DNA of 64,000 nucleotides from Gracilaria domingensis (lineage: Eukaryota; Rhodophyta; Florideophyceae; Gracilariales; Gracilariaceae): positions 62,001-126,000 of the forward strand of contig VCMS01000139.1 in assembly GCA_022539475.1 (NCBI GenBank). Direction: 5' to 3'. Positions 1 through 64,000 of this stretch are shown one piece after another; position 1 is the stretch's first letter; each line of letters begins with the position of its first letter. The notes beneath the pieces were generated by a model. It ran no database searches. It had not been told where the DNA came from and worked only from the letters and a program-made list of their open reading frames with translations. The position numbers and the translations under genes are program-made.

Positions 1-897
1 AAAAACGAGCACAGCAGGCTGCAGAGAAAGCCCGTTTGAAGGCAGAGACTGAAGCGAAGCGCAAGAAAGCGGCGGCGCAAGAAAGCGGCGGCAGAGAGAG
101 AATAGAAACGTAGATTGGCTGTTTTGAAAAGAAAGGAAGTTGTTGAGCAACGCGGAAAAGCAGCGGAAGAGAAGAGAATGAAGCGGGAGCTGGCTGCGAC
201 AAAGCGCTTGCGAATTGCTGAGGAGAAAAAGAAAAAGAAGGAACAGACTGCCGATGCTCGAGGATTCAAGCGAAATGGTGAGAAGTGCAGTACGACAGAA
301 GCTGGCCCAAAGCGTCAGAAAACCGATGCAATCAGTTCAGGAAGTACTCCATTGGTGTCTGTACCTTGCAGCGGAGCTTTGTTGTCTTCTAACGTTGACG
401 ATCGCTCTTCGGATGATGACTGCGAAGGGACTGGAGAGTCAGAAAAGCAATCCTTTGCGCAACGCTTGGGTCTCGATGAAGAAAGATCCGAGCAAAGTAG
501 CCACCAAAGTGACGAGGATGATGTGGCTAGGAGCTTTTTAAAACTTCATAACATAGACACTGATCTTCTGAAGACGCCTATGTTAGTGTATCAAGATTCT
601 GTGGGTGATCAGCAATGTGTAGATGACCCAAATTGGCTGGGTTGGTCGCTGGCGCCCAAAGAGGACGGCGTTCCGAAATGACCGGTGTCGGGCAGTATTC
701 GGCGGTTCTAGACAGGAAAAGAAGAACAGGCCACCGCCCAGAGAGTCGACTGCATTTCTGCACGCTACTTTGCTCTTCAATGGGACACTCAAAGAGCTTC
801 TATTGGAGCAGAATTGTGTTTAAATTTAACCTCTGAGCTTTGCGCTACTCATGATTCGTTTCAAATGTGTTCCAAATTACCCTGGCCTGGAAGGTAA
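1..897 (+). pseudogene. Charged coiled-coil protein fragment, probably transposon-associated
   Basis: A Lys/Glu/Arg-rich, probably helical segment (repeated KRK, EEK, KKKK runs at about 115-245) is followed by an acidic Ser/Asp/Glu-rich linker and a C-terminal stretch ending at TAA 895-897. The frame is open on both sides of in-frame stops at 103-105 (TAG), 679-681 (TGA) and 709-711 (TAG), and composition stays protein-like across them, so I read one decayed gene whose 5' end lies outside the window. A short GCGCAAGAAAGCGGCG-type duplication near 70-95 also disrupts the frame upstream. It lies just upstream of the Ulp1-like gene and ends where a dispersed repeat begins, so it may be another protein of the same DNA transposon. 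No catalytic motif is visible and I do not recognise the family. Confidence 0.4.
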
Positions 898-1078
898 AAA
901 TAAAATCCCAGAACCTACGTGATTTTGAAACAGTCCCTACCAAGAACCTGTCACCCTCCGTAACTCTCTAAGCCCGTTACCTTGCACCCAGGCCTCTGCT
1001 CGTCGTCAAACCCTCTGTTCCTCTCGCTCCTATTGGCTGCACGCCCCGCAGGGTCGTGACAGCCACACTTACCCAACG
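898..1078 (-). repeat. Dispersed repeat A, copy 1 (inverted relative to copy 2)
   Basis: About 180 bp that recur, reverse-complemented, at 30812-30996 with roughly 90% identity by eye. Read on the minus strand both copies begin GTTGGGTAAGTGTGGCTGTC and run to a T/A-rich end after the segment TCACGTAGGTTCTGG. A TG...CA outline inside the unit suggests an LTR-derived fragment, but I see no target duplication, so the class is open. Confidence 0.7.
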
Positions 1079-1261
1079 TCACGACCGACGAGAGCGCAAA
1101 ACGCAATGTCACCACGGACGAGAGCGCAAAACGAAAGGAACAGGTTTCCAGAGCCTCGGGTTCTTGAGGATAACAGTCGCCCACTGCAACAACGTCGCTT
1201 TCATTGCGTCTCTACCAAAGCGTTTATCTCATTGTTCGTACCGCTGCCTTTCAGGATTGCT

Positions 1262-1507
1262 ATGATATCGTTTAAAAATAAATCCGATCCATCTGTTTCT
1301 TACCCACCTTCCGATCTGCTTGACTCAATGATTGTAGGATTCTTGGACCTGCGCAATGAGAGTTCAGGTGATGAGGTAGATGAAAATTGAAATCCCATCA
1401 AAACCACCGATGACATTTCCAACGAACGTTTTGAACGAGATTTGACAAAAGCGGAGATCAATTCAATCACTGTGATGACAAAAGTTATTTTTAGTTTCTT
1501 GGAACAG
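1262..1507 (+). pseudogene. 5' part of Ulp1/C48-like protease gene, cut by the Gypsy insertion
   Basis: The frame from ATG 1262 (open from 1106) encodes an acidic N-terminal region and then meets an in-frame TGA at 1388-1390. It continues open to the insertion point at 1507. Removing the element and one copy of the target duplication (joining 1507 to 12518) keeps the same frame and reads straight into the protease domain at 12.6-13.8 kb, so this is the N-terminal part of that protein. The TGA means the gene was probably already broken or was broken later; the start codon is uncertain. Confidence 0.7.
1503..1507. repeat. Target-site duplication, left copy (AACAG)
   Basis: AACAG immediately before the left LTR, matched exactly by AACAG at 12513-12517 after the right LTR. 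Five base pairs is the usual duplication for Ty3/Gypsy integrases. Confidence 0.95.
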
Positions 1508-2078
1508 TGTGGTATAACCAGTCGGTGCGAGCTGCGAGTGGGGAGCCCTGCGTGGGCTCGACCCGGCGGAGGAGTGAAACGCGTGACACCTAATAGGTCG
1601 GCAACACCCGCCGTTGCCTATAGTGCACGGTGACCAAGTAGTAAATACGGCTGCACTGGTGTGCGGCAGGCACGTATAACCCTCGAGGTCAGCAAAACTA
1701 ATAGAGGACTACTAGACTTACCAATTGGTGACTGTAGAACCGAACTGGTGTCGAATTAGCCTAATTGGTGCTTGCCTTTACCATTCGGTGTGGGAGGTTG
1801 GCGTCTCGGGGGTTTAGTACACCCGAGCGCCCCTCCGGGTCTCACGGGCCTAGTGCCACGTGGGCCACCGGGAGATGCATTTGTGGTGCACCATCCCGGC
1901 CACATATCTACACTACCTAATAAATATTAATTCTAAATTAATGAAAATAAACTAATTAGTCCTTGCCATGCCTGCGCTTGAGCGTCTCACGTGGTACAGT
2001 AGACACACGTGCCCAGAGGCCCGAAACGTCACCACTTGGTCTTGTAGAGCCCCCTTTGGTCCGGCGAGCTATACTACA
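1508..2078 (-). repeat. 3' LTR (left) of the Gypsy element
   Basis: 571 bp beginning TGTGGTATAACC and ending CTATACTACA, so it has TG...CA termini. It is a direct copy of 11942-12512. It contains an AT-rich block at about 1902-1958 (a possible promoter region) and ACCANNTGGT sites at 1720-1729 and 2031-2040; a third site intact in the right LTR is mutated here near 1632. Confidence 0.95.
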
Positions 2079-2090
2079 GACCCCCTCCTA
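2079..2090 (-). other. Polypurine tract
   Basis: On the minus strand the last bases before the 3' LTR read TAGGAGGGGGTC, a purine-rich run in the position expected for plus-strand priming. Confidence 0.75.
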
Positions 2091-2628
2091 CCGACAGGCA
2101 CGCCCCGTGGTTGTACAGATCCGCCGGCGTCTGCCGCTCCTTCACCGAACGGTCAGGGCCTAACGTCACCCGGCGCGTAGCGCGCGTCATTGCGCGACAC
2201 GGGCCTTATAGCGGGGTATCCTCCAAAGGTGGGGGTCTCGAGTGCGTTGATTGCACACCCGCGTGGTCGCGCTCTCTGCCAGTGCCACCCCTAATAGGTC
2301 CGCACGCCTTGCGCAACGAACGCGCGGCCTGAGCGACCTTGCGGTGATCGGCGCCGAATGTACCCATTGGTCGTCCTCCTCTTCTTCCTATCGTCGGTTT
2401 CTGGCTGCACCTAAACCCCTCTCCTAGCGGTACCTCTTTCCACGGGTCGCGAAGCTGCCCGCGCTTTCCTCTTAGTGAGTCTCATCTTGCGCCGGCTCGC
2501 CTTGACCTTCTTGGTTCGGTGTCCGCTCCTCCGTGTCGGTTCGTTCCCTTGTGGGTTGTGTGCTCTGCGTCTCTTGCCGTCTTGGTGGACGTCCTCCGTG
2601 GCGTTTCCGCTGCACGACTTCTAACCTC

Positions 2629-5381
2629 ATGGGTAAACGGTCGACCTCCCCTACGGGGTGGTCTATGACCTTCGAGCGCTGCGTGGACGGGGAAGACGTC
2701 TGCGTGTGCCCCGTCCTGACCGCTGCGGAGCGCGCTTCTGATGCAGGCGCTCCTCACGCGCCCGATTACCAGTTGGTGGACTCCCCACGTCGCCGTGGCC
2801 TATTCTAAACCGGTACCCCGGTTTCCCTTCCATCGGGCGTCGACGCTCCGGAAGCCGAGACCCTCGTGGTGCGCGAGGAGCCGCATTACGACCCTATAAG
2901 GGGCTGCTCCACCTCTGAGGTATCTCCGTCACCGCAGCCCACCCGCTCGATCTGCGAGGTTCTTGCGACGTCGAGGATGTCCGGGAAGACCCCTGGGGTA
3001 GCCCGCGGGCGTGGCGGCGGCATTTTCAAACCGACAACTCGGGCTAGCACCCGAGCTCGCCAGGATCCATACGGTCGTGGCGGCGGCTATGATCCTTATG
3101 CCGCCGCTGCTGGTCCCAGCAACATCAACCTCTTGGCGGTCGCCGGAACGGTGGAGGCTCAGAAGCTCACCTCGCACAACCTTAACAGGACACATGGGCA
3201 GCCGCACGCCCATTATGGCGCCCGGTTTGCCGACATCTCCGCCGAAATGGTCGCTCTCGGGAACTGGCCATTTCATATCAGCTCCTCGTTCTGTCCCTTG
3301 CGGTTCCGCCATATGGCACTCTCGCAGTACGGCGCCATCGCCCGCTGGGATTGTCGCCGTCTGGAGGCGGTGCCGATGGCTCCTCAGCCACCCCGTCAGA
3401 GAAGCAGAACCGATTTGGTCGTCCTCAGTGCTTCCACGCACGGCAGAGGCACACGAAGTTCCTCTACTACATCCCAGTGGCCATTCCGTCGGACCTCCTG
3501 TTCATCCGATGCGACGGGGAGGTCCATTACTTCCGCCGCTTGGTCGATATCATTCCCCGTCTGGACGAACCAACTGGTCACCTCGAGGTTAACCTCGACT
3601 ACGTGGCGCTCGAACGCCCTTTAGACACCAACTACTGGACAGACCGTGGCAGGTGGGCGACCGATGCGATGGCCGAGAGCCGAGTCCGTCACCGTCATGG
3701 TCGTACGCGCACGATGCACCTCTTCCACAACGTTGAATAGTGGTCACAGAGCGACCAGAACCGCCGTTCGTGGTATGTGAGCCGACCGTCTTGGTGGGAT
3801 TACTACGAAGTTTACCAGTGGTTGGAGGTGCCGACCCCTCCAGTTCTAGCGTACTTTGGAAGTAGCATCGTCCTCGAAAGGAACAATGCATACGCGGTTT
3901 GGTCAGTTGCGCGTAGCGAATGGGCCGTTATGGTGGCGATTCTCGCCCTTCAGGCATCCGTGGAAAGTGTGACCTGGGACACCCGCTGTCCTGACAAGGC
4001 CGTCGGCATCAGCGGTACTCAACCAGTTGGTCGTATCTTCCACATCCCGACTGATGTCATTGGAGACATTCGTGCGCTGGGGCTTGCCACCATTGTGGAA
4101 GGTACGAAGTATACTGCTCAGCAACTCGACAACTACCTCACGGCTGTGAGTAACCACAATTGGGGCGACCATCAAGGTTGGGACGTCTATGACCCTGAGG
4201 TACAGAGCATATTGCCCTTGCAGAACCAGCATGTTGCTGGCGAGGACCCTTTTGGTGACGACGATACCATGATGGTGGCCGCCGAAAACTATGAGTCCCC
4301 TGCATTGCCTCCGTCGGCTCCCATGCAGGCCACTCCCCCTACCCGTGTGGCGGTTCCCACCCCTAGTGGTTCTCCCACTACTCACGCAGCGGCGCATCCC
4401 CCCGGCCAGGGGACCCATGGGCCTCTCCACGTTGGTTTTCAGTCGCTCCCGGTAAACCCGGTATCCCCAGGTGGTGACACCGGTGCGATTCGGAGCGCTC
4501 TGGGGTGTCTCAACCACGCATCGATGGTGCACTTCAACCGTCCTGGTCCAAACGACATTCTCACCGCGGTGGATATCTTGACAAACTTACTCCCAGTGGT
4601 CGCTCACCATGAGCGGCGTACCAGCGAGTTGCGGCAGTTCCGCGACTACTTCCAGCGCAATCTTTACCGTGAGGTGACTGCCTATGTCGGTCAGCTAAGC
4701 AACCTCGTGGAAGGCCATGCGCCGTTACATCGACCCCCTGTGGAAAGTTTCAACTCGTACGCTCCTGCGTCGCAGCATCTTGCCACCCCAATGGTAGGAT
4801 TTGGTGGCCTTGGTATGTATCAATCTCCTGGTGGACCTCCTGGTGGTGATCCTTCGGCACCCTTCCATACTCCGCTTGGTCCTCACAACGTTCCTCTTCC
4901 TCCAGCAAGTACTGGGGCAAGAGCACCAAGTGGTTTCTCAACTGGTTTCCGTTCGGCTCCGCTTCCGTCGTCGTCCGGTGCTCCTATGCCGCCTACTGGT
5001 CCTGGACATTCGGGAGTTGGAGCACCTCCTGGTCTGACCCCTGGCACAGGGCCGTCTAGTGGTCTCGCTCCTCCGACCTCTAGTGGTATCCCTCCGACTA
5101 GCTTACCGCCTTCCTTCCATCCACCCACTGGTCCTGCGAATACCATGCCGGTGGTTAGCAGCGGTACCCCTGCGGGGCCCGTTGCTTCTGCTCCCCTACC
5201 AAGTGGTGGTGCGCCAGCGAACGCGGCTAGCGGCGGGGGCGGAAGCTCCGCCCGACCTATGTCGGTTTCCTTTGGTCGTGGAGGTTCCGCTTCGTCACGC
5301 GAAACCTCCCGTGGACGTGGTCGCGGTCGTGGAACCAGTAGTGGACGCGGACGTGGCCGTGGGTCTTCAAAGGCCTCCTAG
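2629..5381 (+). pseudogene. Antisense accessory gene carried by the Gypsy element; RG/PG-rich protein of unknown function
   Basis: Lies between integrase and the 3' LTR on the strand opposite gag-pol. From ATG 2629 a protein-like frame continues through TAA 2806-2808, changes frame once near 3340-3400, passes TAG 3738-3740 and ends at 5381, giving about 915 codons. Visible parts are an N-terminal Gly/Arg-rich patch; a globular central part (about 3400-4260) with clustered Trp/Tyr; a long Pro/Gly/Ser-rich region; and a C-terminus of alternating RG repeats (about 5275-5375) of the kind that binds nucleic acid. No catalytic motif or known domain is recognisable. A polyadenylation-like AATAAA follows at 5420-5425. 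It may be an antisense gag-like or anti-silencing protein; this is only a guess. The two stops and one shift suggest this copy is dead. Confidence 0.6.
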
Positions 5382-5419
5382 GTTACCTCGTGGTTAGCTC
5401 TTGTGAATTCTTCTCGACT

Positions 5420-5425
5420 AATAAA
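5420..5425 (+). terminator. AATAAA polyadenylation-like signal of the antisense gene
   Basis: AATAAA 39 bases after the antisense gene's stop codon, in the short gap before the convergent integrase gene. Position fits a polyadenylation signal; function is inferred. Confidence 0.45.
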
Positions 5426-5537
5426 GTTTCTTGCGTTGTGCGTTATGATCTCCTTCTATTTGCCTGTTAGGTTAGTTAGCATTCCATGTGGCCTTTGGCG
5501 TTTGGCGTTCAACGGCATAGAAAACCCCCCCCCCTCC

Positions 5538-6961
5538 TTAGCGACGCGTACCACGCGAAGCAGTACCAGTTGGTGAGAGCGTACGCCCTTGTTTGCGCCA
5601 GTATCGGATGATGAAGTTGTTAGGGATATGACCAGGTGGTTCCATAGAGTCGTGTTCTGGCGACCATCCGTACCATCTTACCCTGTAGCGGATACCCTTT
5701 GTGGTGTGTTCGTGACCTACAATGGTGTCAATAGCGCACTCCTGAGTATCTACTCGAAGGTGTGACTCTTCCGTTTGGTCGTGTGGTGCGGGGCTCTCCA
5801 TGGGTGGTGTCACCCGTTGATCTTGCCGTGGCTCGATCTTCTGTGCCGCTTGGGTCGTGGGGTCAGCCATTACGGCTCTGATGGAAGGTTGACCGCTCGG
5901 CCGATTTGTTAGAGGAGGGGGTATGGGAGACGTTTGCTCCCTCTCCGCTTCTTGCTGAGTTAACTCACCTATTGGTTGTATATTCGATGCCGTCGTTTGT
6001 GCGGCCTTGACAATCCTGTCGATGGAGACCGTATTCTCCGAACCATCCATTATGACCGTAGCGGAATGCTCATCGGAGCGAATCGCCTTGTATAGTCCCG
6101 TCGACTTGGGTAGCAGTTTGGAATTGATATCCTCCTCAAGGCGGATATCTTCTTCCATTTCCGCTGGGGTTGGTCGCTTACCTTTTGGTGGCACGTCACC
6201 GGCCGCTTCCGAGCGGTCAGGTCCGGGCTGGACGATAATACCGTGTGGTGTTCGCGACAGTACCAGGTCAAACGGAGTTGTTTGAGTAACTCTGTGGACC
6301 TGGAGATTGTACGCATATATCAATGGTTGGACATACTCAGACCATGTGGTTTGGTGCTCTTCGACATAGTGCCGTAGGCGAGCCACTAGGGTCTTATTGA
6401 ACCGTTCCACTTGGCCGTTGGTTTGCGGATGATAGGTCGTGGTAAAGTAGTGCTTGACCCGTAGCATGGTACAAACCGCCTCGAAGAACTTAGAAGCTAA
6501 GTTCGAACCATTATCGGTCAGTAGGTACATGGGAGCACCGTATGGGTAGACCCCATTCTCCAAGAAGGCTGTTGCTAGTGTCGTTGCCGTTTGGTTCTTC
6601 AGAGGTATAGCCCTGGTTAGCTTTGTGAACCTGTCGGTTATGACTACTACAAAGCGATAACCCTCCGAGGTCTTGGGCAGGGGCCCCAGTATATCGATCG
6701 CGGCGAATTCCAGGTGCCCCGCCGCCGGGAATAGCTTCAGGTACTTCCTGTGCTTCCTCACACCACCTCGGGTCTTAATGCACGAATTGCACTGCGCCAC
6801 ATAGGTATATACGTCGTTAGCCATGTGCGACCAGTAGAATTGCCTCCTAAGGGTATATTACAACCGCGTGGCTCCAGGGTGTCCCGAAAGTCGTGGGTTG
6901 TGTGACAGATACAACACCCTTTGTCTTAATGACTCAGGTACGACCTTCTGGAGAGCTCCGT
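5538..6961 (-). pseudogene. Gypsy integrase with C-terminal chromodomain
   Basis: The core catalytic domain has the expected acidic triad: D in AAIDILGP, D in LLTDNGSN and E in NGQVERFN. The HHCC zinc finger is encoded just upstream, with the two His near 6895 and 6880 and the CNSC pair near 6785, but that stretch is separated from the long ORF by an in-frame TAA at 6858-6860. The C-terminal 55 residues match a chromodomain (YRVRWYGWSPEHDSMEP), which places the element with chromoviruses and suggests targeting to modified histones. Ends at 5538, convergent with the antisense gene. The DDE core is intact, so only the zinc-finger part is broken. Confidence 0.9.
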
Positions 6962-7895
6962 CTAAAGGTGATCGTCTGATGAGGTACCCATTGTGGTCGA
7001 AGTCGAACTGAGAATCTTCTTGCCTAGTACGTCAGCGAGCGTTTTGCATAACATATCGGTCGATTGTTCGCGTAGGAATTCTTCACGGGTGACTGGAGCG
7101 TGTTCTCCTTCCTCCACAGGGAGGAGGGTCTCCACCGCCACTTGGTACGTACTGTCATCATGCCAGTATCCCTTCAGAACTTCTTTGACCTCGTCGTTCG
7201 CTGGTTCTATAGTAAAACATGGAATGTCGTCGTCCACTGGGTCAGTATCCAATCCCTCGGTATTCAACCGGGACATTGCATCCGCCACTCCGTGTTTGAC
7301 TCCGGGGCGGTACTGCACATCGTACTCAAACTCCGAGAGTCTTAGGCGCCATCGGGCCAGACGACCTGATGCGTCCGCCAACCCTAAAATCCACCTCAGG
7401 GAGTCGTGATCAGTTCGAAGCGTGAAGCGCACACCATATAGGTAAGGACGTAGCATGAGCATACTCCAAACAACCGCTAAAGCACTCTTTCTCCGTTACG
7501 GTGTAGTTCTGCTCCGCTTGGTTAAGAGCTCTACTCCAATACCCATTTGGTGCGAGCTTGCCGTCCTCCTGTTCCTGCATTAGGCAGCAACCTATTTGGG
7601 CGTCCGACGCGTCTGTGTCCAGCGTATACGGGAGTCCCGTTTTGGGCAAGGCCAGTACCGGTGGGGAGAGAAGCGCTGCTTTCAATATATAGAAAGCCTC
7701 TGCCTCGTCCTCTTCCAAGTGGTCAAAGTGGTGGGGCTGCCCCTTCTGCAACCTCCGGTTGAGGGGTGCGGCTATCTTTGCGAAACCCTTGATAAACCGT
7801 CGGTAGACGTTACATAGACCTATAAAGGATCGTATGTCCGTCTGTGAAGTAGGGAGGTTTGCTTCCTGTACCGCTCGGATATTTCTTTTGGTCAC
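6962..7895 (-). pseudogene. Gypsy RT thumb/connection and RNase H
   Basis: Starts in the RT C-terminal region (RSFIGLCNVYRRFIKGFA), then RNase H: D in DTDASDAQIG, E in NYTVTEKEC, then LRTDHDSL and the final Asp in VADAMSRL. The frame changes by one base at about 7470, within a TTT run in the codons after EKEC, so the two halves lie in different frames. Composition and motif order are otherwise normal for Ty3/Gypsy. All the RNase H acidic residues appear present. Confidence 0.88.
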
Positions 7896-8302
7896 TTCGA
7901 GTTTCCCGGGGCTTATTGTATGCCCTAGGTACTATACCTCTTGGTTGAAGAACATACACTTTCGTAATTTGAGGGTCACGTCTGCCTCCTGTAGCAATTG
8001 CCACTTGGACGTGCGAGAAGTGTTCCTCAATGGATCGCGAGTAGATGACTAGGTATTTCGATCTGCCAATATCCGCAGTTCGCGTCCAGTGTGGTAGAGA
8101 TGTTCGCATCTCCTAGGGAGTCGATGCATTCGTCCATACTCGGGATGGGATACGAGTCCCTCACCGTTACGGCATTAAGTTTTCTGTAGTCAATACAGAA
8201 CCTCATACGGGTCTCTCCTCGTTTTTAAACTAGCACTACGGGGCTAGCTCATTCCGGGTTTGCCAGTTCTATAACCCCCTCGCGGAGCATCCGCTCCACC
8301 TC
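7896..8302 (-). pseudogene. Gypsy reverse transcriptase with catalytic core deleted
   Basis: The N-terminal fingers are clear (EGVIELANPE, RMRFCIDYRKLNAVTV, then TTLDANCGYWQIE). The sequence then jumps directly to YSRSIEEHFSHV, which in the family lies just after the YLDD active site. About 60 residues, including the MPFGLxNAP region and the catalytic YxDD, are missing, so this RT cannot be active. In-frame stops lie at 8303-8305 (TAG), 8249-8251 (TGA), 8225-8227 (TAA) and 7932-7934 (TAG). At 8249 the family has Trp (NPEWASP); at 7932 it often has Gln or Glu before YLGH. Confidence 0.9.
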
Positions 8303-9790
8303 CTACAGCTCTACCTCACGAACCTTATGTCCCGCGCGGTATGGCTGTTGGTGGATGAGACGGGAGTCCGGTTTGGGGTCAATCCTATGTTGGGTAGCCT
8401 TGATGGCTCCCAGCTTACCAGACCACATGGCACTGAATGGCTCCAAGAGTGCGAGGATCCGAGCTCTGAGCTCTTCCCCTCCAAGTCCTATATTCACCTC
8501 CGTCTTCCAATTGGGCACTGGGTCGAGCTCCAGTTTCTGGTCTTCTCGCTCAGCTATTCGCTGCACCATATGGTCTGTTCGCGACGAATTGGGCGAATTG
8601 GCGCTGCCCGACGAATTGGCACTGCCTGACGAATTGGCACTGCCGCCCCCCTCCTTAGCGTCCACGACCTCGTGGGACCACTGTGGTGTGATCGTAAAGA
8701 TCGTTCGGGGAGCCGGTAGGGCCAGACCAATTACGGTGTGCTTTGGCAACTTGACCGGGCGGTTGCTGAAGTTACTCAGGTAGATCTGAAACGGTTTCGT
8801 CGGTATGTTGTCGATTATACCAATCGCTATTAAGGTCATATATCGTTCGGCCAACCGTTAGTGGTTCTGAATAGATAACAGGCCAGGTTGTTGGCACGTC
8901 ACCTTCACTACCAAATGGTTCATAGGCGGTGTTGTTACCGCCTTCGCCAGTCGCACCTTGTTGGAGAGTGTATTTTCTGGTACCGGTTGGTGTCGAGTGC
9001 TGTTCTCTTTTGGAGAGGCACCCTTTTGGTTCCCAATAATGGCGATCCGGGGGCCATTATGGAACAGTACTGTCTTAGAGCGTGGGAAAATTGCCCTGAC
9101 GTGCTGGTCTACAAAGGTTGTTCCGAGGATACAGTCTGTTGCCAGTTGGTTAACGACTATGAAGCGAACTCGGACCTTCATGGTGTCAATCAATACCATT
9201 ATGGTAAGCGCTCCCATGACGGTTAGTGGTCTGTTGTTGGCGCCAACCAGTGGGTTAGTTAATGTACATGGCTGAAGCTTGTTAAGTTGTCTGTTAGTTA
9301 GTAGTTTGTCATTCACCAGATTAGGTCCTGCCCCGGTGTCCAGGACAGTGACGCATGGTACCAAGTGGTTAGAAGTAAACCCGAGGGTGACGTTTACCTT
9401 ATAGTTACTATGCTTGAGAAAGCATATCAGTTCGGTGCCGTCCATGAGGCTCTCCTTCCCTGTAACCAATGAGTAATTGTCCATGCTTGCACCACTTGGT
9501 TCTGGAAGGCCTTCCGTCTTCAGACAGTTGGGGAAGGCCTCTATCCCAAGCGTTCGGCGTTTTCCGCCTGCGGGGCGGGATCCGTTTGGTCCTGCTCCGT
9601 AATGATGTGTACCTGATGAGGTGTGGCTGCGTTGGGTCGCGCATTTGCGTGTCCCGTGCCTGCGCTCCGCGCCGTGGGCCCAAATATATCCTGGTGGTTC
9701 TGCTGGTGAGCAGTCAGGAGAGCGTTCCTGTTCTGCGGAGCCACGCTTGGGCACGCTGTTGCCAAGTGGTGAGGCGACAAACAGAACCAA
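8303..9790 (-). pseudogene. Gypsy aspartic protease and start of RT
   Basis: The retropepsin active site is visible as VTVLDTGAGPNLV (about 9330), with the flap/second-loop equivalent around DCILGTTFVDQH. The frame overlaps the end of gag in a different frame (9541-9790), as in elements that use frameshifting, though decay is equally possible. An in-frame TAA at 8858-8860 interrupts the linker between protease and RT. A run of three SANSSG-like repeats (8586-8640) sits in the linker. Probable role: processing of the Gag-Pol polyprotein. Confidence 0.88.
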
Positions 9791-11809
9791 CAGAGGAGAT
9801 TACTGGTTGTGGGGTCCTTCATCGCGAGCGACGACGCGCGCGATGGGGGACGGCCTCCAGTAGGTACTGCACTCCGTTGCTGCGGGGGTGGTCCTCTATC
9901 ACCATGTTGGTTGAATGGCACCGCTAGGACCGGACTGACCGGTACGGATACCTGTGATGGTGGAGTTGAGGTTTGCCTCGAGGGTGGTTCGCTGGATAGC
10001 GAGCTGGACCAAGAGGTGTTACCGTGCGATCGAGTTGTCGGTTGTGCATGCACCAAGTGGACTGGGTGACCCTGGGAGGCGTATTGTGTGGATGCCTCAT
10101 CCGTAGTGGTCTTCTCTTCCTCTACGTCAAACACTGACCGCCTGGTTTTTACTTTCTCTTTCGATGGTTTTCCAAGTGGTGCGGAGTCTTTCCTGGCCCC
10201 TGACCGAACGGCGTCTCCTAGTCCCTGTGCATGGCGGGCTAGTGCGTTGTAGTCGACCGTGCGGTTGGTAGCTAGGTAGTTGCGAACCTGTGATCGGATA
10301 GACTTCGCCACGTTGCCGGCGTACATCGATTTCAACCTTTTCGTAGTAAAGACGCTTCCACAGCGGGAGGCTAATGCCCATAGGGAGCGACCGAATTCCA
10401 TTTCGGTTTGCCCCGCGCGTTGGCGGTACGCAAGCACCTCTGCGTACGCCTCCTGAATAACCTCATCGGTTGCATAGGTTTCCAGTAGGAAGTTGACCCC
10501 CTGTGGGTATGTCGTCAGCATTTCCGTTTGGTCTTCGTCCACCGCCATGGTGTTGCCTTGGAGGCGGCTATGGAGCAACGCTCCAGCTTGACCAGTTAGG
10601 TATAATTGAAACAACCACATGGCTGCTGCCTCTGAAAACCCATTCTGGTCACAAGCGATCTTGAACCTTTGAAGGAAATCAATGATCGCAATAGGGTTCA
10701 TCCCCGCTAAATCGAGTCTCACCCAGTTGGAAACGAAGCTTCCTATGATGCTTCGTTATCTTCTGAGCTACCTCTTTGGTATACTCAGCCTGTCTGTTCT
10801 CCAACCTATCGGTACGATAGTCAACCGCTTTGGTGAATAAATCGTAAAGCGGCATAAGCACCTCTAGGTCAGTCTCCTCGTCGGAAGTTGAGTCCGAATC
10901 GTTATACCTTTTGGTCTTACCTTTGCGGGAATTCTTTCCTTTCTTCTGGCGAGAGTCTTTCCTCTTGCGTCGTGAACCTTTACGGTCGTCGTCTCTTGAC
11001 GAATCCGAATCGGTGTCTGAGGACGAAGAGTCCGAGTCCGACCGGCGACTCTTCCTCTTTCCCCTTTTGGTTTTCTTCTTCTTACCATTTGGTTTACGTC
11101 GACGCTCGTCTCCTGAGCTCGACGAATCCCCATCAGGGTCTCCACCATCTGGTACTGACAGAGCTACACCAGTGGGTTGGGGGAGGAATACGTACCTCGG
11201 GCCCTCCATGCCAGGAGGCTCTGCCCCTTTCCCCATGCGGTCAATAAATCCTCCACCAATCGGTTGTGTAGGAAGGGTAGGATGGAGAGTACCAAGTGGT
11301 TTCGTGGGATCTACAGCTGGCCAGGGAGCATGCTTCATGAGGGCGGCCTGGGCTACCATCTCAGGTTGAAGCTTGGCCCCCTGCTTCTGCAGAGCCAGCA
11401 TAACCAATCGGTCAATTTGTCCTCGTACCTTGTTCTCTTGGTACTACAACACCACCACGGGTACCTTGTCGAGGACCTCCTGGGAGGCTCGATCAACTAC
11501 CACTCCGGTGACCTCGTCCAGGTCCAGTCGCGGCCCGACTGGCACTTCTATTTGGTCTACCACTGAGGTTGTTACAGGAGCGGGCTCCTCCGTTGCGGAG
11601 CCTGCTCCTCCGTCCCCTTGGTCAGCCCGTGGAAGGGTCGAGGGGCCCCCAGCCTCTCGGTCTACCTTCTTCCCCCCCGGTGGGCGTTCCTTCCTAATCA
11701 GGTCCTCCGGGTTATCCAACACCGGATGGGACACCGAACCCCGTACAAAGTGGCCACTTGGTGGAGCGCTCGGCGCCCTTTTCGGGTGACGCACGCCCCG
11801 TTTCTCCAT
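9541..11809 (-). pseudogene. Gypsy Gag polyprotein
   Basis: N-terminal Pro-rich part, then a long Lys/Arg/Ser/Asp-rich stretch (about 10900-11130) resembling SR/KKR low-complexity RNA-binding tracts. Next comes a retrotransposon gag domain (FLQRFKIACDQNGFSEAAAM, then WLFQLYLTGQAGALL), and a zinc knuckle CWFCLSPHHLATACP (CX2CX4HX4C) near 9760. Interruptions are TAG at 11444-11446, with coherent sequence on both sides, and a 1-base frame change at about 10690-10720 just before the gag domain. Gag packages the element RNA. The copy is non-functional as written. Confidence 0.85.
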
Positions 11810-11920
11810 TTAGGTGACTGGTGTCGGAACAAATTGCTTCGGCAACGGGAACCAAACCACTCGGATATCTCGTGACTTCCAAATCCTCCCTTTCCAAAAC
11901 CACTTGGTTTTTCACAAATT

Positions 11921-11936
11921 CTAAGTCGGGAGACCA
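11921..11936 (-). other. Candidate primer-binding site
   Basis: On the minus strand, five bases inside the 5' LTR, the sequence reads TGGTCTCCCGACTTAG. It starts with the TGG complementary to a tRNA CCA end, at the right distance. I cannot name the tRNA from the sequence alone. Confidence 0.6.
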
Positions 11937-11941
11937 AAATA

Positions 11942-12512
11942 TGTGGTATAACCGGTCGGTGCGAGCTGCGAGTGGAGAGCCCTGCGTGGGCTCGACCCGG
12001 CGGGGGAGTGAAACGCGTGACACCGAATAGGTCGGCAGCACCCGCCGTTGCCTATAGTGCACGGTGACCAAGTGGTAAATACGGCTGCACTGGTGTGCGT
12101 CAGGCACGTATAACCCTCGAGGTCAGCAAAACTAATAGAGGACTACTAGACTTACCAATTGGTGACTGTAGAACCGAACTGGTGTCTAATTAGCCTAGTT
12201 GGTGCTTGCCTTTACCATTCGGTGTGGGAGGTTGGCGTCTCGGAGGTCTAGTACACCCGAGCGCCCCTCCGGGTCTCACGGGCCTAGTGCCACGTGGGCC
12301 ACCGGGAGATGCATTTGTGGTGCACCACCCCGGCCACATATCTACACTACCTAATAAATATTAATTCTAAATTAATGAAAATAAACTAATTAGTCCTTGC
12401 CATACCTGCGCTTGAGCGTCCCACGTGGTACAGTAGACACACGTGCCCAGAGGCCCGAAACGTCACCACTTGGTCTTGTAGAGCCCGCATTGATCCGGCG
12501 AGCTATACTACA
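11942..12512 (-). repeat. 5' LTR (right) of the Gypsy element
   Basis: 571 bp, same TG...CA limits as the left LTR, about 17 mismatches, mostly transitions. Carries three exact ACCANNTGGT sites (12067-12076, 12154-12163, 12465-12474). Transcription of the element would start here, running leftward. Confidence 0.95.
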
Positions 12513-13837
12513 AACAGCTACAGCGCAGAACTAGTATTCGCTTTAATCGCAAAGGACCCCCCGGCTTTAATGAGCTTCGCAGACTTTGGTATCACTTGAT
12601 CATTATTCGTCAAAATGCTACTGATCATAAGGGTAATGTAGGCACTAACCTAATTGGATCACGTGAACCAAAGCAATGGTTTTGTAACGTTTTTCTTGCT
12701 GCTGGTGTTATGGAATTGGAACCGAATTGTGGGGTTGTTTTCGTTCCGTTTGATGCTGGTGTTCGCATTGGAAGTTCTGCAGGATTGTTCAAGAATCAGA
12801 ACAGCAAGGATCACCTATCTCTTCTGAGTCGCTATGAATGCTGGTTTCTACAGAAACTATATCTCAATCCTGGGGATATCAGAACAGTTGTGGTTCCAGT
12901 TGGAATAAGAGGCGTACATTGGGGCTTGTTTGTTGCTAAACGGGTATCAGCTGGGAACTGGAGGATGTGCTGGGGTGACAGTCTTGATTGGGACTGCCCG
13001 GAAGACAGGCGATATTTTATCTCGCGCATAATAGAACATGCTCGGAAAGAGAGGATCACGTGGACGTTTCCCACTTCGAACTATGTGTTAGAGGTTCTAA
13101 ACTACGAAATTCAGAAGGATGTTTACAGTTGTGGGGCATATGTTCTATCTGTTATGACTACTTTTGCTCGGACCACAGGGGTCATTCCGAAAGTACGTTT
13201 TGCGGAGAGCCATCCAAAACACCTTACTGAACAATATAGGTGGGCTTGTGCAGAAGCACGCATTGGGATGATCATATCTACCAGTCATATTATTCCTATC
13301 AGTGATACTTTTGCGGTAGATAGTATCCAGATGAGTCGCCAGGAGGCAGTGTTCGCTTCCCGACACAGAGCAACAGAACCTCCAAAACGAAAAGCTAAGG
13401 AAGCTCAGGCGCGGAGAGGTAAGCGTAAGCGTGGTTTATCAAATTTATCAGTGCCGGGTAGGGGTGCTGCTAAGTTAAGTGGGAAGGAAAGTGCTCCTAA
13501 AGCGTCCGAGGGAGACGAAGTACGCCGTTTGCCTGCGAAGAACGCAATAAGTGCAAAGAAAAACTTACGATATGCAAAGCCGATTAACAATCGTCGGACA
13601 AGGCGATTGCGCAGCATATCGCGGGTACCTAATGCGGTGTTAGAGAAGAACGTCTCTTCGAACGGAAACTTTATTGCGAAAGACATTTTAAACGGCGTAC
13701 TGGACTCTAGTTTGAAGCCGCGAAAGAAGTCGTGCTCTTTACGGCAGCCTGATGATCCTAGTGTTCAGGGAGGCACATTGTACGATGCACGATTATCAAC
13801 AGGAGGAAGAGTGCAAAGAGGCAGAAAGCTGGAGTGA
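12513..13837 (+). pseudogene. 3' part of Ulp1/C48-like cysteine protease gene (transposon-associated)
   Basis: Begins with the second AACAG target copy and continues the frame of 1262-1507. The C48 triad pattern is visible: His in GVHWGLFVAKR, Asp in CWGDSLDWDCP, then Gln and Cys in the QKDVYSCGAYVLS segment near 13120. After the protease comes a Lys/Arg-rich tail of about 180 residues. Ulp1-like proteases of this kind are often carried by plant and algal MULE and CACTA transposons, where their role is uncertain. The next gene, a FAR1-like DNA-binding protein, starts five bases after this stop, which supports a transposon operon-like arrangement or a single protein broken by a shift. The gene is split by the retrotransposon, so it is inactive here. 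Confidence 0.85.
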
Positions 13838-13842
13838 ACTCC

Positions 13843-14469
13843 ATGAAGAAAGAGCACGCTAGGAGAAAAGACAAGAATGAGGACTGTGTCTTGATCGGGG
13901 AAGTTGAAGAGCAGGGTTCGGAGAGAGAGGAGCTCAATATATGTGATCTACCTGGCTACTTTGCCGCATTATGTGCGCAGGACGGGTATGAGTATGGGGT
14001 TCAATTTGGTAAGCAAGTCACGAAATCCAAACGATATCGTCTTAACGCCAGGCTCCGCTGTCTGAGATACAAGTACTCCCATCCAGGGTGTGGCTGTAAG
14101 GCGGCCTTTATGGCCAAAGCGCGCCGGGATGAGCAAGGATGGCTCGTATCTGAGTCTACAATGCACAATCACGAACGTGTTGGAGAACGACATCGCTCTC
14201 TTTCTGAGAAGAGGAAGGAAGCCGTAAGAGAGGCAATACTGAAGAATTGTCCGGATAACTTTCGTATTCCCTTCATTAATTACACTCCTCCTGCTCTCAA
14301 ATCGACACCAAGGGTAGCATATACCGATGAGGATGACTTTGTGGATGACGTTATCCCTAGCCGTCCCCTGGAGGTGCAGAACAGGATCTGCGGCACCACA
14401 GCGGAGGCGGAACAGAGTGGCGGTGGCAGTGGCGGTGGTGATGGGGGAGACGAGACAGAGTGGCCGTAG
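13843..14469 (+). CDS. FAR1/WRKY-GCM1-type zinc-finger protein, MULE-like fragment
   Basis: About 208 residues from ATG 13843 (an in-frame GTG lies at 13834). The middle contains a FAR1/MULE DNA-binding finger: conserved aromatic/basic segment, Cys in LRCLRYKYSHPGCGC, hydrophobic block CKAAFMAKA, then W and the HNHE pair near 14165-14176. The C-terminus is Gly/Glu-rich and ends at TAG 14467. The MULE transposase (DDE) core that normally follows is not present, so this is either an accessory protein or a truncated transposase. It follows the Ulp1-like gene by five bases on the same strand. Confidence 0.65.
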   Translation: MKKEHARRKDKNEDCVLIGEVEEQGSEREELNICDLPGYFAALCAQDGYEYGVQFGKQVTKSKRYRLNARLRCLRYKYSHPGCGCKAAFMAKARRDEQGWLVSESTMHNHERVGERHRSLSEKRKEAVREAILKNCPDNFRIPFINYTPPALKSTPRVAYTDEDDFVDDVIPSRPLEVQNRICGTTAEAEQSGGGSGGGDGGDETEWP

Positions 14470-14489
14470 CGGTGGTGATAGCGACGCTA

Positions 14490-14970
14490 GCGGCACCACA
14501 CCCAGACAAGCATGTAGATACCCATTGGATGTAGTGCAGACATGCAAGAGATGTACAGTAGATTTTCTGGATATACGTGTGATAAACCAAGGATATACCA
14601 AAATATTTCCGGTATATTTATTTGTCTATTTCGGATATCCGTCTGATACCCACTGTACGGTGGTGATGTGCTGTTGATATACCGGTGATATGGACCTGTG
14701 ACGGTGAGGGTTGGGGGGGTGGGGTAGCGAAGTGAGATAAGATACGGAATATCTTTTGATTATCTTTTCTCACTTATTTATCTGTAGCTTTTGTTTTGCG
14801 AGTGGCACATCGTAAAGAATACCGTCCTGTCACGCGAGCACGCCATCGTCCCATCCAAATATCCCCTGGATATAATATATGTAGGGGATAGTTGGCTCCA
14901 CGCTCTGCCCTACAAAACGCACATTGTCACTTGCTCGTCTTTTGGCTTCGTTTCTTCACGCCCTTGTACT
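14490..14970. repeat. Gene-free stretch with degenerate GGATAT/GGATGT repeats
   Basis: No supported gene. Short imperfect units such as TGGATGTA, TGGATATA, AGGATATACC and CGGATATCC recur every 15-25 bases from about 14515 to 14690 and again near 14860-14890. The same motif style fills 29860-30780, suggesting related transposon subterminal repeats. Confidence 0.45.
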
Positions 14971-14977
14971 CGCTAAC

Positions 14978-15300
14978 CTATCCCACCGCTCCGATCTCGT
15001 ACATGTTCGGCCTTCGTTTTGACTCCACGTCTTCTTCCCTCTCCTCTTCTTTATAATCCTCGTCACTCCACAGCCCCTCGCTACCTCGTTCACGCCCACC
15101 TCGTTCGTGCCCGTCCTCCACCAGCTCAAACTGTTCCAGATACTCTGCGTCAGAATTGCGTTCCTGCTGCTCCCGCTGCTCCTTCTCCATCGCCCAGCTG
15201 CCGTGTTGCAGCGCAGACGGGTTGAAGAACTCGAATCGCTTCACCTCCTCATCCACCACGTAATCCTTATTGCTAAACATGGCTTTGAAACCAATAAAGC
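14978..15300 (-). pseudogene. Partial duplicate of the NOL10 C-terminal region
   Basis: About 105 residues on the minus strand align with the C-terminal part of the neighbouring NOL10: FKAMFSNKDYVVDEE (NUC153 motif), then an acidic stretch, EYLEQFELVEDG and the terminal MYEIGAVG. The match starts abruptly near 15290, with unrelated sequence upstream (the frame stays open to 15325). So this is a truncated duplication lying downstream of, and in the same orientation as, the longer gene. Divergence is considerable (many substitutions and a different acidic insert), so it is not recent. No independent function is expected. Confidence 0.8.
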
Positions 15301-15542
15301 AGCCCGCACCAAGGCCCGCAACCATTTACAGGAGCTCAAACAGCTGGCATAAAACCTGCCGGTCTTCATCCAGGACACCAAAAACGAGAAGACCCGGCAG
15401 GCACAGGCGCTGAAGCCAGACCTGCATCCTCACGACGCGCACGTTGACGCGCAACATGTGTATGAAGAAACACCACACCCGCAAGTAGGCTTTTGGTCAT
15501 GTGTTTATATAACTTACTGCAACGTGCGCTTTTCCATGCCTT

Positions 15543-17760
15543 TCAATAAACCTCTCTCTTCGTTCTTCTTGTTGTATGTGTTGCCACGCGCGCGCCCAGG
15601 CTCACTTGGTCGCGAATCTTCCTGCCTGCCGAGTTGCTGCCCTTGCTTCGCTTGCTCACGCCCTTGTGCCTGCTCACCTCCCCGACGGCTCCGATCTCGT
15701 ACATCTTCGGTCCGCGTGCGGAGCCTCGCCGTCTCTTCGAGCTGTCAATTGTCTCTTCGTCTGCTTCCTGCTCCTCCGCTTCCTCCTCTTCGTCATCCTC
15801 CCTCCACAGCTCTCCGCCTTGTGATGCCCCATCCTCCACCAGGTCAAACTGTTCCAGATACTCTTCGTCAGAATCGCTTTCGTCCTCCTTCTCCTGCTCC
15901 TCCCTCGCTCGGCCGCTGTGCCTCAATCCAGACGGGTTGAGGAACTGGAATCGCTCAGCCTCCTCATCCACTGCATAATCCTTGTTGCTGAACATGGCCT
16001 TGAAGCGCTCGTCCTCCAGAACAGACCGTCTGCGTTCCGCCTTCTTCCCGCTGCGCTGCGCCCACAACGATTCCACCACCGCTTGGTTCACCTCCACCTT
16101 CTTCGCCCTCTCCGTCTTCACCTTGGTGATTCGGTTCTGTCGTTCTGCCTCCACCTTCTCTCTCGCCTTCTCCTTTCGATACCTCTCGTACGCGAACGGC
16201 TCAGACACTTCTATCGCCCTTCTGTACAGTTTCTGATGCACAAAGTATCCATGCATGTATGGCTTGAGCAGGTCTGTGCCAATGAGGTGATCCAACCCTA
16301 CGACTTCTACTTGGTCGTGCGCAACAAACTTGTAGTTCTCGTACACTTTTTCCACGTCGCTGCCGTCCAAGGTGGAGCTCTCCCTCACGTCCCGCCCGTC
16401 TTCCAGTTCTTCCGTGAACGTGTCGAGGAACGCGCACCACTTTGGCGCCGTGCCCATCGCCGGCTTGTAGTACGTCTTCACGCGTTGCGTCTCCAACGCC
16501 GTACAAATCACGCCGGAGCCACCTATCACGCAAACGTGGTTCACGTCTGAATCCGGTTCGATCGCCACCATGTTCATACCATTCTTCCTGTTCCACACCT
16601 TCACACTTCGTGCATCTGCCGTCACGCAATGCTTCCCGTCTTCATGCAGTCGTATGTTGTGAACCGGTAGCCCATTTCCCTGGTCTCTCTCCAATGTAGG
16701 CCGTGGCGAACGCAAGTCAAACAGCAAAGCGTAGCCGGTGCTGCACCCGACGGCGAGCGAAACACCGTCGGATTCGTCGAATTGAACGCTTGTAATCTGC
16801 AAATCGTCCCCTTCATATGGCTCATGCTGTCGAAGAGCAGCGGCTACGTCCAGCGTGCCGCACGGTTTTTGTGCTAGTTCTACAGTCCGAGAATCCCAGA
16901 TGTCGAGCAATCCACATTCACCGCCGAATGCAAGCAGGGCGTTCACGGGGTTTATGCCGCATACGTTGTTGCCGCCACTTGCGCCAGAGACTGTGCGTAT
17001 TGGTGCAAGAAAACGCCCTTGTTCCCGGTTCAAATTGCCCATGCATGGCGATTGAACCGTTCAATCGCCATGCTTCGGCACCGTCGCCGCACACGAAAAG
17101 ATCGCAGCTTCCCTTATGCAACATCAAAACGCGACCAAAACGCGGAACGCGCGTCTTGTAGTGGCTGCCGAACGGTGATTGCAAGTCAATGGATCTGTCA
17201 GACGTCAACAGCGCAAACTTTCGCCAGTCCGATTCAAGGATTTGAAAGTCCACAATGTCCGTGTCGATATGGCGCTTGAACTTGAGCGACAGCTCCTCTG
17301 TGTCGTATACGTGAATCTGAGGAGGATAGGTGCCAGAAACAAAAATGTATCGTCCATCCGCCGAGACTTTGACTCGCTGAGAAACTGTCGTGAACGCAAA
17401 GTCCTGGATAAGATCAGTGTTGGTGTCCTGCAGCTCGAGCTTTGGACGGTTCCTCTTCTGTGCGGCCGTAGCGCGAGCGCCTATCGGAAGATTCGCTTGC
17501 AAAGATATTGCACGCCGACCGGATAGACTTTGGCGTCGTACGCTCCTGGAGCGCGACGCACCATGATCGTGCTTAGAGGAGTGTAGACCCCTTTGAACAT
17601 CTTTCTGCTCCACACGAAAATCACTGAAGATACCAGCGTAGTTTGAGACGGAGGAGGGTAAGGATAAGATACTACAAGCACGGAATCCTTCCATGATGGA
17701 GCAGCAGTTGCGGAAGTGGATAACTTTACGCCGTCGCGTCACTGCATGCCAATGATAGCA
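15543..17760 (-). pseudogene. NOL10: NOL10-like nucleolar WD40 protein, frame-disrupted
   Basis: The family's order is visible: DLIQDFAFTT and VKVSADGRYIFVSGTYPP near the N-terminus, YDTEELSLKFKRHIDTD, YKTRVPRFGR, EAWRLN, then WD repeats (LLDIWDSRTVE, LLFDLRSPRPTL, VKVWNRKNG). These are followed by PKWCAFLDTFTEELE, the HLIGTDLLKPYMHGYFV segment and the NUC153 motif DERFKAMFSNKDYAVDEE. NOL10 is a nucleolar protein of ribosome biogenesis (yeast Enp2 relative). The frame changes at about 17040-17070, exactly at a 29-bp palindrome (17043-17071). From 17042 down the frame is open to 15543. The N-terminal start is unclear because several frames are open between 17480 and 17950; I place it near 17750. 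Either a pseudogene or a gene with an insertion in this assembly. Confidence 0.85.
17043..17071. repeat. 29-bp near-perfect palindrome inside NOL10
   Basis: CATGGCGATTGAAC followed by its reverse complement around one central base. It sits at the point where the NOL10 frame shifts, so it is likely a small inverted-duplication insertion. Confidence 0.8.
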
Positions 17761-18136
17761 GACACCGCAAAAGAGCTTTTTGTGGTTATTTGCGAAAGTC
17801 CTTGCTGTATCGGGATGCTCAGGAAGTTGTTCAACCTCCAGACGCTCTTCGTTCGCTCTCAGCGATGGCAAGTGCGCGGCATTCTTCGACACACGGTATG
17901 TCTCTTTGAGTATAAAAGTTCTTAGAGAGACTCTCATTAGTGTCACCTGCATATTTGCGCGGGACTTGACCGAGGCGGGACAAGCCCATCCCGGAACGTG
18001 AGAGCAACACGAGTATCACGACTGCTGTACCTCTAGGGAATACCCCTGTTTACGAGCACTCGATGTTCGGGTAATGTGTGTAGCTTTCGTCGGCCCACAG
18101 GCACCTGCATTCATTCAAAACGCAGCTCAAGCCACC

Positions 18137-19237
18137 ATGAGTTTCGCAAGATCATCATCGCCATCACCATACAAGCCGCCACAGTTTGCGGAGAGAATCG
18201 CACATCTCGCCCCCAAGACGAAGTTGAATCTGGCCATGCGTCCCACACCAATACATAACTCGGAGCTTCACAAATCCGATCCCGACCTTCCCGAACATAT
18301 TCAGTTTTATATCAAACGTGATGATATGACAGGATTTGGAGCTTCTGGCAATAAGATTCGGAAGCTTGAGTTCCTTGTTGCAGGCGCTCTGTCCAAGGAA
18401 TGTGATACTTTAATCAATGCTGGTGGAGTGCAATCAAATCATGCCCGTGCCACTGCTGTTGTGGCAAAAGAGCTCGGCCTTGACGCCCATGTGTTTCTGC
18501 GAACGAGAGAGCATGAGTATTCGGAAAAGCTCGGTGCAAAAGGAAACGTTTTGTTTCACAACATGCTCGGCATCCAAATGCACCTCGTTCGCCACGTCTC
18601 TTACCTTGCGGGCTTATTGCCAAAGATGAATCAGTTGTAAGAAAGGCTTGCTCACGAAGAGCACCGAGCATATTTGATTGGCATTTGCGGCTCCAATGAA
18701 ATCGGCGTGTGGGGCTATATTGAGGGTTTCAATGAACTTCTATCACAAGGAATCGAAGGTGAGATAACAGATGTGGTTGTCCCTGTGGGTTCGGGAGGGA
18801 CAGCAAGTGGCCTTGCAATTGGAAACTATCTTGCGGGGCTCCCATTTCAAGTTCATGCCGTCACCCTGTGTGACACTTCGGCCTACTTCTATGGGCATCT
18901 GAACGAGATGCTTGATAAACTGCTACTCTCCCAGGAGGTGGACGCAGAGCAGACTCTTAATATATTCGAGGCAGAAGGATTAGGATATGCTCGGAGCACA
19001 GACGAAGAGATAGAGATGGGCTTACAGATATCACGCGGCACAGGAATAATGCTTGACCCTGTTTATACTTTGAAAGCAATTTACGGATTGATGCGCGAGC
19101 TGAGGAAGACCGGGAACGATATATTTAAGAAGGATTCGAAGATATTGTTTGTACACACGGGAGGCACGTTTAGCCTATTTGATGGACGGATCGAACCGTA
19201 TCTTGACAACAAACTTGCTCAAACATGGACCTCGTAG
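18137..19237 (+). pseudogene. D-cysteine desulfhydrase / ACC-deaminase-like PLP enzyme with one in-frame stop
   Basis: ATG 18137 lies in a good context (GCCACCATGA). The PLP-binding lysine motif is clear in GFGASGNKIRKLEFLVAGAL, followed by NAGGVQSNHARATA, the classic pattern of this beta-family subfamily. The C-terminal half has VVPVGSGGTASGLAIGNYL (phosphate-binding loop), then LDPVYTLKAIYGLM and FVHTGGTFSLF. TAA at 18638-18640 interrupts the frame after residue 167, but the same frame continues with family sequence (GICGSNEIGVWGYIEG) to 19237. The total, about 366 codons, is normal for the family. The reaction would be D-cysteine to pyruvate, sulfide and ammonia; ACC deaminase is the alternative. 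One substitution separates it from an intact gene. Confidence 0.85.
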
Positions 19238-19239
19238 CT

Positions 19240-20690
19240 CAACAGCTTTCGCCCAGTAGAGCTATTAAGAACGATTATCTGTGATAATTTGCCCATGGTT
19301 TATCGGCATCTCTAAGTAATGGTATGGTCTGTCATAAGCTATGACTATGACTCATAGCAAACGTATTGTCATGGACAAACATCACGATTAGGGTTGCTAA
19401 AGCACGGAAAGCTTTTCTGCCCCTAGTCGTGATGGCTGACATCGGATCCCATGAGACTGTACGTCAGGCAATGTTACGCTGCTAACGTGATGTCATGCGG
19501 AGCTACAAGGGCACACAGGAGTAATTTCGATGTCGTCTCTCTAGCCGTGCATGTGCGTCTGTCTGATAAGGTTAGAAGGTGAATCAAATTTCCGGGTACA
19601 AACAATATGGGGTTGGGAAGGTAAAGAGGGTTAAGTGCTATTCGTAAATTTCTCATATGCCTTTGACTGTGACACTTGCGGCAATGTAGCGCAGAAGAAT
19701 ATTTGCTCGTCGTTATCGATCGGTGGATACATGCCCCGTGAGAGAGGTACAACGGTAAGACCCGTTACCTCTGTATCCATGTCCCTCCTCCCCTGTTGAC
19801 TGCTCCGACGTGGGTGTGTAACAGTGTAGGAGTTACACTAGACCCGATTCCAGATGCACTTCATGGCGTTCGCGGCACAGAGTGTGAAGCAGAATTTTGG
19901 TCGCGAAGATCATTTACCTTTCGTCAACTCTACCCATCATGGTGTACCAACGGTAAGGATACCATGACGACACCTTTGTCAAGGCAGTAGATTAATTGTC
20001 TTATTTGCCCTGCTCTTTGAGCTGCTCCACTCCAACGGCACAGATGTTACAGCCGAATCGGCGTTGTCGATACAGTGCAAGTGGGGACTGTGAACCGTTT
20101 GCTCTGTATGCAATCTTCAATAGTTAAAACCGTCATGCGAGCGGATTCAGCTGTTTCTCCGGTAGATCTACGTGCAGCCGTGAGGTTGCATATGTCAGAT
20201 GATCTGTCCGCCTGTGTCTAGGACGTATAAATAGAAAACAATCGCACTAAGCGAACGAGGGAACCTTACACAGAACAAGACATAGATATATCACAGTTAA
20301 AAGCATTCCTGTACATAGAAACAAGACGTTCGACCCGACAATAGGGTTCACGATCAAAGCATTGTAAGTTACAAGGGTGTCCCCTATATTTCATTTCTCA
20401 CCCGCGTCCCTAACAGATCATGATTGGAATTTGCTTTCAACGCCAGCAGCAGCTTTGTCACGCGTGGGAGCATCATCACTATTCACCTCATACTCTCCAT
20501 TACACCTATTGCTCCATAATCTCATGCCAGTTAGACATCATCTTATCCCAACCTCAAAGCCCATTTTAGAGTGGCTCACGTTGTCTTTTCGGGAGAAAAT
20601 TTAGAACTACGTACAACTACCTCTTTCCAAGGGATGAATGATCGATATTCTCGCCGGTGAACTGAGCCTGTAATCTCACCGCATTTACGC
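19240..20690. other. Intergenic, no supported gene
   Basis: Only short open frames without family resemblance. Composition is mixed and I see no tRNA-like cloverleaf or strong repeat. Confidence 0.5.
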
Positions 20691-20699
20691 CATTCGCTC

Positions 20700-22830
20700 C
20701 TACCAACGACTTCGCTGCAACCCCTCTCCCCGCATCTGCGGCTGCTGCACCGCTGAAACCAGCTGCGCCAGACCATCCTCCTGAAAAAGCACGCGACTGG
20801 AGGTTTTGCGGGAAAAAGGCGTTGAGTTCCCCCGACGACCATACGAGTTGGGTGCGTGACTGGCATGTCCCATAAGGCCTCGCTGCTGCTGCTGCAGTTG
20901 CCGTTGTCGCAACTGCTGTTGCAGCTGCTGAAGTTGTTGCCGTGGGAACATTTGCGAGTGGGGAACATTCGTTGACATGCCTAAGTTGGCTATGTTTGCA
21001 TTGCGCAACCCCATCGAGTCAATCAACCCTTGCGATATCTCCACATTGCTTCGCGGTTGCCCAGCACCTTTGGAGACCATAGCCTGTATTTGATTCGTGA
21101 TCGACGCCGTAGGCCGGTGAAGGTTCATCCCGTTCTTGTCCATCCTTCCAATCTGCGCTACTTGAGCTTTGATGCGGCTCGTGGGTTGTTGGTGTTGCAT
21201 CTTCGGATGTAGATGCCCCTGTCGCTGAGTCTGCTCCCTCAAAATTTGATGCTGTTGTTGCCGACGTATTTGTTCCTGCTGATGTTGATGATGTTGTTGC
21301 TGCTGCTGTCTGCGTTTCTGCATTTGCTGGCTTCTCTGCATCAGTTTCTGACTCTCTTTCATGATCCTCGCCTTCGACTGCGCGTGGTGATCATGAGCTT
21401 GGAAAACATCGACCACAGAATTCTTATGAGCATCTCCTGCCACCTGGGCAGCCACCCCGTTCGCGAACTGCTCCTGCAGATGCTTTGCTGTATAGGCGGG
21501 ACGCGGAACTTGTGGGTTCTGCGCATTAGCTGTTAAAGCTGCAGCTGCTTGACGACTCTTGCTGATTTGATTCAATCGTTTCTGTTTCTGCATTTGAAGT
21601 ATCTCTTCTTGGCTATAATCTTGGGTGCAAACATAACCTTCCCGACCAACCACAGACTTTACTTGGTTTATGAGGAGATGACCTTCTGCGACATTGGCCA
21701 CAATGGTGCGATAATAGTCACGTTTCTTGTCTCCCAAGGAGAACCAAATGTATATTATTTCAAGCGAACCGTCCACAGAGCGAAGCAACTGCACAACCAT
21801 CTCGGGCATGCTCCCTTTGTTAACTTTGTTAGTCTACACGACCAGTTCGTTCTTCGCCTTCTCCAACACGTGACTCCCCAATCGCAAGGCATGTTCGCGC
21901 AACGTCCTAGCCCGTATATAATCAGCAGCAACATCTGCGTATGGCATGGTAAATCGCACGGTACGCACTCTCTCGGGAAGCATAAGCATTGCATGCTGCT
22001 GCTGTATAGCCACTTGCGCAGAGACACCAACAGCTTTCTTGGACTTGAGGGCTTTTTGATTAGCAGTCTGCAAACTTGCCTTTGTCGGAATCGAAAACCG
22101 CCATAGACCAGCAGGTTTGTTAGGCTTGCGGATCTTTCCGGACCGGTGCTATCCAGGTTTGATACCGTTCGCAAGATTAGGTTCAGATTTGGATCGTGAT
22201 GCGGTGGGATTAGAAGCAGAAGTAGACTTCGGCACAGAATTGATAAACGATTGCTTGTTGGGAACCACTGTGAGCTGCTGCGATGCCATTGCGCGCGCTG
22301 CGAGCAAGATGGAGCGTGGCAAGCGTTGCTGCTTGTCTGCTCCGGAAAGAAGCAGAAGCGCTGATGCTGATGTTGCTCTCGGTACGGGCGCGATTCCAGG
22401 TGGTCGGCGAAAGGGTAGCATTCTCGGCTTGCGAATGATGTTAAGAGGGTGCGTAAGCTTATGTACAGCGCAATCTCGGGTGTAAGAGGTAATTCGCGGT
22501 CGGGGATGTAAATTGAGAGAAGCAGACATGCGTTGATAATGATTGGTTCCACAGCGAGCGCAACAGCTGGGTCAAGACTGGCGGTTTCTTGTTGCAGATC
22601 TTGATATAAACTGGTCGTGTCAGGTTGCAGTAAAACTCGGATTACGTTGCTTGGCGGTGGCTTCGACGACGGCGTTGAAAAATGACGTAGATCATTGATA
22701 TCGGCAAGTAGGCACCCATCGTAGTAGTGTCGCTGGCTCATCTCGGGTAGATCTTCTGCTGGGGGAAGATTCCTAGGTCAAGGCATTGCAGAAAATGTTT
22801 GCTGCTCCGGTCGTACGGCCAGCATTGAAG
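20700..22830 (-). pseudogene. SPT20: SPT20-like SAGA subunit, interrupted
   Basis: The SPT20 domain signature is seen near 22740-22690 as YYDGCLLADINDL, followed by VIRVLLQPDTTSLYQDL and ALAVEPIIINACLLL, with upstream residues (LPPAEDLPEM) matching the family layout. SPT20 is a structural subunit of the SAGA histone acetyltransferase complex in the nucleus. The frame changes near 22530; the downstream frame then passes TAG at 22149-22151 and TAG at 21834-21836 and ends at 20700. The C-terminal third is rich in Gln with poly-Q runs (about 21280-21330 and 20880-20940), common in SAGA and Mediator subunits. With one shift and two stops this copy is probably not functional as assembled. Confidence 0.7.
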
Positions 22831-22849
22831 CATGGTAATGTTATGATTC

Positions 22850-24930
22850 TTGCTGTTGCTCGTGGATTTGTTAGACGACAGCGACGGCTTTCTGGACGAA
22901 GTTTACACGTCCGGCGACGGAGATTTTATGGTGGCCATCGGGGATGACGGAGGCAGTTCCAAGATTGAACTTGTTACATCATGGCGCACGTATCCGTCCA
23001 GCAGAATCGTGACAGCAATAGAAGCGCACAGATGCTCAAAACAGTCTAAAGGGCGCCTGTTGCAAATGAATCGCCGGTCGTATCGCCAGTGCTCCGTGAG
23101 ATATGGATGCTCGCTAGCTATCTGGGGGCATAAAGATCGATGCTAAAGCTGTTTGTGATGAGGGGACGAAAGATAATCGAAGGAGCCATTGAGGTTCTGC
23201 TGGTGGGAAGCGTGCTTTGATGACAGCCGTTCCGGCGGAAGTAGGGGCGGCGGACAGATATTCATGGTTTTTGAGCTGGAGTGGGCATTAGGAGAGTGCC
23301 TGGTTGAGATCTGGGTATCAGTGGCATGACTGTCGGACAGAAGGCCGTTTTTGACAGTCGAAACACATCGTTGCCGTTTTCGCGGGCCTGCAGCACGTCT
23401 GGGGATAGCGTGCAGGCGATAGCGACGCTGAAGGGGTGTGGTAGAGGCGTGGTGGGAGAGATTGGGCGCAGGGTGCGGAGAGAAGGTGCGAAGCCGCGCC
23501 CTATGTAAGGGGGGTTGGTGGTACTGTACCTTCGGTATGCGAACCGAAAATGTAACATTTAACATGTTAGAAGCTTTTTGGGTTGCTCGTGGTGGTGGCG
23601 GATTGCAAAAACTGTAAACTCGTGTCCACGTACTCATTGCATGACAAATGCTTCATCTAAGCTCACGAGAGTTTTCTACGATCGGCACGTATCATACAGA
23701 CGGGGGTCGCGCGACTCAGTCGCGCTCACCGCCCGCACGTGGACCTCGAGCGCCGCACATACCGGTCGTGAAGCCGATAGTACGGTCGACCATGCGCTCG
23801 ATCCCGCCGCAGTGCAGCGCCATCGCCATCGCCAACAAAAGCAGGCCACTCCGGTTGCACGCACCAACTCCTCGATAAATGCTTTCGCCAATGTGCTCCT
23901 GTGATTTCTCAATCCACGATCTGTATCGTTGTACTTCACATTTGCTCATGCTTTCACTTTCTAGGTCAACTGCCATAACTGGACTGCTCTTTTGACTCTT
24001 CGGAAACAAATTGAATGTATTTTCAATGCTTGAGAAACCTACCTTCAGTTAGTTGTTATTTCAAACTCATACAGCGTATGTCATTCACGATTTAACGACA
24101 CCAATAATGTTTTTCCCAGACAGCACAAAGTGAAACCTTGCAAGCCAGGACAAAAAACTGTCAGCTACGTTGCAAAATGTTACCTATTGACATTACTATG
24201 CCGCAATATGTTTGAGAAGATTGTCAAATTATCTTCCCGCTTCTATGACTCAAACACTGCATGGTAGGTGAAGAAAACGTTTTCTCATTTCTGGAGGTTC
24301 GGAAACAAGTCTGACTGTTCAACAAATTGTGCCGATCTCGTGGGAAACATCCATATCAAAACTTTTTTATGAGAGTCCTGATAAGCGCAATTGCGTTCCG
24401 TTGGTCAAACTCGAGATTATTTGACTGACGCAGCAGCCCCCTTCGCTGTCATCAAATGTATTCAAGCTTTCGGGAGAAAACTGAATGCAAAAGAGTAACT
24501 AGTACGTTAACGCTCAACAATTCTTCAACATACGACAGGAACTTTAAGAAATGACGGAAGGGCAAGATATATTCCAATTGCGTGTTTACGAAAGCAACAA
24601 ATTGAATTCCTGATATGAAACGGCTGCTTTTACAAGTACATTGTGAATATAACAGGTACATTTTGAACACATGTACAAGGGTACAGTCGCTCAAATTCCT
24701 ATTCCGTAGGTGAAACAAGACTATAGAGTTTGGGCTCAACACAAACAATCAAAAACAACATGCTTTGTAACAGAAACTTGGATACATAGAAAAAGAGGAA
24801 CAATGACTGCGAACAGCTTGGCAGATATTCATATTCGAATTGTATTCGAGGTACGTTGCAGAGTTACACATCATCAGCGCCTAGCTGCACTTTTCTTCGC
24901 AATGGAACGCTTTGCTCGCATCGAAGGACC
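22850..24930. other. Intergenic, no supported gene
   Basis: Open frames here are short or lie opposite one another without family motifs. 24000-24700 is AT-rich and could be the left flank of the CACTA element, but I find no matching terminal repeat. Confidence 0.45.
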
Positions 24931-24936
24931 TGCCAA

Positions 24937-25863
24937 CTAGAGCGAGGTAGTTTTTTTGCGAATTTGAGCTCCTGTTGGGGTTGTGCCAATATTATGCTGT
25001 CTAGAACCATGGTACTCTGCTGAAGCATTCCCCTGTGAGGTGTGACGAACAACAGCGCTTTGCGTAGTCGTCGCGCAGGATGCGTTCCGTGCGATATGTG
25101 GAGGAGCTCTGCCAGGAAGTATTTCATCATCATCGTGAGTTAGTGCATTAACAGCTCCTTGGTTATTATTATTCATGAGCGAAGTTGTCTGCATCATACG
25201 CTCGTCACTAACACCATTTCCGAATGCATTAATGTTTGCTTGAGATCTGCGATTCATATTTCTTACCAGCAAAGGCCTGTCACTTTCGGATTCAGAATCA
25301 GCAACTGCATTTGTGAACAACGTAGGATTCTGTGAAGTTTCAGGACCAGATGCATCGATTTGTACCGATTGGTTGGTACTGTTGGCTGCTTCTTTGCATC
25401 TTGGACCAGTGTACTTTCGGTCCCGACGCATTGCCTCCTGGATTAACATGTTGACGGCCCATTGTCCTTCAGCGTATCGTAGAATCCTGTAATGCTTCTT
25501 GATTTTGAACCGAAGCTCAACAAGGATCGATGAATGATCTTTCTGAAGTTTGCGATAGGTAAGAGTTCCAATCCCTTCGAGATGACGAACATTATACACG
25601 TTCTCACGTATGGTTCTCATCGCTGACCTTACGAACTCTTCTGAGAGTGGCTTCAACGCATTGTATTCCCTGTTCTCCATCTCCGCAAACTTTCGGTTGA
25701 ATATCTCCCGCATGTTTCGCTGAGAACCCTTTCCCTCTACTCCATATTTGTCCTTATGGCGTGACTCTATCCTCGTAGGAATAGCCAAACTGCGCTCCAT
25801 GCTTGGAGCAGGGGCACTGTCAGCAGCCATGCTACGAACGGCATCTGAAGCATTAGGGTTCAT
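24937..25863 (-). CDS. Accessory protein of the CACTA element, divergent from the transposase
   Basis: From ATG 25863 this encodes 308 residues. The frame is open further upstream without an ATG. A basic, helical middle region (RNMREIFNRKFAEMENRE, TYRKLQKDHSSILVELRFKI) is followed by a Ser/Asn/Gln-rich C-terminal half. No known domain is recognised. It diverges from the transposase gene across 464 bp, the usual position of a second protein (TnpA-like, binding subterminal repeats) in CACTA elements. That role is inferred from context only. The frame is intact. Confidence 0.6.
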   Translation of the reverse strand: MNPNASDAVRSMAADSAPAPSMERSLAIPTRIESRHKDKYGVEGKGSQRNMREIFNRKFAEMENREYNALKPLSEEFVRSAMRTIRENVYNVRHLEGIGTLTYRKLQKDHSSILVELRFKIKKHYRILRYAEGQWAVNMLIQEAMRRDRKYTGPRCKEAANSTNQSVQIDASGPETSQNPTLFTNAVADSESESDRPLLVRNMNRRSQANINAFGNGVSDERMMQTTSLMNNNNQGAVNALTHDDDEILPGRAPPHIARNASCATTTQSAVVRHTSQGNASAEYHGSRQHNIGTTPTGAQIRKKTTSL

Positions 25864-26327
25864 CACTGGAGCTGTAGTTGGAAATGAACAGAAAAGCGCA
25901 ATTTCGAAGGAACCGAAGGCAAGAACTGCACGCGTTGATGGAAACAAAAGGATATTTACGGAGAGACACTAGAAGCGGTTGAGGGAAGGATGTGAAATGC
26001 TCGTATCGCAATTACGTGCAGGGAAACCCCAACTAAAAGTACGGAGTAGGCACGGGACTGGAGTGCGATGAGAGCAAGCTGCATCAAGACGCCTCTTGGA
26101 AACCAATGTGCAGTACGGCGTGCGTCGGGAGGAAGAAGGAGCACGAAGGTAATGTGCCGTCAAGTGTGAAAATGGTAAGTGAACATTTTCGTTTCGAAGC
26201 TGCGCAATTGTTCTTCACTCGAAACGAAACGCATTCGAAATATTTATCAGAGTACTGACTTTCTGTTCTATGATGATCATGAATATGTCTGAGGAACAAT
26301 TGTTGTAATCATTACAGGCAAGCAAAG
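25864..26327. promoter_or_regulatory. Divergent promoter region of the CACTA element
   Basis: 464 bp between the two divergently transcribed element genes. AT-rich near 26210-26310. No clear TATA box; assignment rests on position. Confidence 0.4.
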
Positions 26328-29300
26328 ATGCGAAGAAGCCTGCAGAAGAACGAGTTGGAGCAGCCAACTATGTCAAAGAGAAGTCGCTCATCAAACCAGG
26401 CGTCTACGCCTTCGCAGAAGACAGTATCTACAAGGTCCGTGTACGAAAACTCCTGGGAACAGGATATGCAAATTGAAAGTGTCCGAGGCCGGACGTCAAC
26501 TACAGGTCACGAAGAAAACTTCATTCCTCGTTCAAGCACCTCAGAAGAGAGCGTTTCAGAGGAACGTGATGATCAACCATTGTCACCAGTACTGCTACCT
26601 TCTTCATATATTCCCACTCAGTTGGGTCCCTACCGCGCTGGATCCTGTCGTTTACCGCGCATTCCAGTTTCGTTTCGACGTCCTGAAATCCTTTCAACCC
26701 TTCAAACCACATCTATTAGGGTCCCAGACATGAATTTGAGTCGAATTAGTGAGAACAATGACCGATATGAACAGAAGGCCGAGAATGAACAACCGCCAAT
26801 GGAACATAATGAAGCAACACCCCACGTAAGAAGCACTTCAAATCCACTACAAGATACAACAACTTATGGTCACCAACATATAGACAGTGTGAGAGCGCCT
26901 CATATAGATTCTATTCAGAGTATGCGCACCAATGACATACAATTAGGACAATCGCATGGAGAAAATACAGGAACAAGCCCAGTCGTCAGCATTGATTCTG
27001 GGAATAGGGCTCATTCCTTTTCCCAAAACAATCTATCTCCGTCCACGCTGCAGTACTGTGACGAATCTGCGTCAACTCAGAGACGTATTAGTTTGTTCGA
27101 CGTACTCGACAACTCAAAGGAAAAAGAAATGAAACGACTGATTGATGTCTTAAGCATCATCGAGTACGGTGGACTTTCAAAGAACCAGTCTCGTGCTCTT
27201 CTTCAAACTGATATCGTGCAATCACGGTACAGCTATGATGCCCTAGTACGTTACGCATATTCGAAAAGTGGTGTTAAGAAAAATTTCGGAATGATGTGTG
27301 CCGAAGAACACACTGCAGTTTATGCCAACCATGAAGAACATCCCAAACGATGTCCCGCTCAGAACTGTGACGGAAAAGTGTCCAAAAATCGCAAGTACTG
27401 GTACAGAAAACCGTCGGAGGTGTTAACGTCATTGTGTACTCAAGTGGAATCGCTTTCAGCTTTAATGGATGGTTGTATTGAGGCAAAAGACAGTGTCAAA
27501 ACCAAAGGTATAGAGCAAAACGCAGAGTTAAAGGATTACTACAATGGAAGCTACTTCAAAGAACGGTTTGGTAGAAGACTACAGACTTTCAATCCAGAAG
27601 AAGAGTTATTTGTATTTCTAACTTTCTCCTCTGATGGGTTTGAAGTATTCAAGGGAAGAAAGACAAGCAGATCTGCGTAGCTCATTGTACTTGTCGTTCT
27701 GAACTTTAACACCAACCTCCGTTTTCAAGCGGCGAACACTTTGATCACTTCATTTGCTCCTGGAGCACATGATAACAATCTATTTGATAGTTTCTTGCAA
27801 CCAAGAATTGCTGATCTACAAGATCTAGAGAATGGTATTCACGTGCGCTGTGCAGATGGAAAATTGAGGACATTGTATTCATTTGTCTTGTTTATCACTG
27901 CCGACTGGCCCGCTGCCAGTAAACTTACTGGAATGAAAGGCCACAATGCCCAAAGTCCTTGTCGGAGATGTCGGAAACTGGCCCGAAAGGTTGGAACCTC
28001 CTTGAGATTAGTACCGGAACAAGGATTTAAGGCAAGGAAGGAGGCGAGTAAAGGACATCTTGATGGAGATAGAAGCATATGGATTGAGTCTGAGTGCCCA
28101 CAACGACGATCCCACAGAGATATTGTAGATACCTGGCGGAGACTTGAATCTCCGATGTCAATGCAAAACAGTGCTCACTTAGAGAGGATAAGGAAGGAGA
28201 CAGATGTGAAAAGACGGCCAGAAATATCAAAGCTGTACATTGATGTTGTCCGGAGCGCTCCCTATGACCCTATGCATCAATGGCTGTTAGGCTGGGTTAA
28301 GCACATCACTACACTTTGTATTGGATCGAACAAGCAATGCATATCGAAAAACTCTCCATTTGTTTTGAGTTCTGTGATCATTAAGGATATTAACAAATCA
28401 TTATCTGGTGGCTTCCAAGGATTTCCAGCAGAATGGGGAAGACTACCGGAGTCTTTTGAATACTTGTCGGGATTCAAGGCCGAAGATTACAAGAATCTGG
28501 CTCTATATTACGGGCCGGTGTTGTTCCGTAGATCTGGTGTCGATGTTAGACTTACCAGGCTGTGGTCAGCCACCGCAAAGATAACACGTATACTCTTTGC
28601 CATTTGTCCCTCACAGTCTCATGTGAAGGAACTAAGAAGTCTACTGCAAGAAGCGCACGCACTGTTTGTTGACATATTTTATGTGAATGAAGAGCACGCG
28701 TTTTGCTTAACGCCAACAACTCACGCGATTCTTCATTTCCCGGAACTCCTGCAGGAATGTGGACCACTACGCAATATCTCTCAATTCATCATTGAACGAG
28801 TGGCAGGGCGGCTTGCAGATATGGTACCCTCTATGAATCGGCCTGAAGCAAATTTGTTTCACAAGACCCACTTCCTCTTTGGGCTTCGTGCGTGCAATGG
28901 CGGTTTCGACAGAAATCCCAAACTACGTCAACACCCTTCAAGCATAGAGCGAATCAACGTGAACGATAGCTTGACTCAGGATGGATACAAAATGGATACA
29001 CAGGCACAAAACGCAGAATTGCTACACTCTTCACCTCCTGTAAGCGAAGATCTTTCCTCGGATTCAGAAAGCCAATACAAAACAGCACAGCTTTTAGCGA
29101 CAGGAAGATACGCTTCTGTGGGCGGAAGGGAACGGTATGGTCAAGCTGTTGAGTACGTTCGTAGCCAGCTGTCTATAGCGTGCTATGAAATCAAGATCAT
29201 AGATTTGGTGCTTCTGCCAAAGGCAACGGTCGTAAGCAGAGATGGACATGTTCGAGTTGAAGGCAGATCAGAATACCGACGCAGATTGGCGCACATTTCT

Positions 29301-29726
29301 CACCGCTCTAGACAACGTTGTTGGATTGTTGCGGAGTTTGAGGTTGAAGAGGACACAGAGGTGCACTTTGCAACTAGTAGTGAACTCCAAACAGAGTTAT
29401 ATTATGGTTGTATCGACGAAATCTGGAGAGCAAAAGTGTCCTTCCGCCAACCTGGAGAACAGCTTATGTATACTAAAATGTTTCACATGGTGCGGGTAGA
29501 CTGGATGAATGGACTGCGAAGGGATCGGTTGAGCAATGTGCCTTTCGTAACGTTATCAGCGAGAACAAAGCGTGGTAGTCTCCATGACATCAACCGGAGC
29601 GTGGAGGGCATCAATTGCATTGTTCGATCACTAGCGTTCCTCGACCATGGTGGTAGGAGGTACTTCCTGGATGCCATAGAGTCAGATCTCAGCGAAGCGG
29701 TGCAGCTTGGTGGCCTGATGCGATGA
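26328..29726 (+). pseudogene. CACTA (Transposase_21/Tnp2-type) transposase with one in-frame TAG
   Basis: ATG 26328. The first 290 residues are a variable Ser/Thr-rich region. The Tnp2 core follows: a DGFEVFK segment, then SRSA(stop)LIVLVVLNF at 27678-27680, where the family has Trp (S-x-W), then NLRFQAANTL, FAPGAHDNNLFDSFLQPRI, ITADWPAASKLTGMKGHN and SPCRRCRKLAR (zinc-binding CXXC). Further on are APYDPMHQWLLGWVKH, typical of the catalytic core, and a C-terminal domain with CWIVAEFEVEEDTEVHFA. Total 1132 codons plus stop, a usual size. A single TGG-to-TAG change would account for the stop. The neighbouring divergent gene and repeat-rich right flank support an almost complete element. Confidence 0.85.
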
Positions 29727-29859
29727 AGAGTTACAAGCCTGAATGCGAGGTGTGATGTAGCAAGTAATGAATCGTGACTCTTAATGGTCACGCGAAACCT
29801 GTTGGAAAACCTATTAAATTATTAATTGATTTAAAAATAATTATTTGGATGCAAACCGT

Positions 29860-30780
29860 TTCCTATGGACCATATGGGCAATAATTAACTGCAAAAACTG
29901 TGCATCTCACGGATATCATTCGTTGCTAATTGGACCAAATAGATAAATCACCCGTACATCAGTTGCTACATCACAAGTGATATCCGTCGAACAAAATCCG
30001 AATGTCATAAGAATATCTATTGGCACATCTTTCGCATATCTTTCGTATATCATCTGAATATCTATTGAATATCTGAAAGTCACTCGAACGCAACAAATAT
30101 CAGATAATCAGTAGCATATCATACGGATATCCACTGTGTATCCACATGCTTCTCTGGGACAGCGGAGACAAGAGAGAGTGGCGGGTGGCGGTGGTGGTGT
30201 CGATCGCGGCGCAAGCGGCAGCACGGCGAAAGAAGGGGTGACTAGCAAAAGGGTGGTAAAGAAGTCGGGAGGAGCTGAAACATGATGGGAACTGCACGGA
30301 CAAAACAAGCTTAAGCGCGCGCAATTTTTGAACTTGAGAAGTACGACTCGTGACGTTGCAACGTGAGATAAAGTGATGCGCAATGGATGTCCATCGGATA
30401 AAATTTTGGGACATCTATAGGATGTCTGTCGGATATCTTCTGCGCATCCAGGATATCCCAATGATATGCCGTGGTACCCCGTTGGATGCGCCTAATTGAT
30501 GCCCTTTACATGTCCTTTGGATGTACAAAAACTATTCCAAAGATATTCATATGATGCACGAAGATATGTCCCATGGATGTCCGGAAATCCACGGTGCATC
30601 ATTTGGACATCACAAAATCCAATGGGCATCTCTTCGTACATCAAATGCGTATCAGGCGGTTATCATTTGGGTATACATCATGCATCATCTGAGCATCATT
30701 TACGCACATCAAATGGACATCTTGAGGAGATCAAATGGACATCTTCAGGTTTCGTAATTCTAATGTGGGTTATCTTGGGG
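29860..30780. repeat. Degenerate short-repeat array, probable subterminal repeats
   Basis: Roughly 900 bp built from imperfect 14-20-bp units: ATATC(C/T)NTTG-like in the left part, and ATCATTTGGACATC / ACATCAAATGGACATC in the right part (30600-30780), on both strands. No ORF is supported. CACTA elements carry arrays of short transposase-binding repeats at this position. Confidence 0.6.
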
Positions 30781-30811
30781 ATATCATCCGGACATCAATT
30801 CACCTCTCTGG

Positions 30812-30996
30812 GTTGGGTAAGTGTGGCTGTCACAACCCTGCGGGGCGTGCAGTCAATAGGAGCGGGAGGAACAGAGGGTTTGACGACGAGCAGAGGCCTG
30901 GGTGCAAGGTAACGGGCCTAGAGAGTTACAGAGGGTGACAGAGGTTCTTGGTAGGAACTGTTTCAAAATCACGTAGGTTCTGGGCTTCTATTTCTA
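30812..30996 (+). repeat. Dispersed repeat A, copy 2
   Basis: Inverted counterpart of 898-1078, starting GTTGGGTAAGTGTGGCTGTC and ending around CTATTTCTACA. It directly follows the degenerate array. Confidence 0.7.
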
Positions 30997-31514
30997 CATA
31001 CTCTACAGTGCGTAAATTTGCCGCAACCCTGTAGGATCTGTGGGTCTTCCAAATGGATCTTAGAGTCAAATAACTTGTTTTATATGCAAATGTTTTGTCG
31101 AAAAACTTTTAAAATTTGTTTTCAAAAACTTTTCAAAAGTTACCAACATCTGTCAAATCTTGCAACAAAACAGAACAAGTCTGTGACTTACATTGAAACA
31201 TTACGTATGTGCTCCAAGTTGTAACTTCCAACCCAGTTCGTTTAATCTACATTTGAGTACGTATAGTTTGCAATCTTAATCTTACATTTTCAAAAAAACA
31301 CATCTTCTCTCAGAAAGTTCTTCCGCACGAAGTTCAACCAAAGTCTTCTGAAAATCTGTCAAAACCATAAAAGCATTATTCCCATTTAAGCGCACTCTAA
31401 AAGCGCTTGCCTGTCGACTACCCATGAGTAGCAGCACCATTTCATTCCACGCAAGATCAAACCAACAACAAGATATCCAAGCTCGTGACATTTAATTTTT
31501 TTTTAAATGCTGTC

Positions 31515-33836
31515 ATGGTCACTCATCATACAATAACCAGTTCCGATGAAGGTCCTTCCACCGCCGCCCGAAACGGGGGTTGACCAAAAAAGTGGTGGAT
31601 GAACGATAGCTTCCAAATGCAACAAAAAATTTTGAGCAACGGAGAAAATAGTCCTCTCGTTTGGGCTTGTAAAACATGTTCGTACAAGTCACGAACTACA
31701 AAGCCAAACGCGTCAAGATTTGGGGAGCACCTCTTAGCGTGAAACGGAATAAGCAAAGATGTCAGACAAAAATTGTTACAGCACCGACGACTGAGAGAAA
31801 TTTACAAAGGAATGGGGTGCAAGGCTAGCGTCTTTGGGTATCAACTAACTCCAACAGGTCGAAATAAATCTCTGAAATCAAGTTCTTCTTCTCTTGCTGA
31901 ATAGAAGCCGACAGCAAAAGTTGAGGGCGCAATAACTAATGATTTATGCCATGCAGGTACAGAATCCGATACTAAGTTTCATGAACTCATTACAGAGTTC
32001 ATGGTGGCGCGATTGCTTCCCTTCCCACTCTTCAGCCGCAGCCCTGGTGAAGATCAATTTTTTCGGTTAGTAAGATGCCTGAACCCCGAAATGGCAGAAG
32101 AACTTCCTACGCCAACAAAGATGAGCGAGGTGCATATGTCAAATTATTACAAACATATGAAGAAACTTGTGTGTGTCTCTATATCTAACGCATGTCGGGA
32201 TGGTTATCGAACACTACTGTTTGATGGATGGACGGACTGTACTGGCGCCAGTGTTGTCAATATTCTTTGGTCTATAACTGGTAGTCACCAGTCGAGAAAG
32301 ACATTGTTTCTGAGATCAATGTTTTCTGGATCTGAATCATGTGACGCTAACTTTTATGCGGATGCGTTAGAAGGGACAATTGCAGAGTTCGGAGAAATGA
32401 AGAACATCTGCGGCATCGTCAGTGACAACGCCAGCAGCTGTGTAAGCGCTAAATTTAAAGTGTAAGAGAAGTACGATCATATTATTTCTTGTCAGGACCA
32501 TACACACTTAGCCAATTTGTTGATGCAAGATTTGGGATCCTTGAAATGGATTGACGTAATCCTCAAGAGAACTTTGACGATGACTTCCGATATTCGTAAT
32601 CGTTCGAAACTGTATCACGCGTTGAAAGTTGCAAAGGAAGGGTACAATGCTACTCTTTTTCTGAGAGGTGAAGCTCCCCATGTAAAGGAGTATGACGAGT
32701 TTGGACGGATATGGTTGTCTACGACGGCTATTTTCCCAAAGAAAATGGCTGCGACCCGCTTTGCCTCATGCGAATCGATGCTGGCTGGCTTTCTAAGGAA
32801 TAGGGTCCTTATGAAAGATCTAGCTGTGCGCCCAAACTTTGGGAGCAATCTTTTCGGTGCACGAGATCCCGTACGGCGTCAGAATTTTATTGCTACTGTG
32901 TTTGATGATGAACTGTTTGAAAGCGCTCTTGATGTGTATCATATAATCGGAATTGTTAGCCAGTACCTTTGTTTCTTTGACCATGAATCGTCATTGATTT
33001 CTGAAGTGTTTCCGCTTTCGTTGATGCTGCGTCGGAAGCTATCTCAACTACCTGTCACGAGATTCTATACGCAAGAACGCCATCAGGAAGTTATGAATGT
33101 TTTCGAGAAGAGATGGAATGGAGCTGGTCAGCAAATTTCTCTGTTACAGAATGTGCATCTTGTAGCATTCTTCCTTGATCTACGTAGCGCTTTGATTGAC
33201 TCAAAAGATTACGACGCAAAGATAATGGCAGAAATCGAAACGTTCGTTCGTTCCTCTACATTTGAGAAAGACCATAACACAGCCCAACTCGCAGGTGAAA
33301 CTGCAGTCGTTCAACAGGTATTTACGGAGCTCACTCTTCTTTGCGCGAGCTGGAAGTCTGACTTAGAGTGTGAAACGACTCCGATGAGCTTGTTGTCAAT
33401 ATTTACGTGCATGCCAGTTGTGTACTGGTTTAAGTATGATAAGAGATCTTTGTTGCGAGAATTCGGCCAGCGGGTGCTTTGCACAAGTCCGTTGTCAGCC
33501 ACTGCTGACAAAAGTTTCAGTCTACAGCGAAGAGTGAGAAATCAGGCTAGGAACAGGCTGGATGACGAGAAGGTACAAAAGCTAGTGTTTTGTGACATGA
33601 ACGACAGGTTTATCAAGTTCAGTTCGAGCAAAACTGAAGAAAAGTGGAGCAATTGCTTGCAGGAGAAGTGGGACGAAACGTTGTTGAATTCAAAGGTCGT
33701 ACATGACTCAACGGGGAAGGGTAATGGCTTCGATCTTTGTTTGGACGCTTCAGGGGAAACCGAAGCACTCGACTACGATACGGAAGATGATATGCCCCTT
33801 CTGTCATGCGTGAACGATGAAGAAGCCGCCCATTAG
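31515..33836 (+). pseudogene. hAT-family transposase with BED zinc finger and four in-frame stops
   Basis: One continuous frame from ATG 31515. A BED finger is visible at 31665-31735 (WACKTCSYK, then NASRFGEHL). Then come LFDGWTDCTGASVVNIL and GIVSDNASSCVSAKF (the hAT/DUF659-type catalytic core with its Asp residues), CQDHTHLANLL, and finally the dimerisation domain with SPLSATADKSFSLQRRVRNQ and NRLDDEKVQKLVF. In-frame stops lie at 31581 (TGA), 31740 (TGA), 31902 (TAG) and 32463 (TAA), yet sequence on both sides stays in frame and in family. So it decayed by substitution only, with no indel in 2.3 kb. About 773 codons in total. Confidence 0.85.
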
Positions 33837-33839
33837 GAC

Positions 33840-36800
33840 ACGTTGTACCACATTACAATGCTGAGGCTTATTCTTCAGCCCAAAGACTGTAGAGGTACAC
33901 ATGGAGTAGTGTCATACAACGCGACAATTTCGTGAAGAACAAAGTTCTACGGTGTCTGCGAGATCTCATCTTCTCTGGTTTTGCTTCGTCTTGAAACTCT
34001 TTATGAATGACGCCACCGCCATCAAGAAGGCACTCGGCGAGAACGACGTACGCCTTGTGCTGAAGTTTGGTAAGTACAGATAAGAACGTGAAGAAACAGA
34101 CGGCATGGGTCTCGTGCTGCAATGTTCGATAGATCTCTCGAATCGCAACCGTCCATAGAGAGAACTGCGGTTGGCTTCATCGAATATCGAGAAGGAGAGC
34201 GAGGAACTAGAGAATGCGAGAGGCATGCTTCGGACTGTGAGACAGATGGCGATGGGTGGTGGGTCCGGAATATGAAGGGCATTGATGACGCAGGGCTTTC
34301 TCGAAAGACTAAGGATGGGGCGTGAGACGAGAAATACAGTTCTTTGTAGAGGGAGTAGCAACGCACGTGAGTACGCTCGTGAAGGTGGTGAATCTATGGT
34401 TTACGCTGACGCGATGGACAGAGTGGCTCGAGGCGCGCAAGGAAAAGCAAGTTGCAAAGACAAGCGGTCATTTTGGCAACGTCGGTGAAGTTTGCGCGCT
34501 GTCGATGTTGCGCTGCAGCGTGAACATGCTCGTTTGTATAAGATACGCCGGATGGGAAGAGCGGCATGGGCAGCCTCTTAAATCGCGCAGCCCCGCCCGC
34601 GCTGCAGAATCACACGCTCCAGAAGCTTGATGAAACCGAGGATGGCGAACTTGTGTGGCGATACGGAGTGTGGGTGAAAAATGGACAACCCCGCTTCAAA
34701 TGGTGGAACGCGCTACACGCCTGATCACAGTTGGGAGAATTTTTGGGGAATGGCGATGGCGATTGCGATGAACACGGATACGACGGCTGAGGCGAAGGAA
34801 GTCGAATCATCAAATAATGCCACAAGAAAATGGTGGTGCTGCGGAACCTATGCAGCGCATTGTGAAGATACGATATTGTCCAAAACATCAGGCGAAGGAT
34901 GGTGTGGCGCCTTCGAATCTGCGCTGCGGCTAGACGAAGGGTAAGCCGCAATGCGGCTGGAAGACGGTTGGTCTGATCGGTTTTGCGTGTGGCGCTGCGC
35001 ATGACTCTCAAAAGAGAGCTGGGCGACAACGAGTCTTACGCGCGTAACTCGCGATTCTCTCACTCCGATCCCGCCTACATCGAACTCTTGGATGCTTTGT
35101 CCTACCACATAGTAAATGGCCGTCTGTCCGTGGTATGCGTGCTGCAAGCTGATGTGCTTGGTGGCACATGCGCTACCTGGGCGAGAGAAAGCGGAGCTTG
35201 AGAATTTCGATGATGAATAAAACAACCAGGGAGGAAATTTGAGTGTAGGCATAAACGCCGGGCAAGGGGCGGCTTCGTCACAGTCAAGCTTGAGCCCAAG
35301 CGCAGCAAAGAAAATTACGCCTTGAGCGGAATCAATGCTGACCAATACTTCGGGCAACTCCTGCTGCTCGACGTATAACGTCGAATCATAGAAAGATCTT
35401 GCAACTTGTTTTTCCTTTCTCCGTTCTCACTCGGGCATGCATGAAATAGAAAGTGAAACACATGTGTACTGCCTCAGCTGCGTTGCCATTCTTCATCGCT
35501 TTACCAAGAATTCCTGATCAGAAGTATCGAGGCGGTGCCGACAACACAAGAAACCCATACAACCTAGTCTTTCCTAACAGGCTCCTAGAATAGGTTTCGG
35601 CTGACCTCGTCAGCTGTCCTCTACCGTTTACATCACCTCACGATCTGCTCCCGACGTTCTTCTCTTCTTTATCAGAAAGCATGCGCGACACGCCGCCGCT
35701 CATTCCACCACAGATGAACCAAACGGTGCATCCATTGCGCCACTCCGTCGCCTGCCTGCCACGTCTTTCTGGCACTCGGAGGGACAAAGGCTCGACCTAC
35801 GCAGAAGAGGCCTGCATATTGAACGCATAACCTCCTATCCCCTCGCAATGCGCTGCTTTTTTTCGCCATCAACTTACATCGTTCCGCTTTCCAGGCGTCA
35901 CACTCTTACAGGCGACGAGTTCTCACAACAACCGACTGATGGAGCTAGGGGACAGCCGCGTTTCGCGTGACTCACGCCATAAGCATGCAAAGCTTGGGTT
36001 TTGTATGTTGCCATGTTTAATCTCCGGAAGGTAAGCTTGGCAACTGACGCTGTCGCCGGAGCTGGTTGATGGTCGTTGTTAGCTGGTGGTCGTTTTTCGC
36101 GCCGCGTGTCTGAGATCGTTTGCTTCTCCTTTTGTGACAAGCTGATGGTCCTTTTTTGATTGTTGATGATGTGCCCTTCACGCAACGATGCGACATTATA
36201 ACGCGCGCGGGGAGGAGTTTGAATGCGAGGCTGCGCCAACGAAACGAAGGAAGGCCTACCACCAGGCGTTGCGCTCCCCACTTTGCGGGAGAACACCGAA
36301 AAGCTGGTGAGCTTTTACTCTGGTGGTACGCCTCCCACGGTGATGGCGACCGGCTCTGCCAGACGAAAGTGCATCACGAGCGTGTCGAAGAACAACGAAT
36401 ACCGCGTATGTTGCCCAATGTTCTTGTGGGCTGCTGTCTTGAAACAGGTACAGACAGGCGGGAGGGAGTGGAAAGTCGACTTTTCCAGGAGCAAAGAGGC
36501 CACACGGAGACAACTTCAGCGTGTGCGCAGTCGCATTGCCAGCGGGGCGCGCGTCGCGGAGAAGATGGCGCCCAATTGCGCTTTGGAAGAGTCTGACCAA
36601 TGGAATACAAAGCAAAACGCAAAAACTGGCGCCAAAAGGTTGATCGCTTATCTCCTGAGAGTTTCCATTCGTGAACGCCTCGCACACGCATCATGCCGGT
36701 CTTGAACTTCGAAACTCGGAGCAGTGCCGGCAGCACAACACCACCCTCCCCATGAACACAGAACCTCGTCGCCCATAAGCGCAGCGACGTTCGTCTTCAC

Positions 36801-37140
36801 CCTTTCTACGCTCGCTGCCCGGGCGCATTGCCACCCCGTCTGCCCGAGTGGCCGCCGAGAAGCTTTAGGCGCCGGTCACGCCGCCGCGTCGGCTGCGTCG
36901 CACTTCGTTCCGTCATTCGGAGCGTCGCACGCACGACCTGCGCAGAACGTGCGCGCACTTTGAGCGGATAGCCGCGCACCAAGTCGCCGTGCATCGCACC
37001 GCTTCTTCATCCTCTTCGACCGTGCAGCTTTCCAGAGGGCTCACGCTGGCGGACGATGAATGTCCACAGCAACCGGCTTTTGGGGGTGATAAACAGCCGC
37101 AGCTCGCGCTGCAGGTTAACACGAAGGAGGATCTCATGCT
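33840..37140. other. Gene-poor stretch with possible unrecognised coding remnants
   Basis: Open frames are short and overlapping. Two pieces look protein-like: 34007-34075 (+), a short charged helix followed by GGTAAGT that could be an intron donor; and 34995-35365 (+), with HSDPAYIELLDALSYHIVNG and later VTVKLEPKRSKENYALSG. I cannot assign either to a family. The remainder shows nothing I can support. Confidence 0.35.
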
Positions 37141-37149
37141 CACGGTGGA

Positions 37150-39119
37150 ATGGGCACACCGCGTCGTCAAACTTTGGAACGATCGGTTCATCGCGCAGCT
37201 GGTCGTCTGTTGATCGAACTGCAAATCGTCACCAATTTGGCCGAGGCAGAGGCGGCTACACTGGCCGACTCAATGAGGTTGCGCGAGAGTCAGTTATTTA
37301 CCGAAGATGATCTGCACTCGTTGGCGGAAGCGATCTCGACCGAGCGCTTTCTCACGTATCATCATGATTGAGTCAAGCTGTTCACCGCCTGTTGCATGGC
37401 CGGGTTGCCAAGTATGTGTGCGCCGCATCCGCCCGTGTTGCAGCGAAAGCTGGATTAGCTTACCTCGGTCCTCGTCGAGCAGCTGGCTGTAATGGCGTCT
37501 GCAAACGATGCGTTCGAGGTGTTTGGCTTTTCGTTGGTGGGCCTGCTTGCCACAGTCAAGACATTTTTCGTTTTCTGCGACGATGACTGCTTTGTGTGCG
37601 ACACTTTCCCCTTTTTCTATGCTACCGTACGTCCGCATTACTCCGAGAAGGCCCGTCAGTATCTCGCGGACATTCTCATCTCCCTGCTGGAGGAGGTGGA
37701 GAATATATGAGAGGATATGTTGGATGTGCTTTTGGCGCCGCTTGTGTCGCATCTGCAGCACTCCTTGCCTGCCGTTTCTCTCGACGAGACGGTTCTTCAC
37801 GGCGCGAGAACATGCGTGCAGGTGCCGTTATATAGTATGCTCAACGAGTCTCTGCGCTGTTTGCAGTCGGTTAAGAGCCTTGTTACTACGGATAAGAAGC
37901 ATGACACCCGACGAAAGAGTTTCGCTAAGCAGCGGCTTGATGAGAGAGAGGCCTCGTCAAAGACTGAGCTTCCGAAGCACCACGAATATTCTGCTTCTCT
38001 GCTTGTTGTCATTAACCAAATTGCGCCGGATTTACTCGTGTACGCCATTCCGAGTCTGGAGACTCGTATTGGTGGGGCTGAAGAGAGCATTCGACTCGCG
38101 AGCGTGCAGATCCTGGTGGGCTTTTTCACATCCAAGGTGGACGTGATCGAATCGTACCCCACGTTGTTTACCGAAGTCCTGAACGGACAGCGAGATGTAA
38201 GCGCGGAGATTCGCGCTGAGATTGCTACAGCTTTTGGTCTGCTTCTTCTGTTATATTCGAAGCATGCCGAGACTCTTAACGGCATGCTAAGGTATAGAAG
38301 GAGTGACAAAGATGATCATGTCCGTTGCATGGCTCTTGAATCCATCGGCAAATGTATCCATCGCGCGGGCGACTTTTGCTAAAGCAGCAGTTCTCACGTC
38401 TTTTGGACAGAAAGCCTCAGGTGCGAAGCGGGGCTCTAGCTCAGGTTTGCCACATTTACACAAACACGAATTTATCACAGTCCAGGCCAGCTTCGAGTAA
38501 AGAAGGTCCTGAACTGAGGGAATCCTCAATCGACTGGGAGAGGAGCAAGAGCTTCAATGGGGAAGCCAGGGGTCATGCAAGGCCTCGGTCATCACTTGAA
38601 CCATCAACAATCAAAGACGTTTTGGAAACGCGATTTCTAAAGCTTTCTTGGCTTCCGGACGCTACCCTGCATGCAAATAGATCTCTGGACGAGACTGGCC
38701 ACCGGAAAAGTGCTCGTGATATCGAGAAGCTTATCTTTGAACAAATTCCTTTCATTTCGAAGGACAACGAAGCAAACGTGAGAGCCGGCTTTCGTCGTTT
38801 GACCATCTTCATATCGCAGCTTTCGCCTGCCATTTCCGCACAATTGTGGGCCACTGCTCGTAGTCGGTGATGTACTCGAGAGAGATTGAAAACAATCCTG
38901 GAGTTCCGCCTCAATTCGCGAAAGTCAGCAACGTCTGCCAATTTAGTCGAAAATCAATCCCCTCCCGTTCACGCTAAGTTTTCAAGAAAGCACCAAGGAG
39001 AAGACCAAGAAAAGATTCCGGCTGCTGCCACACCGAAAATAGAGTTCCGCAATCATGCGTTCGCAATGGCTTCTCTCTTTACGGCGCGAACTGGGTCTTC
39101 AGATGGTGTGTATCGGTAA
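37150..39119 (+). pseudogene. PDS5: PDS5-like cohesin regulator, decayed
   Basis: HEAT-repeat protein of the PDS5 family. The signature YHHD(stop)VKLFTACCMA followed by CAPHPPV matches the family's HKDKDVRLLVACCLADLLRIYAP-type region. Further matches are LLEEVENI(stop)EDMLDVLLAPLV, IPSLETRIGGAEESIRLASV, VSAEIRAEIATAFG and LLDRKPQVRSGALAQVCHIY. PDS5 regulates cohesin on chromosomes. In-frame stops are TGA 37369, TAG 37456 and TGA 37708. A frame change follows near 38380 and another TGA at 38868. The C-terminal two thirds of a full PDS5 is missing after 39119, and the first residues are unclear. Clearly a truncated pseudogene. Confidence 0.78.
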
Positions 39120-39700
39120 CGTTTGTGTCCATATTCTTTGCGTATTATTGTCTTTCCTCTCTCTGGATCTGTTTCTTGAGGTCACCGAATAAGACATATG
39201 CGAAGCTTTAGATTCCTCTCAAGCCCTAAAAATGCTTACAAAAGCTCTCTTATTTGGTTACCATCGTGAAGGTAAGCGACAGCATCTGGACAGGCACACT
39301 CTCTCACACTGCACTCTGAGGCAACAATAATTCTGTCGCATATATTCTTCCCATTCCAATCATGCTTCACTTGTATTGAATGCTCTACTCTACTATCCAT
39401 ACCATCAAATTTCTACTCTGAAAAGGACAGTTCAGAAGCTTTCACTTCTGCAGCCTCACAAGAAGGGCAATCAGTAATAGAGAGCTCTATTCTTTCAGCA
39501 AGTAATGAACTACTTTTGAAATTTTCGGTCATTGCTCTCACCGAAGCAGTTCTATCATATTCGTCACAACTTATCGGAACGTTAAATCTTCTCGTCAGCA
39601 GCACCCGTGTTACTTCAGACTTCTCAATATCCGACGTGCCCACAACAGCCCTTGCTGAGAGCAGCTGAGAAGCATTTTGTAGACGTCGCCGGTTTGATGA
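39120..39700. other. Intergenic, no supported gene
   Basis: A minus-strand open frame at 39413-39643 has no recognisable domain. Nothing else stands out. Confidence 0.4.
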
Positions 39701-39980
39701 CCCTATAAACTGCGGTTATGGCCGAAATATGGCCAATATGTGATCGAAATGTTGGCGTATAAGTCAAAAACTGGTTAGACATATATCTCGTCAAGATAAG
39801 AAGTTTTTGTTTTCATGCATGTAGCCAAAATATGGCCGAAATATGGCCCATATATGGCCGCATTGAAAAATAAGAAATACCTATCTTGGTGAGATACGCG
39901 TTCTCACAAAATTTCGACTTATACGCCAACATTTCGGTCACATAGCGGTCATATTTCAGCCATAACCGCGGTTTATAGGG
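39701..39980. mobile_element. Palindromic MITE (280 bp)
   Basis: Terminal inverted repeats of about 65-70 bp: CCCTATAAACTGCGGTTATG at the left end and CATAACCGCGGTTTATAGGG at the right. Inner parts of the arms match as GAAATGTTGGCGTATAAGTC and its complement. ATGA flanks both ends and may be a target duplication. The centre holds AAATATGGCC repeats. No coding capacity. Confidence 0.85.
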
Positions 39981-39999
39981 ATGATTTGTAAGCTCTCTT

Positions 40000-41230
40000 C
40001 GTAATTTTGTGCATACTTTCATTCAAATCCGTCGAGCGTCTGTGTTCTCGTTTTGCTAGTTAGGTGCACTAGAACACGATTATCGGACGAAAGTAGTCAA
40101 AAAAAATCTGCAAAAATTGCGTAAAAGGCTATGTGCAAGCAATTAATTTCAATTTTTGTATATTACGCTTTCATGTACTAGGGCTTGTTCTCCATTCAAT
40201 GCAGAACAGTTGATGCAGGCCACGATTGCTAGTATAGGTTCACGAAATGAAAGTATCAGACGTAATATTTCTTGTCGTGTGCGGACATCATGTGATGTCC
40301 ACATGTGCCGCCATATTTACGTTCGCTAAATTTCTGCAAATACTCTAGAATAGCCATGATTACTACGACTACCTAGTATAAAATTCATCTTATGGAACCA
40401 CGCGCATGCATCTCGCCATCCCCATACCACTTCAAGTTGCATTCTACTTACAACAGTCCACCGCCACCACCCTCCTCTATCTCCGCATCTGCGAAAGACA
40501 ACGGCCTAAACCCTTTCGCGACATCATCGCCCGCTTCCTCCTCCTCTTTTTTCTCTTCCTCCACATCCTCCCAGCTCCACTTCTCCTGATACCCGACGAC
40601 GCCGCTTCCCTTCCACACCGGCTTCGGAACACACCTGAACCCAACCCTAGTCTTCTTCTTTTTCTCCATCTTCTCCTTCTCTTCCTTTCGTTCATGAAGT
40701 CGTTGAACATTATTAAGAAAATACCAGGAAAGGCACAGCCTTTCTCCCTCCGTATCGAATCGACGACCGCGAAGGGATTGTACCAAACCGTTCCGCAGCT
40801 TGTTGAAAAACAGTCTACGCCTAGCAGCGAAAGTCCTATCCAAGTCGCAAAGAACGTTTGCGTTGACACACGCCTTCCCGTTGTTCGTGCTCTTACTATC
40901 TTCAAGTGGTCGAAATGATCTCTAGTTCGAAGCCCACAGACAGAGCCCAAAGTTGCTTATTAGCGTATAAGATACTCCTGATCGTACACCACACTCCTCA
41001 AGCTCTTAATCAAGAATGGAACGATAATCCACACTCCCATTTACATTCATAGTAAGTAGCAACCCTTTAAGTAATACATGCTTCGCGCGTCAAAATCTCA
41101 TGATGTGGCCATACTACTAGGTCCCGCCTCTGAAGCTGTGGGATTCTGCGATGCAGGTTGTGGGTGTTTCACAGCCTCTTTCTCAATCTTTTAAATCGCA
41201 GCTGCGGCTTCAGTCAGTCCAGATTCATCC
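40000..41230. other. Intergenic; ambiguous open frames on both strands
   Basis: At 40400-40950 both strands are open for 130-170 codons. The plus-strand frame has a Leu-rich segment, the minus frame an Arg/Lys-rich one. No family resemblance, so I do not call a gene. 40000-40390 is AT-rich. Confidence 0.4.
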
Positions 41231-41232
41231 AC

Positions 41233-41860
41233 CTAGTCGGGGTTCTTTTCCAACACTACAATTCCTCCCATGAATGCAGCGACTGAGAGGAACTCATCAG
41301 CTGCCATTTCAGATCTCTCTCCAGCAGCAAGCAGCAGAGGTGTTGCATGTGTTTGGGAGCCAGTGATGAACTTAGGACGCCCAGCTTGGACGACTGCGTC
41401 AACTGCCTTTCCGATGCGCACGGTAGTGGCCTTGAATTCCATTTTCTCAGTAACATTAAACACCATTCTTGGTGGCCCAGCGAGTTCCAAAGAGTACAAG
41501 AGCTATTGATTCCTGCCAAGGACGGTTCTCTACATGTCAAAACATGAGGACAATACAGTAAGAATGCCACTTAACGCAGTTATGGTCTGAGGAAATTGTT
41601 ATCTCCGTAGAATGGATTCATCCTCACCATACGCTTCGCACAATGAAGAATTCCTTGCGAAATTCGTATGAGGAACAGTGATGAACCTTCCTTCGCGTGA
41701 TATTGAGAAAGTTGTCGAACAATGCCTGCAATTCTTGATATATTAGTTCCAGCTCCAATTAAACCCAGCCCGATAATCCCTGACTCTGCAACGTCCATGT
41801 CAGAATCCTACGTGAACTTTAACAACGTATCGTTTAAAGTTAACTTGAGGTCACTGATGC
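41233..41860 (-). pseudogene. RPN1: C-terminal fragment of 26S proteasome subunit RPN1 (PSMD2)
   Basis: On the minus strand: GIIGLGLIGAGTNISRIAGI, then VRQLSQYHAKEG, a segment SLFLIRISQGILHCAKRM, and after a frame change ELAGPPRMVF, VRIGKAVDAVVQAGRPKFIT and GSQTHATPLLLAAGERSEMA, ending EKNPD. These match the conserved C-terminal toroid and tail of RPN1, the scaffold of the proteasome lid/base. The middle is broken by a frame change near 41590 and TAG stops near 41537, 41513 and 41806. Only about 200 residues of a protein of about 900 are present, so it is a fragment. Confidence 0.85.
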
Positions 41861-41869
41861 TCAACAAAC

Positions 41870-42420
41870 CTATTGCGAGCGGGACGAATTTGCGAATCAC
41901 AGGGTCTCCGTACTGCAGAAAATGACCAAAGGTTTTAATCGACATCTCTACTCCGAGTTTTTCTCCCATCGCTACCCTTGATAACGTCTGTGTTCTGCAA
42001 AGTGGAATATAGTCTGTTCGCTTTGGAAACTAAGCTAGTTTTGGGGCTATTTGGGGCGCGCGAGGGGGTAGCAGAGGCTGGCACTCAAAAAATTAAGAAA
42101 TTTTGGAATATTAAATTCCATCTCGCGCAGTTTAGTTCTTGGGTCCCCTAGTTTTTGTAGAGGTTCTACTTCGCCGCACCACCCCATTCACTCTTTTCCG
42201 CGACCCTCTCTCAAAACTGCACTCGTGCTAGTTTGCGTTTCCATTTTCTCCCATGTTGCAATGCCAATCGCAACTCATCCCACCTCAATCATCCCATCAC
42301 TTCTTCCCAGTCCACACCACCCCCGCTATTTACCCATTTCTCGCCCATCACGCGTTCATTTTGTAGAAGTCAGGTGCACAACTCTCCCCCTTCTCGTATA
42401 CCCGCCTCGCCCCAAAACGG
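41870..42420. other. Intergenic, no supported gene
   Basis: Contains a pyrimidine-rich stretch after 42240. No motif or structure I can name. Confidence 0.4.
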
Positions 42421-42422
42421 CT

Positions 42423-43352
42423 TCAAATCCCTCCCATCCTTCTCTCCTCCTGTCCCCTCAGAATCCCCTTCGCAGTCCGCGCTACCTCCGCCGCACTCCT
42501 AAACCCAGTCACCACCGGAGCTCCCACTCCCTCCCGCGGCACCTTCTCCACCACCTTCTTCATCTCCTTACGCCTCTTCTTCAGACGGCTCTTCCCATCC
42601 CCAACCCCACCACCCTTTGTCTTCGGTGTCACAGGAGACCCCTTCTGCACCGCCACCCTTCCCACACTTCCCTTCTCCGTCTTTCCCTCCACACCTCCTT
42701 TCACCGTCTCCTCTTCCACCAATCTTTGCCTCTTGCACAGCTCCTTCACCTCCTTCTCCAGCACGTCCAACCTCTCGTTCAGAACCCTATTCTCCTCCCG
42801 CAACTCTCCAACCTCCCTTCCCGCACACTCCACTATCCCATACACATGATTTCTCATCTCCACTCCCAATACCGACAACGAATTCCGCAGGCTCGAAATC
42901 GCCTCAACCGAAACACCACTACCACCCCCACTCAGCACCACACCGCCCATTTCCGTTACAATCTTCACAATTCCATCGTCCAGTTGCTCCTTCATCACCA
43001 ACCCCAACATCCCCACCCTCGCCTTCATCTCCCCCACAAACCGCATCTCCCTGTCACCCTCTCCGCCCCCACTCTCTATCTGGTCTCCAACCTCTAACTG
43101 ACTCAGATGCACCGCACCCCTTCTCTCCATTGCGACCCCCTCCACCTCCAATTCTACCCCCTTCTCCACCTCATCACCATCCCCTCTCCTCGCCTCACAC
43201 TTCTTTCCTTCATCGGCCAATTCCTTCTTCTGCAATATCCGACCAGCCGCCGTAATCACGTCCTCTTCCGGCTTTGGTGACGGCGTCGGCGCTACCTCCT
43301 TCCCTTCCAACAGCGCCGACAGCTCCTCATCCTTCACGTATCCGTTTGACAT
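42423..43352 (-). CDS. Hypothetical coiled-coil protein
   Basis: 309 residues from ATG 43352. An acidic, Glu/Lys-rich N-terminal half is followed by heptad-like Leu/Val spacing (EENRVLNERLDVLEKEVKEL, residues roughly 205-225) consistent with a coiled coil, and a Lys/Arg-rich C-terminus. The opposite strand is also open over much of this span, but its translation is an unusual His/Pro/Ser-rich string, so I prefer the minus strand. No family recognised, function unknown. The frame is intact, unlike most neighbours. Confidence 0.5.
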   Translation of the reverse strand: MSNGYVKDEELSALLEGKEVAPTPSPKPEEDVITAAGRILQKKELADEGKKCEARRGDGDEVEKGVELEVEGVAMERRGAVHLSQLEVGDQIESGGGEGDREMRFVGEMKARVGMLGLVMKEQLDDGIVKIVTEMGGVVLSGGGSGVSVEAISSLRNSLSVLGVEMRNHVYGIVECAGREVGELREENRVLNERLDVLEKEVKELCKRQRLVEEETVKGGVEGKTEKGSVGRVAVQKGSPVTPKTKGGGVGDGKSRLKKRRKEMKKVVEKVPREGVGAPVVTGFRSAAEVARTAKGILRGQEERRMGGI

Positions 43353-43985
43353 CTTCAGAAGAAGAAGTAGTAGTTGGATCGAAGTTTCCGCTGCGATACA
43401 GTGCAATCGAGCTAAACTGTGCTGTCCACCCCCACTGTCCAACCACACGGGCTATATCCAGCACCATGATTGTCCCTGTTTCCCTCATCCTATTTCCCGC
43501 CAAAACATCTACTGTACACCTCCGCACCTTCCAATATTTAAGCGCCATCTCTCTGTCCCCTCTTCACATAGTCCCCACCCACCTCGCCTCGACCGGCGAT
43601 ATTTTTCTCTTCCACCATAACCCCACTCGATGGTTATAGCAAAACAGGAAGATATTGCCAGTGGAGGCAAGCTAGGGACTAGTGATTGTACTTAGAGTTG
43701 CTCACCCTCTGTCTCGACTGGGGGCATGTTCTTCTTCCGTCACATCCTTTGTGGGTTGTGACAAAAAAAGAATATGTCACCACTCGACACCGGATGGGTA
43801 ACAATGGTAGCACGTAGAGTAGTTCATCCTCCCTCTCAGCGTCCACTGGGGATATATTGATGTTCTCTCACATCCTTTCCCGGTTGTGATACAAGAGAAA
43901 TACATCTCCAATGGACACGGAGAATATAGTCGTGATAACACGTAAAGGTCACAATGTAATAAACAATAAATTTATGCTACTATCT
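43353..43985. repeat. Non-coding stretch with an imperfect tandem duplication
   Basis: A block around 43700-43790 (CTCACCCTCTGTCTCGACTG, later CACATCCTTTGTGGGTTGTG) recurs with changes at 43826-43915 (TCATCCTCCCTCTCAGCGTC, then CACATCCTTTCCCGGTTGTG), about 125 bp apart. The first part, 43353-43690, shows no clear feature. Confidence 0.5.
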
Positions 43986-44309
43986 CTAACCAACCTTTCG
44001 AAAACCAGCTATGACATGAGCTGGGTTACTCGAGCCAAAGATGGCAGATCCTGCAACTGAAATGTTTGCACTGGCCTTCACTACTCCTTTCACAGTACTC
44101 AGTCCAATACCCCCATCCACCTGTATCCCTATTCTTGGGTACAACTCCCTTGCATGTCGCACCTTGTCAAGAACACCCTCCATAAACGCCTGTCCTCCAA
44201 ACCCTGGCTCCACCGTCATCAACAATAACATGTCTACAACTCCTTCCTTCATAAGTGCTTCTACGACCTTTATAGACGTATTCGGGCGCAATCCAACTCC
44301 ATCCTTTTA
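43986..44309 (-). pseudogene. RPE: C-terminal fragment of ribulose-phosphate 3-epimerase
   Basis: The family's second signature is clear: VVDMLLLMTVEPGFGGQAF, then IQVDGGIGLSTVKG with the catalytic Asp, and SVAGSAIFGSSNPAHVIAG of the phosphate-binding end. Only the last 105 residues of a protein of about 220 remain. Upstream the frame meets TAA at 44307-44309 and the N-terminal half is absent. The enzyme interconverts ribulose 5-phosphate and xylulose 5-phosphate. A truncated duplicate or relic. Confidence 0.88.
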
Positions 44310-44703
44310 ATTATGGCAATCCGAGTGAAGCTATAAAACCCGTTCACGTCATTTATGAAGCCAAAATGGCTCCTTTCATCCTGTATTCAAGCTCCCCGTA
44401 ACTCGTACTTTACAACTACTTTACAACTCAGGTTCGAAATCAGTTTCATTCATTGCACACTTTCTACTCTTCCACCTACCTTTCATAAAACATCATCACA
44501 CTTTGTGGCTTGTCGTCTCATACAAGCCCTATCATTCATTCAGTACAATCACATATCATACATTTCGCTCACTTTCACAAAGTGAACCATGTTCCCGTTC
44601 TGCGCTTCCCAACCGTTTGTACTTAAGTATCACTCTTTACCCCAGCAGTTCTCCGCCCCATCTTCCATTTCTATCGTCACACAAAAACATTCGAACACTT
44701 GCA

Positions 44704-45606
44704 ATGAACTCCCAGTCCGACATGCCTCCCACTCCGCCTCCGAGTCCCAGATACTCTGACGTCCTTCAGGCCTCATCTCCCGCCCGAAGGACTCGGGCCG
44801 TTATTGTTGGAAGGGGGCGTATAGGTACCATGCTGGCGAACGAAGAAGATACGGTCATTTCCGCACACGAATTCTGCAGCATGGCTGCTACCTCTCATCT
44901 TTCTGATGTACCGATACTAGTTTGTGGAAGAACGAACACCCTGGAGACCGTAATTCAGGCTTGCCCTTATTCGCTCAGAGAGAATCTCATTTTCTTCCAG
45001 AATGGAGACATCATACCATTGCTTTCGAAGCTCGGTGTGGACAAATGTTCAAAAGTGGTCCTATACGTTGGTGTCCCCTCAAGAAACGCAGCTCCGCAGG
45101 ATGGTGTCACTCCTCAAAGTCCGGATGGTCTCACTGTCGCAACAGGAAAGTGGGCCTCCAACGTTGCAGACAGGTTTAGGTCTATGGGTCTCACTTGCGG
45201 GGTTGTCGACGAAGACACATTTCTCGTAAGCTATTATGAGAAGCTCGTGTGGCTATCAGCGTTCAACATCGTCGGGGCCTCAAGAGGTTTCATTCCTATG
45301 GACGTAGTCGCTACGGAGTGCAGTACGGTTGTGCTCACAATAATGAAAGAGCTGTTCAAGATAGTTTCGCTTAAGACAGGTACTACTTTCAACGTGGAAG
45401 AGACCGTTGGGCGACTTCTTGCATATGGAAAAACTCTCGTTGGCTTCCCTACTTCTTTCTCCGACTTTTAGTTTAGGAACGCGTACTTCTACGACTTTTC
45501 CCGCCAAGAAAGAAACATTGTAGGCGGTGACCCCGCTCCTTTTCATACAAACTACGTCAACGTTGTTAAGGAAAAGTTATCCCCCTCCCCATTCCCCCAG
45601 CTTTGA
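44704..45606 (+). pseudogene. Ketopantoate-reductase-like (PanE/ApbA) Rossmann protein with in-frame TAG
   Basis: From ATG 44704. Pro-rich leader, then a nucleotide-binding turn IVGRGRIGTMLA, a second strand ending LVCGRTNTLETV, and LIFFQNGDI where PanE has its NGxG-like motif. The C-terminal helical domain contains KLVWLSAFNIVGASRGF, matching the Lys/Asn active-site helix of PanE-like proteins. TAG 45469-45471 stops the frame, but the same frame continues for 44 more codons with FRNAYFYDFSRQERN and DPAPFHTNYVNVVKEK, typical of this family's C-terminus, to TGA 45604. So the stop is probably a mutation. The reaction would be NADPH-dependent 2-ketopantoate reduction; substrate unproven. Confidence 0.65.
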
Positions 45607-45609
45607 GGT

Positions 45610-46230
45610 TAGAACACATGACTTTTCGGTGTTGTAAACCTTTTAGAGATAGTTAAACATAAAAGTTACTTTATCGAAATGACCTGTTCCTATTACATTA
45701 CTTATATTGTTCGTCCTTCTGTGGTTCAAATATGCCCCTTTAAATCCTACATCCGTTATCACTAATACTTCGCTACGATTTTGCTAGATAGAAAATGGTC
45801 ATTCCATATCATTAAAGTGCACGATACTAGTAACGAAACAAGTACAAAAATTGTGATATTTCTGAAGAACTAAGCGTTTGCATTACTTGGGGCACCCGTA
45901 TAAAGTAAGGTAAACCTTTTATGGGTTTCAACCCGTAATGGAGGTTGTTTTACTCTTCTTGATTTCTAAGCTCATGTTAAAGATATTTACAGTTTTCTTT
46001 ACCCACTTGAACCCGTACATATAATTTATGACTAAATCATCCTTTCTTTACTTCAAATCGATGCAAAAACTTCTCCTCCTAGTAACGTTTTAAAACAGTA
46101 CTACAATACCCGTATATGGTCGTTCTTAGACTCTTTTTATACTACGAAACACCTTGTGAACATCAATCACATCCTTCTCATTCGTATACCCACACCCATT
46201 TGCAAAACCAACCCTTTCGAAAGCTTTCAA
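45610..46230. other. Intergenic, AT-rich, no supported gene
   Basis: AT-rich non-coding DNA between the PanE-like and HAD-like genes. I see nothing specific in it. Confidence 0.4.
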
Positions 46231-46233
46231 AAC

Positions 46234-47106
46234 ATGTATAACTCGGAAGTTAGAGCCCACGAAGTAACTCCTCAGCAGCTGGCTAACGAAATATTCGAAA
46301 ATGGCTACGCCGTGATTAGTGAAGTTGACGGTACTCTGAAAAGAGCTGGGGAGAACATTCCTGCCGAAACAGTCAAATGCATGAAGTACATCAACGCACG
46401 CGTTGGTTTCGGAATTGCTACTGGGCGAGATATAGAGGATGCCGAGAGTTTCATGGAGCACCTGGGTGGCTACACTTTTGGCATCTCTGGAAACCAAGGC
46501 GCACGGGTGAGATTATCCAATGGTACCGAAATTGATCAGGACCTTGACAGGGAAGGCTACGAAAGATGTGCAGCCGAACTTGAGAGACTTGCACTCTCCT
46601 TAAATGAATCGCACGGACTTCACGAAGAGCGTCAACAAGCAGTGGTGAGCACTAGAAAAGACAGTGGACTCCCTAACTTCACGTACAATGGACTCTCGAA
46701 GTGGAAAACAGAAGTTCACTCCGGTATTTCAAAAGTGTTGACATCCTTTCCGAACCTGGTTGCGTACCCTCAAGATGAAAACTGTGACATAGGGGACATT
46801 CGTTTCACGAAAAATAGTGGGGCGCTAGCCTTGGTTGAAAACGACCCCTAGTTCGACACACATTTAATCGTTGCTTTCGGGAATGCTTCCAATGATGGCC
46901 CTCTATATGAAATGGCAACCCTGGCAGTTCATGTGAAGGGAGAAGACCATCCCGCAGCGGTAACATATCTTGTTGATGGCGTGGAGGACGTGCATGAGAC
47001 CATCAGAAGGGTGGCAGAACTGTACGGGTACAGAAAATGCAAGTGTCAAAGGTTTAGAAATGCTCTTGGAATTTGTTTCAAGTGCTACGACGCCTTTAAT
47101 ACTTAG
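46234..47106 (+). pseudogene. HAD-superfamily (PMM/Cof IIB-like) protein 1, nucleophile Asp replaced, one in-frame TAG
   Basis: 290 codons from ATG 46234. HAD motif I appears as VISEVDGTL: the first Asp of DxDGT, the phosphorylated nucleophile, is Glu. Motif II is GFGIATGRD. The IIB-type cap carries FGISGNQGARVR and DSGLPNFTYNGLSKW. The motif IV region is FGNASNDGPLYEMA. TAG 46849-46851 interrupts just before this region, while the paralogue at 47159-48019 reads through with Arg. Phosphomannomutase and sugar-phosphate phosphatases are the nearest functional classes I can suggest, but without the nucleophile the enzyme is probably inactive. Tail-to-tail with its paralogue, 52 bp apart. Confidence 0.65.
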
Positions 47107-47158
47107 CTATGATATGAGATCTCAGTAATAAAAGTGTCGTGTATATCTCAATACCCTT

Positions 47159-48019
47159 TTATGAATCATGGTGGTTTTTATCGTGCTGCTTTTCCTCGTA
47201 GCCGTACAACAGAGCCACCAACATAATTGTCGAATGTACATCCTCCACGCTTTCGAACAGGTTGTGTACTCCACCCGGGATACAATCTTCTTTGACGTGA
47301 ACGCCGTACACGCCTACCTCATGCAAAGGCCCGTCGCTCGAAGCACTTCCGAACGTCACGACGTCATCCGTATCAATAAATCTCGGTTCATTATCCACAA
47401 GATTTTCTCCTCCGCTTCCTTTTGTGTATCGCTTGTCCACAATTTCGCAACTTTTATCGCCGGGATAGATAACAAACGCATCCATCTTCTGCAACAGGTC
47501 CCCAATAGCAGAATCCACTTCTTCTTTCCACTGCCACAGTTTGTTGTACACGAAATTGGGAAGGCCACTATCACTTCTGGTCTCCACGAACCCCTTGTCA
47601 TCATCATTCACAATACCATACCTCCTATTCAAATCCCTTGCCAGGAACAGTAGTCCGTCAACAGTGTGGTCAAGGGTGTGATCATTGAATGCACCCTTAA
47701 TTTCCCTCTCGTCAGAGAAACGCAGGAAAGCTCCATGATTCGCCGAGACACCAAACTTATAGTCTCCGAGTCCTTCCATTTTCCCCTCCACGTCGCCCAC
47801 ATCACCCCCTGTGACAAGTCCGAAACCAACACGTTCGTCAATGAACTTCATACACTTCACAACTTCTTCTGGAATTGACTCTCCTTCTCTTCTCAACGTT
47901 CCATCAACGGAACTTAATATACCGTAACCATTGGCATATATGAACTTAGACAAGGTATTTGGTGAAATTTCCGCCAAGTCTCTCTGTTCCTCTGCCATTT
48001 TTCCTGATACAGTCACCAT
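47159..48019 (-). CDS. HAD-superfamily (PMM/Cof IIB-like) protein 2, nucleophile Asp replaced
   Basis: 286 residues, intact, from ATG 48019. Paralogue of the gene at 46234-47106. Motif I is ILSSVDGTL (Ser in place of the nucleophile Asp), motif II GFGLVTGGD, cap FGVSANHGAFLR and SGLPNFVYNKLWQWK, the motif IV region FGSASSDGPLHEVG. Shares the C-terminal ESVEDVHSTIMLVALLYGYE helix with its partner. Convergent orientation suggests an inverted duplication. Both copies lost the catalytic Asp, in different ways, so a non-catalytic role or relaxed selection is likely. Exact substrate class is unknown. Confidence 0.7.
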   Translation of the reverse strand: MVTVSGKMAEEQRDLAEISPNTLSKFIYANGYGILSSVDGTLRREGESIPEEVVKCMKFIDERVGFGLVTGGDVGDVEGKMEGLGDYKFGVSANHGAFLRFSDEREIKGAFNDHTLDHTVDGLLFLARDLNRRYGIVNDDDKGFVETRSDSGLPNFVYNKLWQWKEEVDSAIGDLLQKMDAFVIYPGDKSCEIVDKRYTKGSGGENLVDNEPRFIDTDDVVTFGSASSDGPLHEVGVYGVHVKEDCIPGGVHNLFESVEDVHSTIMLVALLYGYEEKQHDKNHHDS

Positions 48020-48333
48020 ACTGCCACAAGTACCGCATAGACAGGAACTGTATAGACTTCTCAGTTCACACTTCTCTTAAAAGCAACCTTAAGTGCAGTT
48101 TCAGAAATGTTAGGACGCTACATGTTCAATTGCGAATTGACTGGTGCCACCAATGATGTTAACGATACCGAGCATTTCGCATGTTGCAATTAGACGCAAC
48201 TGGACCAAAGACGTTTGACATTTGTTCAATTACCAGCCTGCCGCACCTTTTCTATGTTCATATGTATAGCCTTGTAATAGTATACTACTCTTAATACTCG
48301 CAAGACACACATAATTTACTAATCATCTCATTC

Positions 48334-50280
48334 TCATCCACTTCGAGGCGCTCGCAGCCTCATTATTGGCAAATCGTCATCACTACTACTCTCGAGCACT
48401 TCGGTTCTACCGGCGTCCGCTTCCACACCAATCTCCACGACCACTTGGTCTTCGTCCATGTCAACCGCCCCACCCTCCTTATCGGACAACAGTTCATCCT
48501 CCGCCTCCTCCTCCTCGTCACCATTGACAAACGTGGGTCGGAAATCCCGCACCCGATGAACAGCATCAGGTAGTGCGTAGCCCTCTGGTACCATGTACAT
48601 GTGGTATCTAACCAGCAAATCCATAGACTCGGGCCTATCCACCTTGTCCTTCCCACTTGCTGCAGCATGTGTCACATCACCACGGCCCACGAATACAGAG
48701 TACGGTGGGATGATTATCTTCTTCGCTGGATACACCTCCGACATCACTCGCAACTGTTGGTTGTTCATCCCCACCAGTTGATGGCTTCCAGCGCTCACCC
48801 AGAGAGGAAAGCCCTCTTTCCCAGAGGCCATTACAAAGTATCCGGGGTTGCCAGTATTCATTGTTTCCTTCGTAACCAGACCACTGAAGTCGGTGTGCAG
48901 CGTCTGGCGCTTGCACTTTCTCGTCGTCCCCAGAAATCGACCACCAGTTTTCGGAGTGTACATCTTCACAGCTTCCCTTTCATTGTCCCATAGTCCCAAA
49001 GCCGCAGCAATTGTACCCATTCGAACATCAAGTAAAGCACGCGACCTTACAACCCACCTGAGCTCCTCATTATCCTCCGGCTTCTCCACCGTACCCCAAC
49101 GTGTCGACATCACTCTCCCCTCAAATGGTCCATCGCTACCGTCCTTCCATCCTTCATCATCGTTGATTATTGAACAAACGACTTCTGTTCCTCTCCTTTC
49201 CGTATATCCGGCATCGCTCCATACTCATTCTCGAAGAAGTCCACCAACTTCCCCGACACATCTCCGAACTCCCGAACTTCTTCCAACTCCTCCCATTTAG
49301 GGACACCATTATCCGTCGCAAAGCCATCAAGCACGCAATATCCATTCTGCCTTAGCTCAGCTTGCATTCGGGCGAAGAACATTTGCCCAAATTCGTCATG
49401 CTCCTTCGCAGCAACCCACAGCACCTCTTCATCATCCATACCTGTCGGTCGAGTACGAGGATACTGCATACCAAATGTCTCCGCCCGTAGGCGATGTTCA
49501 GCCCTTGCAGCGTGCCAAAAGACAAGATGGTGTACATCTCTGAGATTCGAGACACTTAGCAGCTCCGACCTATGTCCCTTCGGCAAGTGAATGACTCTGA
49601 GCCAGGGGTCCTTGTGCTCAATTACGATCTTCCCTTGCCATTCCTGCGGTCTCAGCCTGGCATACCCGCACCATGATGGGTTCGTGGGCCATCATATGGT
49701 CTCCTCAACAAGTCCGTGCTCCTCAGATTCCGGAAGAGCTGTAGGTAACTCGTCATCAAATGACCCCCCACCTGTCTCTTGCTGATCGTCTGGCGCAGCA
49801 TCTTTCTCGACGGTGACAACCCGTGGAACTGTCACAGAAAGAAGCTCTCGTCATCCACAAATGCAGAACTGCCTGCGTTCTCTGCATTCGCTCCCTCTCC
49901 CAATGCCACGAACTGAACCTTCATCGACCTTCCTCTCAGCACATGTTCATTTAGTTGAGACATCAGGTCATCCGGTGTCATGCTGTTCAGAGTAGATCTC
50001 ATCTGTTGTGTGAAAGTCTTTCTCCGTTTCTTCCTCGGCGGAGCCCGCTGTTCTTCTTCAGAGCTATCCAGAACTTCTATGGCACCTCGATTTCGGCCGT
50101 GTTCAATTTCCCTATAACTCACCTGCGCCCGTTCTCGTGCACTTCTTCGCGGCTCCCCTTCTTCACTGGCAGATGTTGCAGCAGCAGCAGCGGGAGTCCT
50201 CCTCTTGTCACGGACTGCTTCACTGGTGCGGGGGCGGAATTACCTTGAGCATCGTCCGCAATCGATTCTGAACGGAAGTC
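48334..50280 (-). pseudogene. Fe(II)/2-oxoglutarate-type dioxygenase with nuclear-type N-terminus (cassette gene), frame-disrupted
   Basis: The C-terminal 259-residue frame has the double-stranded beta-helix signature: HxD in QTLHTDF (residues 73 and 75), distal His in GDVTHAAASG (149) and the 2-oxoglutarate-binding Arg in LLVRYHMYM (169). Upstream, NGYCVLDGF resembles the start of phytanoyl-CoA/PHYH-type dioxygenases, and an N-terminal basic stretch PPRKKRRKTF (about 50020-50045) looks like a nuclear localisation signal. The coding path runs 50280 to 48334 with frame changes near 49832 and 49172 and TGA at 49692-49694. By family analogy (TET/JBP, AlkB, PHYH) it could oxidise a modified base or a side chain; substrate unknown. 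It is the downstream gene of the left-hand unit, after the ParB-like gene. The acidic C-terminus ends at 48334. Confidence 0.65.
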
Positions 50281-50335
50281 GTGGCAGTTCTAATTGAGTT
50301 CGTCCTGCTCCGAACACGCGGCAAAGTGTTGAAGT

Positions 50336-52240
50336 TCACAACTTGTCCCAAAAGGAACTGATACACAGCTGCGTTGTTGTCTGGTCTTCAACGTCATCTT
50401 CATTCGATGGAGCAGAAAGACTGACTTCGCGTTTCAGGAACACTTCCATGGACTCTTCCTCGTTCAGTTCATTCCTCACTGCTCTAGCCGCGCGGAACAG
50501 AGACACTGCTCTATCATAAAAGAAACCTCGAACCTCCTCAAAGCTTTTCCATTGCTTTGTCTTCGTCGACTTGCCCTTCAATAGAAACATCTGAAGACAA
50601 TCAAGAATGAAGGAAAACTCCTCGGCATCCAAAACATATAGCGGAGTATGGACAGATGTGTGAGACCTATGTCACTCACAGTCTCACATATATCCTCGAA
50701 ATGGGCCAGCATTCCCTCACGAGACATGAGTTGCAGGGCGACATTGGCATATCTCAGGTACTGACGCTCTTGCACAGTCCCAATCAGTTGGCTCTCCTTC
50801 AACACTTCTGTCACTTCTGCAGGATCCACGTCTGCCGGCGTCACCCCCTCAACATCTTCAATTAGAATGGCGACCACACTAACTATAGAGTGTATCTTGT
50901 CTGCAAACATCATCCTTCGCATGGTACTCGTCGACTCATTGAGGTACGAAGCAACACATAACAATTCCTTCATCCCAATGGGCCTCCCATCTCTTCGTAT
51001 CAGCAGATTGCAACGCCAAAACTTGGCTAATCGCTTCCACTTCGGTGCACCAGTCGCTGCCAAATATTGTATAGCTTTCAGACGATGCAAACCATCTACA
51101 ATGAAGCACTTCTTCGTTAGGCGTCCCTTGTCAGTATCCCTCTCTCCCGTAGTAGCATCTTGTAAGGCCACCACTGGAGAACCCATCGACTGCAATATCC
51201 CCCGCTCCTCCATACTCTTCACAAGGGCTTCAACGTGGCGTTTACTTACTCCACGGAGTAAATTGGGCGGAGTGTCCACCAGAGTGATGTCAACAGTAAC
51301 AACAACCATCCGGTACTGATTGAGGTTCACCTTTGGTACCTTCTGACGAATTCGTCTGTACGTCTTGCTCCGAGTAGGTTCCCTTGTGTTCCAGACCGCT
51401 CGCCAGAAACACTTGAACGTGCCATTCTTGCGGACAGAAGCACAACGTCATCGTCCTGCTGCTCCGCAGTTTCTGGTGCAGTTTGGGGTACAGATGGACC
51501 AGCTCCTTGCGCGGATTGCGCATCCGCGTCTGGAAGGGGACCTTTCATGATCTCATCTTCCTCCTCTTGCACAGCCGTCCCCTGCTGAACCGTCTGTTTC
51601 GACGCAGAAGATTCCCCTTGTGTCGACGGTCTGATTCATCGCAGGAGAAGCCCTTTTCGACGCAGTGGGCTTCGTAGCGGAGGTAGACTTTGTTTGACCT
51701 GTCCGCTTCGTAGCTGGGGATGCTCTCGTCTCCATAGACCGCTTCGTAACAGACGACGGACCTGCCCGCGGAGGTGCTACTGATGCGCTACCTCTCGGTG
51801 TTGATGAACTTCGAATTGGCTCCGTGCGGCTTGTCGGCGTCATCACCTCACTCATAGCGCTCACCGTTCCTCGCTTCGACGCCGGAATGCTGGCTGCCAC
51901 CGGTTCCATCATTTTCTCATCCCAAGGAGCGGCCGTCCGGAGATCCTGGATATATTGTGGAAGATCCAGCCCTCCGCCCGGTAAGGGTAGAACGTCTGAC
52001 CGCTTCGACTGATGAGAATATTATGAACCACCACAAGACCTGGTCCAATTGCTTCCCGTGCAACTCGCGGCGTAGAACACTTCCAATTCCATGCAACAAC
52101 GCTTCCCCGACTATCACCTTTCCTTCATCCTCAATATCCATCTGCAGAGAAACCCGCATTCCACCTTGCAATAATCGAGTGCTCCGCCGAGTGCGAGGAG
52201 TCACGCTTTGCGTACGCTTTCGAACACGAGTTGGCTTCAT
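50336..52240 (-). pseudogene. ParB/Srx-like domain protein (cassette gene), frame-disrupted
   Basis: ATG 52240 begins a basic Arg/Thr-rich N-terminus (MKPTRVRKRTQSVTPRTRR). A Ser/Thr/Pro/Ala-rich linker follows, then a ParB-like nuclease-fold domain around 51330-51000: VSKRHVEALVKSMEERGIL, later CFIVDGLHRLKAIQYL, which matches the family's hhhhDGhHRxxA box. A helical C-terminal region ends in SFWDKL at 50336. Frame changes occur near 51915, 51590, 51340 and 50640; the one at 51340 sits in a CAAAGG run where one extra A would restore the frame. ParB domains bind DNA or hydrolyse nucleotides in bacterial partition and in phage or mobile-element proteins; this is a eukaryotic-context copy. It diverges from the methyltransferase-SET gene across the palindrome array. 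Confidence 0.7.
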
Positions 52241-52661
52241 GTTGAACAGCTATTGCAGTGAAAGTGTATATCAACAATACGCTCGCTCGGACGATACAAC
52301 AACGGAGGCGAGCCTTTAAAAGGCGACTTACGCTGGCACCCCCGCTTTCGGCAGCTCCTCCCAGCGCACTGCCAGTCTCGTCCGTGTCCTGTCCGTGGCC
52401 GCTCGCACCTGATTGTACGCTTTAGAGTCGTGGAGTTCGCGCAATGATGACTCACGCGAGCAATGGTCGCGTTCTCTAATCATGCTCTTCAAATGCTTTG
52501 CATAGTAGTCAAGAGTACACTCATTCACTTCCATGTACAGCCTACTCCCGCCAATACACGTGGACAGCGGCGCCAACGTACCGGCGGCCGGTGTAGCGAA
52601 ATCACTGCGCGGCGGCGTGTTTTGGGAGGTCCCGGGAAGGCACCGGAATGTGGCCAGAACT
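52241..52661 (-). promoter_or_regulatory. Left promoter region of the cassette
   Basis: Upstream of the ParB-like gene. Contains the left inverted arm (52298-52389), which includes a TATA-like CTTTTAAAGG about 75 bp before ATG 52240. The same arm, inverted, precedes the methyltransferase gene. Confidence 0.55.
52298..52389 (-). repeat. Left arm of a 92-bp inverted repeat flanking the palindrome array
   Basis: Runs from CAACAACGGAGGCGAGCC to CTCGTCCGTGTCC and matches 53631-53721 in reverse complement with few mismatches by eye. Confidence 0.9.
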
Positions 52662-52731
52662 GCCCGCGGGCGGGGGGGTCGGTCGTGTTAGGGTAGTACC
52701 CTAACACGACCGGACCCCCCCGCCCGCGGGC
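52662..52731. repeat. Palindrome 1
   Basis: 70-bp near-perfect palindrome with GCCCGCGGGCGGGGGGGTCG at the outer end and a TTAGGGTAGTACCCTAA apex. Confidence 0.95.
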
Positions 52732-52766
52732 ATAAAATCGCACATTTTTCAAAAAATCGCCCAAAA

Positions 52767-52842
52767 CGTGCCCGCGGGCGGGGGGGTCGGTCGTGTTAGG
52801 GTACCTACCCTAACACGACCGACCCCCCCGCCCGCGGGCACG
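52767..52842. repeat. Palindrome 2
   Basis: 76-bp palindrome, outer bases CGTGCCCGCGGGCGGGGG, apex TTAGGGTACCTACCCTAA. Confidence 0.95.
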
Positions 52843-52849
52843 TTCTGGC

Positions 52850-53100
52850 CACATTCTGGCACCCTCCGGAGACCTCCCAAAACACTCCTCCGGCACTTCC
52901 TGTACCCACTGCGTCACCTTAGTGCACCATCCCGTCATCTCACCCTCCAGACACTCCCTAATTTCCGGGATGGTGCACTGAGGTGACCATCCCGTCTTCT
53001 CCACCCTCCAGACACTCCCTAATTTCCGGGATGGTTCACTGAGGTGACGCAGTGGGTACAAGAAGTGCCGGAGGAGTGTTTTGGGAGGTCTCCGGAGGGT
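52850..53100. repeat. Central spacer with tandem and inverted sub-repeats
   Basis: Two copies of CTCCAGACACTCCCTAATTT / CCGGGATGGTNCACTGAGGTG lie in tandem (about 52945-52985 and 53005-53045). The outer edges (CTCCGGAGACCTCCCAAAAC and its complement) mirror each other at 52865-52885 and 53075-53100. Confidence 0.85.
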
Positions 53101-53115
53101 GTCAAAAAATCGTCC

Positions 53116-53200
53116 AAAACGTGCCCGCGGGCGGGGGGGGTCGGTCGTGTTAGGGTAGGTACCCTAACACGACCGACCCCCCCGCCCGCGGGCACGTTTT
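53116..53200. repeat. Palindrome 3
   Basis: 85-bp near-perfect palindrome of the same family, flanked by AAAACGTG / CACGTTTT. Confidence 0.95.
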
Positions 53201-53230
53201 GGGCGATTTTTTGAAAAATGTGCGATTTTA

Positions 53231-53305
53231 TGCCCGCGGGCGGGGGGTCCGGTCGTGTTAGGGTACCTACCCTAACACGACCGACCCCCCCCGCCCGCGG
53301 CACGT
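53231..53305. repeat. Palindrome 4
   Basis: Same unit with TTAGGGTACCTACCCTAA apex; small differences in G-run length between arms. Confidence 0.93.
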
Positions 53306-53339
53306 TTTGGACGATTTTTTGAAAAATGTGCGATTTTAT

Positions 53340-53412
53340 GCCCGCGGCGGGGGGGTCCGGTCTTTAGGGTAGCACCCTAACACGACCGACCCCCCCTGCC
53401 CGCGGGCACGTT
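53340..53412. repeat. Palindrome 5
   Basis: Same unit, less perfect; the left arm has lost a few bases near the apex (GGTCTTTAGGGT). Confidence 0.9.
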
Positions 53413-53630
53413 CTGGTCACATTCCGGCGCCTTCCGGAGACCTCCCAAAACACTCCTCCCGGCACTTCCGGCAGTGATTTCGCTGCACACGCCGTGCACA
53501 TATATCAAACTAGAGAAAACTAGCGCTTCACACCCACTTGATCCGCGACTTTTAGCACAATACGGGACCGTTGCAATAGCTCCGAATCGCGACGTGGCCG
53601 ACACGCGACGCTATCGCTCCGAGCGGACAC

Positions 53631-53721
53631 GGACACGGACGAGACTGGCAGTGCGCTGGAGGAGCTGCCGAAAGCGGGGGTGCCCAGCGTAAGTCGCCAT
53701 TAAAGGCTCGCCTCCGTTGTT
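53631..53721 (+). repeat. Right arm of the 92-bp inverted repeat; likely promoter of the methyltransferase-SET gene
   Basis: Reverse complement of 52298-52389, ending about 55 bp before ATG 53775. Contains CATTAAAGGCTCGCC, the counterpart of the left TATA-like box. Confidence 0.85.
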
Positions 53722-53774
53722 TGCGCTGAAGCGATGATTCCACCGATGTTGGAGAGGAGATACATCCTATCGAC

Positions 53775-56700
53775 ATGAGTGCTCCGCCTCCGGCGTTCCA
53801 TGCATATGTCAGACTTTTCTTGGTTCTTCTCGANNNNNNNNNNNNNNNNNNNNNNNNNNNNNNNNNNNNNNNNNNNNNNNNNNNNNNNNNNNNNNNNNNN
53901 NNNNNNNNNNNNNNNNNNNNNNNNNNNNNNNNNNNNNNNNNNNNNNNNNNNNNNNNNNNNNNNNNNNNNNNNNNNNNNNNNNNNNNNNNNNNNNNNNNNN
54001 TGCGAAAGAGTGTTGTGAATACAAACCTGTGGAACAGCGATACTTGTAACGAAGCTTCTTGACAAGAAGGACGGGGATGAGGACCAGAGACTGCGCGATT
54101 TTTTCCTTCTCTCTATGGATATGGGTATATACCTACCGGTGCGATGCCTGGTTGGTTATTTCATGACCAGGAGAAAGCAGGTTCTGAAGACGACAGTGTT
54201 CATCCCACCAACAGCTGTGAACCCATTTGAGGTCGTTATATACTTATCATACCTCGGCCACATAATGGGAGAGAACGACAACATCCGAATGATGAAGAAG
54301 AAACAACCGAAAAAGAAACGAAAAGTGAACCATGCACCAGCTGTGTACATACCCACTTTTACGTCGTTCTCCAAAGACAACTGTGATCGACTGGGATTCG
54401 GTATCAGTGAGGTCGTATGGGCATGGAGTTGTTTTGCGGCTCATCTTGGATACACGAACGTTCAGCACATGGTGAAACCATACATTTACATGAATATGCA
54501 GACGTTGAAGTATACAGCGCTAGAGACACGGGAGTCTGGTTATGCCCCGCCGAGCCAGAGTACTCGATTCAACACAAAGGATGTGCCACAGAGCAGTACT
54601 AGTGGATCGGTGGAGACCTTGAGTGATGAATGCGATACAAACCTGCGAATACTGGCTAAGGAGTTTTTGACAGACCTCGAAACCATATGCACCCACGATA
54701 GCCTCTATAGCTTACGGGTTGATCAGATGAGGAACTGGATAGAGTTTTCGGAGATACGGATGGATACCGTATCTAGCTCTGACTCCGGTGAGTTGCCTGC
54801 TCGATTTCAGAAGTTTTCGGAGTTGCTATGGAAACCGATACAGGATATGCGTCATGCGGCAGGGTTCCATGTCGGCATTCACGCGAAACCTGATATTGAA
54901 CTGACGAAAACCCCTAAAACTTCCGGTAATGCCGAACCTTCTTCGACCAAGTCTGCCCCACCCCCACCTCGTCGAGAGTATATGAACCTCGTGAGCTCCG
55001 ATAGCGACGAGTTCGAGAAGCCGGTGAATCTTGCGGAGCATGAATCTCGGGTTGCTGGTTACAACATCCAAAAGACTGGTATTGAGCCGCCCATGAAGGG
55101 GATATCCAGTCTCCTTCGAATGAATATGGACAAGGTGTGGAAGGGGATGAGAAAGTCACACTTTGTAGCGTACAACTGTGACATGAAGGACCTGAGGCAC
55201 ACACACGAAACGTTTGTGAATCAGAGTGAGATTTTATGGGGTGAGGCACAGCTTGTCCTAACAGACCCTCCCTTTAACACTCGAAGGAAGAGGAACAAAC
55301 GGAATAGTGGTCACGATGTCTTCAGTGAGGAAGACATGATCCGTACGGCTGACTTAATAAGTTCCGCGCTTCGGTCAGGTGGGCACTTCATTATATTCTG
55401 TGCCATGGCACAGTTTCATGTGTGGCACAGGATACTTTCGGAAACGGCGAGTACGAAAGATGAAGCTGGAAGCGAAGGTAAACCAGAACTCATGCCTTCG
55501 TTTAAAGTGGATGCGAATCCACTGGTGTTCATCCGGGATCGCAGTAATGTTGGAGGGAATCCACGGAAGTTTGGGATACAGCCCGTAACGGAGTACGCCG
55601 TTCATGGGGTGAAGCGTGGATTGCGACCATCGGAGGAAGCCAGTCTTACTCCATTTGAGGAGAACAATTTCATTCCTTCCACTTTCCCGGCTAACAGGAA
55701 TGTAATTGACCGGGTGCCAAACCGAGGGCGGGGGAGTGGTTGACATGGAAGGTACATGAGCCAGGTAGTTCAGTACCAGGTGGGCAGTACATAAGACCGG
55801 AGCAGAAGTCGAGGGAGTTGATGAAGGAGTTGATATGTCGCTTCACAAGACCGGGTGATCTTGTCATGGACATGTTCGCGGGAACTTTTTCTACGGGTAT
55901 GGCGTGCCTATCGCTGACAAAGCATAGGAAGTTCTTGGGGTGCGAGAAGAATAGGCCATGTTTCAGCCATGCGAAGCACCATCTAACGACTCTTATGGCC
56001 GAAGTTATTCGCGGGGGAAGAATGACATCCTGGTTGAACAGGAGGTGGTGGATGCGGCTTCAACGACCTATGAACGGGTTCCACATCGGGACCGAGGTCG
56101 GCTTGAATGGGAGGCTCCATTTGGTTACCCCCAGTACCAAGTGATGCCTGGACATATTACTCAGTTCCTAGGAAGATACTGGAAGGACTGGGACTTTGTC
56201 GAGAAGTGTGGACAGCGTACTGTAGATCTTTGGGAGGGGAAGTACCGAGGAGCTCTGAATCTTATGGATATGCATATGCTGTTGACTGTTGAAGCCAATC
56301 GCTATCGCTTACATGTAGCATCTTCTAAGATTCGACATCCCCGTGCTGGTATGGGGGTGTTCACGGAACATAAGATATTGGCTGGGGAAACTATCTGTCA
56401 TTTCTATGGAACTTTGGTATACACGGATCTGACGAACCGGAAGGAAAGACACTTAACGTATGGAAGTGGCTGTCTCGGAGCAAATCCAGTGCGGTACAAG
56501 TTGTTTTCTATGATGGTCACTGTGACTGGTACGGAGTTTCTGCACCTGAGAACAGACCAGAACAGGCTCAGGATAGAAAGGAGAGCGAAGTCTACATTGT
56601 CCCGGCGCCTTTTTGTATCGGGGGCTACATTAACGACGCCGGATATCATGCCGGGGATCCCGATTTATCGGAGCCCCGGTCAAACAGGACTCGAAGTGCC

Positions 56701-56868
56701 AATGTGCAGGTGGTGGAAGCGAAGTCCGTGATACAGTTCAATTCAGACCTTTCTAACTATGCTCTACTTCGTTGTAGAGCTGTAAGAGATATTGAGAGGG
56801 GCGAAGAGTTGTATTTCAACTACGGAGAGCAGTACGCCTGGGACTGGGCTCTGACATTGGAGCAATAG
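53775..56868 (+). pseudogene. DNA N6/N4 methyltransferase (beta class) fused to a SET domain; frame-disrupted, contains an assembly gap
   Basis: Candidate ATG 53775; the N-terminal part runs into the gap at 53834-54000. After the gap there is an N-terminal region with an exact SV40-type nuclear localisation signal PKKKRKV (54307-54327). Methyltransferase motif IV is LVLTDPPFN (Asp at 55264), then LRSGGHFIIFCAMAQF. The SAM-binding motif I is DLVMDMFAGTFSTGMACL (55858-55910), so the motif IV-before-I order marks the beta class. A SET domain follows (56331-56868) with PRAGMGVFTEHKILAGETIC, and RDIERGEELYFNYG near the end. Frame changes occur near 54040, 55730, 56014 and 56575. The last three lie in G5, G5 and A3 runs where one more base gives a continuous protein. 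DPPF suggests adenine-N6 as target, which is inference. Confidence 0.75.
53834..54000. other. Assembly gap (167 N)
   Basis: Run of N within the 5' part of the methyltransferase-SET gene. Its true length is unknown. Confidence 1.
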
Positions 56869-57117
56869 ATGAGTTCAGTACCAAATAGAAAGTAAATATG
56901 CTTGTGAGTGTTGCAGCTGCCTGCAATACGCGTTGTTGTACATGTACACTGGAGCTCTTCATCTGTAACGGCGATATTTGCGACCCATTGGGCACCTCAA
57001 ATTCCTAAAAAGCAGGAACTGCGGAGTCTCCCGGAATATCTGAACCATGCACCCCCCCCCCCCCCCCCTCCCCCCTCCCCAACAATTTCGTTTCATTACC
57101 CTGTTTATCTCCACAAC
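56869..57117. other. Short spacer with a C homopolymer tract
   Basis: Between two same-strand cassette genes. Includes a long run of C with few interruptions at about 57051-57080, which may be a polymorphic or error-prone site. Confidence 0.6.
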
Positions 57118-59514
57118 ATGGGTATAACGCCGAGAAAGCGAAATAGTACGCAGCGGAACAAGAGTGGACAGAAGAAGAGAAGAGCATCGGATGATACGAA
57201 TCAGGCTACAAGCACCGCACTTTTTAAACGGAAGTCGTCCTCGACGAAGGAGAGAGTCAGTGGGCGTCCTTCTACAGGACTCTCTCGCCCATCTCGCAGC
57301 GGAGCGTCTTCCGGGATTGCGTCAAGAATTCGTGGATCAGCGAACGATGTCGTGCCGTCAACTGCCGATAATGCAAATCGTGCATCTGTCTCTGCTCCTC
57401 AAGAAGATGAGGTAACTCGGCCCAGCGGGTCAGGACAGGAGGGCATGACAACTGGAACTGAAGAGGTTCGTATGACACCAAAACCTTCATGTCCCCGGCC
57501 GATATCGAAGACCGGAGCTACTGGGGCGCGGGTTACGCCGCCCAGTGGATCTGGACAACAAGGGACAATGACGAGAAGTCGTGAGAGTCCTAGTATATTA
57601 AGATCGTCACGTCCATCCCTCTCTTCTAGAACTGGGGCCGCTATGAATCGTATCATGCCTCGCAATGGGTCCGGACAAGGGAGAAACACAATAAGAAATC
57701 GAGAGACAACTGATAGACGAGTTACTTTTCGACCTTCCCCTCTTTCCAGAGCGGGGGCCGTTGCAGCTCGTACGAGGCCCAATTCATCTGATATACCATG
57801 CCATGGAGGAGGACAGACACGGGAGTTGGAGCTCGGAGCCGTGCCAAGGGTGGACACAGAATGTCTGCAGCCTCTCGTGTCTAAGGCTATGGCACATGAG
57901 GACAGTTCCGATAACGAAATAACACCGAATCCTGCGGCATTACCGGGGCCTGTCGCCGAAGAAGCTAGGGAAATAACGGAAGATATCCAAACTGGTGTGA
58001 ATTCAAGCTCTATGAACAGACCTGATCTTTTAAATGAACTGAATTGCTTGAAAGAAAAGGTTAAGACGCTACAAGAGGACTTGATGGTTCGGGGGATTCT
58101 AGTGAAGGTCGCCCAAGAGCAGAGTACGGCTTTGAAAAAGAGGCTTGAAGAGAAGGATCTAGTCATTGAAGGGCTAAGAGGGGCACTGAAACAGGAGGGA
58201 GATAAGAGTACACGTGCTGGTGAACCTGGGCAGACAGGTCGAAAGAAGCATAAAATTGAGGTGTGCGACGAGTTTCGAGGGGTTGCTCGAGCAGTGTATC
58301 ACAACATGCTGACGTGGGCAAGGAGAGAAACAAGTGAGCTATGGCTCGAAGGTGAGTCGCTCACCCGAAATTGGGGTAACCGTGCCGAGAAGGTGGAAGA
58401 CGCAACTGAGAGTGGGGAAGGGCTTATTGAGCCGGAGGAAGGTGGTTCATACATGGTTCCTAAAAACCCCGTGGAGCTCTTGGGCAGTTTTGGCATGTTC
58501 ACACCTTCGGTAGAGGGGGGGCCAGATGCTTTGCTGAAGAAAATGGTTGAAAGCGAGTTGAAGGAGTTGAGCTGGGAAGGTATTAGAAAAGCATCTCTTA
58601 CCGACAGGTGTATACTGGAACTTTGTGCAGATATGTGCCTTAGGCAGAGAATGCGGCAGACCATGAGTGACGTCGTGGGCGTTCGTAAGAGAAATACGAG
58701 GGATAAACTATTTCTGCTCCTGGGGTACGATCTGATTTGGAGAAGAACAAAGCTGGTAGAAGAGAATGCTGACGAACTCACAATGCAGTTGAAGGAAGCG
58801 CAGGAGAACATACTGCGTCTTGACGAAAATGGTGTACCGAACACTTCATGGTGGAGAAAAGCCCCATTTGTTCGTCTAAAGTACTCCAATGCGGACAATG
58901 TCGAGGATATGCCGACGGAAGATCAAGACTTGTTCTTCCGAAACCGTGTCGGGGTACAAGTGCTGAAGGAGTTTATTGGGTATGATGTGGAAGACAAGGA
59001 TACGGGCACCTTTTTAGATGGCACAATACTGTTGCTCGCACGTTTGGACGCTTGGGTGTTGACGGTTGTGAGCCTTCTAAGTACGGATGTGTCAAGGGGT
59101 GGCCAGAGACAGAAACTGTTTACAAAGAAGTTTGCCGAACTGCTACCTCTGTGTTTAAAGAATGTTCTGGGGGATGTTAGGCAACGTGTCTTGAGGACCA
59201 ATTCCAGCGAGTTTCATAATTTTGGAACGACAACGGAAGATTGGACTAAGGTTCTTGGTAATGACATGAGAGAGGCTACATTTGGATATCGAATGCCGTC
59301 GAACGGAAGACTTTACCTCACTGTGAAAGAACAATTTTTTATTGACAGTGTGAGCCGAAGATTGGGGTCTATTAGCGATTGCTTCGTTGGTGAATGCGAG
59401 GAAGGGGATATGGAGTTCAAGGAAATGGACATGAACGATTTCGGAATTAACACAGGATCACAAGAAAAGGCACCACAAGGTGAACATGTAGAGGATGGAG
59501 CCCTTAATGTTTAA
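57118..59514 (+). CDS. Large hypothetical coiled-coil protein of the cassette
   Basis: About 798 residues from ATG 57118 (the frame is open 210 bases further up, but through a C-run translated as poly-Pro). The N-terminus is basic (MGITPRKRNSTQRNKSGQKK), then come repeated blocks of Ser/Arg/Gly with a PSGSGQ motif about 40-45 residues apart (around 57420, 57540, 57665). A coiled coil follows (LNELNCLKEKVKTLQEDLM near 58030-58090), then a globular C-terminal half with DVVGVRKRNTRDKLFLLLGY, WWRKAPFVRLKYSNAD and FLDGTILLLARLDAW. No known domain is recognised. The C-terminal half has the mixed hydrophobic pattern of a folded domain and deserves structure comparison. Frame intact, in contrast to its neighbours; convergent with the transposase, overlapping by 4 bases. 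Confidence 0.8.
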   Translation: MGITPRKRNSTQRNKSGQKKRRASDDTNQATSTALFKRKSSSTKERVSGRPSTGLSRPSRSGASSGIASRIRGSANDVVPSTADNANRASVSAPQEDEVTRPSGSGQEGMTTGTEEVRMTPKPSCPRPISKTGATGARVTPPSGSGQQGTMTRSRESPSILRSSRPSLSSRTGAAMNRIMPRNGSGQGRNTIRNRETTDRRVTFRPSPLSRAGAVAARTRPNSSDIPCHGGGQTRELELGAVPRVDTECLQPLVSKAMAHEDSSDNEITPNPAALPGPVAEEAREITEDIQTGVNSSSMNRPDLLNELNCLKEKVKTLQEDLMVRGILVKVAQEQSTALKKRLEEKDLVIEGLRGALKQEGDKSTRAGEPGQTGRKKHKIEVCDEFRGVARAVYHNMLTWARRETSELWLEGESLTRNWGNRAEKVEDATESGEGLIEPEEGGSYMVPKNPVELLGSFGMFTPSVEGGPDALLKKMVESELKELSWEGIRKASLTDRCILELCADMCLRQRMRQTMSDVVGVRKRNTRDKLFLLLGYDLIWRRTKLVEENADELTMQLKEAQENILRLDENGVPNTSWWRKAPFVRLKYSNADNVEDMPTEDQDLFFRNRVGVQVLKEFIGYDVEDKDTGTFLDGTILLLARLDAWVLTVVSLLSTDVSRGGQRQKLFTKKFAELLPLCLKNVLGDVRQRVLRTNSSEFHNFGTTTEDWTKVLGNDMREATFGYRMPSNGRLYLTVKEQFFIDSVSRRLGSISDCFVGECEEGDMEFKEMDMNDFGINTGSQEKAPQGEHVEDGALNV

Positions 59515-62500
59515 GGCTGTACAAGATCAACGTGCTCAGTTGGTCCTTCATCTGAATCATGATAGAATCGATTGATGTAGAATCGGTGTTGAAACCATTG
59601 AAGTGGAGGACAAAAAGGTGGAGCAGGGTAGTTTGATCGAACAACATGGACAGTTCCCTGTAGTGCAGAAGCCGGAACCATCCCGTACCAAGGAGTTAAC
59701 TCTACGATAGTCTCCGCTTTGGAATGACGAGGGAACGGAAGAGTGTGGTTCTTTTCATCGTTTGTAGCCCACCGTAAAGATATGCATTTCAATATGTGGT
59801 CGATGTTTGTCGCGGGGGGTAAAACTTCGAAATACCGGACGAATGCCACCTCTGGTGCGGTAAGTGCAGAATCAAGGAGAGATATTCGAATCAGAGCGAC
59901 TACCTGGGCAACCCAAGTCTCTGAATCTTCTCCGCTTACCAATACAGTGGAAAACTTTGGCTTTCTACTGGGACCAAATGCTGGAGAAGCGAAGACACGT
60001 TGGATGATGGGGTATTTGGGTCGTCCCAGCTTAAGTGCCTTAGAAGACGAATCGAAGTGTTCAAGAGTCGGAACGAAACCGCCTTTCACGAGGGCCGAAT
60101 TCACCAGAGTTATCCTTGTCTTTTCTGGGAAGTATGTAATAGAGTGCTGATCCAGTGCTTCTTTCACGAGACTGAGGAAAGGAGGAAGGGCCTGTTCACC
60201 AATCTGATCAAGAATCGACCTTGTGTCCGTACTTGAGAACATCTCTCTAACAGCAGTCCATGTTTTTGAACTGGACATACTTGAAACACAATGTTGAAGA
60301 GCTCGTAAAGTGAAAGAACGCCCTCTCATTGCAAACCGAGGAAGCTGTGTGGAAGTTCCTGGTAAACCTGGATTACGCTGTTAAGGAGTATTGCCATTCC
60401 ATTGCTTTCTAACATGTCCGTGCTCAATGGAGCGAATAGTCTCCTCCACAGCCGTTGCTGTTCTTCTGGACGTCTTTTTGTAGTGTCTCTTAAATAGCAG
60501 GTGTGCATGTTCGTATATGCCTGCGTCGTAGTACTTGATACTTCCCAGACGGCGAATATCGTCCACGAGATGATCGAGAAGATGAAACTTCAGAGTTCCC
60601 AGTCTGGAGGGATGAAAATCCGCCAGAGTCTTTGTTGCGGAACGCTTGAAGGCTTCAATCTCCGAACGAAGACACAGGAGACAGCTTTCAGTCCAATACG
60701 GGTCACGATTGTATCTGAATAAGGTCGAGAGCAAGTCCGAATACTGAGAGAAAACGGTTGTGATTGGGGCAACGTCCTGTTCTCCACAGCATATGTCAAA
60801 GAATGCTCCTATGAAGGGAAAGACCATGTCAAGTGCTTTGTAGTTTTTGGCCTCCAGCATTCCACGGAGACCGTCTTTCGTGAAGATACCATTCAAAGAT
60901 TTGCCTTTCTCCTGCGTGGAGAAATCGATATGTAAACCTTTGGCAGGAGAATCGCGTTCTATGGCAGCTAGAATTGCGTTTGCATGGTTGAGGAGTTGGG
61001 TGCGTATCGTTCGAAATGAACGCGATGCAGATGTTCCTAATGTGGTGCACAGGGTGTCTGACTGCAGTCTCTCGATTGTGGCCGTTTTTATCAACTTTGA
61101 GATGCCGAGATGCAAGTTGTGTAATGGTTCGAATGAGAACAGACTGTATGGAGACAATCCCGGGATCATTCCAAGGCTTACGGAAGTTTCGAGGAACGAA
61201 GGAATGAGAGATATGGAATTTGAACGCATCAGAGTATCCGCTTGAGATCTCCTCTCCCTCGCACGACGTGGACGTCTTTCCGCCTCGTCTTTTTGTGCAT
61301 GTTGCAAGATAGCTGTGTATGTCTTTCGGATGCTTTTCGTGTGCTTCTGAGAACGTCCGTTGAATGAGGTGGGAATAGGACTGCATAAAGATGAGCGAGG
61401 GGTTTTGCATCTATGACACGGGCTTTCCGTTTTGGTCCCATGAAGAATGGACAGAATGTCCTTAGCCTCAGGAATATCCGCACAATAACTTGCAAGCAGA
61501 GGATGGCACACTCGACTTAGTTTTTCTTCGCCGATGAACTGAAAACCTTTCTGCGTGAGATTTAGAATGGGCTCCAGGACTTGACGAAGAGATTCTTGAA
61601 GGATTTGCATCCTGGACTCGCGTAGAGACTTGCTAGAAACAAATGGCATTGCGTCTGCTTCAGATGCGGAAACCTCGATCAGTGTGGTAGGGAAGTATGC
61701 CACTACTGTGAGGTCATCACGGATACACTTACGGCGAAGCTCGTCGGAGAAGTTGAGAAATATGAGGTGAAGAGGATAGGCGGTAACCGATGTTTGCTTT
61801 AGAGTTGTTGAAGACTTATCGGTGTATACCTGCAGAAGACCTACGAAAGATTCACTGTAACTTATTTCTTGGGAGTACCACACTATTCTACTATCCAAAG
61901 AGCCCATGACCATTTCCTTAAGTTTTGAGGTGGCGTCTCTTGCGAGAGAGCCCGACATGGGGTGAGATATTTTCGTGGAGTGGGTCTGAGGTATAGGGTG
62001 GAAGAATATGTTTTCGTTGTTAGCCAACTGGAGCTGTTTCACAAGTGTCTGAACGGGGTCTCTCGTGTAGAGGGTGGCGCTGAACTTACATCCTTCTGGC
62101 GAAACAGTTCTGCGATTGAAACCGTCCTTTGAGGCGTATCGTTCGAAAATGGCGTTCTTCAGTTCTGTCCAGCGCTTGGAACTTGTTATGGTCTCGTTGA
62201 ATCGCTTTTGCGAGAATCGCGGGTCCCGAAGTAGCCCAATTAGCTCGTCCGCCTCACGATGACCAAGGTTGGAAGCTACTGAAGCCAGAAAAACCGTGAG
62301 ATAATCCATATGCAAATCACCAAGGGCCTCCTCAGAAGGCACTGGGCCGGAACTGCTTCCGTGTTCTCGCTCTAATGACGCAGGACCAGGGGAAGGAGAA
62401 ACACAATGCGAAGTGTCCGGAATGGGAGGGGCGCACGGAGTGGGGTCGACGATGTCCTCGGACACTGGAGGCTCGGGAAGGCGACAAGGGGCAGTGACCG

Positions 62501-62690
62501 TTTCGGAAGATGCGGGCGCGGGCGCGGAAAGCTTGAGACGCTTGCTTCTCCGAATGGCCCGGCTATTGTCGTCTTCCAGCGCTGCTTTCAGACGAAACGG
62601 GCAATGGTTGACATGCTGTTGAAGAGATAAGACTCCTCGGCGAGTAACGAAGGGGCACCCACGCTTCTTATGTGTACAGTAGTAGACCAT
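59511..62690 (-). pseudogene. Plavaka-like (Tnp2/CACTA-related) transposase with one in-frame TAA
   Basis: From ATG 62690, 1060 codons. N-terminal zinc-finger-like segment with YCTHKKRGCPF and HVNHCPFR; basic RRSKRLKL (nuclear signal). The core contains LLQVYTDKSSTTLK and a segment TAYPLHLIFLNFSDELRRK, the pattern of Plavaka transposases (SDKT ... YPVYLTxGNIxxxxRRxP). It is followed by LTVVAYFPTTLI and ESPCHRCKTPRSSLC, a CXXC zinc site. The C-terminal region has YYDAGIYEHAHLLFKRHYK. TAA at 60381-60383 interrupts near the end, and the same frame goes on through LTAPEVAFVRYFEVL and ALQGTVHVVRSNYP to 59511. I infer that it mobilises the cassette. Plavaka is best known from fungi, so its presence here is notable. 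Confidence 0.8.
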
Positions 62691-62699
62691 GGGAAGAAG

Positions 62700-63050
62700 A
62701 AATGAACGAGAAACGACGACAAAGACTGCAAGGGAAGGGCGTCCGAAGGGAGAAGGAGGTCGAGCGACAGTCAATATCGACGTGTTGCTCAGAACGGAGA
62801 ATATATTTTGAGTTTAAATCACGTGCTTTCGTTCAAAAAGGAACGTCGGTACACGTCGACCTCAACACAAGGGTGTAATTCTCGTATTATCTACCACTGG
62901 TTATAAACCTCTGGTTTCCCAACGTTGTACGCTGTACACTGGCTCAATCTCGCACAGAAAAATAAATCTCTTCCCTCCGCCGCCGCCGCCGCCCGTCCGA
63001 CGTCCGATCTTTTGTTACCGTCGTGATCCGTGCCATCCTCGCGTTCTACT
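62700..63050. other. Upstream region of the transposase gene
   Basis: No gene supported. Contains a short GCC microsatellite at about 62980-62994. I searched by eye for an inverted copy of the 48.0-48.3 kb sequence and found none. Confidence 0.4.
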
Positions 63051-63054
63051 CCGC

Positions 63055-63120
63055 TCCGTCGTACGTTTTGGCGCCCTCGCACTCGCTACGAAGTGCGAGG
63101 GCGGAAAAAAGTACGACGGA
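63055..63120. repeat. 66-bp foldback
   Basis: TCCGTCGTAC at the left end and GTACGACGGA at the right, with inner arms CGCCCTCGCACT / AGTGCGAGGGCG around an 8-base loop. May be a MITE-like remnant or a transcription terminator. Confidence 0.9.
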
Positions 63121-63387
63121 TTACGAAGTAGCGTGCTGAGAATGGATTCCATTAAGCGGACATGAAGCGTACCTCATTCTCTTTCTCCGCCCTCGTCGGA
63201 CGCCTCCATAAAGCGGACAGCATCCGTATCTCACGGATGTATTCCGTGCAGTCTTTCCGTGCAGTCTTTTCGTACGTGCTTCCACTTCCTTCTACGTATC
63301 TTTGTTCTAAACTAACCAATCCTCACCACGTCTCTTCGCGCTCTGCGACATGTAAACGGCAGGAAAAAGGCTTTGGGTTACTTTTGC

Positions 63388-63531
63388 GAGTTACTAGGTC
63401 CCTCGACTTTTCTAGTGCAACGTTTCTGTTTTGCTCTTATCAATGGTACGTTCTATCGCATTTCAACTGTATCCAACGGAGCATTGACTAACTTATGGAT
63501 ACTTTCTGCTTGCGTATACAGGAAAACGACC
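63388..63531 (+). repeat. 144-bp direct repeat, copy 1
   Basis: Starts GCGAGTTACTAGGTCCCTCG and ends GCGTATACAGG; recurs at 63757-63895 with about ten changes. Between the copies lies 225 bp of unrelated sequence. Confidence 0.88.
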
Positions 63532-63756
63532 AATTTCATTTCGTCTCTCAAGATCGATCTCTGGCTGTTCGGGATAGGCGATTCTGGTACTTGGCTGGGA
63601 CATAGGCTGCTCTTTCGTTTATCGCATCTTGAGGTATGTTTGCTACATGGGCATTCTTGGTGTTCTTGGTTGTGAGTTCTCGCTTCGACACCTTTCGCGC
63701 TTTACGATGATGGTGGGCTGGTAATCTAACCGATCCCTTTCCTTCTTCTTTTTCAT

Positions 63757-63895
63757 TTTGCGAGTTACTAGGTCCCTCGACTTTTCTAGCGCAACGTTTC
63801 TGTTTTGCTTTATCAATGGTACGTTCCATCGCATTTCAAATGTATCCAACGGATCATTGACTAACTTATGGATACTTTCCGCTTGCGTATACAGG
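63757..63895 (+). repeat. Direct repeat, copy 2
   Basis: Second copy of the unit at 63388-63531. Both end in TATACAGG, which could be an intron acceptor if an exon follows. I cannot confirm a gene. Confidence 0.88.
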
Positions 63896-63949
63896 TAAAT
63901 GACTTTTGATGCGTACGTAGCTCACGAGTTGCAGGTGCAGGTTCCTCAA

Positions 63950-63983
63950 GTAGGGAACCATGCATCTGGGCATGGTTCCCTAC
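63950..63983. repeat. 34-bp hairpin
   Basis: GTAGGGAACCATGC, a 6-base loop, then GCATGGTTCCCTAC. Perfect 14-bp arms near the window end. It could be one end of an element that continues outside. Confidence 0.85.
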
Positions 63984-64000
63984 ATGACGAACGGAGAGGA

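Follow-up and report, generated by a model that had tools for sequence, protein, structure and literature searches.

The window, by which we mean the whole 64,000-nucleotide stretch analysed from the red alga Gracilaria domingensis, holds a 22,540-bp Plavaka-type element, the right end of which runs just beyond the last base. The features are listed here in window positions.

41,985-64,524: Plavaka-type transposon, 22,540 bp, with its right end 524 bp outside the window (L029, C139:126,524)
41985..42001, plus strand: left terminal inverted repeat (TIR), 14 of 17 bases matching this copy's own right end when that is inverted
42426..43451, minus strand: left-arm coiled-coil-like ORF, no Pfam match over cut-off, pN/pS 0.97 (6 copies)
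43989..44306, minus strand: ribulose-phosphate 3-epimerase fragment (cargo), PF00834, 86.4 bits, profile 108-198 of 198
44359..45471, plus strand: cargo ORF, no family match
46036..46851, plus strand: HAD-type hydrolase (cargo), PF08282, 34.1 bits
47159..48076, minus strand: second HAD-type hydrolase (cargo), PF08282, 23.2 bits
48334..52240, minus strand: ParB-dioxygenase fusion gene, frameshifted in the window copy, one open frame in intact copies
48334..49691, minus strand: Fe(II)/2OG dioxygenase-like domain of that gene, with an HxD...H motif
50578..51447, minus strand: ParB/Srx-type domain of that gene
52298..53721, no strand: palindromic centre and its inverted arms, a putative bidirectional promoter that may also bind ParB
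53734..56868, plus strand: DNA methyltransferase-SET fusion gene, broken in the window copy by frameshifts and by a run of N at 53,834-54,000
57118..59514, plus strand: large coiled-coil-like protein, no Pfam match
59511..62690, minus strand: Plavaka transposase gene, with a frameshift near 60,380 in the window copy

The original prediction had placed the element at 48,334-62,690, and the true bounds are wider on both sides. The right boundary, at 64,522-64,526, is seen in 8 of the 9 right-end loci that reach that point; in the ninth, L014, the BLAST alignment ends at 64,477, yet the sequence has the same terminus. Of 10 copies that were compared, 4 share the left boundary at 41,983-41,985 (C91, C269, C323, and C46, inverted). 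The TIR is imperfect and 17 bp long, and the outermost bases of the element are CGTCTGT..ACAGACG, which fit neither PlavakaA (TGT..ACA) nor PlavakaB (CATCA..TGATG), so that the element is assigned to neither lineage. Searching the 77.9-Mb assembly for these ends with up to 3 mismatches tolerated gave 576 left and 563 right ends, and the reversed-pattern control gave 0 matches. The element is a high-copy Plavaka-type cut-and-paste DNA transposon bounded by TIRs, with many shorter copies besides. The fungal setting once supposed for it was dropped, the top protein matches being from Gracilaria domingensis itself.

Target site duplications (TSDs) of 2 bp were present in 14 of 25 flank pairs read (P about 3 × 10−11 against an expectation of 1/16), and they follow copy length. 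Matching TSDs flank 12 of the 14 examined copies no longer than 15.4 kb. Of the long copies examined, only 2 of 14 have them: 2 of 11 copies of at least 19 kb and none of 3 more (the window copy, C91, and C269). The expected duplications are present on most of the shorter copies examined, and the flanks do not match on 12 of 14 long ones, including the one in the window. Assembly chimerism or ectopic recombination is a possible cause. An N gap in the centre is rejected as the general cause: the 1.4 kb of centre read in C34 is free of N, and this copy too lacks a TSD. Several TSD-flanked units contain the genes of interest. C28:55,738-71,110 (TT/TT) has internal deletions and retains sequence from the centre, the methyltransferase, the coiled-coil gene, and the transposase; C6:458,664-480,015 (GA/GA) has ParB, dioxygenase, and transposase sequence inside. 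Another TSD-flanked copy, of 10.3 kb, is an internally deleted form of the element in which the centre, the transposase, and a portion of the ParB-dioxygenase gene are retained. That the 10-kb elements are a basic Plavaka into which a cassette was later received is ruled out for the one copy read, which holds a cut ParB gene and pieces of the centre. By eye, one L005 ORF continues into transposase-like sequence, indicating a nested insertion.

The ParB-dioxygenase, methyltransferase, and transposase genes are all frameshifted in the window copy and open in intact copies, which were used to characterize the proteins. The intact transposase, P0003 from C591, has 1,059 aa and matches the Plavaka transposase domain PF18759 with 68.2 bits (cut-off 26.3). 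The Plavaka superfamily (CMCT clade) is recognized by the transposase domain, a TSD of 2 or 3 bp, and C(2)C and H(3-4)H motifs lying between its catalytic residues; by eye, P0003 has CHRC and an HxxH, which may be these motifs. The domain score and the 2-bp TSDs agree with the transposase type proposed earlier. The large coiled-coil protein has no Pfam match, and 7,991 scored candidates included no homolog at E <= 0.001. Selection within the genome gives a mixed picture and is secondary evidence, pN/pS among copies being 0.34 for the methyltransferase, 0.48 for the transposase, and 0.87, near neutral, for the dioxygenase; two left-arm ORFs, at 0.97 and 0.78, look neutral or weakly constrained.

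The intact methyltransferase-SET protein, P0001 from L007, has 1,045 aa. The N6_N4_Mtase profile PF01555 matches residues 506-743 with 56.9 bits, and relatives in the Protein Data Bank (PDB) are DpnA and CcrM. Motif IV precedes motif I and the catalytic motif reads DPPF/DPPY (pattern DPP[FY]), which together with the profile we take to mark a beta-class N6/N4 DNA methyltransferase. The SET profile PF00856 is matched over its full length (1-105 of 105) with 32.3 bits against a cut-off of 22.4, and profile A1 matches KMT5A, EZH2, KMT2C, and EHMT2. The structure model was too poor for use (mean pLDDT 34.0). The predicted fusion of the two enzymes holds by both profiles, though the window copy itself is broken. 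Also seen was a protein, P0005, with ParB-like (by eye), methyltransferase-like, and SET parts within one chain.

On the other side of the centre, ParB and dioxygenase had been taken for separate genes. They are a single ORF of 1,308 codons in C296 (protein P0002, 1,305 aa), the fusion is also found in P0008 (32% identity) and P0009 (29% identity), and the two halves occur together at every one of the 39 loci that were scored with P0009. The structure model supports a ParB N-terminal fold of the ParB/Srx superfamily, in keeping with the ParB-like domain first proposed. The dioxygenase part has the facial triad HxD...H in 5 of 5 diverged sequences and the distal arginine in 4 of 5, the exception being a second-family sequence. 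It has no family match in Pfam, PHROGs, or NCBIfam, and in the predicted structure it has no fold match at pLDDT <50, a level at which the model is uninformative. Tet_JBP had no Pfam match in 3 members, and a genome search also found none, with its positive control likewise matching nowhere. An Fe(II)/2OG dioxygenase is thus plausible by motif, with profile and fold offering no support. A role in DNA or chromatin modification is right for the methyltransferase and SET parts as judged by domain, and plausible for the dioxygenase.

The two divergent fusion genes flank the palindromic centre, whose inverted arms lie between them at 52298..53721 as the predicted pair of units diverging from a palindrome-rich middle would have it. 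A count of palindromes in the centre at zero spacer gave 0; a second count allowed spacers of up to 8 bp. Among the matches listed, ParB lies upstream of the methyltransferase in divergent orientation in 36 of 76 scored copies, and two wrong arrangements gave 0. The gene order is fixed in many copies, and four wrong-order controls gave zero. In 20 of 52 scored copies, the coiled-coil gene lies less than 4 kb behind the methyltransferase and on its strand. Of the 76 methyltransferase matches listed, the window copy alone shows all four partners, while 6 show three and 23 none. The mobile character claimed at the outset is borne out by the many copies, the constant order, the TIR ends, and the 2-bp TSDs on 12 of 14 short or medium copies examined; the further copies with conserved order and sharp boundaries on which the original prediction had been staked were found in number. 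Its cassette of five genes is real in content and belongs to one element, except that the five are not all separate.

The same genome has a second family, clearly diverged from the first, that also keeps the divergent pair. Sorting the 39 P0009 loci by match span and frame length gave 26 in the main family, 12 in the second, and 1 in a third. In 7 of the 12 second-family loci, a methyltransferase lies divergently upstream at 3.2-3.7 kb. Identity to the main family, where read, is 40% in the methyltransferase domain (C12) and 47% over 150 aa of the dioxygenase core (C140). In the second methyltransferase group, SET appears in just 1 of 32 rows (SET candidates being the best 150 of 311), hence dual writing may not extend to every family. 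No relatives were confirmed in viral contigs or in bacterial or archaeal genomes, each of these searches being a weak one with two short peptide patterns.

A DNA- and histone-marking enzyme and a mark-removing protein on one element would suggest that the element controls its own silencing, and from the gene content we infer that it may mark and unmark its own chromatin. The methyltransferase-SET protein would be a dual writer, setting a DNA methyl mark and, in the same location, a histone-lysine mark, with 6mA favored over 4mC by the DPPF/DPPY motif. The ParB domain would load onto the palindromic centre, possibly spreading along the element, and would recruit the dioxygenase to it, where the enzyme would oxidize methyl marks away. 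With one putative bidirectional promoter region common to writer and eraser, the element could set its own state, either erased and open to expression and transposase access, or marked. No match to the C5-methyltransferase profile PF00145 was found in the genome, with a positive control that matched in 10 of 14; hence a DNA-mark eraser would more likely act on the element's own N-methyl mark. 5mC changes are reviewed for Gracilaria dura and Gracilariopsis in the part of PMC9861306 covered, and these are hard to reconcile with a genus that lacks C5-methyltransferase. Also counting against the circuit are the dioxygenase's near-neutral pN/pS and its want of profile or fold support, the second-family sequence that has no distal arginine, the rarity of SET in the second methyltransferase group, the 23 of 76 listed methyltransferase matches that show no partner, and the mismatched TSDs of most long copies. 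Overall, we lean, with moderate confidence, toward a 22.5-kb red algal Plavaka-type transposon with many shorter copies and an epigenetic circuit of its own, in which a DNA/histone writer faces a ParB-targeted eraser. We offer only tentatively a two-layer version, in which the joint DNA-base and histone writer opposes a ParB-clamp dioxygenase spreading from the palindromic centre, so that each family would have a heritable on/off state of its own in a host that lacks C5-methylation.

The same enzymes might instead tune copy number and have nothing to do with anti-silencing. The writer would mark the element's own ends or centre, transposition would proceed only on transiently unmarked DNA, such as newly replicated DNA, and the dioxygenase would reset the marks. 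Writer and eraser encoded side by side at a common centre would suit such self-restraint, as would the lack of any host C5-methyltransferase found that needs countering, but a family with 576 and 563 ends hardly looks restrained, and we regard this as rather unlikely. It is improbable that the dioxygenase oxidizes a base or methyl group to build a hypermodified base of the kind known from phages or as base J, with the cargo sugar-phosphate enzymes feeding the pathway. An epimerase fragment and two HAD hydrolases are aboard, and TET/JBP enzymes of other systems do hypermodify, according to the part of PMC12730594 covered; no glycosyltransferase is among the 9 element ORFs scanned, however, the epimerase is a fragment, and the two left-arm ORFs have the pN/pS values of 0.97 and 0.78 given above. 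Slighter still is the case for a restriction-like exclusion system, in which ParB and methyltransferase attack rival DNA that bears no mark and spare self DNA. NTP-regulated nickases occur among ParB domains, and a bacterial ParB-adenine-methylase fusion nicks DNA, as described in the portion of PMC5512222 available. P0005 unites the ParB-like, methyltransferase-like, and SET parts, but in this element ParB is joined to a dioxygenase-like domain. Unrelated neighbors or nested elements lying together by chance, for which the unmatched flanks of the window copy, C91, and C269 and the L005 insertion could speak, are in our view already refuted as a general explanation by the constant order against zero in four controls, the TSD-flanked units that hold the genes, and the pairing repeated in the diverged family, and we give them almost no weight.

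Returning to the writer-eraser circuit, transposon proteins that act sequence-specifically on their own silencing include Spm TnpA; this and the VANDAL proteins are regulators and not a writer-eraser pair. The VANDAL anti-silencing proteins resemble the present system in that sequence-specific action (cited in PMC12730594). Among the closest known systems is TET-positive PlavakaB of Agaricales, which has a Plavaka transposase, a 2- or 3-bp TSD, and a dioxygenase gene proposed to act against silencing (PMC12730594). PlavakaB has a TET/JBP dioxygenase and the CATCA..TGATG termini (PMC12730594), whereas the red algal element has a ParB-fused dioxygenase-like domain without a TET/JBP match and CGTCTGT..ACAGACG; the methyltransferase-SET gene and the host set it further apart. 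HarbingerS and MuDR elements with SET also encode a histone methyltransferase on a transposon, with neither a fused DNA methyltransferase nor an eraser described in the part of the source covered (cited in PMC12730594). Giant En/Spm elements of another red alga, Chondrus crispus, are CACTA-related, 16-20 kb long, and have 4-5 ORFs (Kojima et al. 2013, cited in PMC6431247); on this comparison by description only, they may be of the same lineage as the Gracilaria element. Some genes of the Amoebidium Plavaka giant repeats match only dinoflagellates or red algae, but many are tyrosine recombinases, and the parts of PMC11244446 covered describe no methyltransferase-SET or ParB-dioxygenase.

Among enzymes, bdelloid rotifer N4CMT is also a bacterial-type N6_N4_Mtase in a eukaryote and is tied to histone methylation; N4CMT belongs to the host and combines a chromodomain with an SPPY motif (PMC8885841), whereas the Gracilaria enzyme is transposon-encoded, SET-fused, and has DPPF/DPPY. 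Phage and bacterial ParB-methylase proteins combine a ParB-like domain with an adenine-type methyltransferase (phrog_67 for the methyltransferase; PMC5512222) and are a possible source of the module. They have no SET and no dioxygenase in the part of the source covered, and the bacterial ParB-methylase is a single protein (PMC5512222), whereas in the Gracilaria element ParB and methyltransferase lie on divergent genes.

Transposons with single epigenetic enzymes were already known, as were giant En/Spm elements with 4-5 ORFs in Chondrus. In this element a DNA methyltransferase is fused to a histone-type methyltransferase and paired, across a putative common promoter region, with a candidate eraser guided by ParB. 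The enzymes could serve as epigenome-editing parts. If the functions hold, the family, with more than 560 detected ends of each type, would be a natural high-copy setting in which to ask how marks on DNA are coupled to those on histones, whether N-methyl marks operate on the DNA of a eukaryote, and whether a bacterial partition-type clamp has turned into a eukaryotic targeting device, and the second family with the same pairing opens these questions to comparative testing.

The repeat that holds the cassette runs from 41,985 to 64,524, with its right end 524 bp past the window. Because it continues past 48.3 and 62.7 kb, the boundaries of the original prediction, 48,334..62,690, were drawn too tightly. 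Both ends were compared in ten copies. Where a copy's stretch extends to the right end (9 copies), that end is sharp in 8; the left end is seen in 4 of 10 (C91, C269, C323, and C46, where the end piece is inverted), 7 of the 10 having been followed that far; the left-side match is lost at 46,904 in C255, 48,125 in C49, and 42,500 in C108. The terminal inverted repeat (TIR) is imperfect, with 14 of 17 bases pairing in the window copy. A pattern search of the genome allowing up to 3 mismatches finds 576 left and 563 right ends, and 0 with reversed control patterns. Pairing the ends listed, with right ends up to contig C65, gives 47 nearest pairs (44 distinct right ends) of 6.4 to 24.3 kb. The right 271 bp of the element also occur 3.2 kb beyond it, 97% alike, at C139:129,452-129,722 (positions 3452-3722 of the fetched locus L029), which is another truncated or nested copy.

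Flanks were read for an initial 16 of the 47 pairs and then for 9 more picked for length or gene content; 14 of these 25 have a 2-bp target-site duplication (TSD; chance 1/16 each, P about 3e-11). By length, 12 of the 14 copies no longer than 15.4 kb have one, versus 2 of the 11 that measure at least 19 kb. Flanks of the window copy, C91, and C269 have no matching TSD, and among the 25 pairs plus these three there is no full-length 22.5-kb copy with one. Of the TIRs and duplications sought near 48.0-48.3 and 62.7-63.1 kb, the TIRs exist, at 41,985 and 64,524, and the TSD of the window copy is mismatched. Two causes would fit this dependence on size: chimeric assembly of 22-kb repeats that are almost identical, or ectopic recombination. 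An N gap in the palindromic centre, between the divergent genes, was rejected as a simple cause of TSD loss, as C34, where read, has no N. The TSD-flanked copy C28:55,738-71,110 has the centre, the methyltransferase (query residues 8-550 of 574), the coiled-coil gene, and transposase sequence, with internal deletions as sampled in three 801-base stretches. Another, C6:458,664-480,015, matches ParB and the dioxygenase and also has transposase sequence, its right end sitting several kb farther out than expected, probably by a nested insertion. One 10.3-kb TSD-flanked copy derives from the 22.5-kb element by internal deletion. Therefore the genes travel within the TIRs and, with the TIRs, TSDs, and high copy number, the predicted mobility is well supported.

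The 77.9 Mb genome (680 contigs), in which the window is C139:62,001-126,000, was searched with the five ORFs as queries. Scored matches number at least 76 for the methyltransferase, 135 for ParB, 132 for the dioxygenase, 56 for the transposase, and 52 for the coiled-coil protein, all lower bounds in which the best candidates were scored. The matched part lacks in-frame stops in 43 of the 76 methyltransferase matches listed, counted by eye. The predicted gene order and orientation recur among the matches listed: ParB lies divergently upstream of the methyltransferase in 36/76 and the coiled-coil gene 3' of it in 20/76, the dioxygenase follows ParB in 62/135, and a convergent transposase follows the coiled-coil gene in 7/52, with four wrong-order controls at 0. 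All four partners accompany the methyltransferase only in the window copy among the 76 listed, with three in 6, two in 17, one in 29, and none in 23. The element is a high-copy transposon. Nine contigs (C1, C40, C124, C138, C173, C215, C317, C352, and C429) start 1-2 kb away from a dioxygenase match that has one orientation in all of them, which suggests assembly breaks inside the repeat.

The window copy is degraded by frameshifts. Intact copies have four main genes and not the five first proposed, since in C296 a single 1,308-codon open frame covers both ParB and dioxygenase. Its protein, P0002, carries PPRKKRRK; the closest named proteins are P0006 (89%) and P0007 (92%), both from Gracilaria domingensis and matching over 78-79% of the query. 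The proposed methyltransferase-SET fusion is confirmed by profile matches to both domains in one intact protein of 1,045 aa (N6_N4_Mtase 56.9 bits, SET 32.3 bits). In the PDB, the methyltransferase part is related to DpnA and CcrM, and the SET part, by profile search, to KMT5A, EZH2, KMT2C, and EHMT2. This protein carries PKKKRKV, which we take to be an SV40-type nuclear signal. In L005, a fetched locus on C564, the methyltransferase frame runs on, by eye, into pogo/DDE-like transposase sequence, the SET region here carrying a nested insertion. An intact copy of the element's own transposase has 1,059 aa and scores 68.2 bits with the Plavaka profile, as its proposed assignment implies. A homologue search found no relatives of the coiled-coil protein. 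The window also holds the following:

5,541-6,857: Gypsy-type integrase with C-terminal chromodomain (rve 46.4 bits, Chromo 27.2 bits)
27,681-29,723: tnp2-like transposase (Transposase_21, 28.0 bits, slightly below the 28.6 cut-off)
31,905-33,833: hAT-type transposase remains (DUF659 37.0 bits, hAT dimerisation 21.6 bits)
43,989-48,076: ribulose-phosphate-epimerase fragment and two HAD hydrolases, in the left arm between element end and cassette

The second of these is perhaps another CACTA-type element. The metabolic cargo of the left arm resembles genes captured from the host; it is kept in the four copies compared, C269, C91, C315, and C108, in which 43.2-49.2 kb is continuous.

Four inverted repeats, nearly perfect and with arms reaching 39 bp, lie between the start codons of the divergent genes and have a common core, GGTCGTGTTAGGGTA, whose 8 occurrences in the window all fall within 52,681-53,268. 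The centre also has two inverted arms, 95% alike, in agreement with the palindrome-rich centre and like flanking arms first described. This arrangement suits a putative bidirectional promoter and, by analogy, a putative ParB loading site.

Both fusions recur in diverged relatives. P0004 aligns with the methyltransferase-SET protein over 97%, at 41%, P0005 combines a ParB-like part (read by eye), a degenerate methyltransferase, and SET, and the ParB-dioxygenase fusion is retained in P0008 (32%) and P0009 (29%). When P0009 was the query against the genome, both halves were present at each of the 39 loci scored. Sorting by match span and frame length assigns 26 loci to the main family, 12 to a second, and 1 to a third; sequence was read for parts of C140 and C20. 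Scoring covered the best 150 of 328 N6_N4_Mtase candidates; these fall into at least two groups, which are 40% identical to each other in the part read. Of the 150 rows, 129 were examined and 32 of those have a distinct match span; among the 32, C41 by its length probably belongs to the main family, and C12, the one read, is 40% identical to P0001, the intact methyltransferase-SET protein. Of the 12 loci assigned to the second family, 7 have, 3.2-3.7 kb upstream and divergent, a methyltransferase classed as distinct by its match span; therefore the predicted writer-eraser pairing appears to be kept through large divergence. Among the best 150 of 311 SET candidates, SET follows the methyltransferase in 59/93 main-type, 1/32 distinct-span, 3/3 C382, and 0/1 other rows, with the upstream control at 0. 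Second-group SET domains, if weaker, may be absent from that best 150, of which only 8 reach 49 bits, and these resemble ordinary host genes. C382 has three stop-free frames of 1,169-1,170 aa, possibly like the fusion P0005:

C382:10,484-11,890, 35,738-37,141, and 110,684-112,090: third methyltransferase-SET type, partial N6_N4_Mtase then SET

As to host methylation, the C5-methyltransferase profile PF00145 has no match in the genome, with the control found in 10/14 genomes; exons were matched singly, so an intron-cut gene could escape. This conflicts with 5mC changes reported for Gracilaria dura and Gracilariopsis in an excerpted review (PMC9861306). The red algae Cyanidioschyzon and Galdieria are reported to have DNMT3 (PMC9998398, in excerpt). 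Pairwise pN/pS is 0.34 for the methyltransferase part (n=9), 0.48 for the transposase N-terminus (n=11), 0.78 for one HAD gene (n=8), 0.87 for the dioxygenase end (n=11), and 0.97 for the left-arm coiled coil (n=6). It gives no support for constraint on the dioxygenase, and we give these ratios little weight because many copies are dead after insertion.

Excerpts of the literature describe TET-positive Plavaka transposons in fungi, Plavaka termini, and SET in HarbingerS and MuDR transposons (PMC12730594), Plavaka giant repeats (PMC11244446), N4CMT (PMC8885841), ParB-methylases (PMC5512222), and Gracilaria genomes (PMC12502185, PMC10388701), the last with a published Gracilaria domingensis assembly of 78 Mb. 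In searches of open-access literature we recognised no description of a methyltransferase-SET or ParB-dioxygenase transposon, a scope outside which Repbase Reports fall; therefore the Chondrus En/Spm elements, excerpted as 16-20 kb with 4-5 ORFs (PMC6431247), may be of the same kind.

The element is a real, abundant, and unusual transposon, and if every copy had the mean length of the 47 pairs, 14.7 kb, its family would by rough estimate account for a tenth or so of the genome. Its gene content strongly suggests that it would act as writer and eraser, with a predicted methyltransferase-SET writer and a candidate ParB-dioxygenase eraser whose dioxygenase is assigned by motif.
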